44,782 bases of DNA from Bryobacterales bacterium (GTDB lineage: Bacteria > Acidobacteriota > Terriglobia > Bryobacterales > Bryobacteraceae). The stretch is taken from the NCBI GenBank assembly GCA_947467185.1, contig CANIHR010000007.1, positions 1 to 44,782 on the forward strand. Direction: 5' to 3'. Made by a program: the position numbers and the translations under genes. Under the pieces are notes generated by a model. The model saw nothing but the letters and a program-made list of their open reading frames with translations. It searched no databases and had not been told where the DNA came from. Positions 1 through 44,782 of the stretch are shown here, piece after piece. The first letter of the stretch is position 1. Every line of letters begins with the position of its first letter.

Positions 1-107
1 AGGATATCGCCGCAGATTGGGTTCGAAACTTCAACTGTGGCGGCGGGGGCGGGAAGATCGCCCACGTTGCGTGGATTACTGAAGTGCTCAATCAGTTCGG
101 GAGTCAC
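1..107 (-). CDS. NifU/IscU-like iron-sulfur cluster scaffold, N-terminal part
   Basis: The gene runs off the left edge; only the first 35 codons are present. Reading the minus strand from the GTG at 107 gives a protein opening MTPELIEHFSNPRNVG and later NPICGDIL. This is the N-terminal signature of the NifU/IscU family, including the first cluster-ligand cysteine in the Cys-Gly-Asp motif. Family members hold a nascent Fe-S cluster before it is passed to apoproteins in the cytoplasm. The GTG was chosen because the family match starts almost at it; no ribosome binding site is visible, and a TTG further upstream is possible. It is divergent from the Nudix gene with only 20 bases between the two starts. 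The family call is firm; whether it is an IscU, SufU or NifU type cannot be told from this piece. Confidence 0.72.
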   Translation of the reverse strand, partial: MTPELIEHFSNPRNVGDLPAPAATVEVSNPICGDI

Positions 108-127
108 GTTTGTAAGAATCAGAGTAC

Positions 128-505
128 ATGACAACCGTGGTGGCGGGCATTCTGGTGCGTGAGGGGCGGATTCTGATTTGCCAGAGGAAGGTGGATCAGG
201 CGCATCCTCTGAAATGGGAGTTTCCAGGCGGCAAGGTGGAGGCCGGGGAAGAGCCCGGTGCCGCGTTGCAACGTGAGTTGAATGAGGAACTCGGGATTCT
301 GGCCGGTCCGGCTCGCGAACTGACCCGATACGAGTTTTCGTACCCGGAGAAGAAGCCGATTCTGCTGATTTTTCTGACAATTACGGAATGGTCGGGCGAG
401 CTGGAGAACCGCATCTTTAATCACATGGTGTGGGAAGAGCGGGCAAAGCTTCCCGGGTACGATTTTCTGGAAGGCGACGTACCGTTCCTGGGGATGGCGT
501 GGTGA
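128..505 (+). CDS. mutT: Nudix hydrolase, MutT-like (8-oxo-dGTP diphosphatase type)
   Basis: A 125-residue single-domain Nudix protein. The complete Nudix box is at residues 35-57 (G35, E41, R49-E50, E53-E54, G56), which binds the metal and hydrolyses the diphosphate. The preceding WEFPGGKVE segment and the short length are typical of MutT and the (deoxy)nucleoside triphosphate pyrophosphohydrolases, which remove oxidised nucleotides such as 8-oxo-dGTP from the cytoplasmic pool. Substrate specificity cannot be read from sequence alone in this family, so MutT is the likely but not certain role. The stop codon overlaps the ATG of the next gene (TGATG), which suggests translational coupling with the ThiF-like gene. 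Confidence 0.85.
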   Translation: MTTVVAGILVREGRILICQRKVDQAHPLKWEFPGGKVEAGEEPGAALQRELNEELGILAGPARELTRYEFSYPEKKPILLIFLTITEWSGELENRIFNHMVWEERAKLPGYDFLEGDVPFLGMAW

Positions 506-1518
506 TGAGTCCGGACCGCTATTCGCGGCAGACCCGGTTTCTCCCGTTCGGGGAGGATGGCCAGAAGGCGATCTCCGCCGCAACCGCCGTGATTGTAGGC
601 TGTGGCGCACTTGGGACAGCTCAGGCGGCCTTGCTGGCACGGGCGGGCGTCGGCAGACTGCGGCTGATTGACCGCGACTACGTGGAGGAGAGCAATCTGC
701 AGCGCCAGGTGCTCTACACCGAAGCCGATGCGGCGGCGGCGTTACCCAAGGCCGAGGCGGCGCGACGGCACCTGCTGGAGGCGAACTCCGGGATCGAGAT
801 TGAAGCGGCCATCTCCGACCTGAACCCGCGGGATGCGGAAGATCTTCTGGAAGGTGCGGATGTCATCCTGGATGCGACCGACAACTTCGAAACTCGATAT
901 TTGATTAATGATTACGCAGTACGCGAAGGCGTGCCATGGATTTATGGGGCGGCGGTGGGGAGTTACGGGATCGCGATGCCGGTGCTGCCGGGCGAAACCG
1001 CCTGCTTCCGGTGCGTCTACCCGGAACCGCCTGCCGGGGCACAACCCACCTGCGAAACCGCCGGAGTTCTGGGGCCGATCACCAGCCTGATCGGCGCCGT
1101 GCAGGCGATGGAGGCGCTCAAGATCCTCGGCGGCAAGCGCGAAAGCGTGCGGCGCAAAATCCTGCGGGCGGATCTTTGGAACGGTCCGATTCGGGAGTCC
1201 GACATGCCGAATCGCGACGAGGAGTGCCCGACCTGCGCAAAGCGGGAGTTTCCCTGGCTGGACGGAGCGTATCGAGCGCCGGTGAGCCTGTGTGGCCGGA
1301 ATGCGGTGCAGATTCACGAGCGGCGGCGGCCTCTGGACCTGCCGGCGTTGGCAGCGAGGCTGGGGGGCCTGGGCGAGATTCGCGCCAATGAATTCGCGCT
1401 GCGACTCCTCGATGGCGAATTTGAAGTAACGTTCTTTGCCGACGGCCGGGCGATCATCAAGGGCACGACCGATATCGGCGTGGCCCGCAGTGTGTACTCG
1501 CGATACGTCGGAAATTAG
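505..1518 (+). CDS. thiF: ThiF/MoeB/HesA-family adenylyltransferase
   Basis: A 337-residue E1-like enzyme expected to adenylate the C-terminal glycine of a ubiquitin-like sulfur carrier (ThiS or MoaD type) for thiamine or molybdopterin synthesis. The Rossmann nucleotide-binding loop is at residues 32-37 (GCGALG), followed by the family motif SNLQRQ near 63-68. Two Cys-x-x-Cys pairs (CFRC and CPTC) are the usual structural zinc site. The last 80 or so residues, starting around VSLCGRNAVQI, resemble the extension found in Firmicute-type ThiF proteins. The ATG at 505 was chosen because the family match begins there and it overlaps the Nudix stop; an in-frame start at 430 would run through the upstream gene. 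No sulfur-carrier gene is next to it, so ThiF versus MoeB is not settled. Confidence 0.82.
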   Translation: MSPDRYSRQTRFLPFGEDGQKAISAATAVIVGCGALGTAQAALLARAGVGRLRLIDRDYVEESNLQRQVLYTEADAAAALPKAEAARRHLLEANSGIEIEAAISDLNPRDAEDLLEGADVILDATDNFETRYLINDYAVREGVPWIYGAAVGSYGIAMPVLPGETACFRCVYPEPPAGAQPTCETAGVLGPITSLIGAVQAMEALKILGGKRESVRRKILRADLWNGPIRESDMPNRDEECPTCAKREFPWLDGAYRAPVSLCGRNAVQIHERRRPLDLPALAARLGGLGEIRANEFALRLLDGEFEVTFFADGRAIIKGTTDIGVARSVYSRYVGN

Positions 1519-3005
1519 AACGTAATCGCTGAATCGGCCGAGAACTTGCGGAAGTTCTTAAAGTCGACCACGTTGCGCATACAGGATGACCCACCGCTCA
1601 TGCAGGCCATATTGATGCTCTGGCGGGGCAGGAGATAGCGTTTGCCTTCGATATCAGCGTAACCGTATTCCAGGGTGGATTCCGTCTTATCGTAGGCAAA
1701 GCCGCGTGGCAGGTCGGTGGCTTCCTGTTCGATCCGCAGGGTCTTGTGGGTGTCACGATCGATCCAAACCATACCTTTGTAGGCCGGTTTATAATCGCGG
1801 CCACTGGGTGCGCGCAGAACCCAGTGCGAGTTCTTCTGGGCCACGGTATAGGTGTAGACCAGCGCAGGGCGTCCGGCGACGCGATCTTCGCCATAAGCCT
1901 TGAAGACGGCCGCGGTGGCAGACGACATGATGTCTTCCAGCGTGATCTGAAACTCACCGGTTGACCAGGATCCCGAGTTTTCCGGGTGTTCGGTCGGCAC
2001 GCCGTTGACCTTAATATTGCGGTAGTCTTCCTTGCCATCCACCGACGAGACTTCGGCGGTGACGGTATCAATCTGGCGCCAGCCATTGGCAAAGCGGGTG
2101 CCCTGGAAACGGGCGGTGATCTGCTGGGCCACGAAGTTGGGGAGGCCGGCGGTGTACTCGGCGGCCGCGTCACGGGCATCGGAGATGACGGTATCCTCGC
2201 CTGAATTCGCCGCACGGGGACGGGGGGCCGGCTCAGATTCTTTCGGCGCGGTTTCCTTCGAGACTGCTTTTGCTTCAGGTTCGGCTTCGCGGGTGATGGC
2301 GGAAACAGGCTGGCGGTGCAGGGCGGGGCGATCGGTATCCGGTTCTTCTGCCTTGTCGTCGTCGGCTGGCTCGTAGGCGGCGGCTTCGGTGGCCGAATGC
2401 GTCTTGCCCATATCCGACCCCTGCGGGGTCGCAATCTTCGCGGGATCAACCGGGACGCCTGCCGCTTCACGCTCGGCCGGACTACCGGCGCGGATCAGGG
2501 TCGCGTGGATGGCGGTTTCGGGATCGTCAGGGCTGGTGTCGATCGTGAGGCGGTCGCCTGGTTTGAGCAGGGAATCGCGGACGGGCTTTCCATCTTTGCC
2601 TCGAAACTCAGTTTTGGCGATGAGGCGAAAGCGGAGAACCTTCGCCGGGGACGTCTGCAGCAGGAGTTCTTTTTCGCTGATGCGGCGCAGCGTGCCATCC
2701 ACGGACTGGACCGGCACCTTCGTCACGCTGCTGTTGCCGTCCTTGCCCTTGCGCTTCGGCATGTGGATGCCGGGGATGCTCATGGGAATCCCCATGGGTC
2801 CGGAGACGGTGCCCGGAGGATACTGCCCCCCTTGCGGGTACTGGCCGGGAGGGTACTGGCCACCCTGGGGATATTGGCCGCCCTGCGGGTACTGGCCGCC
2901 CTGCGGATACTGTCCACCAGGATATTGCCCCCCGTATTGCGCGGTGAGGCAGGGCACCAGCGAAAGCGCCAGAAGAGTGGCCAGAGATCGGACTGCGGTC
3001 GTCAT
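1515..3005 (-). CDS. Exported protein with GQYP repeats, function unknown
   Basis: A 496-residue protein with a signal peptide (likely cleavage after Ala22) and no family I can name. Straight after the cleavage site, residues 23-65 hold eight GQYP units spaced by Q/P/G, a disordered Gln-Tyr-Pro-Gly tract. Next comes a small beta domain (about 90-165) resembling the DUF5666-like fold. Then a charged Ala/Glu/Pro-rich linker leads to a C-terminal domain of about 210 residues (290-496) rich in beta-strand-like sequence, with a cysteine pair near MACMSGGSSC. The ATG at 3005 is preferred over a TTG two codons earlier. Its stop overlaps the stop of the convergent ThiF gene (shared TTAG). A periplasmic or surface location is likely; the role is not known. 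Confidence 0.75.
   Translation of the reverse strand: MTTAVRSLATLLALSLVPCLTAQYGGQYPGGQYPQGGQYPQGGQYPQGGQYPPGQYPQGGQYPPGTVSGPMGIPMSIPGIHMPKRKGKDGNSSVTKVPVQSVDGTLRRISEKELLLQTSPAKVLRFRLIAKTEFRGKDGKPVRDSLLKPGDRLTIDTSPDDPETAIHATLIRAGSPAEREAAGVPVDPAKIATPQGSDMGKTHSATEAAAYEPADDDKAEEPDTDRPALHRQPVSAITREAEPEAKAVSKETAPKESEPAPRPRAANSGEDTVISDARDAAAEYTAGLPNFVAQQITARFQGTRFANGWRQIDTVTAEVSSVDGKEDYRNIKVNGVPTEHPENSGSWSTGEFQITLEDIMSSATAAVFKAYGEDRVAGRPALVYTYTVAQKNSHWVLRAPSGRDYKPAYKGMVWIDRDTHKTLRIEQEATDLPRGFAYDKTESTLEYGYADIEGKRYLLPRQSINMACMSGGSSCMRNVVDFKNFRKFSADSAITF
2811..2939 (-). repeat. Tandem repeats coding for GQYP units
   Basis: Imperfect tandem repeats of about 15-18 bases inside the exported-protein gene, encoding eight Gly-Gln-Tyr-Pro units with Q-G, P-G or G spacers. 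The unit length varies in codon steps, so the reading frame is kept. Such a tract can expand or contract by slippage. Confidence 0.85.
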
Positions 3006-3083
3006 GTTCAAAAGATCACTACTATGCTACGCCTGTTCGGGGAGGTCCGTTGCGACGATTCTGCACCTCCGCCGTACCAGAGG

Positions 3084-3101
3084 TGTAAAACTGTTGTAAA
3101 A
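3084..3101 (+). promoter_or_regulatory. Direct repeat TGTAAAA x2, 11 bp apart (possible OmpR-family operator)
   Basis: TGTAAAA occurs at 3084-3090 and again at 3095-3101, exactly 11 bp start to start. OmpR/PhoB-family regulators bind head-to-tail repeats one helical turn apart. The site lies 60 bases upstream of an OmpR-family regulator gene, so autoregulation is a reasonable inference. It also lies in the region that would control the divergent exported-protein gene. Confidence 0.4.
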
Positions 3102-3106
3102 AGGGG

Positions 3107-3121
3107 TCAGACAATGTCTGA
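3107..3121. promoter_or_regulatory. Inverted repeat TCAGAC-N3-GTCTGA upstream of the response regulator gene
   Basis: A perfect 6-bp-arm dyad with a 3-base centre, 40 bases before the response-regulator ATG and six bases after the TGTAAAA direct repeat. It could be an operator for a dimeric regulator. The arms are too short and the flanks lack a U-tract, so it is not a terminator. Confidence 0.35.
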
Positions 3122-3150
3122 TCTGCCACATCTTCCCTTCCAACACGCGC

Positions 3151-3156
3151 TAAAAT
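3151..3156 (+). promoter_or_regulatory. -10-like hexamer TAAAAT just before the response regulator start
   Basis: TAAAAT matches the sigma-70 -10 consensus at five of six positions and ends four bases before the ATG at 3161. No ribosome binding site is visible. Transcription from here would start at or next to the start codon, giving a leaderless message. No convincing -35 box was seen. Confidence 0.35.
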
Positions 3157-3160
3157 CGCC

Positions 3161-3841
3161 ATGCCAGTGCAAACTATTCTTGTAATCGATGATGACGAAA
3201 GCCTCCGCGACACGATCGGTGTCCTGCTGGAGACGGAAGGCTTCCGTGCGATCCTCGCGGCGGATGGCAAGAGCGGCCTTGACCAGGCTGTGATGGCCAA
3301 ACCGGCGCTGATCGTAACTGATCTGCGATTGCCGGACTTCAGCGGCGTGGAGGTTTGCAAGCGACTGCGAACGTCTGGCGTACAGACGCCAATCATTGTT
3401 TTAAGCGCCATCGGGGAAGAAATCGACAAGGTGCTGCTGTTGGAAATCGGCGCGGACGACTATATCGTGAAGCCGTTCGGGACCCGGGAATTCCTGGCCC
3501 GAGTGCGCGCGGTGCTGCGACGGTCGCCGTCGGAACCGCAGAAAGTTCTGGGGTTCGGTGACGTGGAAGTGGACCTGGAACGGCGGATCGTGAAGAAGAA
3601 GGGTGCGGAGATCAAGTTCACTCCCGCCGAGTACAACCTCCTGACCTTTTTCCTGCAGAATCCGGACCGGCCGCTTTCGCGCGACATGATCCTGAACTCA
3701 GTCTGGGGCTACGAGTCGTTTCCGAACACCCGCACGGTGGATGCCCACGTGGTGCGCTTGCGGCAAAAGCTGGAAACGGACGCGAATACGCCCCGGTATT
3801 TCATTACTCTTCACAAGGTAGGTTACCGCTTCCTGCCGTAG
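3161..3841 (+). CDS. OmpR/PhoB-family response regulator
   Basis: A 226-residue two-domain transcription regulator. The receiver domain (about 5-120) has the acidic pocket D10-D12, phospho-acceptor D54, a Ser at 82 and the conserved K104 followed by proline. The winged-helix DNA-binding domain (about 130-224) ends in the family motif VDAHVVRLRQKLE and VGYRFLP. Phosphorylation by a histidine kinase should drive dimerisation and binding to direct repeats; a TGTAAAA repeat sits upstream. The partner is probably the kinase at 6289-8043, four genes downstream in the same operon. Target genes are unknown, but the intervening envelope genes are natural candidates. Confidence 0.93.
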   Translation: MPVQTILVIDDDESLRDTIGVLLETEGFRAILAADGKSGLDQAVMAKPALIVTDLRLPDFSGVEVCKRLRTSGVQTPIIVLSAIGEEIDKVLLLEIGADDYIVKPFGTREFLARVRAVLRRSPSEPQKVLGFGDVEVDLERRIVKKKGAEIKFTPAEYNLLTFFLQNPDRPLSRDMILNSVWGYESFPNTRTVDAHVVRLRQKLETDANTPRYFITLHKVGYRFLP

Positions 3842-3860
3842 TCGGGTGGGGTGTCAGGCC

Positions 3861-4235
3861 ATGTCGCGCATTATTCTGATCGTTGAGGACAGCGAGGCTT
3901 GCGCAGAGACGCTGCAAATTGCGCTCGAGTCGATGCACGGCATGGAGGCGCGCAGCGTCAGCGGCGTGCAGGCGGCGCTGGCGGTGATGGCAGACCACAA
4001 CAACGACGTCGCCGCGGTAGTCACCGATTTCCACATGCAGAAGCAGGACGGGCTGGAACTGATCGGTCAGTTGCGGCATGATCCGCGCTATCTGGATTTG
4101 CCTGTTTTGATGGTGAGCGGCGACAGCGATCCACGGCTTCCCCAGCGCGCACTGGACAACGGCGCCAACGCCTTCTTCGCGAAACCCTATTCTCCAGCAG
4201 CGGTCCGCCGTACACTGGAGAAAATGCTATGTTGA
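3861..4235 (+). CDS. Receiver-only response regulator
   Basis: A 124-residue stand-alone CheY-like receiver with no output domain. It shows the acidic pair E9-D10, phospho-acceptor D56, Ser86 and K108 followed by proline. The ATG at 3861 was chosen over a GTG at 3846 because the family match begins at MSRIILIVED. It follows the OmpR-type regulator by 19 bases, and its stop overlaps the start of the beta-barrel gene. Single-domain receivers act by protein contact or as phosphate sinks or relays. Here it may compete with the OmpR-type regulator for the kinase encoded downstream, but the sequence does not show this. Confidence 0.88.
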   Translation: MSRIILIVEDSEACAETLQIALESMHGMEARSVSGVQAALAVMADHNNDVAAVVTDFHMQKQDGLELIGQLRHDPRYLDLPVLMVSGDSDPRLPQRALDNGANAFFAKPYSPAAVRRTLEKMLC

Positions 4236-5605
4236 TGCGTTCCCTGGTGCCGCTTGCCCTGGTGGGTCTGTTGTTCGTCCCCGAACTCCCTGCACAAAAA
4301 GTTTCGAACGGCCCGGAAGCCAGCCCCTCCGTCACCGCGATCCTGGAACGGCTGGATCGTCTGGAAAAGCAGAATCTGGAATTGCAGAGTGAAATCCAGA
4401 AGCTGCGGCGGGAACTGGCCGAGGCAAAACCGGCGGCTGCGGAAGTCGCACCTGAGACCGGACCGTCGGTGGCTGAGCGACTGGACGTTCAGGAGACCCG
4501 CACCGCAGACCTGGCGCAGTCGAAGCTCGACACTTCGCAACGTATGCCCGTGGAACTGACCGGGATGTTGCTGTTTAATGCCTTCAGCAACGGTAAATTT
4601 GGCGGCACGCTGCAGAATCCGGTAACGGCGGCACTGAACCGGGGCCAGGCGAATGCGGGCGGGACTTTCCGCCAGACAGTCATCGGCCTTCGCTTCCATG
4701 GACCGAAGCTGCCCGGTGGCGGCAAAGCGGAAGGCTCCTTTTATATGGACTTCTGGGGCGGCGTCGCGACGCCCAACGGCAATTTATTCCGGATCCGGCT
4801 GGCCACCGTCGATCTGATCTGGAAAAACACCACGATTACGGCGGGTCAGGACAAGCCGATTGTTGCGCCCCGGGAACCCTCCACGCTGGCCCAGGTTGGT
4901 CTTGCCCCCTTGACTGGAGCCGGTAACCTGTGGGACTGGCAACCGCAGGTTCGGATTCAGCAGCGCTTCCGGTTCACCGAATCCACCGGCCTCAAGGCCG
5001 AAGCGGGCGTCTTCCAGACCCTGGAAGTAGCACCAACGAATGCCCCCGCCGCGGCTGTTGCGACGCTGGAACGGGCGCGTCCCGGCTGGGAAGGGCGTCT
5101 GAACTTCTATACGGGCAATGACGACCGGGGCTTCCAGCTCGCGCCGGGCTTCCATTTTGCTACCAGCCATATTGTGGGCGGAACGGTTCCGTCGAAGCTA
5201 TTCACGCTGGACTGGAGCGCGAAGCCGATCAAAGAATTTGAGTTCACCGGGGCGTTTTTCAAAGGGCAAAACGCGGCGGGCCTGGGAAGTCTGCGGCAGG
5301 GCTTCACGATTTTGGCCGGCAACAGGGTGATCCCGGTCCATACCACCGGCATGTGGGGCCAGTTCACGTACTTCGCTACCCCGAAGCTCTCGTTCCACGT
5401 GTACGGCGGACAGGAACTGAATCGTGCAGCCGACCTGCTGAGCGGCAATGTCCGCCAGAATGTCATCTACGCCGGCAACCTGATCTACAAACTGGCACCA
5501 AATATCCTGGCGGCTGTGGAAGCCTCCCAGAACAGAACCCTCTACATCAATAACGGATTGCGGCTGAATAACCACTATGATCTGGCGCTTGCTTACTTGT
5601 TCTAG
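4229..5605 (+). CDS. Outer-membrane beta-barrel (porin-like) protein with N-terminal coiled coil
   Basis: A 458-residue exported protein. A signal peptide (cleavage probably after Ala22) is followed by a heptad-like coiled coil at about 35-70 (ERLDRLEKQNLELQSEIQKL), a Pro/Ala/Glu linker, and a long region of amphipathic beta strands ending in a terminal phenylalanine, the usual signal for outer-membrane assembly. The layout resembles DcaP-like trimeric porins, whose coiled coil trimerises the barrel; that match is by layout only. The ATG at 4229 has a GGAG ribosome site eight bases upstream and overlaps the preceding stop. The start of the cupredoxin gene lies within its last 29 bases. A solute-specific porin is the best guess; the solute is unknown. 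Confidence 0.75.
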   Translation: MLMRSLVPLALVGLLFVPELPAQKVSNGPEASPSVTAILERLDRLEKQNLELQSEIQKLRRELAEAKPAAAEVAPETGPSVAERLDVQETRTADLAQSKLDTSQRMPVELTGMLLFNAFSNGKFGGTLQNPVTAALNRGQANAGGTFRQTVIGLRFHGPKLPGGGKAEGSFYMDFWGGVATPNGNLFRIRLATVDLIWKNTTITAGQDKPIVAPREPSTLAQVGLAPLTGAGNLWDWQPQVRIQQRFRFTESTGLKAEAGVFQTLEVAPTNAPAAAVATLERARPGWEGRLNFYTGNDDRGFQLAPGFHFATSHIVGGTVPSKLFTLDWSAKPIKEFEFTGAFFKGQNAAGLGSLRQGFTILAGNRVIPVHTTGMWGQFTYFATPKLSFHVYGGQELNRAADLLSGNVRQNVIYAGNLIYKLAPNILAAVEASQNRTLYINNGLRLNNHYDLALAYLF

Positions 5606-6284
5606 TCTGGCCGCAGCCGCGCTGTTCGGGGCTTCGGTCTCCGGGCAGGTGCAGGTGAAGGATTCGCGCGCCGACGCGGTTGTCAAGCGGCGCGACTACT
5701 CCGGTATTGTTGTTTCGCTTCGGCCTGTGGCCGGTGGGGTTGCGCCGCCAGCGGCAGCACGCGTGACGATGACGCAGCGCAACAAGACCTTCCTGCCCCA
5801 TATTCTTCCTGTGGTCGCGGGCTCGACTGTGGATTTTCCCAACTTCGACCCCATTTTCCATAACGCTTTTTCCAGCTATAACGGACAGATCTTCGACGTG
5901 GGCCTCTACCCCCCGGGGGGCACCCGGGCGATCCGTTTCGTAAAACCTGGCGTGGTGCGCGTGTTTTGCAATATCCACCCGACCATGAGCGCGGTCATTC
6001 TGGTCCTGAACACCCCGTATTTCGCGACAACGAAGAAAGACGGCAGCTGGGAACTGGACGTGCCGCCCGGAACGTATGAACTGAGCGTCTTCCACGAGCG
6101 CGCTACCGATCAGGCGCTTCAGGCTTTAACCCAAAGGATTGCGGTGATGGCGGACGGGCAAAAACTGCAGCCCATTGGCGTTTCCGAAGCGGGCTATCTC
6201 TCCACACCGCATAAAGACAAATACGGCAAAGAATACGGACCACCGTCCGACGACCAGATCATCTACCCCGGCGTGAGGAACTAA
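5577..6284 (+). CDS. Exported plastocyanin-like protein with carboxypeptidase-regulatory-type domain
   Basis: A 235-residue protein with a signal peptide (about 1-23). Residues 60-145 form a cupredoxin domain with a complete type-1 copper ligand set: His95 in FHN, then Cys131, His134 and Met137 in CNIHPTM. Residues about 148-190 (KKDGSWELDVPPGTYELSVFH) look like a carboxypeptidase-regulatory beta-sandwich domain. Blue copper proteins shuttle electrons in the periplasm; this one could alternatively sense or carry copper. It overlaps the porin-like gene by 29 bases and is followed after four bases by the histidine kinase, so the three are probably made together. Copper binding is predicted from the ligands only. 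Confidence 0.82.
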   Translation: MIWRLLTCSSLAAAALFGASVSGQVQVKDSRADAVVKRRDYSGIVVSLRPVAGGVAPPAAARVTMTQRNKTFLPHILPVVAGSTVDFPNFDPIFHNAFSSYNGQIFDVGLYPPGGTRAIRFVKPGVVRVFCNIHPTMSAVILVLNTPYFATTKKDGSWELDVPPGTYELSVFHERATDQALQALTQRIAVMADGQKLQPIGVSEAGYLSTPHKDKYGKEYGPPSDDQIIYPGVRN

Positions 6285-6288
6285 CCCA

Positions 6289-8043
6289 ATGCGGCGGTTT
6301 TCGCTGGTCTGGAAGATCAGTCTCTCGACCGCCGCAGCCCTGCTGTTGCTGCTGATTGTGGCCGGGCATTTCGTGCAGGACCAGGCCGAAGCGGCGCTGG
6401 AACGCAACCTCGACGCGGAACTGGAGAACAGCTTCAAGGCCTACGAGTCCCTGTGGAGTGCCCGGACCGAAATGTTGCGGTCGATCAGCGTCGTGCTCAG
6501 CACCATGTCCGACGTACGGGCAGCCTTCCGCACCAACGACCGAGCCACCATTCAGGACACGGTGGACGAAATGTGGAAGCGAATCTCTCTTTCCGACGCA
6601 CTGTTCTTCGTCACCGATGGCAAAGGGGACGTGATCGCGGGGGCCGGAGGGAAGCACTTCGCCCGAAATCTCGATGTGGTGCGTGATGCCCTGCCAAAGT
6701 TCCCGGCACAATCCACCGGCTTCGCCACGCAGGACGGTCGCCTCTACGAGTTCGTCGTCACACCGGTTTACGTGCAGGCGGAGAGCACGCTGGGTCTGCT
6801 GAACGTACTCGTCACAGGGTTCCCGGTGGAAGACGCCGTCGCGAAAGAACTGAAGTCGCGAACCGGCGGCAGCGATTTCGTCTTCCTCCAGGGCAGCAAG
6901 CCGATCGCCACTACCCTGTCTACCGAGGACACCACGCGGATTGCCATGCAGTACCGGCGGGGCGGTGGGCTGCGGCACCTGGACCTGGGTGACCGGGAGT
7001 ACGCCGTGCTGGGTACACCCCTGCGGAATCTGGCCGGAAAGCAGGGTGGGGATCTGCTGATTGTCCACAATTTTGACAACATTCGGCGCGATATCGATTC
7101 ACTCCGCCTCAAGCTGGCCGGAACCTGGCTGGTAGCAACCCTTGCCGGACTGGCCATTACTGTCTTCCTCGCCCGGCGAGCCCTGAAACCCATTCAGGAA
7201 CTGGATCAGGCTGCGGCGCGCATCTCCGAACAGAAGTATGAAGCGCGTGTGACCGAGGGCAATGATGACGAACTCGGACGCCTGGCCCGAACGTTTAATG
7301 CCATGTGCCGCTCGATTCAGGATGCTCGCGAGGAACTGATCCGGCAGGAACGGATCTCCACCATCGGGCGGCTGTCCAGTTCCATCGTCCATGACCTGCG
7401 CAATCCTCTGGCCTCCATCTACGGCGGCGCGGAGATGATGATCGACGGCGAGCTGAACCCGACGCAAATGCGGCGGATCGCGGGCAACATCTACCGGTCA
7501 TCGCGGGTCATTAAGGACATGCTGCAACAGTTGGTAGATGTTTCGCGTGGCCGTATCCAGGCAGCGGAAGCGTGCCGGCTGAGCGAACTGGTGGGTGCCG
7601 CGGTAGATGCCCAGATTTCGAACGCAGACAACCAGGGCGTCGAGATTCGGGTGAATATCGACCCGGCGATAGAGGTTGCCGCCGAACCGGGCCGCATGGA
7701 GCGAGTCTTCGCCAACCTCATCGGCAACGCGATTGAAGCGATGCATGAAGGTGGCGTGATCGACATCAGCGCCACAGTTCATCCGGAGGGAGTGGTCATT
7801 CAGGTGGATGACGACGGCCCTGGTATCCCACTGGCCGTGAAGCAACGGCTGTTCCAGCCTTTTGTTACGTCGGGTAAGAACGGTCTGGGGCTGGGACTGG
7901 CACTTTCCCGGCAGACGATTCTGGATCATGGTGGCGATATCTGGGTAGAGGAGGTAGCCGGCCGTGGCGCCCACTTCCGGCTGCGACTTCCCGGTGAGAT
8001 GGCCCGTGCGGTGGCCAGTGTGGGCGCGATTGTGTCAACATGA
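6289..8043 (+). CDS. Membrane sensor histidine kinase (HAMP, HisKA, HATPase)
   Basis: A 584-residue sensor kinase. A first membrane segment (about 8-26) and a second (about 277-296) enclose a periplasmic sensor domain of about 250 residues that looks like a CACHE-type fold, with FFVTDGKGDVIAG as a typical strand-turn. HAMP spans about 297-349. The phospho-acceptor is His368 in IVHDLRNP, and the ATPase region carries the N-box (NLIGNAIEAM) and the glycine box (GLGLGLALSRQ). It should autophosphorylate on His368 and pass phosphate to one or both response regulators at the start of the operon. The neighbouring copper-type protein and barrel hint at an envelope, redox or metal signal, which is inference. 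Confidence 0.92.
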   Translation: MRRFSLVWKISLSTAAALLLLLIVAGHFVQDQAEAALERNLDAELENSFKAYESLWSARTEMLRSISVVLSTMSDVRAAFRTNDRATIQDTVDEMWKRISLSDALFFVTDGKGDVIAGAGGKHFARNLDVVRDALPKFPAQSTGFATQDGRLYEFVVTPVYVQAESTLGLLNVLVTGFPVEDAVAKELKSRTGGSDFVFLQGSKPIATTLSTEDTTRIAMQYRRGGGLRHLDLGDREYAVLGTPLRNLAGKQGGDLLIVHNFDNIRRDIDSLRLKLAGTWLVATLAGLAITVFLARRALKPIQELDQAAARISEQKYEARVTEGNDDELGRLARTFNAMCRSIQDAREELIRQERISTIGRLSSSIVHDLRNPLASIYGGAEMMIDGELNPTQMRRIAGNIYRSSRVIKDMLQQLVDVSRGRIQAAEACRLSELVGAAVDAQISNADNQGVEIRVNIDPAIEVAAEPGRMERVFANLIGNAIEAMHEGGVIDISATVHPEGVVIQVDDDGPGIPLAVKQRLFQPFVTSGKNGLGLGLALSRQTILDHGGDIWVEEVAGRGAHFRLRLPGEMARAVASVGAIVST

Positions 8044-8049
8044 TGATGC

Positions 8050-8928
8050 GTGCGTCATAGTCTCCGGAATCTTCCGTTCCTGTTGCGCCGTACCTTATTT
8101 GCCTCCATTGACGACGGTCTCTTCGGTATCGCCAAAGGTGCGGCTTATTCGGCACTCCTGTCTTTTTTTCCTATCCTGACGTCAGTTGCTGTAATTTTCG
8201 TGCAGACGGGTGCCCGGTCCGTACAGAACAACCTGGCGCGATTTCTGTCAAGAGTACTGCCGCCAGGAACGGAAACCGTTGTGCTGGAACAGTTTCGCGT
8301 CCAGGGCAAGAAGCCGACTGCCCTCATTGTGGTGGCATTCCTGTTCTCGCTTTGGGCGGCATCGAGCGTAGTGAAGAGCCTGATCGACGGCTTCAATTCC
8401 TCCTATCGCGTGCCCCGGAACCGGTCGATGGGCGGGCATATCGGCATGGGGCTGATGCTGGTGATATTCGCCGGAATCCCGTTGCTGGGCGCATCGTCGC
8501 TGATTCTGTTCGGCGGTGCCGTGGAGAGTGGCGTCCTGAAGTTAATGCGCGTAGACCCATTACTCCATCCGCTGGAAGGCTGGCTCCGGCTGGTCTGGCA
8601 AGTGAGCCGCTACGGGATCGCGTTCGGGGCAACCTGCAGCCTGATGGCGATGCTCTACTACTACGGCCCATACCGAAAACAACGCTGGAAAGCCGTCTGG
8701 CCGGGGGCGTTCCTCGCCACGATTCTGTGGTTGCTGGCGACCCTCGGGTTCGGCTGGTACGTCCGCAATATCTCAAACTACAACTTGCTCTACGGCAGCG
8801 TCGGCACGAGTATCGCGCTGCTTTCGTGGATGTACATACTGGCGCTGATCGCCCTTTTCGGCTGTGAGTTTAACGCCGAAAGCGAGCGGATGCGCCAGGC
8901 GCTGGAGGCGCTGGAAGCTACCAAATGA
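8050..8928 (+). CDS. YihY/BrkB-family inner membrane protein
   Basis: A 292-residue multi-pass membrane protein of the YihY family (once mislabelled ribonuclease BN). Family features include the N-terminal AYSALLSFFPILTSVAVIF segment, about six hydrophobic helices, and the C-terminal stretch YNLLYGSVGTSIALLSWMYI. Proposed roles of the family in envelope lipid or substrate transport are not settled. The GTG at 8050 is the only start after the in-frame stop at 8044 and lies six bases after the kinase stop. Its last bases overlap the start of the SGNH gene (ATGA). It may be the tail of the two-component operon or the head of the next group. Confidence 0.85.
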   Translation: MRHSLRNLPFLLRRTLFASIDDGLFGIAKGAAYSALLSFFPILTSVAVIFVQTGARSVQNNLARFLSRVLPPGTETVVLEQFRVQGKKPTALIVVAFLFSLWAASSVVKSLIDGFNSSYRVPRNRSMGGHIGMGLMLVIFAGIPLLGASSLILFGGAVESGVLKLMRVDPLLHPLEGWLRLVWQVSRYGIAFGATCSLMAMLYYYGPYRKQRWKAVWPGAFLATILWLLATLGFGWYVRNISNYNLLYGSVGTSIALLSWMYILALIALFGCEFNAESERMRQALEALEATK

Positions 8929-10238
8929 AAACTCTCTCCGTATTGATGTTGACGGCCCTGTGCGCCGCAGCCCAGACTTCCGGTGACCACTGGATCGCGA
9001 CCTGGGGGACCTCGCAACAGTTGTATCGCGCCGCGCCTGCCGGACGCGGCCCGGTGGCGACGCCCGCTCCCGCCCCTGCACCTGCGCCGGCCCCGAATCC
9101 GGCAGCCGGACGTGGTCCCGCCCGGCGCTTCCCCATTCCTCCCGCGCTGCAGACCCTCCACAACCAGACCGTCCGCATGGTGGCACACACCAGCGTCGGC
9201 GGTTCAACCGTTCGGATTCGCCTGCAAAATGCGCTCGGTGCCCCCACCGTCTCCATCGGTGGCGCCCACCTCGCGCTGCGGACCAAAGGCTCCGCCATTG
9301 ACCCCGCAACGGACCGTGCGGTGACGTTTAGCGGTAACGCGACCGCCACTTTGTACGGCGGAGCGACGCTGGTCAGCGACCCCGTCAACCTGAAGGTTCC
9401 CGCTCTGGCAGATGTCGCCGTCAGCCTGTATTTACCGGGTGATATCGGTGCGCCCGCCAATCATCTCTTCGCCCTGCACACCACCTGGCTCTCCAAAGAA
9501 GGAGACCAAACCTCTGCTCCGGAGATCACCGGCAGCGAAACGCGCGAATCCTATTACTGGCTGGCGGGCATCGATGTGATGGCCCCGGCGTCAGCAGGCA
9601 CGGTAGTAACGTTCGGCGATTCCATCACCGATGGCGACCAGTCCTCCAATGAAACCAACAGCATGTGGCCCGCTGTGCTGGCGGCTCGTCTCCAGAAGAA
9701 CAAGGCCACCGCCAACATCGGGGTGGTGAATGCAGGTATTTCCGGCAATCGCGTGCTGGGGGACAACCAAAGCGCTCTCGCCAGGCTGGAACACGATGTC
9801 CTGAGCCACCCTGGCGTGAAGTGGATCACGGTGATGGAGGGCATCAACGACATCACGGGCGGCTCGCGAGGTCTGCCCAACGTGCCACAGATCAAGGCCG
9901 AAACGCTGATCGCCGCCTACCGCCAGATCATCAATACGGCGCACGCGCGGGGTATCCAGGTGATTGGGTGCACCATGACTCCGTATGGCGGCGCCACCCC
10001 GTTCAACGAATACGGCGAGAGCGTCCGCAGCGCCGTCAATCAGTGGATTCGGACCGGCGGCGCGTTCGACGCTGTAATCGACTTCGACGCAGCCACCCGC
10101 GACGCGAAAGATCCGCTGCGTTTCCGCCCCGAAGCCGATTCACCTGACATGCTGCACCCAGGTGACGCTGGTTATAAGCTAATGGGCGATGCCATCGACC
10201 TGAGCATCTTTACGCGAGCGCCTAAAAGGACCAGATAG
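8925..10238 (+). CDS. Exported SGNH/GDSL-family esterase
   Basis: A 437-residue secreted hydrolase. The signal peptide covers about 1-16. An N-terminal beta domain (about 60-200) carries an inserted Ala-Pro repeat (residues 47-58) that is probably a flexible linker. The SGNH domain (from about 225) has the nucleophile Ser233 in GDSITDG, Asn308 in GIND, and the Asp408/His411 pair in DMLHPGD. These enzymes deacetylate or de-esterify carbohydrates or lipids outside the cytoplasm; the natural substrate is not readable here. The start overlaps the YihY stop, and the cupin gene follows after four bases. Confidence 0.9.
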   Translation: MKTLSVLMLTALCAAAQTSGDHWIATWGTSQQLYRAAPAGRGPVATPAPAPAPAPAPNPAAGRGPARRFPIPPALQTLHNQTVRMVAHTSVGGSTVRIRLQNALGAPTVSIGGAHLALRTKGSAIDPATDRAVTFSGNATATLYGGATLVSDPVNLKVPALADVAVSLYLPGDIGAPANHLFALHTTWLSKEGDQTSAPEITGSETRESYYWLAGIDVMAPASAGTVVTFGDSITDGDQSSNETNSMWPAVLAARLQKNKATANIGVVNAGISGNRVLGDNQSALARLEHDVLSHPGVKWITVMEGINDITGGSRGLPNVPQIKAETLIAAYRQIINTAHARGIQVIGCTMTPYGGATPFNEYGESVRSAVNQWIRTGGAFDAVIDFDAATRDAKDPLRFRPEADSPDMLHPGDAGYKLMGDAIDLSIFTRAPKRTR

Positions 10239-10242
10239 ACTC

Positions 10243-10701
10243 ATGCTGAAAAAACTACTTATCGCCGTTCCAGCCCTGGCACTATACGCCACCGCTCCTT
10301 CCGGTTTCAATGAATGGACTGCAGGCGACCTGAACGCGAAAGCCACCCAACTGAAGGGAACCATGAAAGACGGTCTCGGCAATGAAACCGTGGCCAACTG
10401 GGGCACCCATCAACTGGTGGTGATTCACCGCGAGAAGAGTGGGCAATCGGAATTCCACGAAAAGCAGGCGGACGTGATCGTGGTCCGCAGCGGAACCGGC
10501 ACGATTCTCATCGGCGGCAAAGTTGTGGGAGGTAAAACGACGGCGCCGGGAGAGATTCGCGGAGAGGCCATCGAAGGAGGAGAGGCGCACGAATTGAAGG
10601 AAGGTACTATCATGCACGTGCCGCCACGCACCGCGCATCAGGTGATTTTGAAATCGGGCCAGACAATCGACTACGTGGCGATTAAGGCCGACGCCCCGTA
10701 G
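10243..10701 (+). CDS. Exported cupin-domain protein
   Basis: A 152-residue protein with an N-terminal signal peptide (about 1-18) and one cupin barrel. The first cupin motif is weak (QSEFHEKQADVIVVRSGTG), while the second has PPRTAHQV with the usual proline and histidine. A glycine-rich loop with several acidic residues separates them. Small exported cupins can bind metals or sugars; no enzyme activity can be assigned. An AAGGA ribosome site lies about 11 bases before the ATG. It is the last gene of the plus-strand run and converges on a very short minus-strand reading frame. Confidence 0.8.
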   Translation: MLKKLLIAVPALALYATAPSGFNEWTAGDLNAKATQLKGTMKDGLGNETVANWGTHQLVVIHREKSGQSEFHEKQADVIVVRSGTGTILIGGKVVGGKTTAPGEIRGEAIEGGEAHELKEGTIMHVPPRTAHQVILKSGQTIDYVAIKADAP

Positions 10702-10704
10702 CTA

Positions 10705-10800
10705 TTACGGTTCCGGTCGACGCCCTTCCTGAAGCGCCAGGAATAGCAGCACCACTACAATCACACCGAGGATCAACCCCGCCCCAATAAACCACGCCAT
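10705..10800 (-). CDS. Possible 31-residue single-helix membrane peptide
   Basis: An ATG at 10800 opens a 31-codon frame: MAWFIGAGLILGVIVVVLLF, then LALQEGRRPEP and a stop. Residues 3-22 form an unbroken hydrophobic helix ending in a charged, arginine-containing tail, the layout of small bacterial membrane proteins. It fills the otherwise empty gap between the cupin stop and the glycosyltransferase gene. No strong ribosome binding site is seen upstream, so expression is uncertain. Random GC-rich sequence could give such a stretch, but the clean helix plus polar tail is better than expected by chance. Confidence 0.4.
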   Translation of the reverse strand: MAWFIGAGLILGVIVVVLLFLALQEGRRPEP

Positions 10801-10843
10801 TGGCTGAATTGTAAGACAATCGCCGTAAGGCTGGCATAAAAGT

Positions 10844-11851
10844 TTACAAGTCCGCTCGACGGTCAGCGAACTCCCCGCTGCCGTCCACCACGTTCAGCTT
10901 GCGCTGCACGTTCAGGACGGAACTGGTGGATTCACTGATAATCGAGTAGACTGGCCGATTCCCGCTCTGCTGCGCCAGCAGGTAGATGTACTCCGAGAGC
11001 ACACCCAGGATCATGGACAGAAAGAAAAACATGGCGGCCATCGGCAGGGCCAGCGACACCCAGCCTTCCACCACGTGCGCTTTGAAGACAGCCACCACTA
11101 CCACGTACACGGCGTAGGCGAGGCTCAGGGAACTGGCCACCATCGCCATCAGGGTGAGAAAGCGCAGAGGCCGGACGGAAGTGGCCAACAGGATGGCGAC
11201 CGCCCCCAGTGCGCTGGTGCGAGCACCACTGTCGCCGAAACCGCCCGGGCGGGACTGCGCCGCGTACTCCAGCGTCGGCACCTTGCGAAGTACGAAGAAC
11301 GGCAAAACTTTCAACAACATGTGGCGGTCATTGTTCTGCCCGATGTAGTTGACAACGCGGCGGCTGAACAGGCGCAGGTCAGTGATGCCGGGTGGAATCC
11401 GGTGGCCGGTAGAGGCGAAGAACAGGCGGTAGAACATCTTACCCAGCAGCCCTGTCCGGCCGCCCTGGCGGACCCCGCAGGCACTTTCGTTGCCTGCAGC
11501 AGCATACTCCCAGAGGCAGGGAATCAGGGAGGGAGAATCTGTTTCGAGATTCAGTGTGATGACAAAATCGCCGATGCTGTTGTCGAGACCGGCCACCAGA
11601 GCCACTTGAAGTCCCCGGCGGCGGTTCAGACAATACAGTTGCAGATTCGGGACCGACTTCTGCAGACGCAGGATGATTTCTACCGTGTCGTCCTGCGAGG
11701 CGTCATCGACCAGCACAATTTCATAGTTTCGGAATGCACCCTGCAGGAGCGCGTCCATTTCTCCGATGGCAGTGGCGATCCAGGGTGAGGCATCGCGGAC
11801 CGGGGCCACCACGGAAAGAAAGGTATCGGACACTATCAGACGCTGGCTCAC
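10844..11851 (-). CDS. GT2 glycosyltransferase with C-terminal membrane helices
   Basis: A 335-residue family 2 glycosyltransferase related to the DPM1/GtrB/ArnC group that works on polyprenyl-phosphate carriers. The GT-A fold (about 1-215) shows LSVVAPVRDAS and EIVLVDDASQDDT. Two hydrophobic helices at about 228-300 anchor it in the inner membrane. The metal-binding DxD site of the family (usually D-A-D-L-Q) reads N-L-E-T-D here, so the first aspartate is replaced and metal binding may differ. The GTG at 11851 overlaps the stop of the FAD gene and has a GAGGAGG ribosome site at close range; a longer start at 11887 lies inside the upstream gene. Last gene of the five-gene glycan operon. Confidence 0.85.
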   Translation of the reverse strand: MSQRLIVSDTFLSVVAPVRDASPWIATAIGEMDALLQGAFRNYEIVLVDDASQDDTVEIILRLQKSVPNLQLYCLNRRRGLQVALVAGLDNSIGDFVITLNLETDSPSLIPCLWEYAAAGNESACGVRQGGRTGLLGKMFYRLFFASTGHRIPPGITDLRLFSRRVVNYIGQNNDRHMLLKVLPFFVLRKVPTLEYAAQSRPGGFGDSGARTSALGAVAILLATSVRPLRFLTLMAMVASSLSLAYAVYVVVVAVFKAHVVEGWVSLALPMAAMFFFLSMILGVLSEYIYLLAQQSGNRPVYSIISESTSSVLNVQRKLNVVDGSGEFADRRADL

Positions 11852-12918
11852 AGACCCTCCTCTTCCAGGCGCTGCAGGACATCGCATATGTTGTCGATCT
11901 TCCCGCCCATAATTGAATATACGGTTTTGGCTGTTTCGCTGCGTTCCATCAGGATGGGGCGTCCGTCGTCGATTTCGTTCCGCAGAAGGAGCGCCTTCAC
12001 GCCGAAGAGGGAATCCTTGAGCTCGGCACGGGCCAGCGCTGGCAGGTAACGGCTGGCGTCGTGGAGCATGTGCGCGGCGCGAGAGACGCCACTGGATTCG
12101 GGCGCGCGCGTGCCATCATCCGGAAACTCATGATGCGGGGTGTATCGAACGTGGGAAAGAGTGTGCAGCCCCCGGGGCGGGAAGGGCATGGTGGAAAAGA
12201 ACGGCCCGCACATCACCGTGATACCCAGGCTCCGCAGTTCCGGCGGGACGTCCAGCAGTGCCATTTCGGCGAGTTCGAATTTCATCGGGGTGCGACAGTG
12301 CGCATCCATCCCCTCGATGCTCTTCAGGCCCGCATAGCTGCAGTTGAAGACATAGCCCGCCTCGATTTCCGAGCCATCGGCCAGCGTCAGATGAGGAGTG
12401 TTAACGTCAATCCGCTCCACGCGGGTCCCGAAACGAACTTCCACGCCGGCAGTTTCGAGTCGATGACGCATCAGTTCCCGCAGAATCGTGCTGTTGAAGG
12501 CGTACTCCTGCGTTTCGTAGACGGCCTCAATCAGACGGGGATTCAAAAGCGACCGATGCTCGTCGCGGGCCGGACGCCACGGAGCACCGATGAGATCGCA
12601 AAACCTCTCGAACTGCCGCGCCGTCACCTTGCTGTTCTGCCGGGCGACACAGTAGAGTTTGGTGAAATCGCGGACCACGCAATCCGCATAATCCCGAACG
12701 AAGGTCTGAAAATTCGCCCGACTGCGGTAAGCGGTGTGGAGGCTGCGGGGATAGTGATAACCGTTGTGAATCCGAGCCTGGTTGGCGTAAGAGGCGCGGG
12801 AAAGGAGCTCCGGCTCGGCCTCCAGCAAGATTACTGAACGCAGCTTTCGCTTCAGGTGCAACGCAATGGCGCAGCCGTAGAAGCCACCTCCGATGACAAC
12901 CGCATCCGCCGTGGTCAT
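11848..12918 (-). CDS. FAD-dependent oxidoreductase (DAO superfamily)
   Basis: A 356-residue flavoprotein with the dinucleotide-binding loop VVIGGGFYGCAIA at residues 7-19 and an acidic residue ending the second strand (LLEAEPE). The general layout is that of D-amino-acid or glycerol-3-phosphate oxidoreductases (DAO fold). Such enzymes oxidise a C-N or C-O bond. In this operon the substrate may be a sugar, aminosugar or polyprenyl-linked intermediate, but this is context only. It overlaps both neighbours by four bases, so the three products are probably made in fixed ratio. No membrane segment is evident. Confidence 0.82.
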   Translation of the reverse strand: MTTADAVVIGGGFYGCAIALHLKRKLRSVILLEAEPELLSRASYANQARIHNGYHYPRSLHTAYRSRANFQTFVRDYADCVVRDFTKLYCVARQNSKVTARQFERFCDLIGAPWRPARDEHRSLLNPRLIEAVYETQEYAFNSTILRELMRHRLETAGVEVRFGTRVERIDVNTPHLTLADGSEIEAGYVFNCSYAGLKSIEGMDAHCRTPMKFELAEMALLDVPPELRSLGITVMCGPFFSTMPFPPRGLHTLSHVRYTPHHEFPDDGTRAPESSGVSRAAHMLHDASRYLPALARAELKDSLFGVKALLLRNEIDDGRPILMERSETAKTVYSIMGGKIDNICDVLQRLEEEGL

Positions 12919-13694
12919 TGGGGATTGTAACGGCCCAGCACCGCACGGAACAGCAGTTTCAGAATCTCGACCTTCCCCTGAACACCGCCGATCTTGCTCG
13001 GTGTTGGCCCCTTTGCGGGATATGCACGACGCACCGGCAGTTCCTTTACCCGAAGCCCCAGCCGGGGAATTCGCACGGACAAATAGTAGTGGAGATTGTA
13101 CGTGTCGAAGATGTCGCGGAACGGCAGCAACCCGGGATGCAGAGCGGCGCGCCGGCTGATGGCCCGAAAGCCGTTCGTCGTGTCAGTGTAATGAAACCCG
13201 GAAGCCAGACTGATGAGCGGAGCGTGCAGCAACATGGACCCCAAACGGCGATCCAGGGGAGTGTTCTGCTCTTCGCCACCGGGCATGTAGCGTGACCCCT
13301 GCACGTAGTCGAAGCCATCGTCCAGCGCCTGAAAGAAGGCGGGAATGGCGTCTACCCCATCTTTGCCATTGCCGTCGATAAAAATGAACCCCTCGTAGCC
13401 CTGGTTGAGACCGTAATCCAGCAGCATACGCATTTGAGCGCTCAGCTTCCCTGGGCCCGTCTTCACCAGCAGGGTTCGAACGCCGTGGGCGGCCATCACG
13501 GCGGGGTCGCCACTGCTGTCGCGGCTACCTCCATCGCCGATGATAATGTCGCCCTGACCCTCCAGAAAGCGCATCCTTTCCAGTTGTTGCCGCAGCCGTT
13601 CCCCTTCGTTGATGACCGGAATCAGAACCGCATGGCGCGTGGCTTTGGGTTTCAGTTCATGGATGATGTAAGCGGGAACCTGGCGTTCAGGCAT
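12915..13694 (-). CDS. GT2 glycosyltransferase of the DGN-x-KD type
   Basis: A 259-residue soluble glycosyltransferase, family 2. The nucleotide-sugar half holds VLIPVINEGERL (23-34) and DIIIGDGGSRDSS (49-61). The usual DxD is replaced by the variant DGNGKDG at 107-113. Further motifs are DYVQGSRYMPGG, TDTTNGFRAIS and the C-terminal RYNPQ. I recognise this pattern as a recurring GT2 subfamily in bacterial surface-polysaccharide loci, without a fixed substrate. It starts eight bases inside the isomerase gene and ends overlapping the FAD gene. It probably transfers one sugar while the membrane GT2 at the end of the operon handles the lipid-linked step; that split is inference. Confidence 0.87.
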   Translation of the reverse strand: MPERQVPAYIIHELKPKATRHAVLIPVINEGERLRQQLERMRFLEGQGDIIIGDGGSRDSSGDPAVMAAHGVRTLLVKTGPGKLSAQMRMLLDYGLNQGYEGFIFIDGNGKDGVDAIPAFFQALDDGFDYVQGSRYMPGGEEQNTPLDRRLGSMLLHAPLISLASGFHYTDTTNGFRAISRRAALHPGLLPFRDIFDTYNLHYYLSVRIPRLGLRVKELPVRRAYPAKGPTPSKIGGVQGKVEILKLLFRAVLGRYNPQ

Positions 13695-14496
13695 AGGTCC
13701 CCCTCAGAAAGACGAGCGCCTGCTCCAGAGCAGGCAGAGGAGGCTCCCCACTGCGCATTTCCAGCGCAACGAAGCCGTTGTAGCCAATTTGCCCGAGCGC
13801 CTTCGCCACCGCCGCGTGAGCCGAGACGGGGGCAGAAAAATCACCCAGATGCGGCTCGCTCGCGTGCAAGTGCCCCAGAATATCCCGATTCTCCTGGATA
13901 ACGGCAAGTGGGTCGAACTCTCCGGCCAGATACAGGCAGGCGGTATCCAGATGTAGCTGAAAACCCACAGACCCGACTTCACGCACCAGCCGCGCCGCCG
14001 TACCGCTGTTCGTAGCGAAATCGCAGGCGTAGGCGGCGGGATTCGCCTCAAAGCCAACAAATACACCCCGGTCCGCGCACACCGCGCCCACACGGGCAAA
14101 GAACTCGGCCGCAATCGCGAATGCGTCTGATTCCGGCAACTCACGGCGCTGGCGGTTCTTCGGTGCCCCAAAGACCAGACACTTCGCGCCGAGTTCCACC
14201 GCCAGATTGGCGCAGAGCAACAGGTGCCGGAACAGGGCATCGCGGTCCTGTGGGGTCCCAAACAGCTGCAATTCCGGCTTCTGAAACAGAATCGACTGGA
14301 GCGACGAGACACTTAGCCCTTCCGCCTCCAGGCTTCGGCGGAAAGCCCTGGCGGCCGCCACGGTCGCCCCTTCCCAGCCGGGCCAGAGCTTCGTCGGGGC
14401 GATTTCCAGATGCCCGACACCTCCCGCCCGCAGCAGAGGGAACACTTCCGCGTTCAGTTCCGAGGGCCACGCGATGTTGGAAACGGCCAGCTTCAT
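13687..14496 (-). CDS. Sugar phosphate isomerase/epimerase-like TIM barrel protein
   Basis: A 269-residue protein of the AP-endonuclease-2 / xylose-isomerase-like TIM barrel family. It starts MKLAVSNIAWPSELN, has HLEIAPTKLWPGW after the second strand, GFEANPAAYACDF and LHLDTACLYLAGE in the middle, and GFVALEMRSGE near the end, where the acidic and histidine metal ligands of this fold sit. These proteins rearrange or epimerise sugars, sugar acids or inositols. The start overlaps the epimerase stop by four bases. Together with the epimerase it probably makes the activated or modified sugar used by the two glycosyltransferases downstream. Confidence 0.82.
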   Translation of the reverse strand: MKLAVSNIAWPSELNAEVFPLLRAGGVGHLEIAPTKLWPGWEGATVAAARAFRRSLEAEGLSVSSLQSILFQKPELQLFGTPQDRDALFRHLLLCANLAVELGAKCLVFGAPKNRQRRELPESDAFAIAAEFFARVGAVCADRGVFVGFEANPAAYACDFATNSGTAARLVREVGSVGFQLHLDTACLYLAGEFDPLAVIQENRDILGHLHASEPHLGDFSAPVSAHAAVAKALGQIGYNGFVALEMRSGEPPLPALEQALVFLRGTYA

Positions 14497-15260
14497 GCCG
14501 CAGCCACAAACGCCGAGATGTCACGAAGGGTGTCCGCTTCACTGGTAAGGTAGCCCGCCGGACCGCCAAATGTCGCACTATGCAGCGTCCGCAAATCATA
14601 GTGAATTGCCGGACCAGCCTTCGCCCCGACCATTTTCCCTGGGAAAAACCGCTCAATCAGCTCGCCGGTCCGAAGCGGAGCACCGACAAAGTTCACCAGC
14701 CGCAGGCCCGCCTGCTGCGCCGTTTCCAGATCGCGCCACAAACGCCCCACGTTGTAGTACTGAAATCTGCAGTCCGGGTTGATCGCATCCAGACAGTTGT
14801 CGTGGAGCAGATCAAAGATGACGTTCTTCTTCAGACCCGGCCCGAAAACGCCTGAAATACGCACAATCAGGACATCTTCAAACAGCCGGGAAACAGCCTC
14901 TTCGAAGTAAAGGCGATTCGTGCCATAGGCGTGATTCGGGAGCGAATGGCAATCAAAAGTCTCGTCCGCGCCCTGATTCCGGGGGTAAACGTCTACGGTG
15001 GAAAGTACAATGAAGCGCTTCGCGCGTACCGCTTTCAGATTCTCCACAAGCGACTCAATCCGAGCCCGGTCTTCCGCCGGATTCTGGTTTGCCCACCACT
15101 TCACAGCCGTTATGCCACCGCAAACCAGCAGGTCGAATTCCTGGCCCCGAATCTCACCGATGTTCTTCGAGTGAAAGCAGGCATCAAAAGGGGCCTGGCG
15201 TACAAGGTTCCCCCCAAGAAAGCCTGTGTGGCCAATCAAACCGTTCCGCGTTTGAGTCAT
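14493..15260 (-). CDS. NAD-dependent epimerase/dehydratase-like protein (extended SDR)
   Basis: A 255-residue Rossmann protein. The nucleotide loop GHTGFLGG is at residues 10-17, and the serine strand LSTVDVYPR is present. The catalytic Tyr-x-x-x-Lys motif reads YGTNR, so lysine is replaced by arginine. It is also shorter than usual extended SDRs (about 310). It may keep a reduced or binding-only activity. The ATG at 15260 was chosen because GGAGG lies eight bases before it (15269-15273) and the Rossmann fold starts right there; a long in-frame extension to 15755 would lie antisense inside miaB. First gene of the five-gene glycan operon, divergent from miaB. Confidence 0.8.
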   Translation of the reverse strand: MTQTRNGLIGHTGFLGGNLVRQAPFDACFHSKNIGEIRGQEFDLLVCGGITAVKWWANQNPAEDRARIESLVENLKAVRAKRFIVLSTVDVYPRNQGADETFDCHSLPNHAYGTNRLYFEEAVSRLFEDVLIVRISGVFGPGLKKNVIFDLLHDNCLDAINPDCRFQYYNVGRLWRDLETAQQAGLRLVNFVGAPLRTGELIERFFPGKMVGAKAGPAIHYDLRTLHSATFGGPAGYLTSEADTLRDISAFVAAA

Positions 15261-15326
15261 CCCGTTCGCCTCCCCATCATAAGCGACCCGCCGGGCCCCT
15301 TTTTCTCGGTACAATAAAGGATTCCC

Positions 15327-16637
15327 GTGGAAAAAACCTTCTACATCGAGACCTTCGGGTGCCAGATGAACGCTCACGACTCCGAAAAAGTGGTCGGCAC
15401 GCTCCTGAACACCGGTTATACGCAGGTTGAGACGCCGGAAGCGGCGAATTACATCTTCTATAACACCTGCAGCATCCGCGACAAGGCGGAGCAAAAGGTG
15501 TTCAACCGCCTGCAGCACCTGAAAAATTCGGGTAAGAACAAGGTGCTCGCGGTCCTCGGCTGCGTCGCGCAGCAGGAAGGCGAGAAGATTTTCGACCGCG
15601 CCCCGCACGTGAATATGGTGGTCGGTTCGGCTAGCTACACAAAGCTGCCGCAGTTGCTGGTCCAGATTGAGCAGGGCGACAAGCGCGTTACCGGCCTCAG
15701 CCTCGACACCACCGAAACCTTCGACACGCCCTTCACCCGCCGCGACAACCCGCACCGCGCCTACATCACCATCATTGAAGGCTGCGACAAGAACTGCTCC
15801 TACTGTGTGGTGCCTTTCACCCGCGGTCCGGAGCGCAGCCGCACCAGCGAGAGTGTCCTCGAAGAAGCCCGCCGCGTGGCTGGTCTCGGCTACACCGAGA
15901 TCCAGTTACTGGGGCAGAACGTGAACAGTTACCGTGATCCTTCCGCCGCCGGCTGGGATTTCTCTGCCCTGCTCGACGCCGTCGGCAAGGTTCCGGGCAT
16001 CCGCCGCGTGCGTTTCATGACGTCGCACCCCCGGGATTTCGTGAAGTCAATCATCGACGTGATCGATGAAAACGAGAACCTCTGCAACCACGTTCATCTG
16101 CCGGTGCAGTCTGGTTCTACCAGCGTTCTGGCCGGGATGCAGCGCTCGTACTCGCGTGACGAATACATGCGCCGCATCGAATGGATGAAGAACGCGAAGC
16201 GTGACATCTCCATCACCACCGACATCATCGTTGGCTTCCCCGGTGAAACCGAACGCGATTTCGAAGATACGCTCGACCTGCTGGAGGAAGTGCAGTACGA
16301 GTCGCTGTTCGCGTTCAAGTACTCGCAGCGCCCGAACACCGGCGCGCTGAAGCTGGGCGATCACATTCCGGAAGAGGAAAAGACACGCCGCATCATGATT
16401 CTGCAGGAGCGGCAGCGGGCAATTCAGCTTCGCCGCAATGCCGATCGAGTCGGCCGCGTGGAGCAGGTTCACGTGGAAGGCCGCCATGCGTCGCTCAATC
16501 AGTGGATTGGCCGCACGTCGCAGAACCAGACGCTGAACTTCTCCGGGCGTGACACCGACACGCTGCTGGGCGATTATGTACCGGTGCGCGTCACCCGCGC
16601 AGGCCCGAATTCCCTGGTTGGCGATGCGGTGGTTTAA
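15327..16637 (+). CDS. miaB: tRNA-2-methylthio-N6-dimethylallyladenosine synthase
   Basis: A 436-residue radical-SAM methylthiotransferase. The N-terminal UPF0004 domain starts YIETFGCQMN with Cys12 and two further cluster cysteines (in NTCSIRD and LGCVAQ). The radical-SAM Cys-x3-Cys-x2-Cys motif is C153, C157 and C160 in EGCDKNCSYC. The C-terminal TRAM domain covers about the last 65 residues. It adds a methylthio group to i6A37 of tRNAs reading UNN codons, using SAM and two 4Fe-4S clusters. The GTG start at 15327 has AAAGGA five bases before it. Length and motifs match MiaB well; a related MtaB or RimO role is unlikely. Confidence 0.96.
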   Translation: MEKTFYIETFGCQMNAHDSEKVVGTLLNTGYTQVETPEAANYIFYNTCSIRDKAEQKVFNRLQHLKNSGKNKVLAVLGCVAQQEGEKIFDRAPHVNMVVGSASYTKLPQLLVQIEQGDKRVTGLSLDTTETFDTPFTRRDNPHRAYITIIEGCDKNCSYCVVPFTRGPERSRTSESVLEEARRVAGLGYTEIQLLGQNVNSYRDPSAAGWDFSALLDAVGKVPGIRRVRFMTSHPRDFVKSIIDVIDENENLCNHVHLPVQSGSTSVLAGMQRSYSRDEYMRRIEWMKNAKRDISITTDIIVGFPGETERDFEDTLDLLEEVQYESLFAFKYSQRPNTGALKLGDHIPEEEKTRRIMILQERQRAIQLRRNADRVGRVEQVHVEGRHASLNQWIGRTSQNQTLNFSGRDTDTLLGDYVPVRVTRAGPNSLVGDAVV

Positions 16638-16660
16638 GCACCGCCAAATCGCGCCTGTGC

Positions 16661-16666
16661 TGTAAT
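16661..16666 (+). promoter_or_regulatory. -10-like hexamer TGTAAT six bases before a start codon
   Basis: TGTAAT matches the -10 consensus at five positions. With the usual -7 to +1 spacing, transcription would begin on the A of the ATG at 16673. No ribosome binding site is present, so a leaderless message is likely. Confidence 0.4.
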
Positions 16667-16672
16667 AAAACT

Positions 16673-17158
16673 ATGGAAATCGAGATGAAGATCCGCGGGT
16701 TGATGATGGATCCCGTCACAAGCATGCCGATCGTCATCCTCAAAGATGGCGGCGCAAACGTGTTGCCTATCTGGGTTGGCGTTTACGAGGCAAATGCGAT
16801 TGCGCTGGAGATTGAAAAGGTCTCGACTCCGCGTCCGATGACGCATGACCTGATCCGCAATTTGCTGATCGGTTTCGGTGCAGGCATCCGCAAAGTGGTC
16901 GTCAACGAACTGAAGGACGACACGTTTTTCGCGGTCATCTGGGTGGAACGCGATGGCCAGCTGATGTCGGTCGATTCGCGTCCCAGCGACGCGCTGGCTC
17001 TGGCGCTGCGCCTCGATTGCCCCATCTACGTGGACGATTCCGTGCTGAAGTCGGCGAAGACCACCTCCGCCATGTCCGACAAGCTGAACACCAACGCCGA
17101 ACTCCGCCGCTACCTGGAAAATCTGGGCGACGAAGATCTCGGCCGTTACAAGATGTAA
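16673..17158 (+). CDS. Bifunctional nuclease family protein (BFN, DUF151)
   Basis: A 161-residue protein that matches the bifunctional nuclease/DUF151 family along its full length: VILKDGGANVLPIWVGVYEA, DLIRNLLIGFG, and VDSRPSDALALALRLDCPIYV. The family was named after a plant DNase/RNase; in bacteria the role is unproven but the gene is widely conserved. Residues 115-161 add a short helical tail typical of bacterial members. It lies 35 bases after miaB and 18 bases before the peptidase gene, but both it and the peptidase carry their own -10-like sequence next to the ATG. Confidence 0.9.
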   Translation: MEIEMKIRGLMMDPVTSMPIVILKDGGANVLPIWVGVYEANAIALEIEKVSTPRPMTHDLIRNLLIGFGAGIRKVVVNELKDDTFFAVIWVERDGQLMSVDSRPSDALALALRLDCPIYVDDSVLKSAKTTSAMSDKLNTNAELRRYLENLGDEDLGRYKM

Positions 17159-17164
17159 AGCCTC

Positions 17165-17170
17165 TAAAAT
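17165..17170 (+). promoter_or_regulatory. -10-like hexamer TAAAAT six bases before the S9 peptidase start
   Basis: TAAAAT (five of six consensus matches) ends six bases before the ATG at 17177, placing the expected transcription start exactly on the A of the start codon. There is no ribosome binding site between them. Likely leaderless. Confidence 0.42.
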
Positions 17171-17176
17171 CATCGA

Positions 17177-19228
17177 ATGAGATTTGCGCTGGCCCTGCTG
17201 GCCGTGGTTCCGCTGTTCGGTGCCGCGCCGTATACCCTGCAACAGGTTCTGAGTTCTCCTTTCGTGGAAGATCTGGTCGCGTCGCCAAAGGCGGACGCCA
17301 TCGCGTGGGTTTCGAACACCAAAGGTGTCCGCAGCGTCATGGTGGCTCGCGCGCCCGGGTTCGACGCCACCGCGATCACCCAATTCAGCGAGGATGACGG
17401 CCAGGAACTGACCGAACTCACCTGGGTTCCGAACGGGTCCGCCGTCGTGTTTACGCGGGGCGGCGAAGGCAACGGGAAGGGCGAGATCCCGAACCCGCTC
17501 AGCAACACAACGGGCGTTCGTCAGGAAATCTGGGTCGCGCCGCTCGGCGGTACACCACGCAAACTCGGCAATGGTAATTCCCCGGCGGTCTCTCCGGACA
17601 GCAGCACCGTGGTTTGGGTCTCGGGCGGCCAGGTCTGGTCGTCGCCCCTCGCGGCCGATGGCAAAGCAGCCCAACTGATTCACGCGCGCGGCACCGCCGG
17701 GCAACTCACTTTCTCCCCCAACGGCAGCCAACTCGCCTTCCGCAGCAGTCGAGGCGACCATGCCTTCATCGCTGTCTACACCTTGCGTGACAAGTCCCTG
17801 AACTTCCTCGACGCCAGTGTGGATCGCGACGATTCCCCCGTCTGGGCACCCTCGGGCGACCGCCTCGCGTTCCTCCGCATCGCCGCTTCCCGAACCGCCG
17901 GAGCCTGGGGGCCGAAGCGCACCGCCGAACCGTGGTCCATCCGCCTCGCTGATGTGAGAACCGGCAAAGCCAAAGAAATCTTCCGGGCCGACCGCGGCAT
18001 GGGCAGCGTTTTCCACGCGATGGTTGCGGAAAACCAACTCCTTTGGGGGGCTGGCGACCAGATTATCTTCCCCTGGGAACGTGAAGGCTGGCAGCACCTC
18101 TACGCCGTACCCGCAGCGGGCGGCAAGCCAGTGGCCCTCTCGTCCGGAAAATTCGAAGTCGAGCATGTCGCGCTCACACCCGACGGCAAAGCCGCGACCT
18201 TCTCCTCAAACAGCGGCGATATCGACCGCCGCCACCTGTGGCGTGTTCCGGTAACCGGTGGCACGCCACAGGCGATCACATCAGGCCAGGGTATCGAATG
18301 GGCACCCGCGCCGCTCGCCGGTGGCCAGATCGCCACGCTGCGGGCCGATGCCCGGAGCCACGCGCGTGCCGCGCTGGTCGATACCAACGGCAAGTTCCGC
18401 GACCTCACACCGATGCCGGCCGACTTCCCCGCTGCCTCCATGGTGGAACCGCAACCCGTGGTCTTTCCCGCAGCCGACGGCATGGAACTCCACGGTCAGC
18501 TATTCCTGCCGCCTAATGCCGCCACCGGACGCCACCCCGCCGTCATCTTCTTCCACGGAGGCTCCCGCCGCCAGATGCTGCTCGGCTGGCACTACATGTT
18601 CTACTACCACCAGGCGTACGGCTTTAACCAATACCTGGCCAGCAAGGGCTACGCGGTTCTCTCCGTGAATTACCGCAGCGGCATCGGGTATGGCGAGCAG
18701 TTCCGCGAAGCTCTGAACTACGGAGCCACTGGCGGCAGCGAGTATAACGACGTCATCGGAGCCGGTCTCTACATGCGCAACCGCGCGGATGTCGATACGT
18801 CCCGCATCGGCCTCTGGGGTGGTTCCTATGGCGGCTACCTGACCGCGCTCGGTCTGGCCCGCGCTTCCGACATGTTCGCGGTCGGCGTGGATCTCCACGG
18901 AGTCCACGAATGGAATCTCGACATATCCAACCTCGCGGAACCCTGGAAACCCGAAGATCGCCAGGAGATCGCCCGCATCGCCCACGAGTCGTCTCCTATG
19001 GCGTCGATCCAGACCTGGAAATCCCCCGTGCTGCTGATCCACGGAGACGACGACCGCAATGTGCCGTTTTCCCAGACCGTGCAGCTCGCCGAAGCGCTCC
19101 GCAAACAGGGAGTCTACTTCGAACAACTCATCTTCCCCGACGAAATCCACGATCTGCTGGTTCACCGAGACTGGCTGAAGGCCTACACGGCAGCGGATGA
19201 CTTCCTGGGGCGTTACCTGAAGCCGTAG
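17177..19228 (+). CDS. Exported S9-family prolyl oligopeptidase-like peptidase
   Basis: A 683-residue secreted serine peptidase. A signal peptide (about 1-16) is followed by a beta-propeller of TolB/PD40-like repeats (about 30-400; for example SPNGSQLAF and TPDGKAATFSSNSG) and an alpha/beta-hydrolase domain (about 420-683). The catalytic triad is readable: Ser550 in GGSYGG, Asp626 in HGDDDRNVP, His658 in PDEIHDLL. The arrangement is that of the S9B/S9C groups (dipeptidyl peptidase IV or acylaminoacyl peptidase types), which trim short peptides in the periplasm. It converges on the TonB-domain gene with three bases between the stops. Confidence 0.94.
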   Translation: MRFALALLAVVPLFGAAPYTLQQVLSSPFVEDLVASPKADAIAWVSNTKGVRSVMVARAPGFDATAITQFSEDDGQELTELTWVPNGSAVVFTRGGEGNGKGEIPNPLSNTTGVRQEIWVAPLGGTPRKLGNGNSPAVSPDSSTVVWVSGGQVWSSPLAADGKAAQLIHARGTAGQLTFSPNGSQLAFRSSRGDHAFIAVYTLRDKSLNFLDASVDRDDSPVWAPSGDRLAFLRIAASRTAGAWGPKRTAEPWSIRLADVRTGKAKEIFRADRGMGSVFHAMVAENQLLWGAGDQIIFPWEREGWQHLYAVPAAGGKPVALSSGKFEVEHVALTPDGKAATFSSNSGDIDRRHLWRVPVTGGTPQAITSGQGIEWAPAPLAGGQIATLRADARSHARAALVDTNGKFRDLTPMPADFPAASMVEPQPVVFPAADGMELHGQLFLPPNAATGRHPAVIFFHGGSRRQMLLGWHYMFYYHQAYGFNQYLASKGYAVLSVNYRSGIGYGEQFREALNYGATGGSEYNDVIGAGLYMRNRADVDTSRIGLWGGSYGGYLTALGLARASDMFAVGVDLHGVHEWNLDISNLAEPWKPEDRQEIARIAHESSPMASIQTWKSPVLLIHGDDDRNVPFSQTVQLAEALRKQGVYFEQLIFPDEIHDLLVHRDWLKAYTAADDFLGRYLKP

Positions 19229-19231
19229 CGA

Positions 19232-19594
19232 TTACTTCGCGAGCGTAAAGTTGATCTGAATCGTGGTCAGCACTTCCACCGGCTCGCCGTTCAGCAGGGT
19301 CGGCTTATAGCGCCACTGCTTCACCGCGTCAATGGCGGCATCGGAAAACTCGCGCGGCACCGTCGGATCCTGCACGCTGATCGACATCGGCGTTCCCTCG
19401 GTCGAGATGACCACATTCAACAGAACCGTCGCCTCCAGCCCCTGCGCCTTCATGGCAACCGGGTACGATGGCGCGACTTTCTGTACGAGGTTCGCCTGCT
19501 GCACATTGCCGCCGATGCGGATCTGCTTCGGCTGTGCGAAGACTGCCACTGCTGCCAGGGCCAGCGCGAGAACGATTTTGAGGGCCTGATTCAT
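19232..19594 (-). CDS. Exported TonB C-terminal-domain protein
   Basis: A 120-residue protein with a cleavable-looking signal peptide (about 1-20) followed by a single TonB C-terminal domain: KVAPSYPVAMKAQGLEATVLL and the signature QWRYKPTLLNGEPVEV. In TonB this domain contacts the TonB box of outer-membrane receptors. Here the membrane anchor and proline-rich spacer of a working TonB are missing, so it is more likely a periplasmic binding or scaffolding protein. The ATG at 19594 was chosen because the signal peptide starts there; longer in-frame starts upstream add sequence with no signal character. A TATTCT hexamer lies six bases before the ATG. Confidence 0.8.
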   Translation of the reverse strand: MNQALKIVLALALAAVAVFAQPKQIRIGGNVQQANLVQKVAPSYPVAMKAQGLEATVLLNVVISTEGTPMSISVQDPTVPREFSDAAIDAVKQWRYKPTLLNGEPVEVLTTIQINFTLAK

Positions 19595-19668
19595 GTTCTG
19601 AGAATACCCAATCGCACAGCCCCGCGCCAGCATATAGAATGTCCACTGAATCACAATGTTCGCCCCGT

Positions 19669-19680
19669 CTTGAATTCAAG
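19669..19680. promoter_or_regulatory. Perfect 12-bp palindrome CTTGAATTCAAG
   Basis: Every base of this 12-mer pairs with its partner. It overlaps the TTGAAT that would serve as -35 box of the DUF362 operon promoter, which is a classic position for a repressor site. A second, imperfect GAATTC occurs 24 bases further on. Confidence 0.5.
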
Positions 19681-19699
19681 CGGCAAGCCCTGTTAGAAT
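19670..19699 (+). promoter_or_regulatory. Likely sigma-70 promoter of the DUF362-transketolase-cupin operon
   Basis: A -35-like TTGAAT (19670-19675) and a -10-like TAGAAT (19694-19699, five of six matches) are separated by 18 bp. The predicted start is near 19706, giving a leader of about 55 bases that contains the second palindrome and an AGAGGAG ribosome site before the ATG at 19761. Confidence 0.45.
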
Positions 19700-19714
19700 T
19701 CGACTGCAATCGTC

Positions 19715-19731
19715 CTTGCGTATTACGCAAG
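19715..19731. promoter_or_regulatory. Perfect 17-bp inverted repeat in the 5' leader (8-bp arms, 1-base centre)
   Basis: CTTGCGTA and TACGCAAG face each other around a single T. It lies about 10 bases downstream of the predicted transcription start and 30 bases before the ATG. As DNA it is an ideal dimer operator; as RNA the one-base centre would force a shorter stem with a larger loop. It is not followed by a U-tract. Confidence 0.5.
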
Positions 19732-19760
19732 CTGCTTTACGTAGAGGAGTTTCGGAACAC

Positions 19761-21029
19761 ATGCCCAAAAAGACCACGATAGGGATTGCCCACTCGGACG
19801 CCGACCTCGGCAAACCCGGCCAGTACACCCGTGAACAGCTGGATGCCGTCAAGGCTATGATCCGCGACATCGCCGACCAGACTATGGGCGGCATGCAGAA
19901 CATCGTGAAGAAGGGCGACAAGGTCTTAATCAAGATCAATACCGTCATTCCGATCGATCCCAATGAGGGGTTCACGACCGACCCCCGCATGCTGGAAGCC
20001 CTCATCGAACTGGTTCAGGAGCAGGAACCATCACGCATCCAGGTTGGCGAGCGCTGCGCCATGGGTGGCGATACGAAGAATGCGATGGACGTCTGCGGCA
20101 TCACCGCCGTGGCCGAGCGCACCGGCGTGGAACTCTGTCCCTTCGACAACGAGCCGTTCGACATGTTCAAAATCGACCGGCCGATCAGCTTCAACGAATT
20201 CCCCGTCCCGCGCGCCGTGCTGGAAGCCGACTGCTACATCGGCCTGCCGAAGATGAAGGTCCATCTTCACACCACCTTCACGGGAGCCCTGAAGCTCCAG
20301 TTCGGCAACCTGCCCGATTACGACTGGATGGTCCGCTGCCACAAGGACGATATCTATCAGAAAATCGTCAACCTGACGCTGGCCGCAAAACCCACCTGGT
20401 TCATCATGGATTCGCTCTACGCCTGCCAGGGTAATGGCCCGTTCAGTGCGTATCGCGACGATCTCATTAAAGATTTCAACACCATCTGCGGTGGCCCCGA
20501 CCCGGTTGCGGTCGATACCATCTGCGAAGCGCTGATGGACTGGGAAGATCCAGGCACCAACGTGCCCTCGACGATCCTGGGTGCGGCTGACGGCCTTGGC
20601 ACCAACGACATGGAAGAGATCGAACTCACCGGTGCCCCGCTCGATAAAGTGAAGCGCCGTTTCCGCCGCCAGAACAACAAGCTCCAGGGTTCGTTTAAGA
20701 ACGTCAACGTCGTCATGGGTTCCACCTGCGAGGCCGGTTGCAAGGCCATCCTCCGCATCCAGCTCGATCAGGCAAAGGCTGCGGGCACGCTCGACAATCT
20801 GAAACGCCCCGTGCACATTTTCACTGGCCTGCAGTTTGAAGAGATCAAACCCGTTGACGGCGATGTGATCCTCTTCGGCGACTGCGCCAAACCCCTGCTG
20901 GAGCGTTTCCCCAACGCGCAGTACTGGGGCAGCACCGAAGAGCACCCCAACTGTACGCCTATCTGGGCGAATATCCCGGCGCGTTCCATCGCCACGTACC
21001 TGCAGAAGTTGACGGAGATATCGAGTTAA
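19761..21029 (+). CDS. DUF362-domain protein
   Basis: A 422-residue protein with DUF362 features along its length: VLIKINTVIPIDPNEGFTTD near the N-terminus, ADCYIGLPKMKVHLHTTFTG in the middle, and GPDPVAVDTICEALMDWEDPG. The family is widespread and of unknown biochemical role, sometimes linked to iron-sulfur clusters. No ferredoxin-like Cys-x2-Cys-x2-Cys motif is seen here, although there are scattered cysteines (for example CEAGC). The ATG at 19761 was chosen over an upstream start because AGAGGAG lies ten bases before it. It is two bases upstream of the transketolase gene, so the pair is clearly co-transcribed, which suggests a shared sugar-related pathway. Confidence 0.85.
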   Translation: MPKKTTIGIAHSDADLGKPGQYTREQLDAVKAMIRDIADQTMGGMQNIVKKGDKVLIKINTVIPIDPNEGFTTDPRMLEALIELVQEQEPSRIQVGERCAMGGDTKNAMDVCGITAVAERTGVELCPFDNEPFDMFKIDRPISFNEFPVPRAVLEADCYIGLPKMKVHLHTTFTGALKLQFGNLPDYDWMVRCHKDDIYQKIVNLTLAAKPTWFIMDSLYACQGNGPFSAYRDDLIKDFNTICGGPDPVAVDTICEALMDWEDPGTNVPSTILGAADGLGTNDMEEIELTGAPLDKVKRRFRRQNNKLQGSFKNVNVVMGSTCEAGCKAILRIQLDQAKAAGTLDNLKRPVHIFTGLQFEEIKPVDGDVILFGDCAKPLLERFPNAQYWGSTEEHPNCTPIWANIPARSIATYLQKLTEISS

Positions 21030-21031
21030 GG

Positions 21032-23092
21032 ATGAGTTTCACAGCATCGCGCGCCACTCAGGTGCGCAAGGGTATTCTCAAGCTCCTGGAGATCCGGGAT
21101 TCGGACATCCGCATCCTCACTTTGGAGCAATGCCGCGACGCGGCGGATAAAGGTCTTCACGCGGGCGGCGCGTTTTCCGCAATTGTCCCGCTGGTTTCGC
21201 TGTACTACGGCGGTTTCCTCGACATTGACGTCGAGAACCCCACAAAGCGTGGCCAGGATATGTTCACGCTCAGCAAGGGCCATGCCGTGGCGGCAATGGC
21301 GTCGATCTATGCCGACCTCGGTTACTTCGACCGTGCGCTGCTGAAGGGTTCGCGTTCTTACGCCAGTATCCTCAACGGACACCCCGGTCCGGTGCTTCCC
21401 GGCGTTCACATCGCGACCGGCCCCATGGGTCAGGGCATTGCGGTGGCACAGGGTTTTGCCATCGCTGGCCAGACCAGTCCGCGTTTCGATTCCTACGCTC
21501 TCTGTGGCGACGGCGAACTGCAGGAGGGCCCCGTCTGGGAAGCCGTCATGTTCGCCGGCCAGAAGAAGCTGGATAACTTCTGCGTAATGGTGGACCAGAA
21601 CAATGGCCAGCTAGACATGGCCAACCGCATGGTCTTCCCGACGCCAAATCTGGAGGCCGTATTCGCGTCGTTCGACTGGAACGTGCACAGCTGTGACGCC
21701 ACCCAGTACAGCTCTGTTTTCGACGCCCTCGACCAGTTCCGTAACGGTGTTCGCAACGGCAAGCCGACCGCGATCATTTGCCATACCTCCAAGGGTCACG
21801 GCGCGTTTTCCGATTCCCTGAACAAGCACAAAGTCACCGGGTCTGACGCGGTTCTGAAGATCGAGCTGCAGTTGCAGGCCGACCAGCGTGCGGCCCGTGC
21901 GGCCGACTTTGACCGCTATGCCCGCAGCTGTGACAAGAGTGCGCACGAAGAACTGTTGAGCATCGCCGAGCACATGGGCCTCAGCGTGGCCGGCGGATTC
22001 TCCGCGAAGATTGGCCCGGTCCGGACGAAGCGCGCCGAGCCACGCAACAAGCAGATCTGCTACGACGCTTCGCTGCTGCCGAAGCTCGACCCGAAGAAGG
22101 AATACGCCGCGCAGGACATGGTCGTCGCGGCGATGAAGGTCTTCGCCCGCGACCCGCGTGTCATCTCGGTCGATTCCGATCTGGGCACCACCAGCGGGCT
22201 GGAAGCCGGCGTCGCGGCTGTGGACCAGAAGCGCGCCCTCAACGTCGGAGTCGCCGAAGCCAACATGATGAACCTCGGCGAGGCATTTGCTGCGCTGGGT
22301 TACAACGCGTGGGTCAGCACCTTCTGCCCCTTCTTCGACTGGAAGGTGATGCGACGTATCGCCGTCGGCCACCAGGAGCGGCTGGAAGCCATTGCAGACC
22401 CCAACAGCTGGCTCAGTGAAGGCCATGGCCTCGACCTGACGTACCTCGCCACCGCGCCCAATTTCGAAACCCGCACTAACGGTGCCACCCACATGGGTAA
22501 CGACGACATCACCATCTTCGATGGCATGGCCCATCTGAAGATCATCGATGTCTCCTGCCCCGAGCAGTTACTCGGCATCATGAAGTGGATCATGGCCGGC
22601 AACAAGGGCATCACTTACGTTCGTGTGATGCGCACGGGTTCGCCTGTCCTGTATCCCGCCGGTTACGAATTCGAATTCGGCAAGGCTTCCGTGGTCCGTG
22701 AATCGGCCACTGATACCGCTGTGATCGTCAGTTCGGGCCGCGGCGTTCACGAAGCTCTCGCTACGGCGGATCGCTGCGCAGCGAAAGGCATCGGCGTCAC
22801 CGTAATCGACATGCCTTCGGTTGATGAGGAGTGCCTCCTCAGTCTGTGCGATTCCGAGAAGGTTGTCGTCTTCGCCGAGCAGAACAACGGCTATCTTTGG
22901 AACAGCTTTATCCGAGCCGCGGCAAAGCATCGCAAAGCGTGGGCCGAACGCCTGCGCGTCCTGTCCATCAATACGCTCGATAAGAACGGTGACGAACAGT
23001 TCATCCACTCGGGAACTTACGAGGAACTGCTCGACGCCTTCCAGCTTTCCCCGGCGCACCTCGCGCAGATCATTCTCGATAAGGTCGGCTAA
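21032..23092 (+). CDS. Transketolase-like thiamine-diphosphate enzyme (both halves in one chain)
   Basis: A 686-residue ThDP enzyme. The N-terminal PP domain has the GDGELQEGPVWEA...DQNN metal/diphosphate motif, SKGHAVAAMASIYADLGY and NGHPGPVLPGVHIATGPMGQ. The Pyr domain (from about 345) has VISVDSDLGTTSGLEAG and NVGVAEANMMNLGEAFAALG with the catalytic glutamate, followed by the C-terminal transketolase domain (from about 540). It resembles the split archaeal-type transketolases joined in one chain more than the classic TktA, so the donor and acceptor sugars may differ from the pentose phosphate pathway. It sits between DUF362 and a cupin with gaps of two bases on each side. Confidence 0.9.
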   Translation: MSFTASRATQVRKGILKLLEIRDSDIRILTLEQCRDAADKGLHAGGAFSAIVPLVSLYYGGFLDIDVENPTKRGQDMFTLSKGHAVAAMASIYADLGYFDRALLKGSRSYASILNGHPGPVLPGVHIATGPMGQGIAVAQGFAIAGQTSPRFDSYALCGDGELQEGPVWEAVMFAGQKKLDNFCVMVDQNNGQLDMANRMVFPTPNLEAVFASFDWNVHSCDATQYSSVFDALDQFRNGVRNGKPTAIICHTSKGHGAFSDSLNKHKVTGSDAVLKIELQLQADQRAARAADFDRYARSCDKSAHEELLSIAEHMGLSVAGGFSAKIGPVRTKRAEPRNKQICYDASLLPKLDPKKEYAAQDMVVAAMKVFARDPRVISVDSDLGTTSGLEAGVAAVDQKRALNVGVAEANMMNLGEAFAALGYNAWVSTFCPFFDWKVMRRIAVGHQERLEAIADPNSWLSEGHGLDLTYLATAPNFETRTNGATHMGNDDITIFDGMAHLKIIDVSCPEQLLGIMKWIMAGNKGITYVRVMRTGSPVLYPAGYEFEFGKASVVRESATDTAVIVSSGRGVHEALATADRCAAKGIGVTVIDMPSVDEECLLSLCDSEKVVVFAEQNNGYLWNSFIRAAAKHRKAWAERLRVLSINTLDKNGDEQFIHSGTYEELLDAFQLSPAHLAQIILDKVG

Positions 23093-23094
23093 CT

Positions 23095-23475
23095 ATGCCC
23101 GCACTCCACGAATCTCAGACTGAAGAACTCGACCTGCCCGGACGCCACCTCCGCTGGGTCGCCAACCAGGAACTCATCGGCGCGAAACATTGCTCGTCCT
23201 GTGTGATCCGCGTGGAAGCGGGGCAGACCGTGAAGCCCGCCCACTCACACCCCAACGGCGAAGAGCTGATTTACATCATTAAGGGCACTGGTCGTGTCTG
23301 GATTGAAGGCGAGATTTCGCCGGTCAGCGAAGGCTCCATCGTGCTGTTCCCGCAGGGCCATGTCCACATGCTGCAGAACAACGGAACAGAAGAAATGAAA
23401 GTGGTCTGTTTCTTCTCGCCCGCCACGGATCTGGATAACTACAAGATGTTCCCCGACGTGGAGTTTCCGGCTTAA
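23095..23475 (+). CDS. Cupin-domain protein in the transketolase operon
   Basis: A 126-residue single-domain cupin without signal peptide. The first motif reads HSHPNGEELIYIIKGTGRVW, with the two histidines and the glutamate of the metal site. The second reads PQGHVHMLQNNG, with the last metal histidine. This full ligand set supports a bound metal, as in small sugar isomerases, dioxygenases or sugar-binding sensors. It starts two bases after the transketolase stop. A sugar-phosphate isomerase or a ligand-binding helper for the transketolase would fit the context, but neither is shown. Its stop shares TTAA with the stop of the convergent gene. Confidence 0.87.
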   Translation: MPALHESQTEELDLPGRHLRWVANQELIGAKHCSSCVIRVEAGQTVKPAHSHPNGEELIYIIKGTGRVWIEGEISPVSEGSIVLFPQGHVHMLQNNGTEEMKVVCFFSPATDLDNYKMFPDVEFPA

Positions 23476-24281
23476 TTCGCGGAAGGCCGCGAGACGCGTT
23501 CAATCACCAGGATTTCGACCTTTGACTTGCGGGGCTCCAGCTTCAGCCCCAGGCTCTGCTCGAAGACCGTAAAGACGCTCGGCTTGTCGGGTTCGGAGAT
23601 GGAACCCCAGCCTTCGGTCTCAATCTTATAGAGGCCGGTGATGCCCGTTTCATCGATTACAGACCGATCCATCCAGTTCTCCGCGAACAGCGCAAGGTCG
23701 CTCATATCCACAGCGGGGCCATGCAGACCGCGTCCCTGGCCACCATCCAGATGATGGCAGTAGAGCCCCGAATCCTGGGGCTGCGCGGGACAATCCTTCT
23801 CGGCAATACCCGCTTTTTCCAGCTTCGAACCGCGCTTCGCCGCCACCATCACGTAAGTTGGAATTTCGCGAACCTCAGGCCGGATCACCAGACCAAAGCG
23901 TTCCGCGAGTAACGCCCGCAGCATCACGCGGGTGCGGGCTTCCCGTTCTTTCGCCGAGATACCCGGCGTGAACATCCCCGGGGCGACGGCCTGAATATCG
24001 TACGTTTCCGATTGCACCCAGGCGGGACCACCGGTCAGTCGCGCGGATTGAAACGGCACGTTGTATGCGTTGGCGATAAGCCAGTAAAGCGGCATGTTTG
24101 CCACCGTCAACTGCCCGCTCGGAGAAACGGAAAAGCGAATAGGCCGGTGATTGCCGGCATCGGCAGTCGGCTTGATCGACGCGACTTCAAACGACACGCG
24201 GCCCATGGTTGTCTGAGAAGACGTTTGATCCTGCGCGAACAGGTTCAACGCAGTGAGCGCCAGGGCCGCCAGGGAACGCAT
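23472..24281 (-). CDS. Exported TIGR03435-family protein
   Basis: A 269-residue secreted protein of the TIGR03435 family, which is expanded in Solibacter and relatives and has no known function. The signal peptide covers about 1-16. Family landmarks are present: FEVASIKPTAD at the mature N-terminus, NMPLYWLIANAYN, LTGGPAWVQSETYDIQA, MLRALLAERFGLVIR, VIDETGITGLYKIETE, and the closing SLGLKLEPRKSKVEILVIE. Members often occur beside receptors and signalling genes. Its start overlaps the stop of the next TIGR03435 gene upstream (TGATG). It is the last gene of the five-gene operon and converges on the cupin gene with overlapping stops. Confidence 0.9.
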   Translation of the reverse strand: MRSLAALALTALNLFAQDQTSSQTTMGRVSFEVASIKPTADAGNHRPIRFSVSPSGQLTVANMPLYWLIANAYNVPFQSARLTGGPAWVQSETYDIQAVAPGMFTPGISAKEREARTRVMLRALLAERFGLVIRPEVREIPTYVMVAAKRGSKLEKAGIAEKDCPAQPQDSGLYCHHLDGGQGRGLHGPAVDMSDLALFAENWMDRSVIDETGITGLYKIETEGWGSISEPDKPSVFTVFEQSLGLKLEPRKSKVEILVIERVSRPSAN

Positions 24282-25258
24282 CAGTTTTCCGTCGGCATCT
24301 TTTCCAGATGATCGACGATGAGGATCTCAACCGGAGCTTTCTTCGGTTCCAGTTTCAGACCCATCTTCTGCACAGACTGAAACACCGAACCACCGGAAGG
24401 GTCGGAAGCCTCACCCGCCGCCGGAGCCCCCATACCCGGGCCGCCCATCATCATGCCCATACCCGCACCGGAGGCACGAGCCACAGTCATCATGTCGGCC
24501 ATCGTCAGATCCAGAGTCAGCTTGTAGTTGCCCTTCAGTTCCGTCTGGTCCATCACCGGCTTATCGACAAACCGCGTCAGCATCTCAGCGAACGCCGGCA
24601 TCGGGACTCTGGCCAGTTCCATGTGCATCATACCGTCGGAACCCATCTCCACCTTCGCCGCGCCAACTCCACCCGCGCCGGATGTGGTGACGACCGCGCC
24701 ACTGCCAGTCTGCGCCACACGCACATTGGCGCCACCCGCCGAGAACGTCTGCACGCCCTTTTGCGGTGCTGCCGCTTCGGCTTCCGCAGCTTTTGCCGGA
24801 TCAGGATCGGGATCAGCCTCCTTCAGCTTTGCGCCACCCTTACCCACCACCAGTGCATACATCGCCGTTTCCTTCGAGTCGCGGTGGAACTTCAATCCAA
24901 AGCGTTCCGCAAGCAGTGCCTGCAGCATCTCCGGAACCTGCTCCTTCGTTGCGCCCGCCGGGATCTTCGCAGAGATATCGAAGCGCTGCGCGCTCATCCA
25001 GTCCGGGCCCTGCAACTGGTGCTTCTTGATCCTGTACGCCATCATGATCAGGTCGCCCAGTCCGAGGTACCCGATATCCACGCGGGCGCCATCCATCTTC
25101 ATGCCGATGTTGGCCTTGCCGCCCATGATCTTCTGCGGCGTCAGTTGCTCCGCTGGCTTAATCGAAGCCACTTCAAATGCTACCGGCGCGGCGGCCTGAC
25201 CAAACAGTGATGAAGCGGCCAACAGGGCCAGCGTCCAGCGTGCGTTCATAAACTTCAT
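24281..25258 (-). CDS. Exported TIGR03435-family protein with Met/Gly-rich insert
   Basis: A 325-residue second full TIGR03435 protein in the operon. The landmarks are the signal peptide (about 1-22), FEVASIKPAEQ, YLGLGDLIMMAYRI, MSAQRFDISAKIPAG, MLQALLAERFGLKFH and the final GLKLEPKKAPVEILIVDHLE. Compared with its neighbour it carries an Ala/Gly stretch near 150-200 and a methionine-rich tract (MADMMTVARASG, then GMGMMMGGPGMG) before the C-terminal strand. Met-rich tracts can bind copper(I) or be flexible linkers; nothing more can be said. It follows the VWFA-like gene by eight bases. A second possible start (ATG at 25249) would shorten the signal peptide by three residues. Confidence 0.88.
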   Translation of the reverse strand: MKFMNARWTLALLAASSLFGQAAAPVAFEVASIKPAEQLTPQKIMGGKANIGMKMDGARVDIGYLGLGDLIMMAYRIKKHQLQGPDWMSAQRFDISAKIPAGATKEQVPEMLQALLAERFGLKFHRDSKETAMYALVVGKGGAKLKEADPDPDPAKAAEAEAAAPQKGVQTFSAGGANVRVAQTGSGAVVTTSGAGGVGAAKVEMGSDGMMHMELARVPMPAFAEMLTRFVDKPVMDQTELKGNYKLTLDLTMADMMTVARASGAGMGMMMGGPGMGAPAAGEASDPSGGSVFQSVQKMGLKLEPKKAPVEILIVDHLEKMPTEN

Positions 25259-25266
25259 CGTAACGC

Positions 25267-27375
25267 TTACTGCGTTAACACTATGGGAGCCTGCCAGAAC
25301 GCCGCCTTCTGACCAGCCGGGTTCAGCACCGTCACCTGGCAGTCGTACCGGCCCGGAGGCAACTGACTCAGCGACATGCTGAACTTCAGCGGCACCGTCT
25401 TCAGGCGATTCTGCAGACCTTCCGTCACCTGCAACGGCTGCGTCTCAAAGGCCTTCGTCTGCCCGCGATAGAACGTCACGAAGGCCACCAGAGGTTCAAA
25501 CGCCGTGGCGTTCGGCTGGTACGCCTGCAGATAGACGTACATATCTTTGCTTCGCGAGAACACATGCGTCACGTTGGCCAGCAGCTTCTGCCCGTTCTGA
25601 ATCAGCGGGTTCGCGATCGGAGTCTTGCCGTTGTCCTTGCCCGCCGTAAACAACGCGTCGCGCATATCCACCAGCTGACTGCTCAGCACTACCGAACTGA
25701 TCGGAATCCGCTTGTCTTCCTTGTTCAGATTCGGCACCAGAAACTTCGTCATGTAAGTCCCGATACGCCCGGTTTCGTCATCGCGCGCCAGAATTTTTAT
25801 CGTGTAATTCCCCGGCAGCAGAGTGAACCCTGTGTCGTACTGGATGGGCCGCTTCACCAGTTCGGCAGCGGTTTCGCCGGAGAGCTTAATATCCACTTTG
25901 TCGCGGACGTTGCTCACCGTGGTCCCGAACTCGTCCTTCACTTCACCGATGAAATCGATCAGCGTACGTTCCCCGCCCGACTTCTTCACCAGCGCGAGTT
26001 CACTTCCCGGCACCTTAACCGTCACCGGCACAAAGTACTCTGCGCGATTCATCTGGAAGTAATCCACTTCCATGGCCAGCGTCAGTTCAGTGATCGGGTC
26101 GCCCAGCATCAGGGCATCTTCCAGCTGCCGTTCCTTATCCGCCGCCGTGAACTTACTGAACGTCTTACCCGCATAGAAACCCTGCCGGTAATCCAGCTTT
26201 GCGTCCGGCACATTCACCGTGATCTTCACGCGCCGGAACTTACCATCCAGATTCGTCTGATTCGTGTAATACCCCAGAATGTAGTAACTGGAAATCGCCT
26301 GCTGCGCGTTCACGATACCCGCCGCCAGATCGTTGTTATCCAGCAGCGCCTTGCCGCCGGTATCCGCCGCGAGCGAATACATCGTGTCCTGCGACCGCTG
26401 CAGCGCGCCCGTCATCGCCAGCGCCGACTGTCCCGAGTACATGCCCTGACCACCAGGCGAACCCACCGTCGCATCACCCAGCGGCGCCGACGCCACCAGA
26501 CCACGCGCATCCACCGGGAAGAACGACACGTTGGCACGAATCGCCGCATTCACCGTCGCCTGCATCTGCGCTTGGTTGCTCGATCCGCTCAACCGCAGAC
26601 CGCTCGAAAAATACACCAGCGACTTCTTCTCGGTCAGCGTCCCCAGCATCTTCACCGCAGTCTGCAGCGCAGCCAGCTGACGATCCGTATTAAACAGATT
26701 GAACTCCGAATCGTTCTGCCCGAACGCCGTGCCCGTGTCTGCTGTCGTGTCCACTTCGTCAAAGCCCTGACCCTCGCCAACGATCAGCTTTTCAATCGAG
26801 GCTTCCAGCACCATCTTGTCGCCGGTGAAGTCATTCAGCACCTTCACCGCCGCGCCCGTGTACTCCAGAATCGTCGCTTCGTCCGACGCCGTCATCTGCG
26901 TCCGAATAAACTTACGCGCCGAACTCAGCGCGCGAATCTGATCCGGCACGGGCATCGCCGCCATATCGAAATACAGCGCCAGCAAACGATGGTCGCGATG
27001 CCGCAGGTCACCAGGTGTCTCCGGCGTAATCTGCGTCACCGGCACCGAAAGCGTTGTCGGATTCACGGGCTTCGCCGCATCAGCAACAGCCGTCGCGGGA
27101 GCCGCCGGAGCCTTGCTGTCCTCAAATTTCTGGAACTCGGCAAACTGAATCGTCTGCACAATGTTGTTCTCAGTCAGCGTGAAGTCCTTCGGTGTCAGCC
27201 CCTCGATGGGCTTACCGTTCTTGTCCTTCACGAACACCGTTTCAATCACCAGTTGCGTATTGCTCTTGAAGGTGACCACACCTTCCTCAGCGGGAGCGGC
27301 GGGAGGTTTCTGCGCCTGCTGCGCGGTCATCGTCAGCGTAATGAGCAGCAGACCTGCTGTAATGCGTTTCAACAT
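25267..27375 (-). CDS. Exported VWFA-related protein (TIGR03436 type)
   Basis: A 702-residue secreted protein. The signal peptide (about 1-18) is followed by a short Ig-like segment (VFVKDKNGKPIEGLTPKDF, then TLTENNIVQTIQF) and a von Willebrand A-type domain (about 125-370) including LVYFSSGLRLSG and FFPVDARGLVASAP. These are hallmarks of the Acidobacteria-rich TIGR03436 family. The metal-ion site usually written DxSxS reads DMAAM here, so metal-dependent adhesion is doubtful. The C-terminal 330 residues form several beta-sandwich-like modules. It starts two bases after the receptor stop, with GAGG as ribosome site. A role in protein binding at the cell surface or periplasm is plausible. Confidence 0.88.
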   Translation of the reverse strand: MLKRITAGLLLITLTMTAQQAQKPPAAPAEEGVVTFKSNTQLVIETVFVKDKNGKPIEGLTPKDFTLTENNIVQTIQFAEFQKFEDSKAPAAPATAVADAAKPVNPTTLSVPVTQITPETPGDLRHRDHRLLALYFDMAAMPVPDQIRALSSARKFIRTQMTASDEATILEYTGAAVKVLNDFTGDKMVLEASIEKLIVGEGQGFDEVDTTADTGTAFGQNDSEFNLFNTDRQLAALQTAVKMLGTLTEKKSLVYFSSGLRLSGSSNQAQMQATVNAAIRANVSFFPVDARGLVASAPLGDATVGSPGGQGMYSGQSALAMTGALQRSQDTMYSLAADTGGKALLDNNDLAAGIVNAQQAISSYYILGYYTNQTNLDGKFRRVKITVNVPDAKLDYRQGFYAGKTFSKFTAADKERQLEDALMLGDPITELTLAMEVDYFQMNRAEYFVPVTVKVPGSELALVKKSGGERTLIDFIGEVKDEFGTTVSNVRDKVDIKLSGETAAELVKRPIQYDTGFTLLPGNYTIKILARDDETGRIGTYMTKFLVPNLNKEDKRIPISSVVLSSQLVDMRDALFTAGKDNGKTPIANPLIQNGQKLLANVTHVFSRSKDMYVYLQAYQPNATAFEPLVAFVTFYRGQTKAFETQPLQVTEGLQNRLKTVPLKFSMSLSQLPPGRYDCQVTVLNPAGQKAAFWQAPIVLTQ

Positions 27376-27377
27376 CG

Positions 27378-30300
27378 TTAGAACCTCACCCGCATACTCA
27401 ACTGCGTGGACCGCATCGGATTCGCTACCATCGGCAGCCCAAACTGTGCGTTGCCAACCGTCGTGTTCCAGCTGGGGAACCGAACGTTATTCAAAGGATT
27501 CGTCGCATCCAGGCGAACATCCATGCTCAACCGGTCTTTCAACCGGAACGTCCGCGACATCGACGCATTCAGCGTGAACTGCGTCGGCCCGGTAATCGTA
27601 TTCCGCCCCGCGTTGCCCCACTGCCCCAGCACCGGAGTCGTATACGCCGCCGGATTCAGATAGAGACCCGAGGGCGCATCGTAGAGCGAAGCGCCTGTGT
27701 AATCGGGACGAAGCGTGCCGGTGATACCCGTGCCACGCACCGCCGTCGGGAACACCGGAGAAAGCGGAGTCCCCGTGCCAAGATTCAGCTGCGACGTAAT
27801 CGTCCAGTCCTTCACGGCCGTGCCCCGCCAGCCATCCAGCAACGTTCCGCCGCGAACTCCAACGCCCGTGCTGTACTGCGACTGCAACGTCAGGACATGC
27901 CGCTGGTCGAAGTTCGACAAACCTCTTTCTCCGCGCAGATTCAGCCAGTCCTGCGCAATCATCTGGCCACCACCGCCGCGACCGCCCAGAATGCCATTAT
28001 CAATGGCTTTGGAGAACGTGTAGTTCGCCGTCGCCGTGAAGCCGTGGTGCAGCCGCCGGCGCAATTGCAACTGCAGCGCCTCGCGCGTCGAGTTGCCGTT
28101 TGAACTCAGATAGACAAACCCAGCCGGACATGCGGGACACGGATTCGTCGCGCCCGTCGGATAGGTATTCGGAATGAACGACTGCGGTGCCCGCGTTCCT
28201 TTAATTCCAAGGTACGTCGCGGTCATAATCAGCGACGCCGGCAGATCGCGCTGCACCGCCAATGACCACGTATGCGTGTAGCCCAGACGGAAGTCCGGAT
28301 CAATCGCGAAGGTGTTCGCAGTCGTGTTCGGAGACTGCAGGAAACCATTCGCGAGGCTCAGCGGATTCGCCGCCGTATTCTGCACGCTCAGGCTCTTCGA
28401 GAGCGGCGACTGCTGCGCCATCTGCACCGCGATCGACTGATACACCGACGTGTTGTACGTGACACCATACCCCGCGCGAACCACCATCGAATCACCCGCA
28501 ATTGGACGCCACGCCAAACCAATGCGCGGCTGGAATGCGCTCTTCACCGGCTTCACCAGCGAATCCGCGAACGTCTTCCCGGTGAGCGGACCCACCGGCT
28601 TATTCGCTACCACCGGAGCCGCCGCCTTAAAGCCCGGCGTAATATCCAGATTCACCAGACGCCCGTAGTTTTCTGTGATCGGCGAACTGTACTCCCAGCG
28701 TGCGCCAATGTTCAAAGTCAGGCTCGGATTCACGCGCCAGTCGTCCGTCAGATAGGCGTCATACACGGAAGCGCGGAAGTACTTATCCGCATTACCGAAC
28801 GCGATGGAACTCGTGTCCGGCACACCTAACAGGAAACCGCCGAAATCCGACTTAGCCGCCGCCCCGGTAAAGCTAAAGCTGCCGCGCGCATCCTGCTGCC
28901 CCAGATAGTTAAACTGCTGACGCCGGTAGTCGCCACCGTAAGTGAAGTTATGCGGCGAGTGATTCCAATAGATATTCGCCGATGCCGATGACGTCTGAAA
29001 GCGATTTGCAGAATACTGCGCGTCGTACAGTCCCGCATAGCCACTCGAAAAATTCAGATTCGGCGGACCCCAGTTCACGGCCTCCTGGTTATTTCCCACA
29101 ATCCCCGCTTCGGCCGACACGTTGCGCAACCGCGCAAACTGCGGCGTTGTCGTGGTCGACATCCGGTTGAAGTTCAGCTTCCCCGTCAGGAACATCCGCT
29201 GACTGAACCGGTGCGTCCAGTTCGCCGTCACATCAATGCCCGACGATTCCGTACCATCCACAAAGTTGAACAGATTCGGATTCGCGCCCCGTGAATTCTG
29301 ATACCCAAACGTCCCGAACACCTGGTCCGTCCGCCCGATGGATTTCGAAAGCCGCGACTGCAGATTATCCTGATCGCTCGTGCCCCTCAGTGCGGTCTGG
29401 TAGTTATACCGCGAAGAACCGGTGAAGTTTGGCAGCGGATAGAAAGCCGCCAGAGTCTTCGCCGCCTGGCTGATCCGGCTCGTCGGAATCACATTACCCG
29501 GGAACGCATTCCCCGTCGTCGGATCCAGCACCGTGGTACTCATCACGCCCGTGCGTTCCAGCGCGGTCGGCATCAGCGCCGGTTGCACACTCGCCGTCCG
29601 GTTCCGCGCCATCTGATAGGACACAAAGAAATTCGGCGCGTTGTTGGCATTAAACAGATGCGGAATCCGCAGCGGACCGCCCACCTGCGCCGAAGCATTG
29701 ATCCGGTTGTACGCCGGCTTCGCCGTATCCTGCCCCGTCAAACTGAACGACCGCGCATCCAGCGCCGAGTTCCCGAAGATCGCGCCCACATTGCCCGTGT
29801 ACAGTGACCCCGCCCCGCGCCGGTTGTTCCCAAACGCGCCCGACATCCCGAAGTTCGAAGCCGCCGCATTGTTCGCCGACCCGTTGATATTGAAAGCATC
29901 CGCCGCACTCTGCGTTTCGGCGGGCTGGTCGGACTTTGGCTCCTCTGCGGGAGTCGCCGCGGGAGCAGCCCCAGCCGCGCTGGCATTTACCTGAGCTCGC
30001 TTAAAACCACCGGTCTCCGGATTCGCGTTCTGAGCGGGAGCCTTCCCCTTGCCCTTCTTCGAAGTCGTCACCGGAGCCGTCGGGGCCTTCATCGCAGCCG
30101 GTGCCTCAGCTGCCACAGGCGCGGGAGCAGGCGCAGGACTAATCGCCTTAATCTCATCCACCGGCATCAGCTTCAGGTCAATGAGCGGAGCTTCCGCATT
30201 CGCCCCCACCGTGACATCCTGCTTGGCGCTGACAAAGCACAGCATGTCCACCTGCAGGTTCCAGACGCCATCGGCCAGGTCCGGAAACGAGTAGGTGCCG

Positions 30301-30473
30301 TTCATGCCCGTCACGGTACCCACCTTCTTGTCACCCTGCGACGCCGTCACCGTCGCGCCGGGCAGCGGAAGACCCGCGAACCGCACCGTGGCATGGTGTT
30401 CCGAAGCGAAAGCGGGCATAATCAGCGTGGCCGCCAGCAAAATCCGGGTCACTGCCCGACATATACGATTCAT
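27378..30473 (-). CDS. Oar-like TonB-dependent outer-membrane receptor with N-terminal carboxypeptidase-regulatory domain
   Basis: A 1031-residue outer-membrane protein. After a signal peptide (about 1-23), residues 25-100 form a carboxypeptidase-regulatory-like domain (ATVTASQGDKKVGTVTGMNG). Then comes a low-complexity Ala/Pro/Lys linker (about 115-205), a short conserved block (DAFNINGSANN, ALDARSFSLTGQ), GGPLRIPHLF, and a long beta-barrel ending in RVRF with the terminal phenylalanine. A normal plug domain is hard to find; the linker takes its place. The ATG at 30473 was chosen because the signal peptide begins there; extension to 30644 would run through the upstream gene. It is two bases from its neighbours on both sides. 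Import of large or polymeric substrates is typical of relatives, but the ligand is unknown. Confidence 0.87.
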   Translation of the reverse strand: MNRICRAVTRILLAATLIMPAFASEHHATVRFAGLPLPGATVTASQGDKKVGTVTGMNGTYSFPDLADGVWNLQVDMLCFVSAKQDVTVGANAEAPLIDLKLMPVDEIKAISPAPAPAPVAAEAPAAMKAPTAPVTTSKKGKGKAPAQNANPETGGFKRAQVNASAAGAAPAATPAEEPKSDQPAETQSAADAFNINGSANNAAASNFGMSGAFGNNRRGAGSLYTGNVGAIFGNSALDARSFSLTGQDTAKPAYNRINASAQVGGPLRIPHLFNANNAPNFFVSYQMARNRTASVQPALMPTALERTGVMSTTVLDPTTGNAFPGNVIPTSRISQAAKTLAAFYPLPNFTGSSRYNYQTALRGTSDQDNLQSRLSKSIGRTDQVFGTFGYQNSRGANPNLFNFVDGTESSGIDVTANWTHRFSQRMFLTGKLNFNRMSTTTTPQFARLRNVSAEAGIVGNNQEAVNWGPPNLNFSSGYAGLYDAQYSANRFQTSSASANIYWNHSPHNFTYGGDYRRQQFNYLGQQDARGSFSFTGAAAKSDFGGFLLGVPDTSSIAFGNADKYFRASVYDAYLTDDWRVNPSLTLNIGARWEYSSPITENYGRLVNLDITPGFKAAAPVVANKPVGPLTGKTFADSLVKPVKSAFQPRIGLAWRPIAGDSMVVRAGYGVTYNTSVYQSIAVQMAQQSPLSKSLSVQNTAANPLSLANGFLQSPNTTANTFAIDPDFRLGYTHTWSLAVQRDLPASLIMTATYLGIKGTRAPQSFIPNTYPTGATNPCPACPAGFVYLSSNGNSTREALQLQLRRRLHHGFTATANYTFSKAIDNGILGGRGGGGQMIAQDWLNLRGERGLSNFDQRHVLTLQSQYSTGVGVRGGTLLDGWRGTAVKDWTITSQLNLGTGTPLSPVFPTAVRGTGITGTLRPDYTGASLYDAPSGLYLNPAAYTTPVLGQWGNAGRNTITGPTQFTLNASMSRTFRLKDRLSMDVRLDATNPLNNVRFPSWNTTVGNAQFGLPMVANPMRSTQLSMRVRF

Positions 30474-30475
30474 CA

Positions 30476-30922
30476 CTACTGATTCTCCCCAGGCTTCGCA
30501 GCCCGATCTTTGCTGACCGCCCGGCGCGACACCAGATCCAGTCCAAGTTCTTCCCGCACCGCGCTGAAGATAGACCTGTTCTCCACCGCCGCGCCCAAAT
30601 CCATGCGTTCTTTCGCCGTCTTCGGACCCGTATCCGGCGTCCACGTGAGCGTTACGTCGTACTCGCCAGGCAGCCCGGTTTCGTCCACCACCGTGCGCCC
30701 CACAATCCCCGAAAGTACCCGCGCCAGTTCCGGCATCGTCATGCGACGCGCCACCAGCCTGCCCTCACTCCGGGAAACCGATTTCTTCGATTCAGGCGGG
30801 GAATCGAGAATTTCCGTGCCACTCCGGCCCACCACCAGCGCATAAATCGAAGCCGGTGTCTGGGCGTACGCAGCCGCAACAAGACACACCACGGCTGCGG
30901 ACCTCGGGATCATCACGTACAT
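30476..30922 (-). CDS. Truncated exported TIGR03435-like protein
   Basis: A 148-residue protein with a signal peptide (about 1-21) joined directly to the C-terminal half of a TIGR03435 domain. The N-terminal landmark FEVASIKP and the middle RALLAERFGL block are missing. The remaining part starts at SIYALVVGRSG (equivalent to PTYVMVAAKRG in the full protein), followed by MTMPELARVLSGIVGRTVVDE, GLPGEYDVTL and SAVREELGLDL. The usual closing VEVLVIDH strand is also lost. An intact frame and retained signal suggest a functional short form, though decay after an internal deletion is possible. First gene of the operon, two bases before the receptor; a start at 30913 is an alternative. Confidence 0.72.
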   Translation of the reverse strand: MYVMIPRSAAVVCLVAAAYAQTPASIYALVVGRSGTEILDSPPESKKSVSRSEGRLVARRMTMPELARVLSGIVGRTVVDETGLPGEYDVTLTWTPDTGPKTAKERMDLGAAVENRSIFSAVREELGLDLVSRRAVSKDRAAKPGENQ

Positions 30923-30961
30923 CTATGACGTTATTCCGAGATCATCGTTGGGAAAGTTCCA

Positions 30962-32242
30962 TTAAAAATGCATTTTCAGGAACTTAACGAAGACATCCCA
31001 GTCGGACGGCACCATTCCATGTCCCCCGTCATGCATGATGTAGCCCATCGTTCCCAGAATCGCCTGACCCGCGGCGGGCACTTCCGTCACGCCCAAACCA
31101 GGCTTCCCGAATAACTGATATACCGGTTCCGCAGCCTTCGCCGCCAGAAACTCACCCTTCGGGTCCGACCACTTGTCCGTATTGCCCGTCTGCAGCAGCA
31201 GCGGACGCGGCGCAATCAGCGCCACCAGCAGATTCGCATCCACCGGACTCTCTTCCGGATGCGCACCCCACTTCGCATAGTTGCCCGCGAACTGGTACGG
31301 ATAGCGCGTCGGCTCCACCAGGTGCGCAATCGTCTCGCCGTAGTTCCGACGGCTGATCGCTGCCCCACCTTCTCCCGAGCAACTGGCAATCACGGCGGCG
31401 AAGCGAGTGTCCGCGGCGCCGGCCCACATCACCGTCTTTCCCAGACGCGAAACGCCCGTGATCGCGACCTTCTTCGCGTCAACCGCTTTATCGGTTTCCA
31501 GATAGTCCATCGCGCGGCTCATGCCCCACGCCCAAGCCGCAATCGAACCCCAGTCACCCGGCGCCGGTTCCGTCTGCCCCGCCTTCAGATACTGCGCCCG
31601 AATGCCGTTCGGAACGCCGCCCAGGAAGTCCGGATCCACGTCACCGTAGTAGAACGTGGCCACGCCAATCCCTTCGCTGACAAACTTCATCGGATTCAGT
31701 CGGCCAATGCCGCGGCCACCCGCTGCCGAAACTTTCTTCTTATCCCGACCCCAGATTTCGCCGACCTTCACGCCGGGATCATCGGGCACCGTCAGTGAGT
31801 TGGCCGAGAATGCGACGTTCAGCAGCGTCGGGACCGGCTTTGCCGTACCCACCGGAAGATACATCAGCAGATCGATCTTCGGCCCCGACTTGTCCTTCGT
31901 CAGATAAATCGAGACCTGTCGCCGGACAGCCTTGCCCTCAAACGCCGCCCCGTCTTTTTCGAACACCTCGAACGTCATGTCCTTCGGACGCCCCGGAGCC
32001 TTGCCGTACTGGCTTTCTTCAAACAGGCGAACGATCTCCGGACGCCGCTTTTCTGTCCACGTCTTCGCGTCCTTCACCGGCTTCCCGTTCGCCAGAACAA
32101 GCGCCTCCGGCAGCTTCGGACTCCCCGCCTTCGCCTCGGTATAGTTCACCGGAATCCCGGCGACCTTGTCATCCGGATAATCCGCAATCTGCGCCAACGC
32201 GGACGCGGCAAGCACGAGAGAACCGACAGTAAGCTTCAGCAC
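30962..32242 (-). CDS. Exported CE15-type glucuronoyl esterase-like hydrolase
   Basis: A 426-residue secreted alpha/beta hydrolase. The signal peptide is about 1-18. The carbohydrate esterase 15 signature is clear: nucleophile Ser265 in GVSRLGK, SCSGEGGAAISRRNYGE, the APRPLLLQTGNTDKWSDPKGEF block, and the catalytic His408 in HDGGHGM. CE15 enzymes cut the ester between glucuronic acid of xylan and lignin alcohols, so this points to plant cell-wall breakdown. One usual motif, D-Q-H before the APRP block, reads D-A-N here. The GTG start has no ribosome site but a perfect TATAAT six bases upstream. It lies 39 bases before the receptor operon on the same strand. Confidence 0.86.
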   Translation of the reverse strand: MLKLTVGSLVLAASALAQIADYPDDKVAGIPVNYTEAKAGSPKLPEALVLANGKPVKDAKTWTEKRRPEIVRLFEESQYGKAPGRPKDMTFEVFEKDGAAFEGKAVRRQVSIYLTKDKSGPKIDLLMYLPVGTAKPVPTLLNVAFSANSLTVPDDPGVKVGEIWGRDKKKVSAAGGRGIGRLNPMKFVSEGIGVATFYYGDVDPDFLGGVPNGIRAQYLKAGQTEPAPGDWGSIAAWAWGMSRAMDYLETDKAVDAKKVAITGVSRLGKTVMWAGAADTRFAAVIASCSGEGGAAISRRNYGETIAHLVEPTRYPYQFAGNYAKWGAHPEESPVDANLLVALIAPRPLLLQTGNTDKWSDPKGEFLAAKAAEPVYQLFGKPGLGVTEVPAAGQAILGTMGYIMHDGGHGMVPSDWDVFVKFLKMHF

Positions 32243-32248
32243 AGTGTG

Positions 32249-32254
32249 ATTATA
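32249..32254 (-). promoter_or_regulatory. Perfect -10 box TATAAT six bases before the CE15 GTG start
   Basis: On the minus strand TATAAT is followed by CACACT and then the GTG at 32242, so the expected transcription start falls on the first base of the start codon. A TTGTAA (32270-32275, overlapping the kbl stop) is a weak -35 candidate at 15 bp. With no ribosome site, a leaderless message is the simplest reading. Confidence 0.5.
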
Positions 32255-32269
32255 TTTCCAAAGCGCGTC

Positions 32270-33454
32270 TTACAACCCCATCGCGGCCTTAACCTTCGCA
32301 AAACACCCCACCGCAAACTCCAGATCCGCCCGGCTGTGCGCGGCGGAAACCTGCGTCCGAATCCGCGCCTTGCCCTGCGGCACCACCGGATACGAGAACG
32401 CCACCACATACACGCCCTCGGCCAGCATCAACTCCGCCATCTTCGCCGCCACGTGCGCATCGCCCAGCATCACCGGAGTAATCGGATGCTCACCCGGCAG
32501 AATATTAAACCCCAGCGCCACCATGCTCTCCCGGAAAAACCGCGTATTCTCCCGCAGCTTATCCCGCAACTCCGACCCCGACGCCAGCAGTTCCAGAACC
32601 TTCAGCGAAGCGCCCGCAATCGCCGGTGCCAGCGAGTTCGAAAACAGGTACGGCCGCGACCTCTGCCGCAGCAGTTCAATGATCTCCCGCTTACCGCTCG
32701 TATACCCGCCGCTCGCCCCACCCAGCGCCTTGCCCAGAGTCCCGGTAATCACGTCGATCCGGTCCATCACGCCATGGTGTTCATGCGTCCCGCGACCATT
32801 CGCGCCCGTGAAACCCACCGCGTGCGAATCGTCCACCATCACCATCGCGCCATGCTTGTCCGCCAGATCACAAATCGCCGGAAGATTGGCCAGATACCCG
32901 TCCATGGAGAACACACCATCGGTCGCGATCATCTTCAGCCGCGCCCCCGAAGCCTCCTGCAGCTTCGCCTCCAGATCCGCCATATCATTGTTGCGATACC
33001 GGAAGCGCGACGCCTTGCACAGCCGCACACCGTCGATGATGCTGGCATGGTTCAGTTCATCGGAAATGATCGCGTCCTCAGCCTCCAGCACGGTCTCAAA
33101 CAACCCGCCGTTGGCATCGAAGCACGAGGAATACAGAATCGTGTCCTCGGTCCCCAGAAAGCTGCTGATGCGCGCTTCCAGCTCTTTGTGAATCGCCTGC
33201 GTGCCGCAGATGAACCGTACCGATGCGAGGCCATAGCCCCACGTATCCAGTGCCGCATGAGCCGCCGCAATCACCTCGGGACTATCCGCCAACCCCAGGT
33301 AATTATTCGCGCACATGTTCAGCACGCCCCGTAACTTCGGCACATCCACATGTGCATTCTGGGGACTCAGCAGCACGCGCTCGGACTTATAAAGGCCAGC
33401 TTCCCGAATCGCGGCAAGGCGACCGGTCAGGTTCTCACGGGCATGGGTAAACAT
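32270..33454 (-). CDS. kbl: Glycine C-acetyltransferase (2-amino-3-ketobutyrate CoA ligase)
   Basis: A 394-residue PLP enzyme of the alpha-oxoamine synthase family. It cleaves 2-amino-3-oxobutyrate with CoA to glycine and acetyl-CoA, the second step of threonine breakdown through threonine dehydrogenase. The PLP lysine is K242 in [13 protein letters not shown], the cofactor aspartate is D208 in [11 protein letters not shown], and the N-terminus carries [15 protein letters not shown]. Length (about 397 in E. coli Kbl) and the [16 protein letters not shown] block favour Kbl over the related BioF or HemA. No tdh gene is beside it. It follows the DUF3592 gene by 16 bases on the same strand. Confidence 0.94.
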
Positions 33455-33470
33455 GCCTTCAGTGTAGAAG

Positions 33471-34178
33471 TTATTCCGCGATGCGGAACAACGGCATCGG
33501 GTACTTCGCCACGCGCTTCGGCTGGTCCGGGTTGTATACGATCAGGAACTCCCCATCGACCGGAATCACTCGTCGTGTCTCCAGTCGGCCTCTCGCCAGT
33601 GCCCCGCTCGGCAACCGGTACTCAAATTCAGTGGCATACCGGCGCTCCTTGCCGCGGTGAACCCTCTTCGAGGTTTTGGCAAGTGCCACCGCGCCCCGAC
33701 CGTTCTCCAAAAGGAACCGCTCCCGCCGCAACTTCCACTGCACTAATACGCCCGTCAGCAGCAGAGCGAGTCCGAGTACCGGGGCCAGCCAAAACGGTGT
33801 TGGCTTCGGTTCACGCCCAACGATCCAGTTCTCCTTCGGGTCTGACGGCAGGTAGCCGACCTCAACCGTCGTGCCCGGTTCAATCTTCCGCCCCGATGAA
33901 CCACCAATCCAGGGTTTACCTGCCGTTTCGAAGCTGTAGGTCATTCGCCAGTTGTCCTTGCGGCGTCGAGCCTCCTGAATGACGCCTGTCGTGGTGACCG
34001 CTTCCTTCACGCGAACGGTGGCCAGTTCCTCGCTGCGCTCCGCCTGCATCCACAGCAGCGAACCCGCTACAAACGCACCCACTACCAGCAACAGACTCAG
34101 CGCATGCACGAAACGCCCCAACCCCGTGGGGTCCACAGGTCGAGGCATGCTGCGCAGTAATTCTTTGGGAACGTTCAT
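33471..34178 (-). CDS. DUF3592-type membrane protein
   Basis: A 235-residue protein with one membrane helix at about 27-46 and another at about 128-146, enclosing a small beta domain ([20 protein letters not shown], then [13 protein letters not shown], and [19 protein letters not shown]) of the DUF3592 kind. A second related beta domain follows the second helix (about 160-230, ending [14 protein letters not shown]). Thus it looks like a duplicated DUF3592 module. The function of the family is unknown. Its ATG overlaps the stop of the ribbon-helix-helix gene (ATGA), making it the third gene of the SPFH operon; a membrane partner of the SPFH protein is plausible but unproven. Confidence 0.78.
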
Positions 34179-34351
34179 TCTTCAGACTCCTCGTGCGGGT
34201 CCGGCGGCAGCCGTTTTGCCCGGCGTAACGCATCGCGCAGAAGATATTCAATCTGCCCGTTCAGACTGCGCAAATCAGAATCCGCCCAGCGAACCAGGGC
34301 ATCGTAAGTGCCCTGGTCCAGTCGGAGCGGAAATGCCTTCTTTTGCGCCAT
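34175..34351 (-). CDS. Arc-like ribbon-helix-helix DNA-binding protein, 58 residues
   Basis: A short gene between the SPFH and DUF3592 genes. The protein begins MAQKKAFPLRLDQGTYDALV and continues with RWADSDLRSLNGQIEYLLRD, the strand-helix-helix of the Arc/MetJ superfamily: an N-terminal basic strand for the DNA major groove (residues 5-11), helix A (about 13-24) and helix B after the S-x-N turn (about 29-44). The acidic tail ends HEESEE. It starts 12 bases after the SPFH stop with a GAGAAG ribosome site, and its stop overlaps the DUF3592 ATG. Such small dimers usually repress their own operon; two GATATC sites 11 bp apart lie in the SPFH promoter. Confidence 0.85.
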   Translation of the reverse strand: MAQKKAFPLRLDQGTYDALVRWADSDLRSLNGQIEYLLRDALRRAKRLPPDPHEESEE

Positions 34352-34363
34352 TTTCTTCTCAGC

Positions 34364-35233
34364 TTATTGGTAAAGACTGCCTGCGTTTACCACCGGCTCC
34401 ACGCCGCGATCACTGCAGAGCACCACCATCAGGTTACTGACCATGGCCGCTTTGCGTTCCTCGTCCAGTGAAACAACACCCTTCCGGCTGAGTTCCTGCA
34501 GCGCCATCTCTACCATCCCGACGGCGCCTTCCACAATCTTCTGCCGCGCTGCGATTACCGCAGCGGCCTGCTGACGCCGCAACATCACCCCGGCGATTTC
34601 CGGCGCATAAGCCAGGTGGCTGATCCGCGCTTCAATCACTTCGATCCCGGCGCGCGACAGGCGTTCCTGAATCTCTTCCTTCAGTCGGTCCGCCACCACA
34701 CCCGCTGAAAGCCGCAGCGAGACCAGCGCTTCATCATGTGCATCGTACGGGTAGCTTGTCGCCAGATTCCGGAGCGCCGCTTCGGTCTGCACGTGCATAA
34801 AGTTCTCATAGTCATCCACGTTGAAGGCCGCTTCAAACGTGTCTACCAGACGCCACACCACCACCGCGGCAATCTCAATCGGGTTCGCGTCGTGGTCGTT
34901 CACCTTCAGTTTGCCGCTTTCGAAATTGCGGATGCGAAGCGACAGCCGGCGGCGCGTAGTCAGCGGGTTTACCCACCAGAAACCAGGCTGCCGCAGCGTG
35001 CCTTTGTATGTGCCAAAGAGCGTCACAAGACGCGCTTCATTAGGGTTCATCACAGTGAACCCGCCCGTCAGGGTCAGGAGAGCGGCAATCGCCACAATCG
35101 ACCCAAGCACCTGCAGGGGCATACGCTCACGAATGCCGAGCACCATGCCGACCAGCGCCGCGCTGGTCAGAACGATGACGGCCACGAGCATGCCCCAGCC
35201 GGAAGAACCACGTAATTCCTTTTCAACAGACAT
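34364..35233 (-). CDS. SPFH/band-7 (stomatin/prohibitin-like) membrane protein
   Basis: A 289-residue protein with two N-terminal membrane helices (about 12-34 and 40-60) followed by the SPFH domain (about 62-240): [20 protein letters not shown], then [11 protein letters not shown], a [19 protein letters not shown] segment, and [21 protein letters not shown] helical tail ([20 protein letters not shown]) probably drives ring assembly. SPFH proteins form large membrane cages that organise proteases or lipid domains. Several bacterial relatives have an Arc-type gene next door, as here. The ATG has a strong AGGAGGA ribosome site seven bases upstream (35241-35247). It is the first gene of the SPFH-RHH-DUF3592 operon. 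Confidence 0.92.
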
Positions 35234-35258
35234 TCAGATTTCCTCCTCTGATGCCTTG

Positions 35259-35286
35259 ATGATATCAGTTTGATATCGAATGTCAA
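35259..35286 (-). promoter_or_regulatory. SPFH operon promoter with two GATATC operator-like sites
   Basis: On the minus strand a consensus TTGACA (35281-35286) and TATCAT (35259-35264, five of six matches) are 16 bp apart. Start is predicted near 35252, giving a 19-base leader that contains the ribosome site. GATATC occurs at 35261-35266, over the -10, and at 35272-35277, in the spacer, 11 bp apart. Tandem sites one helical turn apart are typical of ribbon-helix-helix repressors. The -35 box overlaps the stop codon of the MBL gene. Confidence 0.62.
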
Positions 35287-36254
35287 TGGGGATTGTATTG
35301 GCGCTCAAAACCGTTGCGGGTGTTGGTGATCCTGAACGAGCCGTCTGTCGCGGCTGAGATGTGCAGCCACATGAACCCATCCGTCGGCTCCAGGTTTGCG
35401 ATGAAATCGTCCGGCGGATTGGCGTCTTTACCGGCGTTCAGAGAGGTGTGCACCTGCCAGATATCTTTCAGACCAGGGGACGCTTTCAGTACCGGCCACG
35501 TCGGCGCATCGGCGCCTTTACGAGCGCCATTCGCCTGAATCATCACGGGAGCCTGAATGGCAGCCAGCAGTTCCGGCGCGATGCCCTTGAACTGCCCGTG
35601 GACATTGACGTTGTAAAGGCCAACGCGACCAATCACATTGACAGGACACACCAGATCGTAGCTGTTGTGCGCTTCCAGATCCGCCAGATCCAGCATGCGA
35701 AACTTGCCCAGTCGAATCAGCAATCCCAACGACTGATCGTCTTCAAAATCCGACGCGCGAGGAGCTACCTGCTTCGCCGTGTCGCAGGCCGGATTGCGCG
35801 AACCCTTGCCCTTTTTCGACTGGCCCGCCGAAGTCAGAACCTCAACGTCGAGGCCCTTGATCGGCAGCTTGTCGCCGACCTTGAGCGAGGTATGCGGCAG
35901 CGTGTTCCGCGCCGCTGAGTATGCCGCGAACCGAGGGTTCTTCGGGGCATCGCCATGGTCGTAAACATGCCCCACCGGGAACGCCGCCAGCAGCTTGGCC
36001 ACATCGCCGACATGGTCGATGTCATAGTGCGAAATCACCAGATGATCGATGCGCTTCAGGCCTGCCGCTTTGGCCGCCTCCACGATGCGTTCCGTCGAAT
36101 TCGGCCAGCCCACATCGAACAGCATCGACTCACCCGCAGGCGAGACGAACAGGACGGACTTTCCGCCCTCCACATCGATGACGTAAATCTCGAGCTTTTT
36201 CGCGGCCGGCAGCGACACCGCCAGCAGCAGCCAGAGACAGACCAACCGGATCAC
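35283..36254 (-). CDS. Exported MBL-fold metallo-hydrolase (ComEC C-terminal-like)
   Basis: A 323-residue protein with a signal peptide (about 1-18) and a metallo-beta-lactamase fold. The metal motif is SHYDIDHVGD (H-x-D-x-D-H), preceded by the typical ESMLFDVGWPN strand. The overall pattern resembles stand-alone relatives of the ComEC/Rec2 C-terminal domain. The region about 150-185 carries a Lys/Gly/Ser-rich loop (QSKKGKGSRNPACD). Likely a periplasmic phosphodiesterase or other hydrolase; the substrate is not readable. Its GTG start overlaps the stop of the trpEG gene (GTGA), an unexpected coupling with a biosynthetic gene. Confidence 0.83.
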   Translation of the reverse strand: MIRLVCLWLLLAVSLPAAKKLEIYVIDVEGGKSVLFVSPAGESMLFDVGWPNSTERIVEAAKAAGLKRIDHLVISHYDIDHVGDVAKLLAAFPVGHVYDHGDAPKNPRFAAYSAARNTLPHTSLKVGDKLPIKGLDVEVLTSAGQSKKGKGSRNPACDTAKQVAPRASDFEDDQSLGLLIRLGKFRMLDLADLEAHNSYDLVCPVNVIGRVGLYNVNVHGQFKGIAPELLAAIQAPVMIQANGARKGADAPTWPVLKASPGLKDIWQVHTSLNAGKDANPPDDFIANLEPTDGFMWLHISAATDGSFRITNTRNGFERQYNPH

Positions 36255-38401
36255 TTGCGGACTTGGCGCAGCGCGTTGCGCATCAGCTTCAGCCCGGTGT
36301 CATGCTCCGCCGTCAGAATCGACTCGGGATGGAACTGCACCGCTTCAATCTGCAACTCGCGGTGCCGGACGCCCATAATGACGCCTTCCGCCGTACGAGC
36401 CGTCACTTCCAGTTCCGCCGGGAACTTCTCCGGAATCGCAAACAGGGAGTGGTAGCGACCCACCGTAATCTCCGTCGGCAGACCCTCAAAAACACCCTTG
36501 TTTTCGTGGATCACGGTCGAAGGCTTGCCATGCATAGGATACGGCAGTACGCCCAGTTCGCCACCGAACGCTTCCACAATCCCCTGCAGGCCCAGGCAAA
36601 CACCAAACACCGGAATCTTCGCCTTCGCCGCGTGCTGCACCAGTGCCGGAACCCCAAAATCCACCGGACGCCCCGGACCCGGCGAGATCAGAATCAGATC
36701 CGGCTTCACCTGGTCCAGCATTTCCAGCGGAAAACCGGCGCGGTACGTGATGACTTCCGCCCCCGCCTGGCGGACATAGTTCGCCAGCGTGAAGATGAAG
36801 CAATCGTCGTTATCCACCAGCAGCAGCTTGAGCTTAATGGGAGCTTCCGCTTCCACTGCGGCCACAGCCTTCGGCTTTTCGCCCAACAGCTTAAAGAAGC
36901 CGGTCGCCTTCAGGCGCGTCTCGCGCTCTTCCGCAGCGGGGTCCGAGTCATACAGCAGCGTCGCGCCGGCCGGATAAGTGGCATAGCCATCCCGCAAATA
37001 GGTGGTCCGAATAGCGATGCCGGTATTGATGTCGCCGTTCAGCGACAGCATGCCGACCGCGCCACCGTACCAGTCGCGGGCATTCTTTTCGAGGCGCTCC
37101 ACGGCCATCGCAGCGGCCTTCTTCGGCGCGCCAATCACGGTCACAGCCCACATGTGGCTCAGGAAGGCATCGAGCGAATCGAAGCCCTCGTCGAGCGTGC
37201 CTTCCACATGGTCCACCGTGTGGAACAACCCGGCGTACGACTCAATCAGACGCCGGCCGATAACCTTCACCGAACCCGGCGCGCAGACGCGGCTTTTGTC
37301 GTTGCGGTCCACGTCAGTACACATGGTCAGCTCCGACTCTTCTTTGGTCGAGTTGAGCAGCTCGCGGATATTCTTCTCGTCCTGCAGCGGGTCGCCGGTG
37401 CGGCGGGCCGTACCTGAAATCGGGCAGGTCTCCACGCGGCTGCCTTCCACCCGGACGAACATCTCGGGCGACGCACCAACCAACTGTTCCGCCCCAAACT
37501 GGATCAGGAATTCGTAGGGGCTGGGGTTCGCCTTCTGCATCCGCTGGAAGAGATCGGAAGCCTTGCCGGAGTAGGCAGTCTTGAAGGTCTGGCGCAGCAC
37601 GACTTCGTAGAAATCGCCCTGGCGCATGCCTTCGCGCACCGCTTCCACGTTGGCTTCGTACTCGGCGGGCGTGTGGTCGGACGTGATCTTGCCTGGCCGG
37701 CGCTTCGGCTGACGAGCCACCTTTTCGGCTGTCCGTTCCAGACCCTTCGTGCTGAAATCACCGCTCTCGAAGTCATATGAATACCGCTCGATGACCTCGC
37801 GCTTGCGATCCATGTAGATGATGTCGTCGCAGAGGAACAGCTGCAGATCCTTGCCCATGGTCCGCTCATGCTTCAGAGGGATGGGTTCGAACTGGTAGAG
37901 CAGGTCAAAGCCGAAGCCCCCGGCGAGCGCCAGCTTGTCGTCTTTGCCGCTGCAAAATTCCTTTGTCAGAGCACGCAGAACCGAGAAGATCGAAGGCTGC
38001 TTGCTGCGCTCTTCTTCCGGGAAGAACCCGGGCATGGGCTTCAGGCGGCCGCGCAGGGTGCCGTTGTCGTCCTGGAAATCTTCCCAGTGCGGATGGCTGG
38101 CGAGGATGGGCGCCAGCATGTGATTGATGGCCACGCCGCGGTCATTCAGGGGGCGAAACGTGACATCTCTCTGGAACCCGATGAGTTCCAGAGGCGGTTT
38201 CACGGATACGATGTCCCATCGGGAATACCGGCCCGGATATTCATAGCCCGAGGACAGGTAGATGCCCCGGTGTTGATCGAGCTGACGCAGAAAGCGATCC
38301 AGTCCCTTAGAGAAAGGGAGGGCCGTCTGCGTACGCCGGACGGTAATACCGCCGGGCGTAAGGTAAGTTACTTCCCGCATGTGATTGGATTGAAGTTTCA
38401 T
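36251..38401 (-). CDS. trpEG: Anthranilate synthase, fused TrpE-TrpG
   Basis: A 716-residue fusion. Residues about 1-510 are the chorismate-binding TrpE part, with the rhizobial-type N-terminus (YLTPGGITVRR, LSSGYEYPGRYSRWD), the substrate-site block VETCPISGTARRTGDPLQDE and CTDVDRNDKSRVC. Residues about 525-716 are the class I glutamine amidotransferase, with the catalytic cysteine in FGVCLGLQG and the His-Glu pair in VQFHPES. It makes anthranilate from chorismate and glutamine, the first step to tryptophan. The N-terminal pattern fits the TrpE clade fused to TrpG and not PabB. The ATG at 38401 was chosen; MREVTYL at 38380 is an alternative. An extension to 38728 lies antisense in the permease gene. 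Confidence 0.92.
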   Translation of the reverse strand: MKLQSNHMREVTYLTPGGITVRRTQTALPFSKGLDRFLRQLDQHRGIYLSSGYEYPGRYSRWDIVSVKPPLELIGFQRDVTFRPLNDRGVAINHMLAPILASHPHWEDFQDDNGTLRGRLKPMPGFFPEEERSKQPSIFSVLRALTKEFCSGKDDKLALAGGFGFDLLYQFEPIPLKHERTMGKDLQLFLCDDIIYMDRKREVIERYSYDFESGDFSTKGLERTAEKVARQPKRRPGKITSDHTPAEYEANVEAVREGMRQGDFYEVVLRQTFKTAYSGKASDLFQRMQKANPSPYEFLIQFGAEQLVGASPEMFVRVEGSRVETCPISGTARRTGDPLQDEKNIRELLNSTKEESELTMCTDVDRNDKSRVCAPGSVKVIGRRLIESYAGLFHTVDHVEGTLDEGFDSLDAFLSHMWAVTVIGAPKKAAAMAVERLEKNARDWYGGAVGMLSLNGDINTGIAIRTTYLRDGYATYPAGATLLYDSDPAAEERETRLKATGFFKLLGEKPKAVAAVEAEAPIKLKLLLVDNDDCFIFTLANYVRQAGAEVITYRAGFPLEMLDQVKPDLILISPGPGRPVDFGVPALVQHAAKAKIPVFGVCLGLQGIVEAFGGELGVLPYPMHGKPSTVIHENKGVFEGLPTEITVGRYHSLFAIPEKFPAELEVTARTAEGVIMGVRHRELQIEAVQFHPESILTAEHDTGLKLMRNALRQVRK

Positions 38402-38444
38402 TATCGCAAGAGGCCCGGAATCGGATATGCTCGGAGATTCGTCT

Positions 38445-39779
38445 ATGACTCCACTGTTCCTGCTGTTCGGTGCAATCGGCCTCCTGCTGGTGCTGATTAT
38501 TTGGGTGAAGCTGAACCCGTTCCTGTCGCTGGTGATCACGTCGTTCCTCCTAGGGATCGCAAATGGTCTGGCGCCCCAGGCGGTTTTGAACGCCATTATT
38601 AAGGGCGCGGGCGACACGTTCGGGACCATCGCCATCGTGATTGTGTGCGGTGCGGCGATCGGGAAACTGATCGAGGAAAGCGGAGCGGCACTGGCGGTCA
38701 GTAAGACGTTCATCCGGTGGTTTGGCATTCCCCGGATTCAGCTGGCGATGGTGCTGACTGGCTTTCTGGTCGGGCTGCCAATGTTCTACAACGCCGGTTT
38801 TCTTGTGCTGACGCCCCTGGTTTATGCGCTTTCGGCCTCCACCGGCCTGCCGCTGCTCTACCTCGGCGTGCCGCTCTGCGCGGCGCTTTCGGTGACCCAC
38901 GGCTTTGTCCCGCCGCACCCCGGACCGACGGCTGTCGCGGCGGTCTTCCATGCCGACCTCAACATGACGCTGCTCTACGGCGTGATTCTGGCGATTCCGG
39001 CCACGATCCTTGGTGGTCCGGTGCTCTCGCGGTTCTATAAGGGCTGGAACAACCAGCCTCCTCCGGAACTCTATACCCACAAGGAACTGGCCGACAGCGA
39101 GCTACCGTCGTTCAGCGTGAGCCTGACGACGATCCTGATCCCGGTGGTTCTGATGATGTTCGGCGCGGTTGTAGCGATGACGACGGACGCGAAGAGCGGG
39201 ATCGCGCAGATGGCGAAGTTCCTGAGCGACGCCAACGTGGCGTTGTTCATCGGGCTGCTGGTCGCCATCTGGACGCTGGGTCTGGGGCGCGGGCGCAACA
39301 TGGATTCGGTGATGAAGGCCGTGGGCACGGCGGCTTCCGGCGTGGCGATGCTGCTGCTGGTGATCGCGGCGGGCGGGTCGTTCAAACAGGTGCTTCTCGA
39401 CGGCGGGGTGGCGGACGTGATCAAACGCGTGATGAGCGAGAGCTCGGTGTCGCCCATCGTGCTGGCGTGGGGTATGGCGGCGGTAATGCGGTTCGCGCTG
39501 GGTTCGGCCACGGTGGCCGGGATTACGGCGGCGGGCATCATGTTGCCGCTGGTGCCGGGTTCGGGTGTGCGGCCGGAGCTGATGGTGATCGCGGTCTCGA
39601 CCGGCAGCCTGATGTTCGCCCACTTCAGCGACACCGGTTTCTGGATGTTCAAGGAATACTACAACGCAACGATCAAGCAGTCGTTCCAGGTGTGGACCGC
39701 AATGGAATGCACGGTTGGCACGGTTGGCTTGATTGGTACGCTGATTCTGCACTGGATTCTGGGAGGTGTTGCGAAATGA
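38445..39779 (+). CDS. GntP-family permease (gluconate:H+ symporter type)
   Basis: A 444-residue inner-membrane transporter with about 12 hydrophobic helices. GntP-family landmarks: FLLFGAIGLLLVLIIWVKLN at the N-terminus, VGLPMFYNAGFLVLTPLVYA, SVTHGFVPPHPGPTAVA with the conserved PPHPGP loop, MRFALGSATVAGITAAGIM, and HFSDTGFWMFKEY. These carriers import gluconate or related sugar acids with protons. The ATG at 38445 was chosen because GGAG lies eight bases before it; an earlier ATG at 38427 has no ribosome site. The creatininase gene starts within its stop codon. An uptake role for a sugar acid processed by the two downstream enzymes is an inference. Confidence 0.93.
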   Translation: MTPLFLLFGAIGLLLVLIIWVKLNPFLSLVITSFLLGIANGLAPQAVLNAIIKGAGDTFGTIAIVIVCGAAIGKLIEESGAALAVSKTFIRWFGIPRIQLAMVLTGFLVGLPMFYNAGFLVLTPLVYALSASTGLPLLYLGVPLCAALSVTHGFVPPHPGPTAVAAVFHADLNMTLLYGVILAIPATILGGPVLSRFYKGWNNQPPPELYTHKELADSELPSFSVSLTTILIPVVLMMFGAVVAMTTDAKSGIAQMAKFLSDANVALFIGLLVAIWTLGLGRGRNMDSVMKAVGTAASGVAMLLLVIAAGGSFKQVLLDGGVADVIKRVMSESSVSPIVLAWGMAAVMRFALGSATVAGITAAGIMLPLVPGSGVRPELMVIAVSTGSLMFAHFSDTGFWMFKEYYNATIKQSFQVWTAMECTVGTVGLIGTLILHWILGGVAK

Positions 39780-40654
39780 TGATTCGAACCGTACTGGCTG
39801 GTCTGGCAATGGCTGGGTTGATGGCAGCTCAGGACCTTTCCCCGAAGTGGGATGAGCTCACTGCAAGCGACTTTGTGAAGGCCATCGACAAGGCGAAGGG
39901 CGTCTGCATTATCCCGATGGGGATTCTGGAAAAGCATGGCCCGGCGGGGCCGATCGGGACCGATCTTTTCGACGCCCGCCATGCGGTGCTGAGCGCGGTG
40001 AAGGAGGAGTACGCGGTGGTGTTTCCCGAATACTTCGTGGGGCAGATTTTTGAGGCTCAGCACCAGCCCGGGACCATCGCTTACAGCACGCATCTGCAGA
40101 TGGAATTCCTGAAGGAAACGACCGACGAGATGGCGCGGAATGGCTGCACGAAGGTGGTGCTGTATTCGGGTCACGGCGGCAATAGCGGGCTGATCTCGTA
40201 CTTCACGATGACGCAGCTGGAGAAGCCGAAGAACTGGGTTCTCTACACGATTTCGCTGGGTGGCTCGACCAACGTCGCGCCCGCTCCGGGAACGGCTCCG
40301 ACGAAGCCCGGCGTGGATGGCCATGCGGGCGAGAGCGAGATCTCGATGGTGATGGCGGCGAGGCCGGAACTGGTGCACACGGAACGGTCGGGAACGCAGT
40401 CCGGGAAGAACCTGGCGCGGCTGGATCTGCCGGCGGGCGTCTCGACTTCCATCTCCTGGTATTCGATGTATCCGAACCACTATGCCGGCGATTCGGCGGG
40501 GGCGACGGCGGCTCGTGGCCAGGCGCTGGCGGGGCAGACGATTGCCCGCGTAGTGGCGGCGATTCGGGCGATTAAGTCGGATCAGGTGGCACCTCGGCTG
40601 CAGAAGGAATTCTTCGACAAGACCGGCAAGCCGCTCGAAACTTCACAGCAGTAG
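39776..40654 (+). CDS. Exported creatininase-family protein
   Basis: A 292-residue protein with an N-terminal signal peptide (about 1-18) and a creatininase-family amidohydrolase fold. The metal ligands are visible: Glu and His in GILEKHG, Asp in GPIGTDLFDA, His in YSGHGGNSG and Glu in GHAGESEIS. Family members open cyclic amides such as creatinine or act on formamide-type intermediates; they are normally cytoplasmic, so an exported form is unusual. The ATG overlaps the permease stop (ATGA) and has GGAGG about ten bases upstream. The hydrolase gene follows after nine bases. The substrate is unknown. Confidence 0.88.
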   Translation: MMIRTVLAGLAMAGLMAAQDLSPKWDELTASDFVKAIDKAKGVCIIPMGILEKHGPAGPIGTDLFDARHAVLSAVKEEYAVVFPEYFVGQIFEAQHQPGTIAYSTHLQMEFLKETTDEMARNGCTKVVLYSGHGGNSGLISYFTMTQLEKPKNWVLYTISLGGSTNVAPAPGTAPTKPGVDGHAGESEISMVMAARPELVHTERSGTQSGKNLARLDLPAGVSTSISWYSMYPNHYAGDSAGATAARGQALAGQTIARVVAAIRAIKSDQVAPRLQKEFFDKTGKPLETSQQ

Positions 40655-40663
40655 GGGACCGCA

Positions 40664-41554
40664 ATGCCACAGGAATATCCGATCATCCTCCGGGGCTTTC
40701 CCGGCACTGTCCGCCTGGAAGAGGGCATCGAATATGCCCGCGGGTTGAAGGCCGATGTCTATATCCCGGTGGAGGCGCAGAAGCCGGTGCCGACGATCCT
40801 GTTTCTGCATGCCGGCGGCTGGCTGCATGGCGACCGGAAACTGGGGCCGGATCTGGGGCGATTCTTCACGCAGCGCGGCTTCGCGATGGTCAGCATCGAC
40901 TACCGGTTGAGCAACGAGGCACTGTTTCCGGCTCCCGTCCATGACGTGAAAACGGCGGTACGCTGGATTCGGGCGAGGGCAGGTGAGTATGGCTTTGACC
41001 CGAACCGGATTGGCATCTGGGGCCTGTCGGCGGGTGGCCATCTGGCGACCCTGGCGGCGATTTCGACGGACTCGGATTTCGTTTCCGACGACGATCCATA
41101 TCGGGAATTTTCGAGTGCAGTGCAGGCGGTTGTCGCCGGGTATCCTCCGGTTGACTTCAACCAGTTTGCGGCGGACGAAGGGTCGTTCGAAGCGAAGTTG
41201 CTGGGCTCTCCGCTGAGCACGGTCCCGGAACTGGTGCGGCAGGCAAATCCGGCGGCTTACGTGAAAGGGCTCGGGGCTCCGCCGATTCTTCTGGTGCATG
41301 GCAGTGACGACAAAGTGGTGCCGTCGAGCCAGAGCGAACTACTGTTTGACGCGTTGGGCGTGGCCGGGAACAACGTAACGATGTTCCTGATTGAGGGCCT
41401 GGGCCACGGGTTCATGAACAAGAACGACTTCGACCAGGGCGAGTTTAAGCGGGTGAAGAAATACGAGTGCCGTGGCGGTGAGCCGCCGGTCATTACTGAT
41501 GCTCCGCCCTTCATGTTCGGTACGGTAGAAACCTTTTTCCGCCGCAATCTGTAG
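40664..41554 (+). CDS. Alpha/beta hydrolase (BD-FAE/esterase-lipase type)
   Basis: A 296-residue cytoplasmic hydrolase without signal peptide. The oxyanion motif is FLHAGGWLHGD (a variant of HGGG), the nucleophile serine is in WGLSAGGHLATLAA, the aspartate in LVHGSDDKVVPSS, and the histidine in LGHGFMNK. This matches the BD-FAE-like and acetyl-esterase group of the hormone-sensitive-lipase family, which removes acyl groups from sugars or small esters. It is the third gene of the run with the permease and the creatininase protein. Its stop is three bases from the stop of the convergent membrane-protein gene. Confidence 0.9.
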   Translation: MPQEYPIILRGFPGTVRLEEGIEYARGLKADVYIPVEAQKPVPTILFLHAGGWLHGDRKLGPDLGRFFTQRGFAMVSIDYRLSNEALFPAPVHDVKTAVRWIRARAGEYGFDPNRIGIWGLSAGGHLATLAAISTDSDFVSDDDPYREFSSAVQAVVAGYPPVDFNQFAADEGSFEAKLLGSPLSTVPELVRQANPAAYVKGLGAPPILLVHGSDDKVVPSSQSELLFDALGVAGNNVTMFLIEGLGHGFMNKNDFDQGEFKRVKKYECRGGEPPVITDAPPFMFGTVETFFRRNL

Positions 41555-41556
41555 CC

Positions 41557-41925
41557 TCACCACTGAGTGGACGGTGGATCGGGCTCGCGGTCGGGATCGG
41601 CGAGCGAGAGCTCACCTTCTATGAACGCGGCAAACAGGCCCAAGAATACCGATATTATTCGGAGCCAGCCATTGGCTCCGGCGGCGTGGTCATAAGGAGC
41701 GGCTACCACATTGCCATACAGGTAGAGACCCACCGCGCAGTAAAGCAGTATGCGCCATCGCGGGGCGTCAGACAGGTGGATCTTGTACCCGCAGACAAGT
41801 CGCTGGCACAGACCAGCGGCATTGACCAGGACAAACAGTGGCAGAAACCAGAGAGCCGAGAGTCGGACGATGAAGGTTGCCACGTGCAGGGCGGCGCAGA
41901 CGGTGAAGGCCGCCCTGCTGAACAA
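41557..41925 (-). CDS. Small membrane protein, function unknown
   Basis: About 122 residues if the TTG at 41925 is the start. Three to four hydrophobic segments are visible: AAFTVCAALHVATFIV, LWFLPLFVLVNAAGL, ILLYCAVGLYLYGNVVA and IISVFLGLFAAFIEG. The C-terminus is acidic and proline-rich (DPDREPDPP). No ATG and no ribosome site precede the first helix, so the start is uncertain; the frame stays open further upstream but only overlapping the M16 peptidase gene. It lies 38 bases after the peptidase stop on the same strand. I do not recognise a family. Confidence 0.55.
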   Translation of the reverse strand: MFSRAAFTVCAALHVATFIVRLSALWFLPLFVLVNAAGLCQRLVCGYKIHLSDAPRWRILLYCAVGLYLYGNVVAAPYDHAAGANGWLRIISVFLGLFAAFIEGELSLADPDREPDPPSTQW

Positions 41926-41963
41926 GAGACCGAGTCTTTTAGCTAGTGCGCGGTTTTCGGCGG

Positions 41964-44756
41964 TTATTGGTAGACTCCGGCGGCTTTGAAGTCTCCGGCT
42001 TTGGCTATGGAGACTTTGGCTGGGTCGATGAACTTCTTGAAGGCGGCGGAGACCTGGGCTGGGGTTAGGGTGGCGATTTTGGTGTCCAGTTGTTCGTCCC
42101 AAAGGAGGGTCCGGTTGGTGGCTTCGCGGGTCAGGATCGTTCCGGGGAGGGCTTGTTCCTGGGCTCGGGCTACGGTCCTTTGGTCGAGGAGGGCCTTTTT
42201 GCCGATGGCGACTTCTTCGGCGGTGAAGCCTCCGGCTACTGTCTTCGCGAGTTCGTCCTTAAAGCTGGCTTCGACCTTGGGGCCGTTCTTTGGATTGGCG
42301 ATGGCCAGCGCGCGGAAGGTGGCCAGGTTGCCTTCGGCCGGGGCGGCAAAGGTTGAGTTGACGCTGTAGCTGAGGCCTTCGCGGTTGCGGATGCGATCCG
42401 GGAGGCGGGCGGTGATGGAGCCTCCGAAGATGTAGTTGGCGAGGAGCATCGCGGGGTAGTCGGGGTCGGCGTCCGACATGGCGAAGTTCATGCCGGCTTC
42501 GAACTGGATGTTCTGCTTGTCCGGGGTTTCGATCTTGAGGTTGATCGGGGGATTGGTCTTCTGGAAGCGGGATTCGATTCGGGTGAATTTGGTCGAAGAC
42601 TTCCAGGTACCGAGCAGGGGTTCGACGAGCTTGCGGACATCGGCGGCGGGCATTTCTCCGGCGACGACCATGATGGCGTCGGAGGCTCCGAAGAACTGCT
42701 GCTGGAATTTGCGGACGTCGTCGAGGGTCACCTTGTTGATGTCTTCGATTTGTTCATCGAGGTTGCGGACGTAGCGGACGTCGCCCTTCGCGTACTGGCC
42801 GAGATTGCGCTGGATGGCTTCGACGGCGAGGTTGGCCGGTTCGGTGCGGCCACGTTCCAGGTTGTTCACGAGCTGTTTCTTTGTCTGCTCGAAGTCGGCC
42901 TCGGGGAAGGCGGGTTCTTTGAGCATTTCGACGGCGAGAGCGAGGGCCGGGCCGAAGTTCGCGACTGTGGTCTGGACCGAAGCGGTTACTGCGGAGACAC
43001 TGCCACCACCGGCAGGACCGCCGCGTCCACCACCACCGCCGCGTCCGCCGAAACCGCCGCCGGAACCGACCGCGATGCGGGCGTTGAGCTTGTCCATTTC
43101 ATCCTGAATCTGCTGGCGGGATTTGGCTTTGGTGCCGCGCATGAGGAGAGAACTGGTGATCTGAGCGGTGGCACTCTTGCCGGCGAGGGAGTTCTGGTCA
43201 CCGAAGCGGAGTTCGAGGTTGGCGGAGATCTGGTTGCCCTTGGCCGGGCGCTGGAGGACATCGAGCTTCATACCGTTGGGGAGCGTGAGGCGAGTCAGGT
43301 GCTTTTCGACGTTGGCTGGCGTGGGATCAAAGGCGTCGGCCGAGTTGACCGGGATCGTGGTGGTCAGGTTCGTGAGGACGCTCGACAGGGACGGCGTTTC
43401 GGGAACTTCGGTGCGATCCGGGGCGGCGGTGGGGAGGAAGACGCCGACGGTGCGGTTGGAGTCCTTGAAGTAGAGCTTTGCGACGCGGGCGATGTCTTCG
43501 GGGGTGACGGTTTTGATGCGCTCGTAGCTGAGGAAGAAGAGGCGCCAGTCGCCCTGGGCAATCGTAGAAGTCAGGCCCATGCCCATCTGGTGAGAGTTGT
43601 TCATGCTCTGTTCGAGCTGGCGGATGAGGCGGGTCTTGACGCGCTCGACTTCGTCCTTCGTGGGCGGCTCGGAGGCGAGACCGGCGATGGTGGAGTTGAG
43701 GGTATTGCGGACGTCGTCGAGGGACTGGTCGTCGGCCAGAGTGGCGGAGGCGAGGACGAAGCCGGCGTCGTGCATGTCACTGAAGTTGATGCGGGCGGAG
43801 AGTGCCTTCTTGTTGTCGATGAGAGCTTTGGAAAGACGTCCGGTGCCGTTGGCTCCGTTGAGAATTCCGGTGAGGACTTCGAGGACGGGGGCGTCGGCCT
43901 GAGCGGCGGCGGGGGCATGCCAGGCCATCATCAACTGGCGGCCGTTGCCGACGCGGCGGAGTTCGACGTAGCGTTCGCCATCCTGCGGGGGTTCGACGGT
44001 GTAGGTGGGGTCGAGCTTGCGGGTGGGGCGGGGGATTTTGCCGACGGAATCGGCGACGTAAGCGAGGGTCTGGGTGGGGTCAACTTTGCCGGCGATGACG
44101 AGGATGGCGTTATCGGGCTGGTAGAACTTGCGGTAGAAGGCGGCGAGATTGTCGATGGGGACGCGTTCGAGGTCGACGCGGGAACCGATGACGGATTTGC
44201 CGTAGTTGTGCCAGAGGAAGGCGGTGGAGAGGACGCGCTCTTCGAGGATGCGCTGAGGGGAGTTTTCGCCGCGCTCGAATTCGTTGCGGACGACGGTCAT
44301 TTCGGTGTCGAGGATCTGCTTTTCCTGGCGAACGTTGACCATGCGGTCGGCTTCGAGGGAGAGGGCCCACTTGAGGTTCTCGTCGGAGGCGTTGAAGGTT
44401 TCGTAGTAGTTGGTGCGGTCGTAATCGGTGGTGCCGTTCCACTGGGCGCCGTGAGCGGTGAGCTCGTTCTTGATGGCGCGGCCGTTGGTGGTGAGGATGA
44501 AGTTCATGTGCTCAAGAAGGTGAGCCATGCCGGATTCGCCGTAGCCTTCATGGCGGGAGCCGACCATGTAGACCATGTTGACGGTGATTTTGGGGCTGGA
44601 GGCGTCGGGGAAGAGGACGACGCGGAGACCGTTGGGGTAGGTGTATTCGGAGATGCCGGCGAGAGTGGCGGTTTTGCGGACTCCGGGTGGGAGGGTTTGG
44701 GCTGACGCCAGTGTGGTGATGGCGAGAGCGAGCGGGAGAAGGTAGTTTCGGCGCAT
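41964..44756 (-). CDS. Exported M16-family zinc metallopeptidase, two-domain
   Basis: A 930-residue secreted peptidase of the M16 (pitrilysin/insulinase) family. After the signal peptide (about 1-19), the first half holds the inverted zinc motif H79-L-L-E82-H83 and the distal glutamate near E159 in VVRNEFE. The second half (from about 470) is the usual inactive partner domain and lacks the HxxEH. It contains a glycine-rich insert, GSGGGFGGRGGGGGRGGP. The two halves form a clam-shell that cuts peptides in the periplasm. An AGGA ribosome site lies seven bases before the ATG. Codons end mostly in C or G, which also opens a long non-coding frame on the other strand. Confidence 0.95.
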   Translation of the reverse strand: MRRNYLLPLALAITTLASAQTLPPGVRKTATLAGISEYTYPNGLRVVLFPDASSPKITVNMVYMVGSRHEGYGESGMAHLLEHMNFILTTNGRAIKNELTAHGAQWNGTTDYDRTNYYETFNASDENLKWALSLEADRMVNVRQEKQILDTEMTVVRNEFERGENSPQRILEERVLSTAFLWHNYGKSVIGSRVDLERVPIDNLAAFYRKFYQPDNAILVIAGKVDPTQTLAYVADSVGKIPRPTRKLDPTYTVEPPQDGERYVELRRVGNGRQLMMAWHAPAAAQADAPVLEVLTGILNGANGTGRLSKALIDNKKALSARINFSDMHDAGFVLASATLADDQSLDDVRNTLNSTIAGLASEPPTKDEVERVKTRLIRQLEQSMNNSHQMGMGLTSTIAQGDWRLFFLSYERIKTVTPEDIARVAKLYFKDSNRTVGVFLPTAAPDRTEVPETPSLSSVLTNLTTTIPVNSADAFDPTPANVEKHLTRLTLPNGMKLDVLQRPAKGNQISANLELRFGDQNSLAGKSATAQITSSLLMRGTKAKSRQQIQDEMDKLNARIAVGSGGGFGGRGGGGGRGGPAGGGSVSAVTASVQTTVANFGPALALAVEMLKEPAFPEADFEQTKKQLVNNLERGRTEPANLAVEAIQRNLGQYAKGDVRYVRNLDEQIEDINKVTLDDVRKFQQQFFGASDAIMVVAGEMPAADVRKLVEPLLGTWKSSTKFTRIESRFQKTNPPINLKIETPDKQNIQFEAGMNFAMSDADPDYPAMLLANYIFGGSITARLPDRIRNREGLSYSVNSTFAAPAEGNLATFRALAIANPKNGPKVEASFKDELAKTVAGGFTAEEVAIGKKALLDQRTVARAQEQALPGTILTREATNRTLLWDEQLDTKIATLTPAQVSAAFKKFIDPAKVSIAKAGDFKAAGVYQ

Positions 44757-44782
44757 GGTTTGGTCCTGATTATTGATTATGG

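Follow-up and report, generated by a model that had tools for sequence, protein, structure and literature searches.

By the definition given in PMC6434023, all TonB-dependent transporters consist of a barrel and a plug, and a conserved set of plugless barrels that occurs with one kind of partner across a single phylum therefore raises the question of how the pore is closed. The locus that raises it lies on contig CANIHR010000007.1 (GCA_947467185.1) of a Bryobacterales bacterium of the Acidobacteriota; the window analysed here is the whole stretch of 44,782 nucleotides. Five reading frames on its minus strand were confirmed, encoding from upstream to downstream products of 148, 1031 (O), 702 (V), 325 and 269 amino acids, with intergenic gaps of 2, 2, 8 and -1 bases as calculated from the coordinates. 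All five products have signal-peptide-like N-termini when read by eye. These features had been proposed in a sequence-only reading of the DNA and are borne out, as are the family names it assigned: profile scores place the three DUF3738 proteins (T) in TIGR03435, V in TIGR03436, and O in CarboxypepD_reg plus OMP_b-brl_4. A scan of positions 21000-33000 returned no sigma-70-like promoter sites, against a mean of 3.5 in shuffled sequence.

O (27378..30473, minus strand, ATG at 30473) is an Oar-type outer-membrane protein whose OMP_b-brl_4 match reaches 522 bits. Profile and AlphaFold model place a CarboxypepD_reg-like domain at its N-terminus (residues 24-99 of the model, 30177..30404), followed by an Ala/Pro-rich linker (residues 113-222, 29808..30137) and the barrel (residues 226-1031, 27381..29798), all on the minus strand. 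Structure comparison of the barrel with FhuA, BtuB and FecA chains (Z 20-20.8 over 419-491 residues, rmsd 2.8-3.9) indicates a beta-barrel of the TonB-receptor type. The linker sits where other Oars carry the plug; AlphaFold predicts no folded domain at residues 113-222, and pLDDT values below 50 for residues 113-130 and 132-222 suggest disorder. A plug profile built from the other Oars of the genome (28 training Oars) detected 14 of 14 held-out Oars, which is its independent check, and matched none of 65 O N-termini at E < 1e-3 (best 0.03), these being 63 from loci L091-L170 (score > 850, length 880-1110 aa) together with those of the window and contig 33. Pfam Plug is present in 16 of 28 ordinary Oars and absent among the matches listed for the 65 operon O's (25 of 33 families). 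On profiles and model together, O lacks a TonB-receptor plug, which is a new point of the present analysis. A stricter motif for the TonB box was found in none of the 65 O's, a weak test since only 9 of 28 ordinary Oars match it; a looser motif matched 24 of 65 O's versus 20 of 28 ordinary Oars. The absent plug is the most unusual feature of the locus and was overlooked in the sequence-only reading.

The barrel could conceivably be closed from within, by the Ala/Pro-rich linker and the CarboxypepD domain, in which case V would be a periplasmic or surface accessory for substrate capture or anchoring. Retention of CarboxypepD_reg in 65 of 65 O's (E up to 1) argues for such self-gating, as does the nearly invariant NGS motif that ends the linker region. 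The linker itself is, however, a low-confidence part of the model and shrinks to 26 and 37 residues in two of the O's, and a second plugless barrel type, that of contig 94, still has a VWA-like partner although it gave no CarboxypepD match. From the N-terminal domain to the NGS motif, O's have 26-122 residues, with about 30 more to the barrel; at the place of this linker, the plug region of ordinary Oars spans 128-148 residues. We consider closure by O alone improbable, although the lumen might be filled by the linker or the CarboxypepD domain, which would speak against a gate supplied in trans.

The constant companion of O is V. In clade 1, V lies directly downstream of O on the same strand in 95 of the 96 orthologous loci that were readable and non-redundant, a non-random sample in that the sets (40 and 80 loci) were drawn from the best V matches. 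The order recurs in 20/20 loci of a second clade and in 19/19 readable distant loci. Elsewhere, V directly follows BlaI with O absent (L163), and one second-clade V (L245) has upstream a plug-bearing Oar, which stops 136 bases short of V and falls in another part of the tree. Because the loci retrieved from across the phylum repeat the receptor-VWA order, the operon is more than a chance arrangement, and its core is two genes, O and V, a pair conserved in soil bacteria of the Acidobacteriota. The neighbourhood check on relatives hence supported the reading as a conserved envelope operon and gave no support to the idea that the five genes form one complex, since only the receptor and the VWA protein are constant and the presence of DUF3738 varies by clade.

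Large families could mimic such a pairing. The genome matches OMP_b-brl_4 at 82 places, TIGR03435 at 38 and TIGR03436 at 21, some being fragments of the same gene, and the operon might be an ordinary nutrient-uptake operon of an Oar-rich lineage, its co-location with V and T an effect of family sizes. The pairing is specific, however: among Oars of the same genome (the 30 best of the 82 OMP_b-brl_4 places, including contig 33, plus the window, contigs 2 and 94, and others), none of the 27 plug-bearing Oars adjoins a recognised VWA gene, and three of them have only 405-625 readable bases downstream. These 27 overlap the 28 Oars used for profile training. L228 was left out (no plug match, but its start is cut off), and downstream sequence was unreadable for L204, L207, L276 and small pieces; the contig-2 Oar matches the plug only weakly (24 bits), and the 470 neighbouring bases that are readable hold no VWA gene. 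Moreover, O-V persists in distant loci, and O is without the plug that an uptake receptor needs. We regard an ordinary uptake operon as very unlikely.

Three complete plugless Oars were found in the genome (window, contig 33 and contig 94), each followed by a VWA-like gene. Relatives of the contig-94 barrel type show a VWA-like gene directly downstream in 29/29 readable loci and a plug in 0/30. The contig-94 partner, a protein of 308 aa read from L278, matches VWA_2 (E 3.6e-4) and TIGR03436 (E 0.0089), both below the curated cut-offs, and 12 of 29 of its relatives are not matched by a TIGR03436-seed profile at E < 0.01. Placing the plug state on a quick tree requires two changes. Convergent plug loss was nevertheless set aside as a conclusion, as a single origin is not rejected (p-AU 0.2).

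V itself (25267..27375, minus strand) scores 241.1 bits on TIGR03436, for which the curated cut-off is 81.25. The MIDAS of a metal-site VWA domain reads DxSxS; the VWA-like part of V (26170..27273, minus strand) has DMAAM in its place. Across the alignment (97 V rows, one of which was dropped for a gap), the fifth MIDAS position is serine in 0/96 and methionine in 93/96, while serine or threonine holds the third in 85/96; at the other TIGR03436 places of this genome, DxSxS is kept in five of the seven aligned. V is accordingly a VWA-like protein that has lost the last MIDAS serine, and differs from the TIGR03436 family at large in this, in its length (about 700 aa) and in being tied to O. A sequence search of the V profile against solved structures gave nothing credible.

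The close association also invites the explanation that V is cargo, with O an Oar-derived, dedicated secretion pore of a two-partner system and V acting at or beyond the cell surface. That barrels and VWA genes pair one-to-one, with the VWA gene immediately downstream, would fit, and a lipobox-like motif is found in only 4 of 97 V's, so that V is not evidently a lipoprotein. In support of secretion, the Oar of Myxococcus xanthus is needed for export of the protease PopC, according to PMC6434023. V is, however, better conserved than the barrel of O in all 79 pairs compared (each relative versus the window), which is unusual for exposed cargo; the partner types are of very different size (702 vs 308 aa); and a pore left open would have to be gated in any case. 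On balance, we think it unlikely that V is the cargo of O.

The three T genes belong to one clade only. All lie on the minus strand: the short P0005 (30476..30922, 148 aa) upstream of O and the full-length P0002 (24281..25258, 325 aa) and P0001 (23472..24281, 269 aa) downstream of V, scoring 83 bits for P0005 and 269.4 and 169.5 bits for the full-length genes on TIGR03435 (cut-off 40). Compared with its full-length counterpart in L091, which occupies the same place, P0005 is missing its N-terminal half and is degraded at its C-terminal end, and it looks like a decaying deletion derivative. A DUF3738 gene is found upstream of O in 67 of 76 readable clade-1 loci, in 0/18 readable second-clade loci and in 0/17 third-clade loci; within 1.5 kb downstream of V, one is present in 7 of the 107 loci that extend far enough (a count with duplicates) and also in L031/L091, whose contig is too short for that count. 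DUF3738 genes are thus a clade-1 addition to the O-V unit. That T acts as the plug in trans was rejected, as clades 2 and 3 lack plug and T alike, and for the same reason T cannot be a general gate.

The confident AlphaFold model of P0001 had no clear match in the PDB (best Foldseek E 0.36), and a sequence search of the DUF3738 profile against solved structures found nothing credible. VIA-align gave at best Z 3.5 over 76 residues with rmsd 4.2. Going by their titles, 13 of the 17 VIA-align rows are beta-lactamases or penicillin-binding proteins; two more are glutaminases, which share the fold of these enzymes. Next to the BlaR1 link described below, these matches are suggestive, but the likeness is much too weak to build on. 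The model also shows two units of similar strand-helix order. Tandem STN-like domains were considered and rejected, as the profiles of the two halves agreed no better than shuffled columns did, and STN (PF07660) is absent among the 19 families listed for 60 DUF3738 members (E up to 10).

A link to signalling comes from relatives, in many of which DUF3738 is fused as the C-terminal part of BlaR1-type M56 proteases (M56-T) that lie beside BlaI-type repressors just upstream of the operon. Where 3 kb or more could be read on the upstream side of O (65 loci), a BlaI-like gene occurs in 25 and an M56-type gene in 22. Peptidase_M56 and Penicillinase_R genes, with Pfam names checked, adjoin in L053 and L133 as they do in BlaR1-BlaI (PMC7593790), the difference being that DUF3738 replaces the penicillin-binding sensor. 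No BlaI or M56 gene was found at the window's own operon.

The gene upstream of the operon was also weighed as a member. A glucuronoyl-esterase-like gene (30962..32242, minus strand, GCE_fung match), possibly co-transcribed, does lie 39 bases upstream as had been stated, and its position stands. The link is not conserved: beyond the window it amounts to a 69-aa match in one relative (L031 = L091), and the esterase was rejected as part of the unit. As a result, a plant polymer as substrate finds no support here.

We tentatively propose, at somewhat less than even confidence, that V closes or gates the open O barrel in trans, with T as an added sensing layer in one clade. O would be an outer-membrane pore derived from a TonB receptor after loss of its in-line plug, and the exported V would supply the missing gate, seated in or at the barrel mouth so that the membrane is kept tight, and would shift on binding of substrate or of an envelope partner. 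Soluble T copies may bind the same ligand as M56-T. In relatives, the position of the M56-DUF3738 fusions beside BlaI suggests that ligand binding should lead to destruction of BlaI and so turn on the operon. This signalling step, like the direction of transport, we infer.

Barrels whose plug or lid is a protein encoded by its own gene are known from LptD-LptE, in which LptE plugs LptD, and SusC-SusD; the partner of O is of another family, and 93 of 97 V's have no lipobox-like motif. Another close known system is the M. xanthus Oar (PMC6434023), of the Oar subclass of TonB-dependent transporters, which shares with O the CarboxypepD_reg N-terminal domain and the barrel of TonB-receptor type, the differences being that O is plugless, has a constant downstream VWA partner and yielded no TonB box in the weak test above. 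An engineered plugless Oar of Myxococcus was less stable and did not support PopC secretion (PMC6434023); its lower stability fits the need for a partner, and its failure in secretion counts against the proposal. In the open-access papers searched, we found no mention of TIGR03435, DUF3738 or TIGR03436, and no paper combining VWA domain, TonB-dependent and plug domain; nor did any of them join BlaR1, M56 and Acidobacteria. The terms plugless, TonB-dependent and plug domain came together in one open-access paper, on pyocin import through FpvAI (PMC10994204), and passages of a paper on Solibacter duplications (PMC3174227) list TonB-receptor and VWA paralogs with no mention there of their pairing.

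A bolder formulation, which we hold to be doubtful, is that of a new class: a two-component pore of Acidobacteriota that arose at least twice when Oar-type TonB receptors lost the plug, and probably the TonB box as well, gated in trans by a VWA protein with a broken MIDAS, and of which one branch came under BlaR1-like receptors whose DUF3738 ectodomain would sense the transported substance. The plugless O's are natural material for separating gate from barrel, and the pairing suggests a role that can be tested for three large, uncharacterised families: TIGR03435/DUF3738, long TIGR03436 and OMP_b-brl_4.

The operon proposed from the sequence-only reading is real and conserved, and what its receptor lacks is of more interest than the count of five genes. 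All five minus-strand genes, their sizes and their gaps of 2, 2, 8 and -1 bases match the earlier description, with signal peptides judged by eye. Family matches assign P0005, P0002 and P0001 to DUF3738/TIGR03435, the receptor (hereafter O; 27378-30473, 1031 aa) to CarboxypepD_reg plus OMP_b-brl_4, and the 702-aa protein directly downstream (V; 25267-27375) to TIGR03436. Ahead of the operon, a TATAAT hexamer (32249-32254, minus strand, within 32243-32254) lies 6 bases short of the GTG codon at which the esterase gene (30962-32242) begins; a leaderless transcript could start there and run on into the five genes, and a consensus scan of 21000-33000 listed no promoter-like site. Elsewhere in the window, 36251-38728 encodes Chorismate_bind and GATase in one protein, an anthranilate-synthase-like fusion with SPFH and metallo-beta-lactamase-fold genes as neighbours.

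Ordinary Oars of the same genome are built from CarboxypepD_reg, plug and barrel. Of 28 such Oars, 16 have a plug that the Pfam Plug model recognises, and a plug-region profile matched 14 of 14 held-out ordinary Oars; at E<1e-3 the profile matched none of 65 operon O proteins (best E 0.03). The plug region of ordinary Oars spans 128-148 residues, whereas O proteins have 26-122 (median 69; Ala plus Pro 38% on average) before an NGS motif, followed by about 30 more up to the barrel. AlphaFold models O (mean pLDDT 80.9, pTM 0.69) with residues 24-99 folded as an N-terminal domain, most of 113-222 disordered, and the barrel strands beginning at 226. That O gates itself through its linker seems to us quite unlikely. 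In VIA-align the model matched FhuA, BtuB and FecA at Z 20-20.8, and rows for the trimmed model align to the target barrels only (e.g. BtuB from residue 135, FhuA from 159). Without trimming, some rows begin at model residues 168-183, in the disordered part, and extend into target plug regions; these were given no weight.

The absence of the plug extends beyond the window's own V group (clade 1). In a second V clade, a plug was found in one of 18 judgeable O genes, at locus L245, where the plug-bearing Oar stops 136 bases short of V and falls on a different branch from the other O barrels; L231 and L242 were not judgeable, being cut by contig ends. At distant, phylum-level loci, the profile matched none of 19 O genes at E<1e-3.

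V is found (E<=1e-60) in 114 of 150 genomes of the order and 31 of 199 across the phylum, own genome counted in both. For clade 1 we combined 40 loci from among the best V matches with 80 titled GTDB loci (the best 80 of 325 confirmed; Bryobacterales, Granulicella, Acidobacterium and one record labelled Rhizobacter), leaving 97 once duplicates were dropped, window counted. In 95 of the 96 readable non-redundant loci, V is immediately preceded by O on the same strand. The sole exception, L163 (9498-12022), has no O, a BlaI-like gene directly before V and a V frame in two pieces, reflecting either a frameshift or a different arrangement. An Oar-type gene likewise precedes V on the same strand in 20/20 fetched loci of the second clade (44-50% identity to the window's V), directly so in all 19 readable of 20 fetched distant loci, and at the genome's second long V (contig 33). 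Because the pair recurs throughout, we regard O-V as the operon core; the operon is conserved, but its DUF3738 genes are not general. The Rhizobacter (Proteobacteria) record (L135, JADGRJ010000205.1) carries a DUF3738-O-V operon and probably represents a metagenome bin with a wrong label or contamination.

Of 76 clade-1 loci with enough sequence, 67 have a DUF3738 gene whose end is no more than 1.2 kb upstream of O. The window's arrangement, with DUF3738 no more than 1.5 kb downstream of V, is seen in 7 of 107 loci (duplicates counted). No DUF3738 gene precedes O in the 18 second-clade loci readable there, and among the 19 readable distant loci only L251 (59% identity) and L252 (56%), both near the clade of the window, have one. 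At the place where the relative L091 has a full-length gene, the window and L093 share a version of the short copy (P0005) that lacks the N-terminal half and is degraded at its end; dN/dS between window and L093 is 0.24 for this copy, compared with 0.07 (V) and 0.12 (O), and the short copy is probably a relic whose constraint has weakened. Among 65 loci readable for at least 3 kb before O, BlaI-like genes lie ahead of the operon in 25 and M56-type genes in 22; in L053 and L133, Pfam finds Penicillinase_R as well as a protein that combines Peptidase_M56 and DUF3738. The genome itself has three matches each to Peptidase_M56 and Penicillinase_R, which form pairs on contigs 368, 110 and 54; the contig 368 protein also contains DUF3738. 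Since PMC7593790 describes BlaR1 as an M56 protease with an extracellular sensor that brings about cleavage of BlaI, DUF3738 is best read, by analogy, as an alternative sensor ectodomain. The P0001 domain is modelled confidently (pLDDT 88.4, pTM 0.82), with no clear match among PDB folds. P[ST][EADQ]N forms the very C-terminus of 108 of 135 DUF3738 proteins reaching the profile end (non-redundant loci among L031-L170), in M56 fusions and soluble copies alike, an apparent constraint. One 508-aa frame on contig 186 (L088, 7087-8613) carries two tandem DUF3738 domains.

Among the 82 match places of the genome's barrels is a second plugless Oar type (contig 94; L272, L278), 952 aa with a Pro-rich N-terminus and with neither a CarboxypepD match nor a plug. 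The next gene, overlapping by one base, encodes a 308-aa VWA-like protein (VWA_2 E 3.6e-4, TIGR03436 E 0.0089, both below curated cut-offs); barrel and VWA-like gene together occupy 4937-8721. This barrel type, matched in 57 of 100 genomes (own genome counted), is conserved in the order; a plug is absent from all of its 30 best loci, and the same VWA-like gene follows directly in all 29 readable. A profile from TIGR03436 genes recognises 17 of these 29 partners at E<0.01. It recognises no gene following any of the genome's 27 plug-bearing Oars for which 300 or more downstream bases can be read; one of the 27 (contig 2) has only a weak plug match (24 bits). When 56 barrels were placed on a tree, the plugless ones that pair with TIGR03436 clustered together and the contig-94 type clustered separately, yet one common origin is not rejected (p-AU 0.2).

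In all 79 pairs compared with the window, V shows higher conservation than the barrel of O. The fifth MIDAS position of 96 paired V proteins is Ser in none and Met in 93, while DxSxS is kept in 5 of 7 other aligned TIGR03436 places of the genome; a lipobox-like motif occurs in 4 of 97 V proteins. V might be cargo, which we consider rather unlikely. The natural plugless barrels differ from an engineered plugless Myxococcus Oar, which, according to PMC6434023, accumulates less and does not support PopC secretion, a difference that would be explained by a stabilising, closing partner. We tentatively suggest, at somewhat below even confidence, that V may act as the gate of O.
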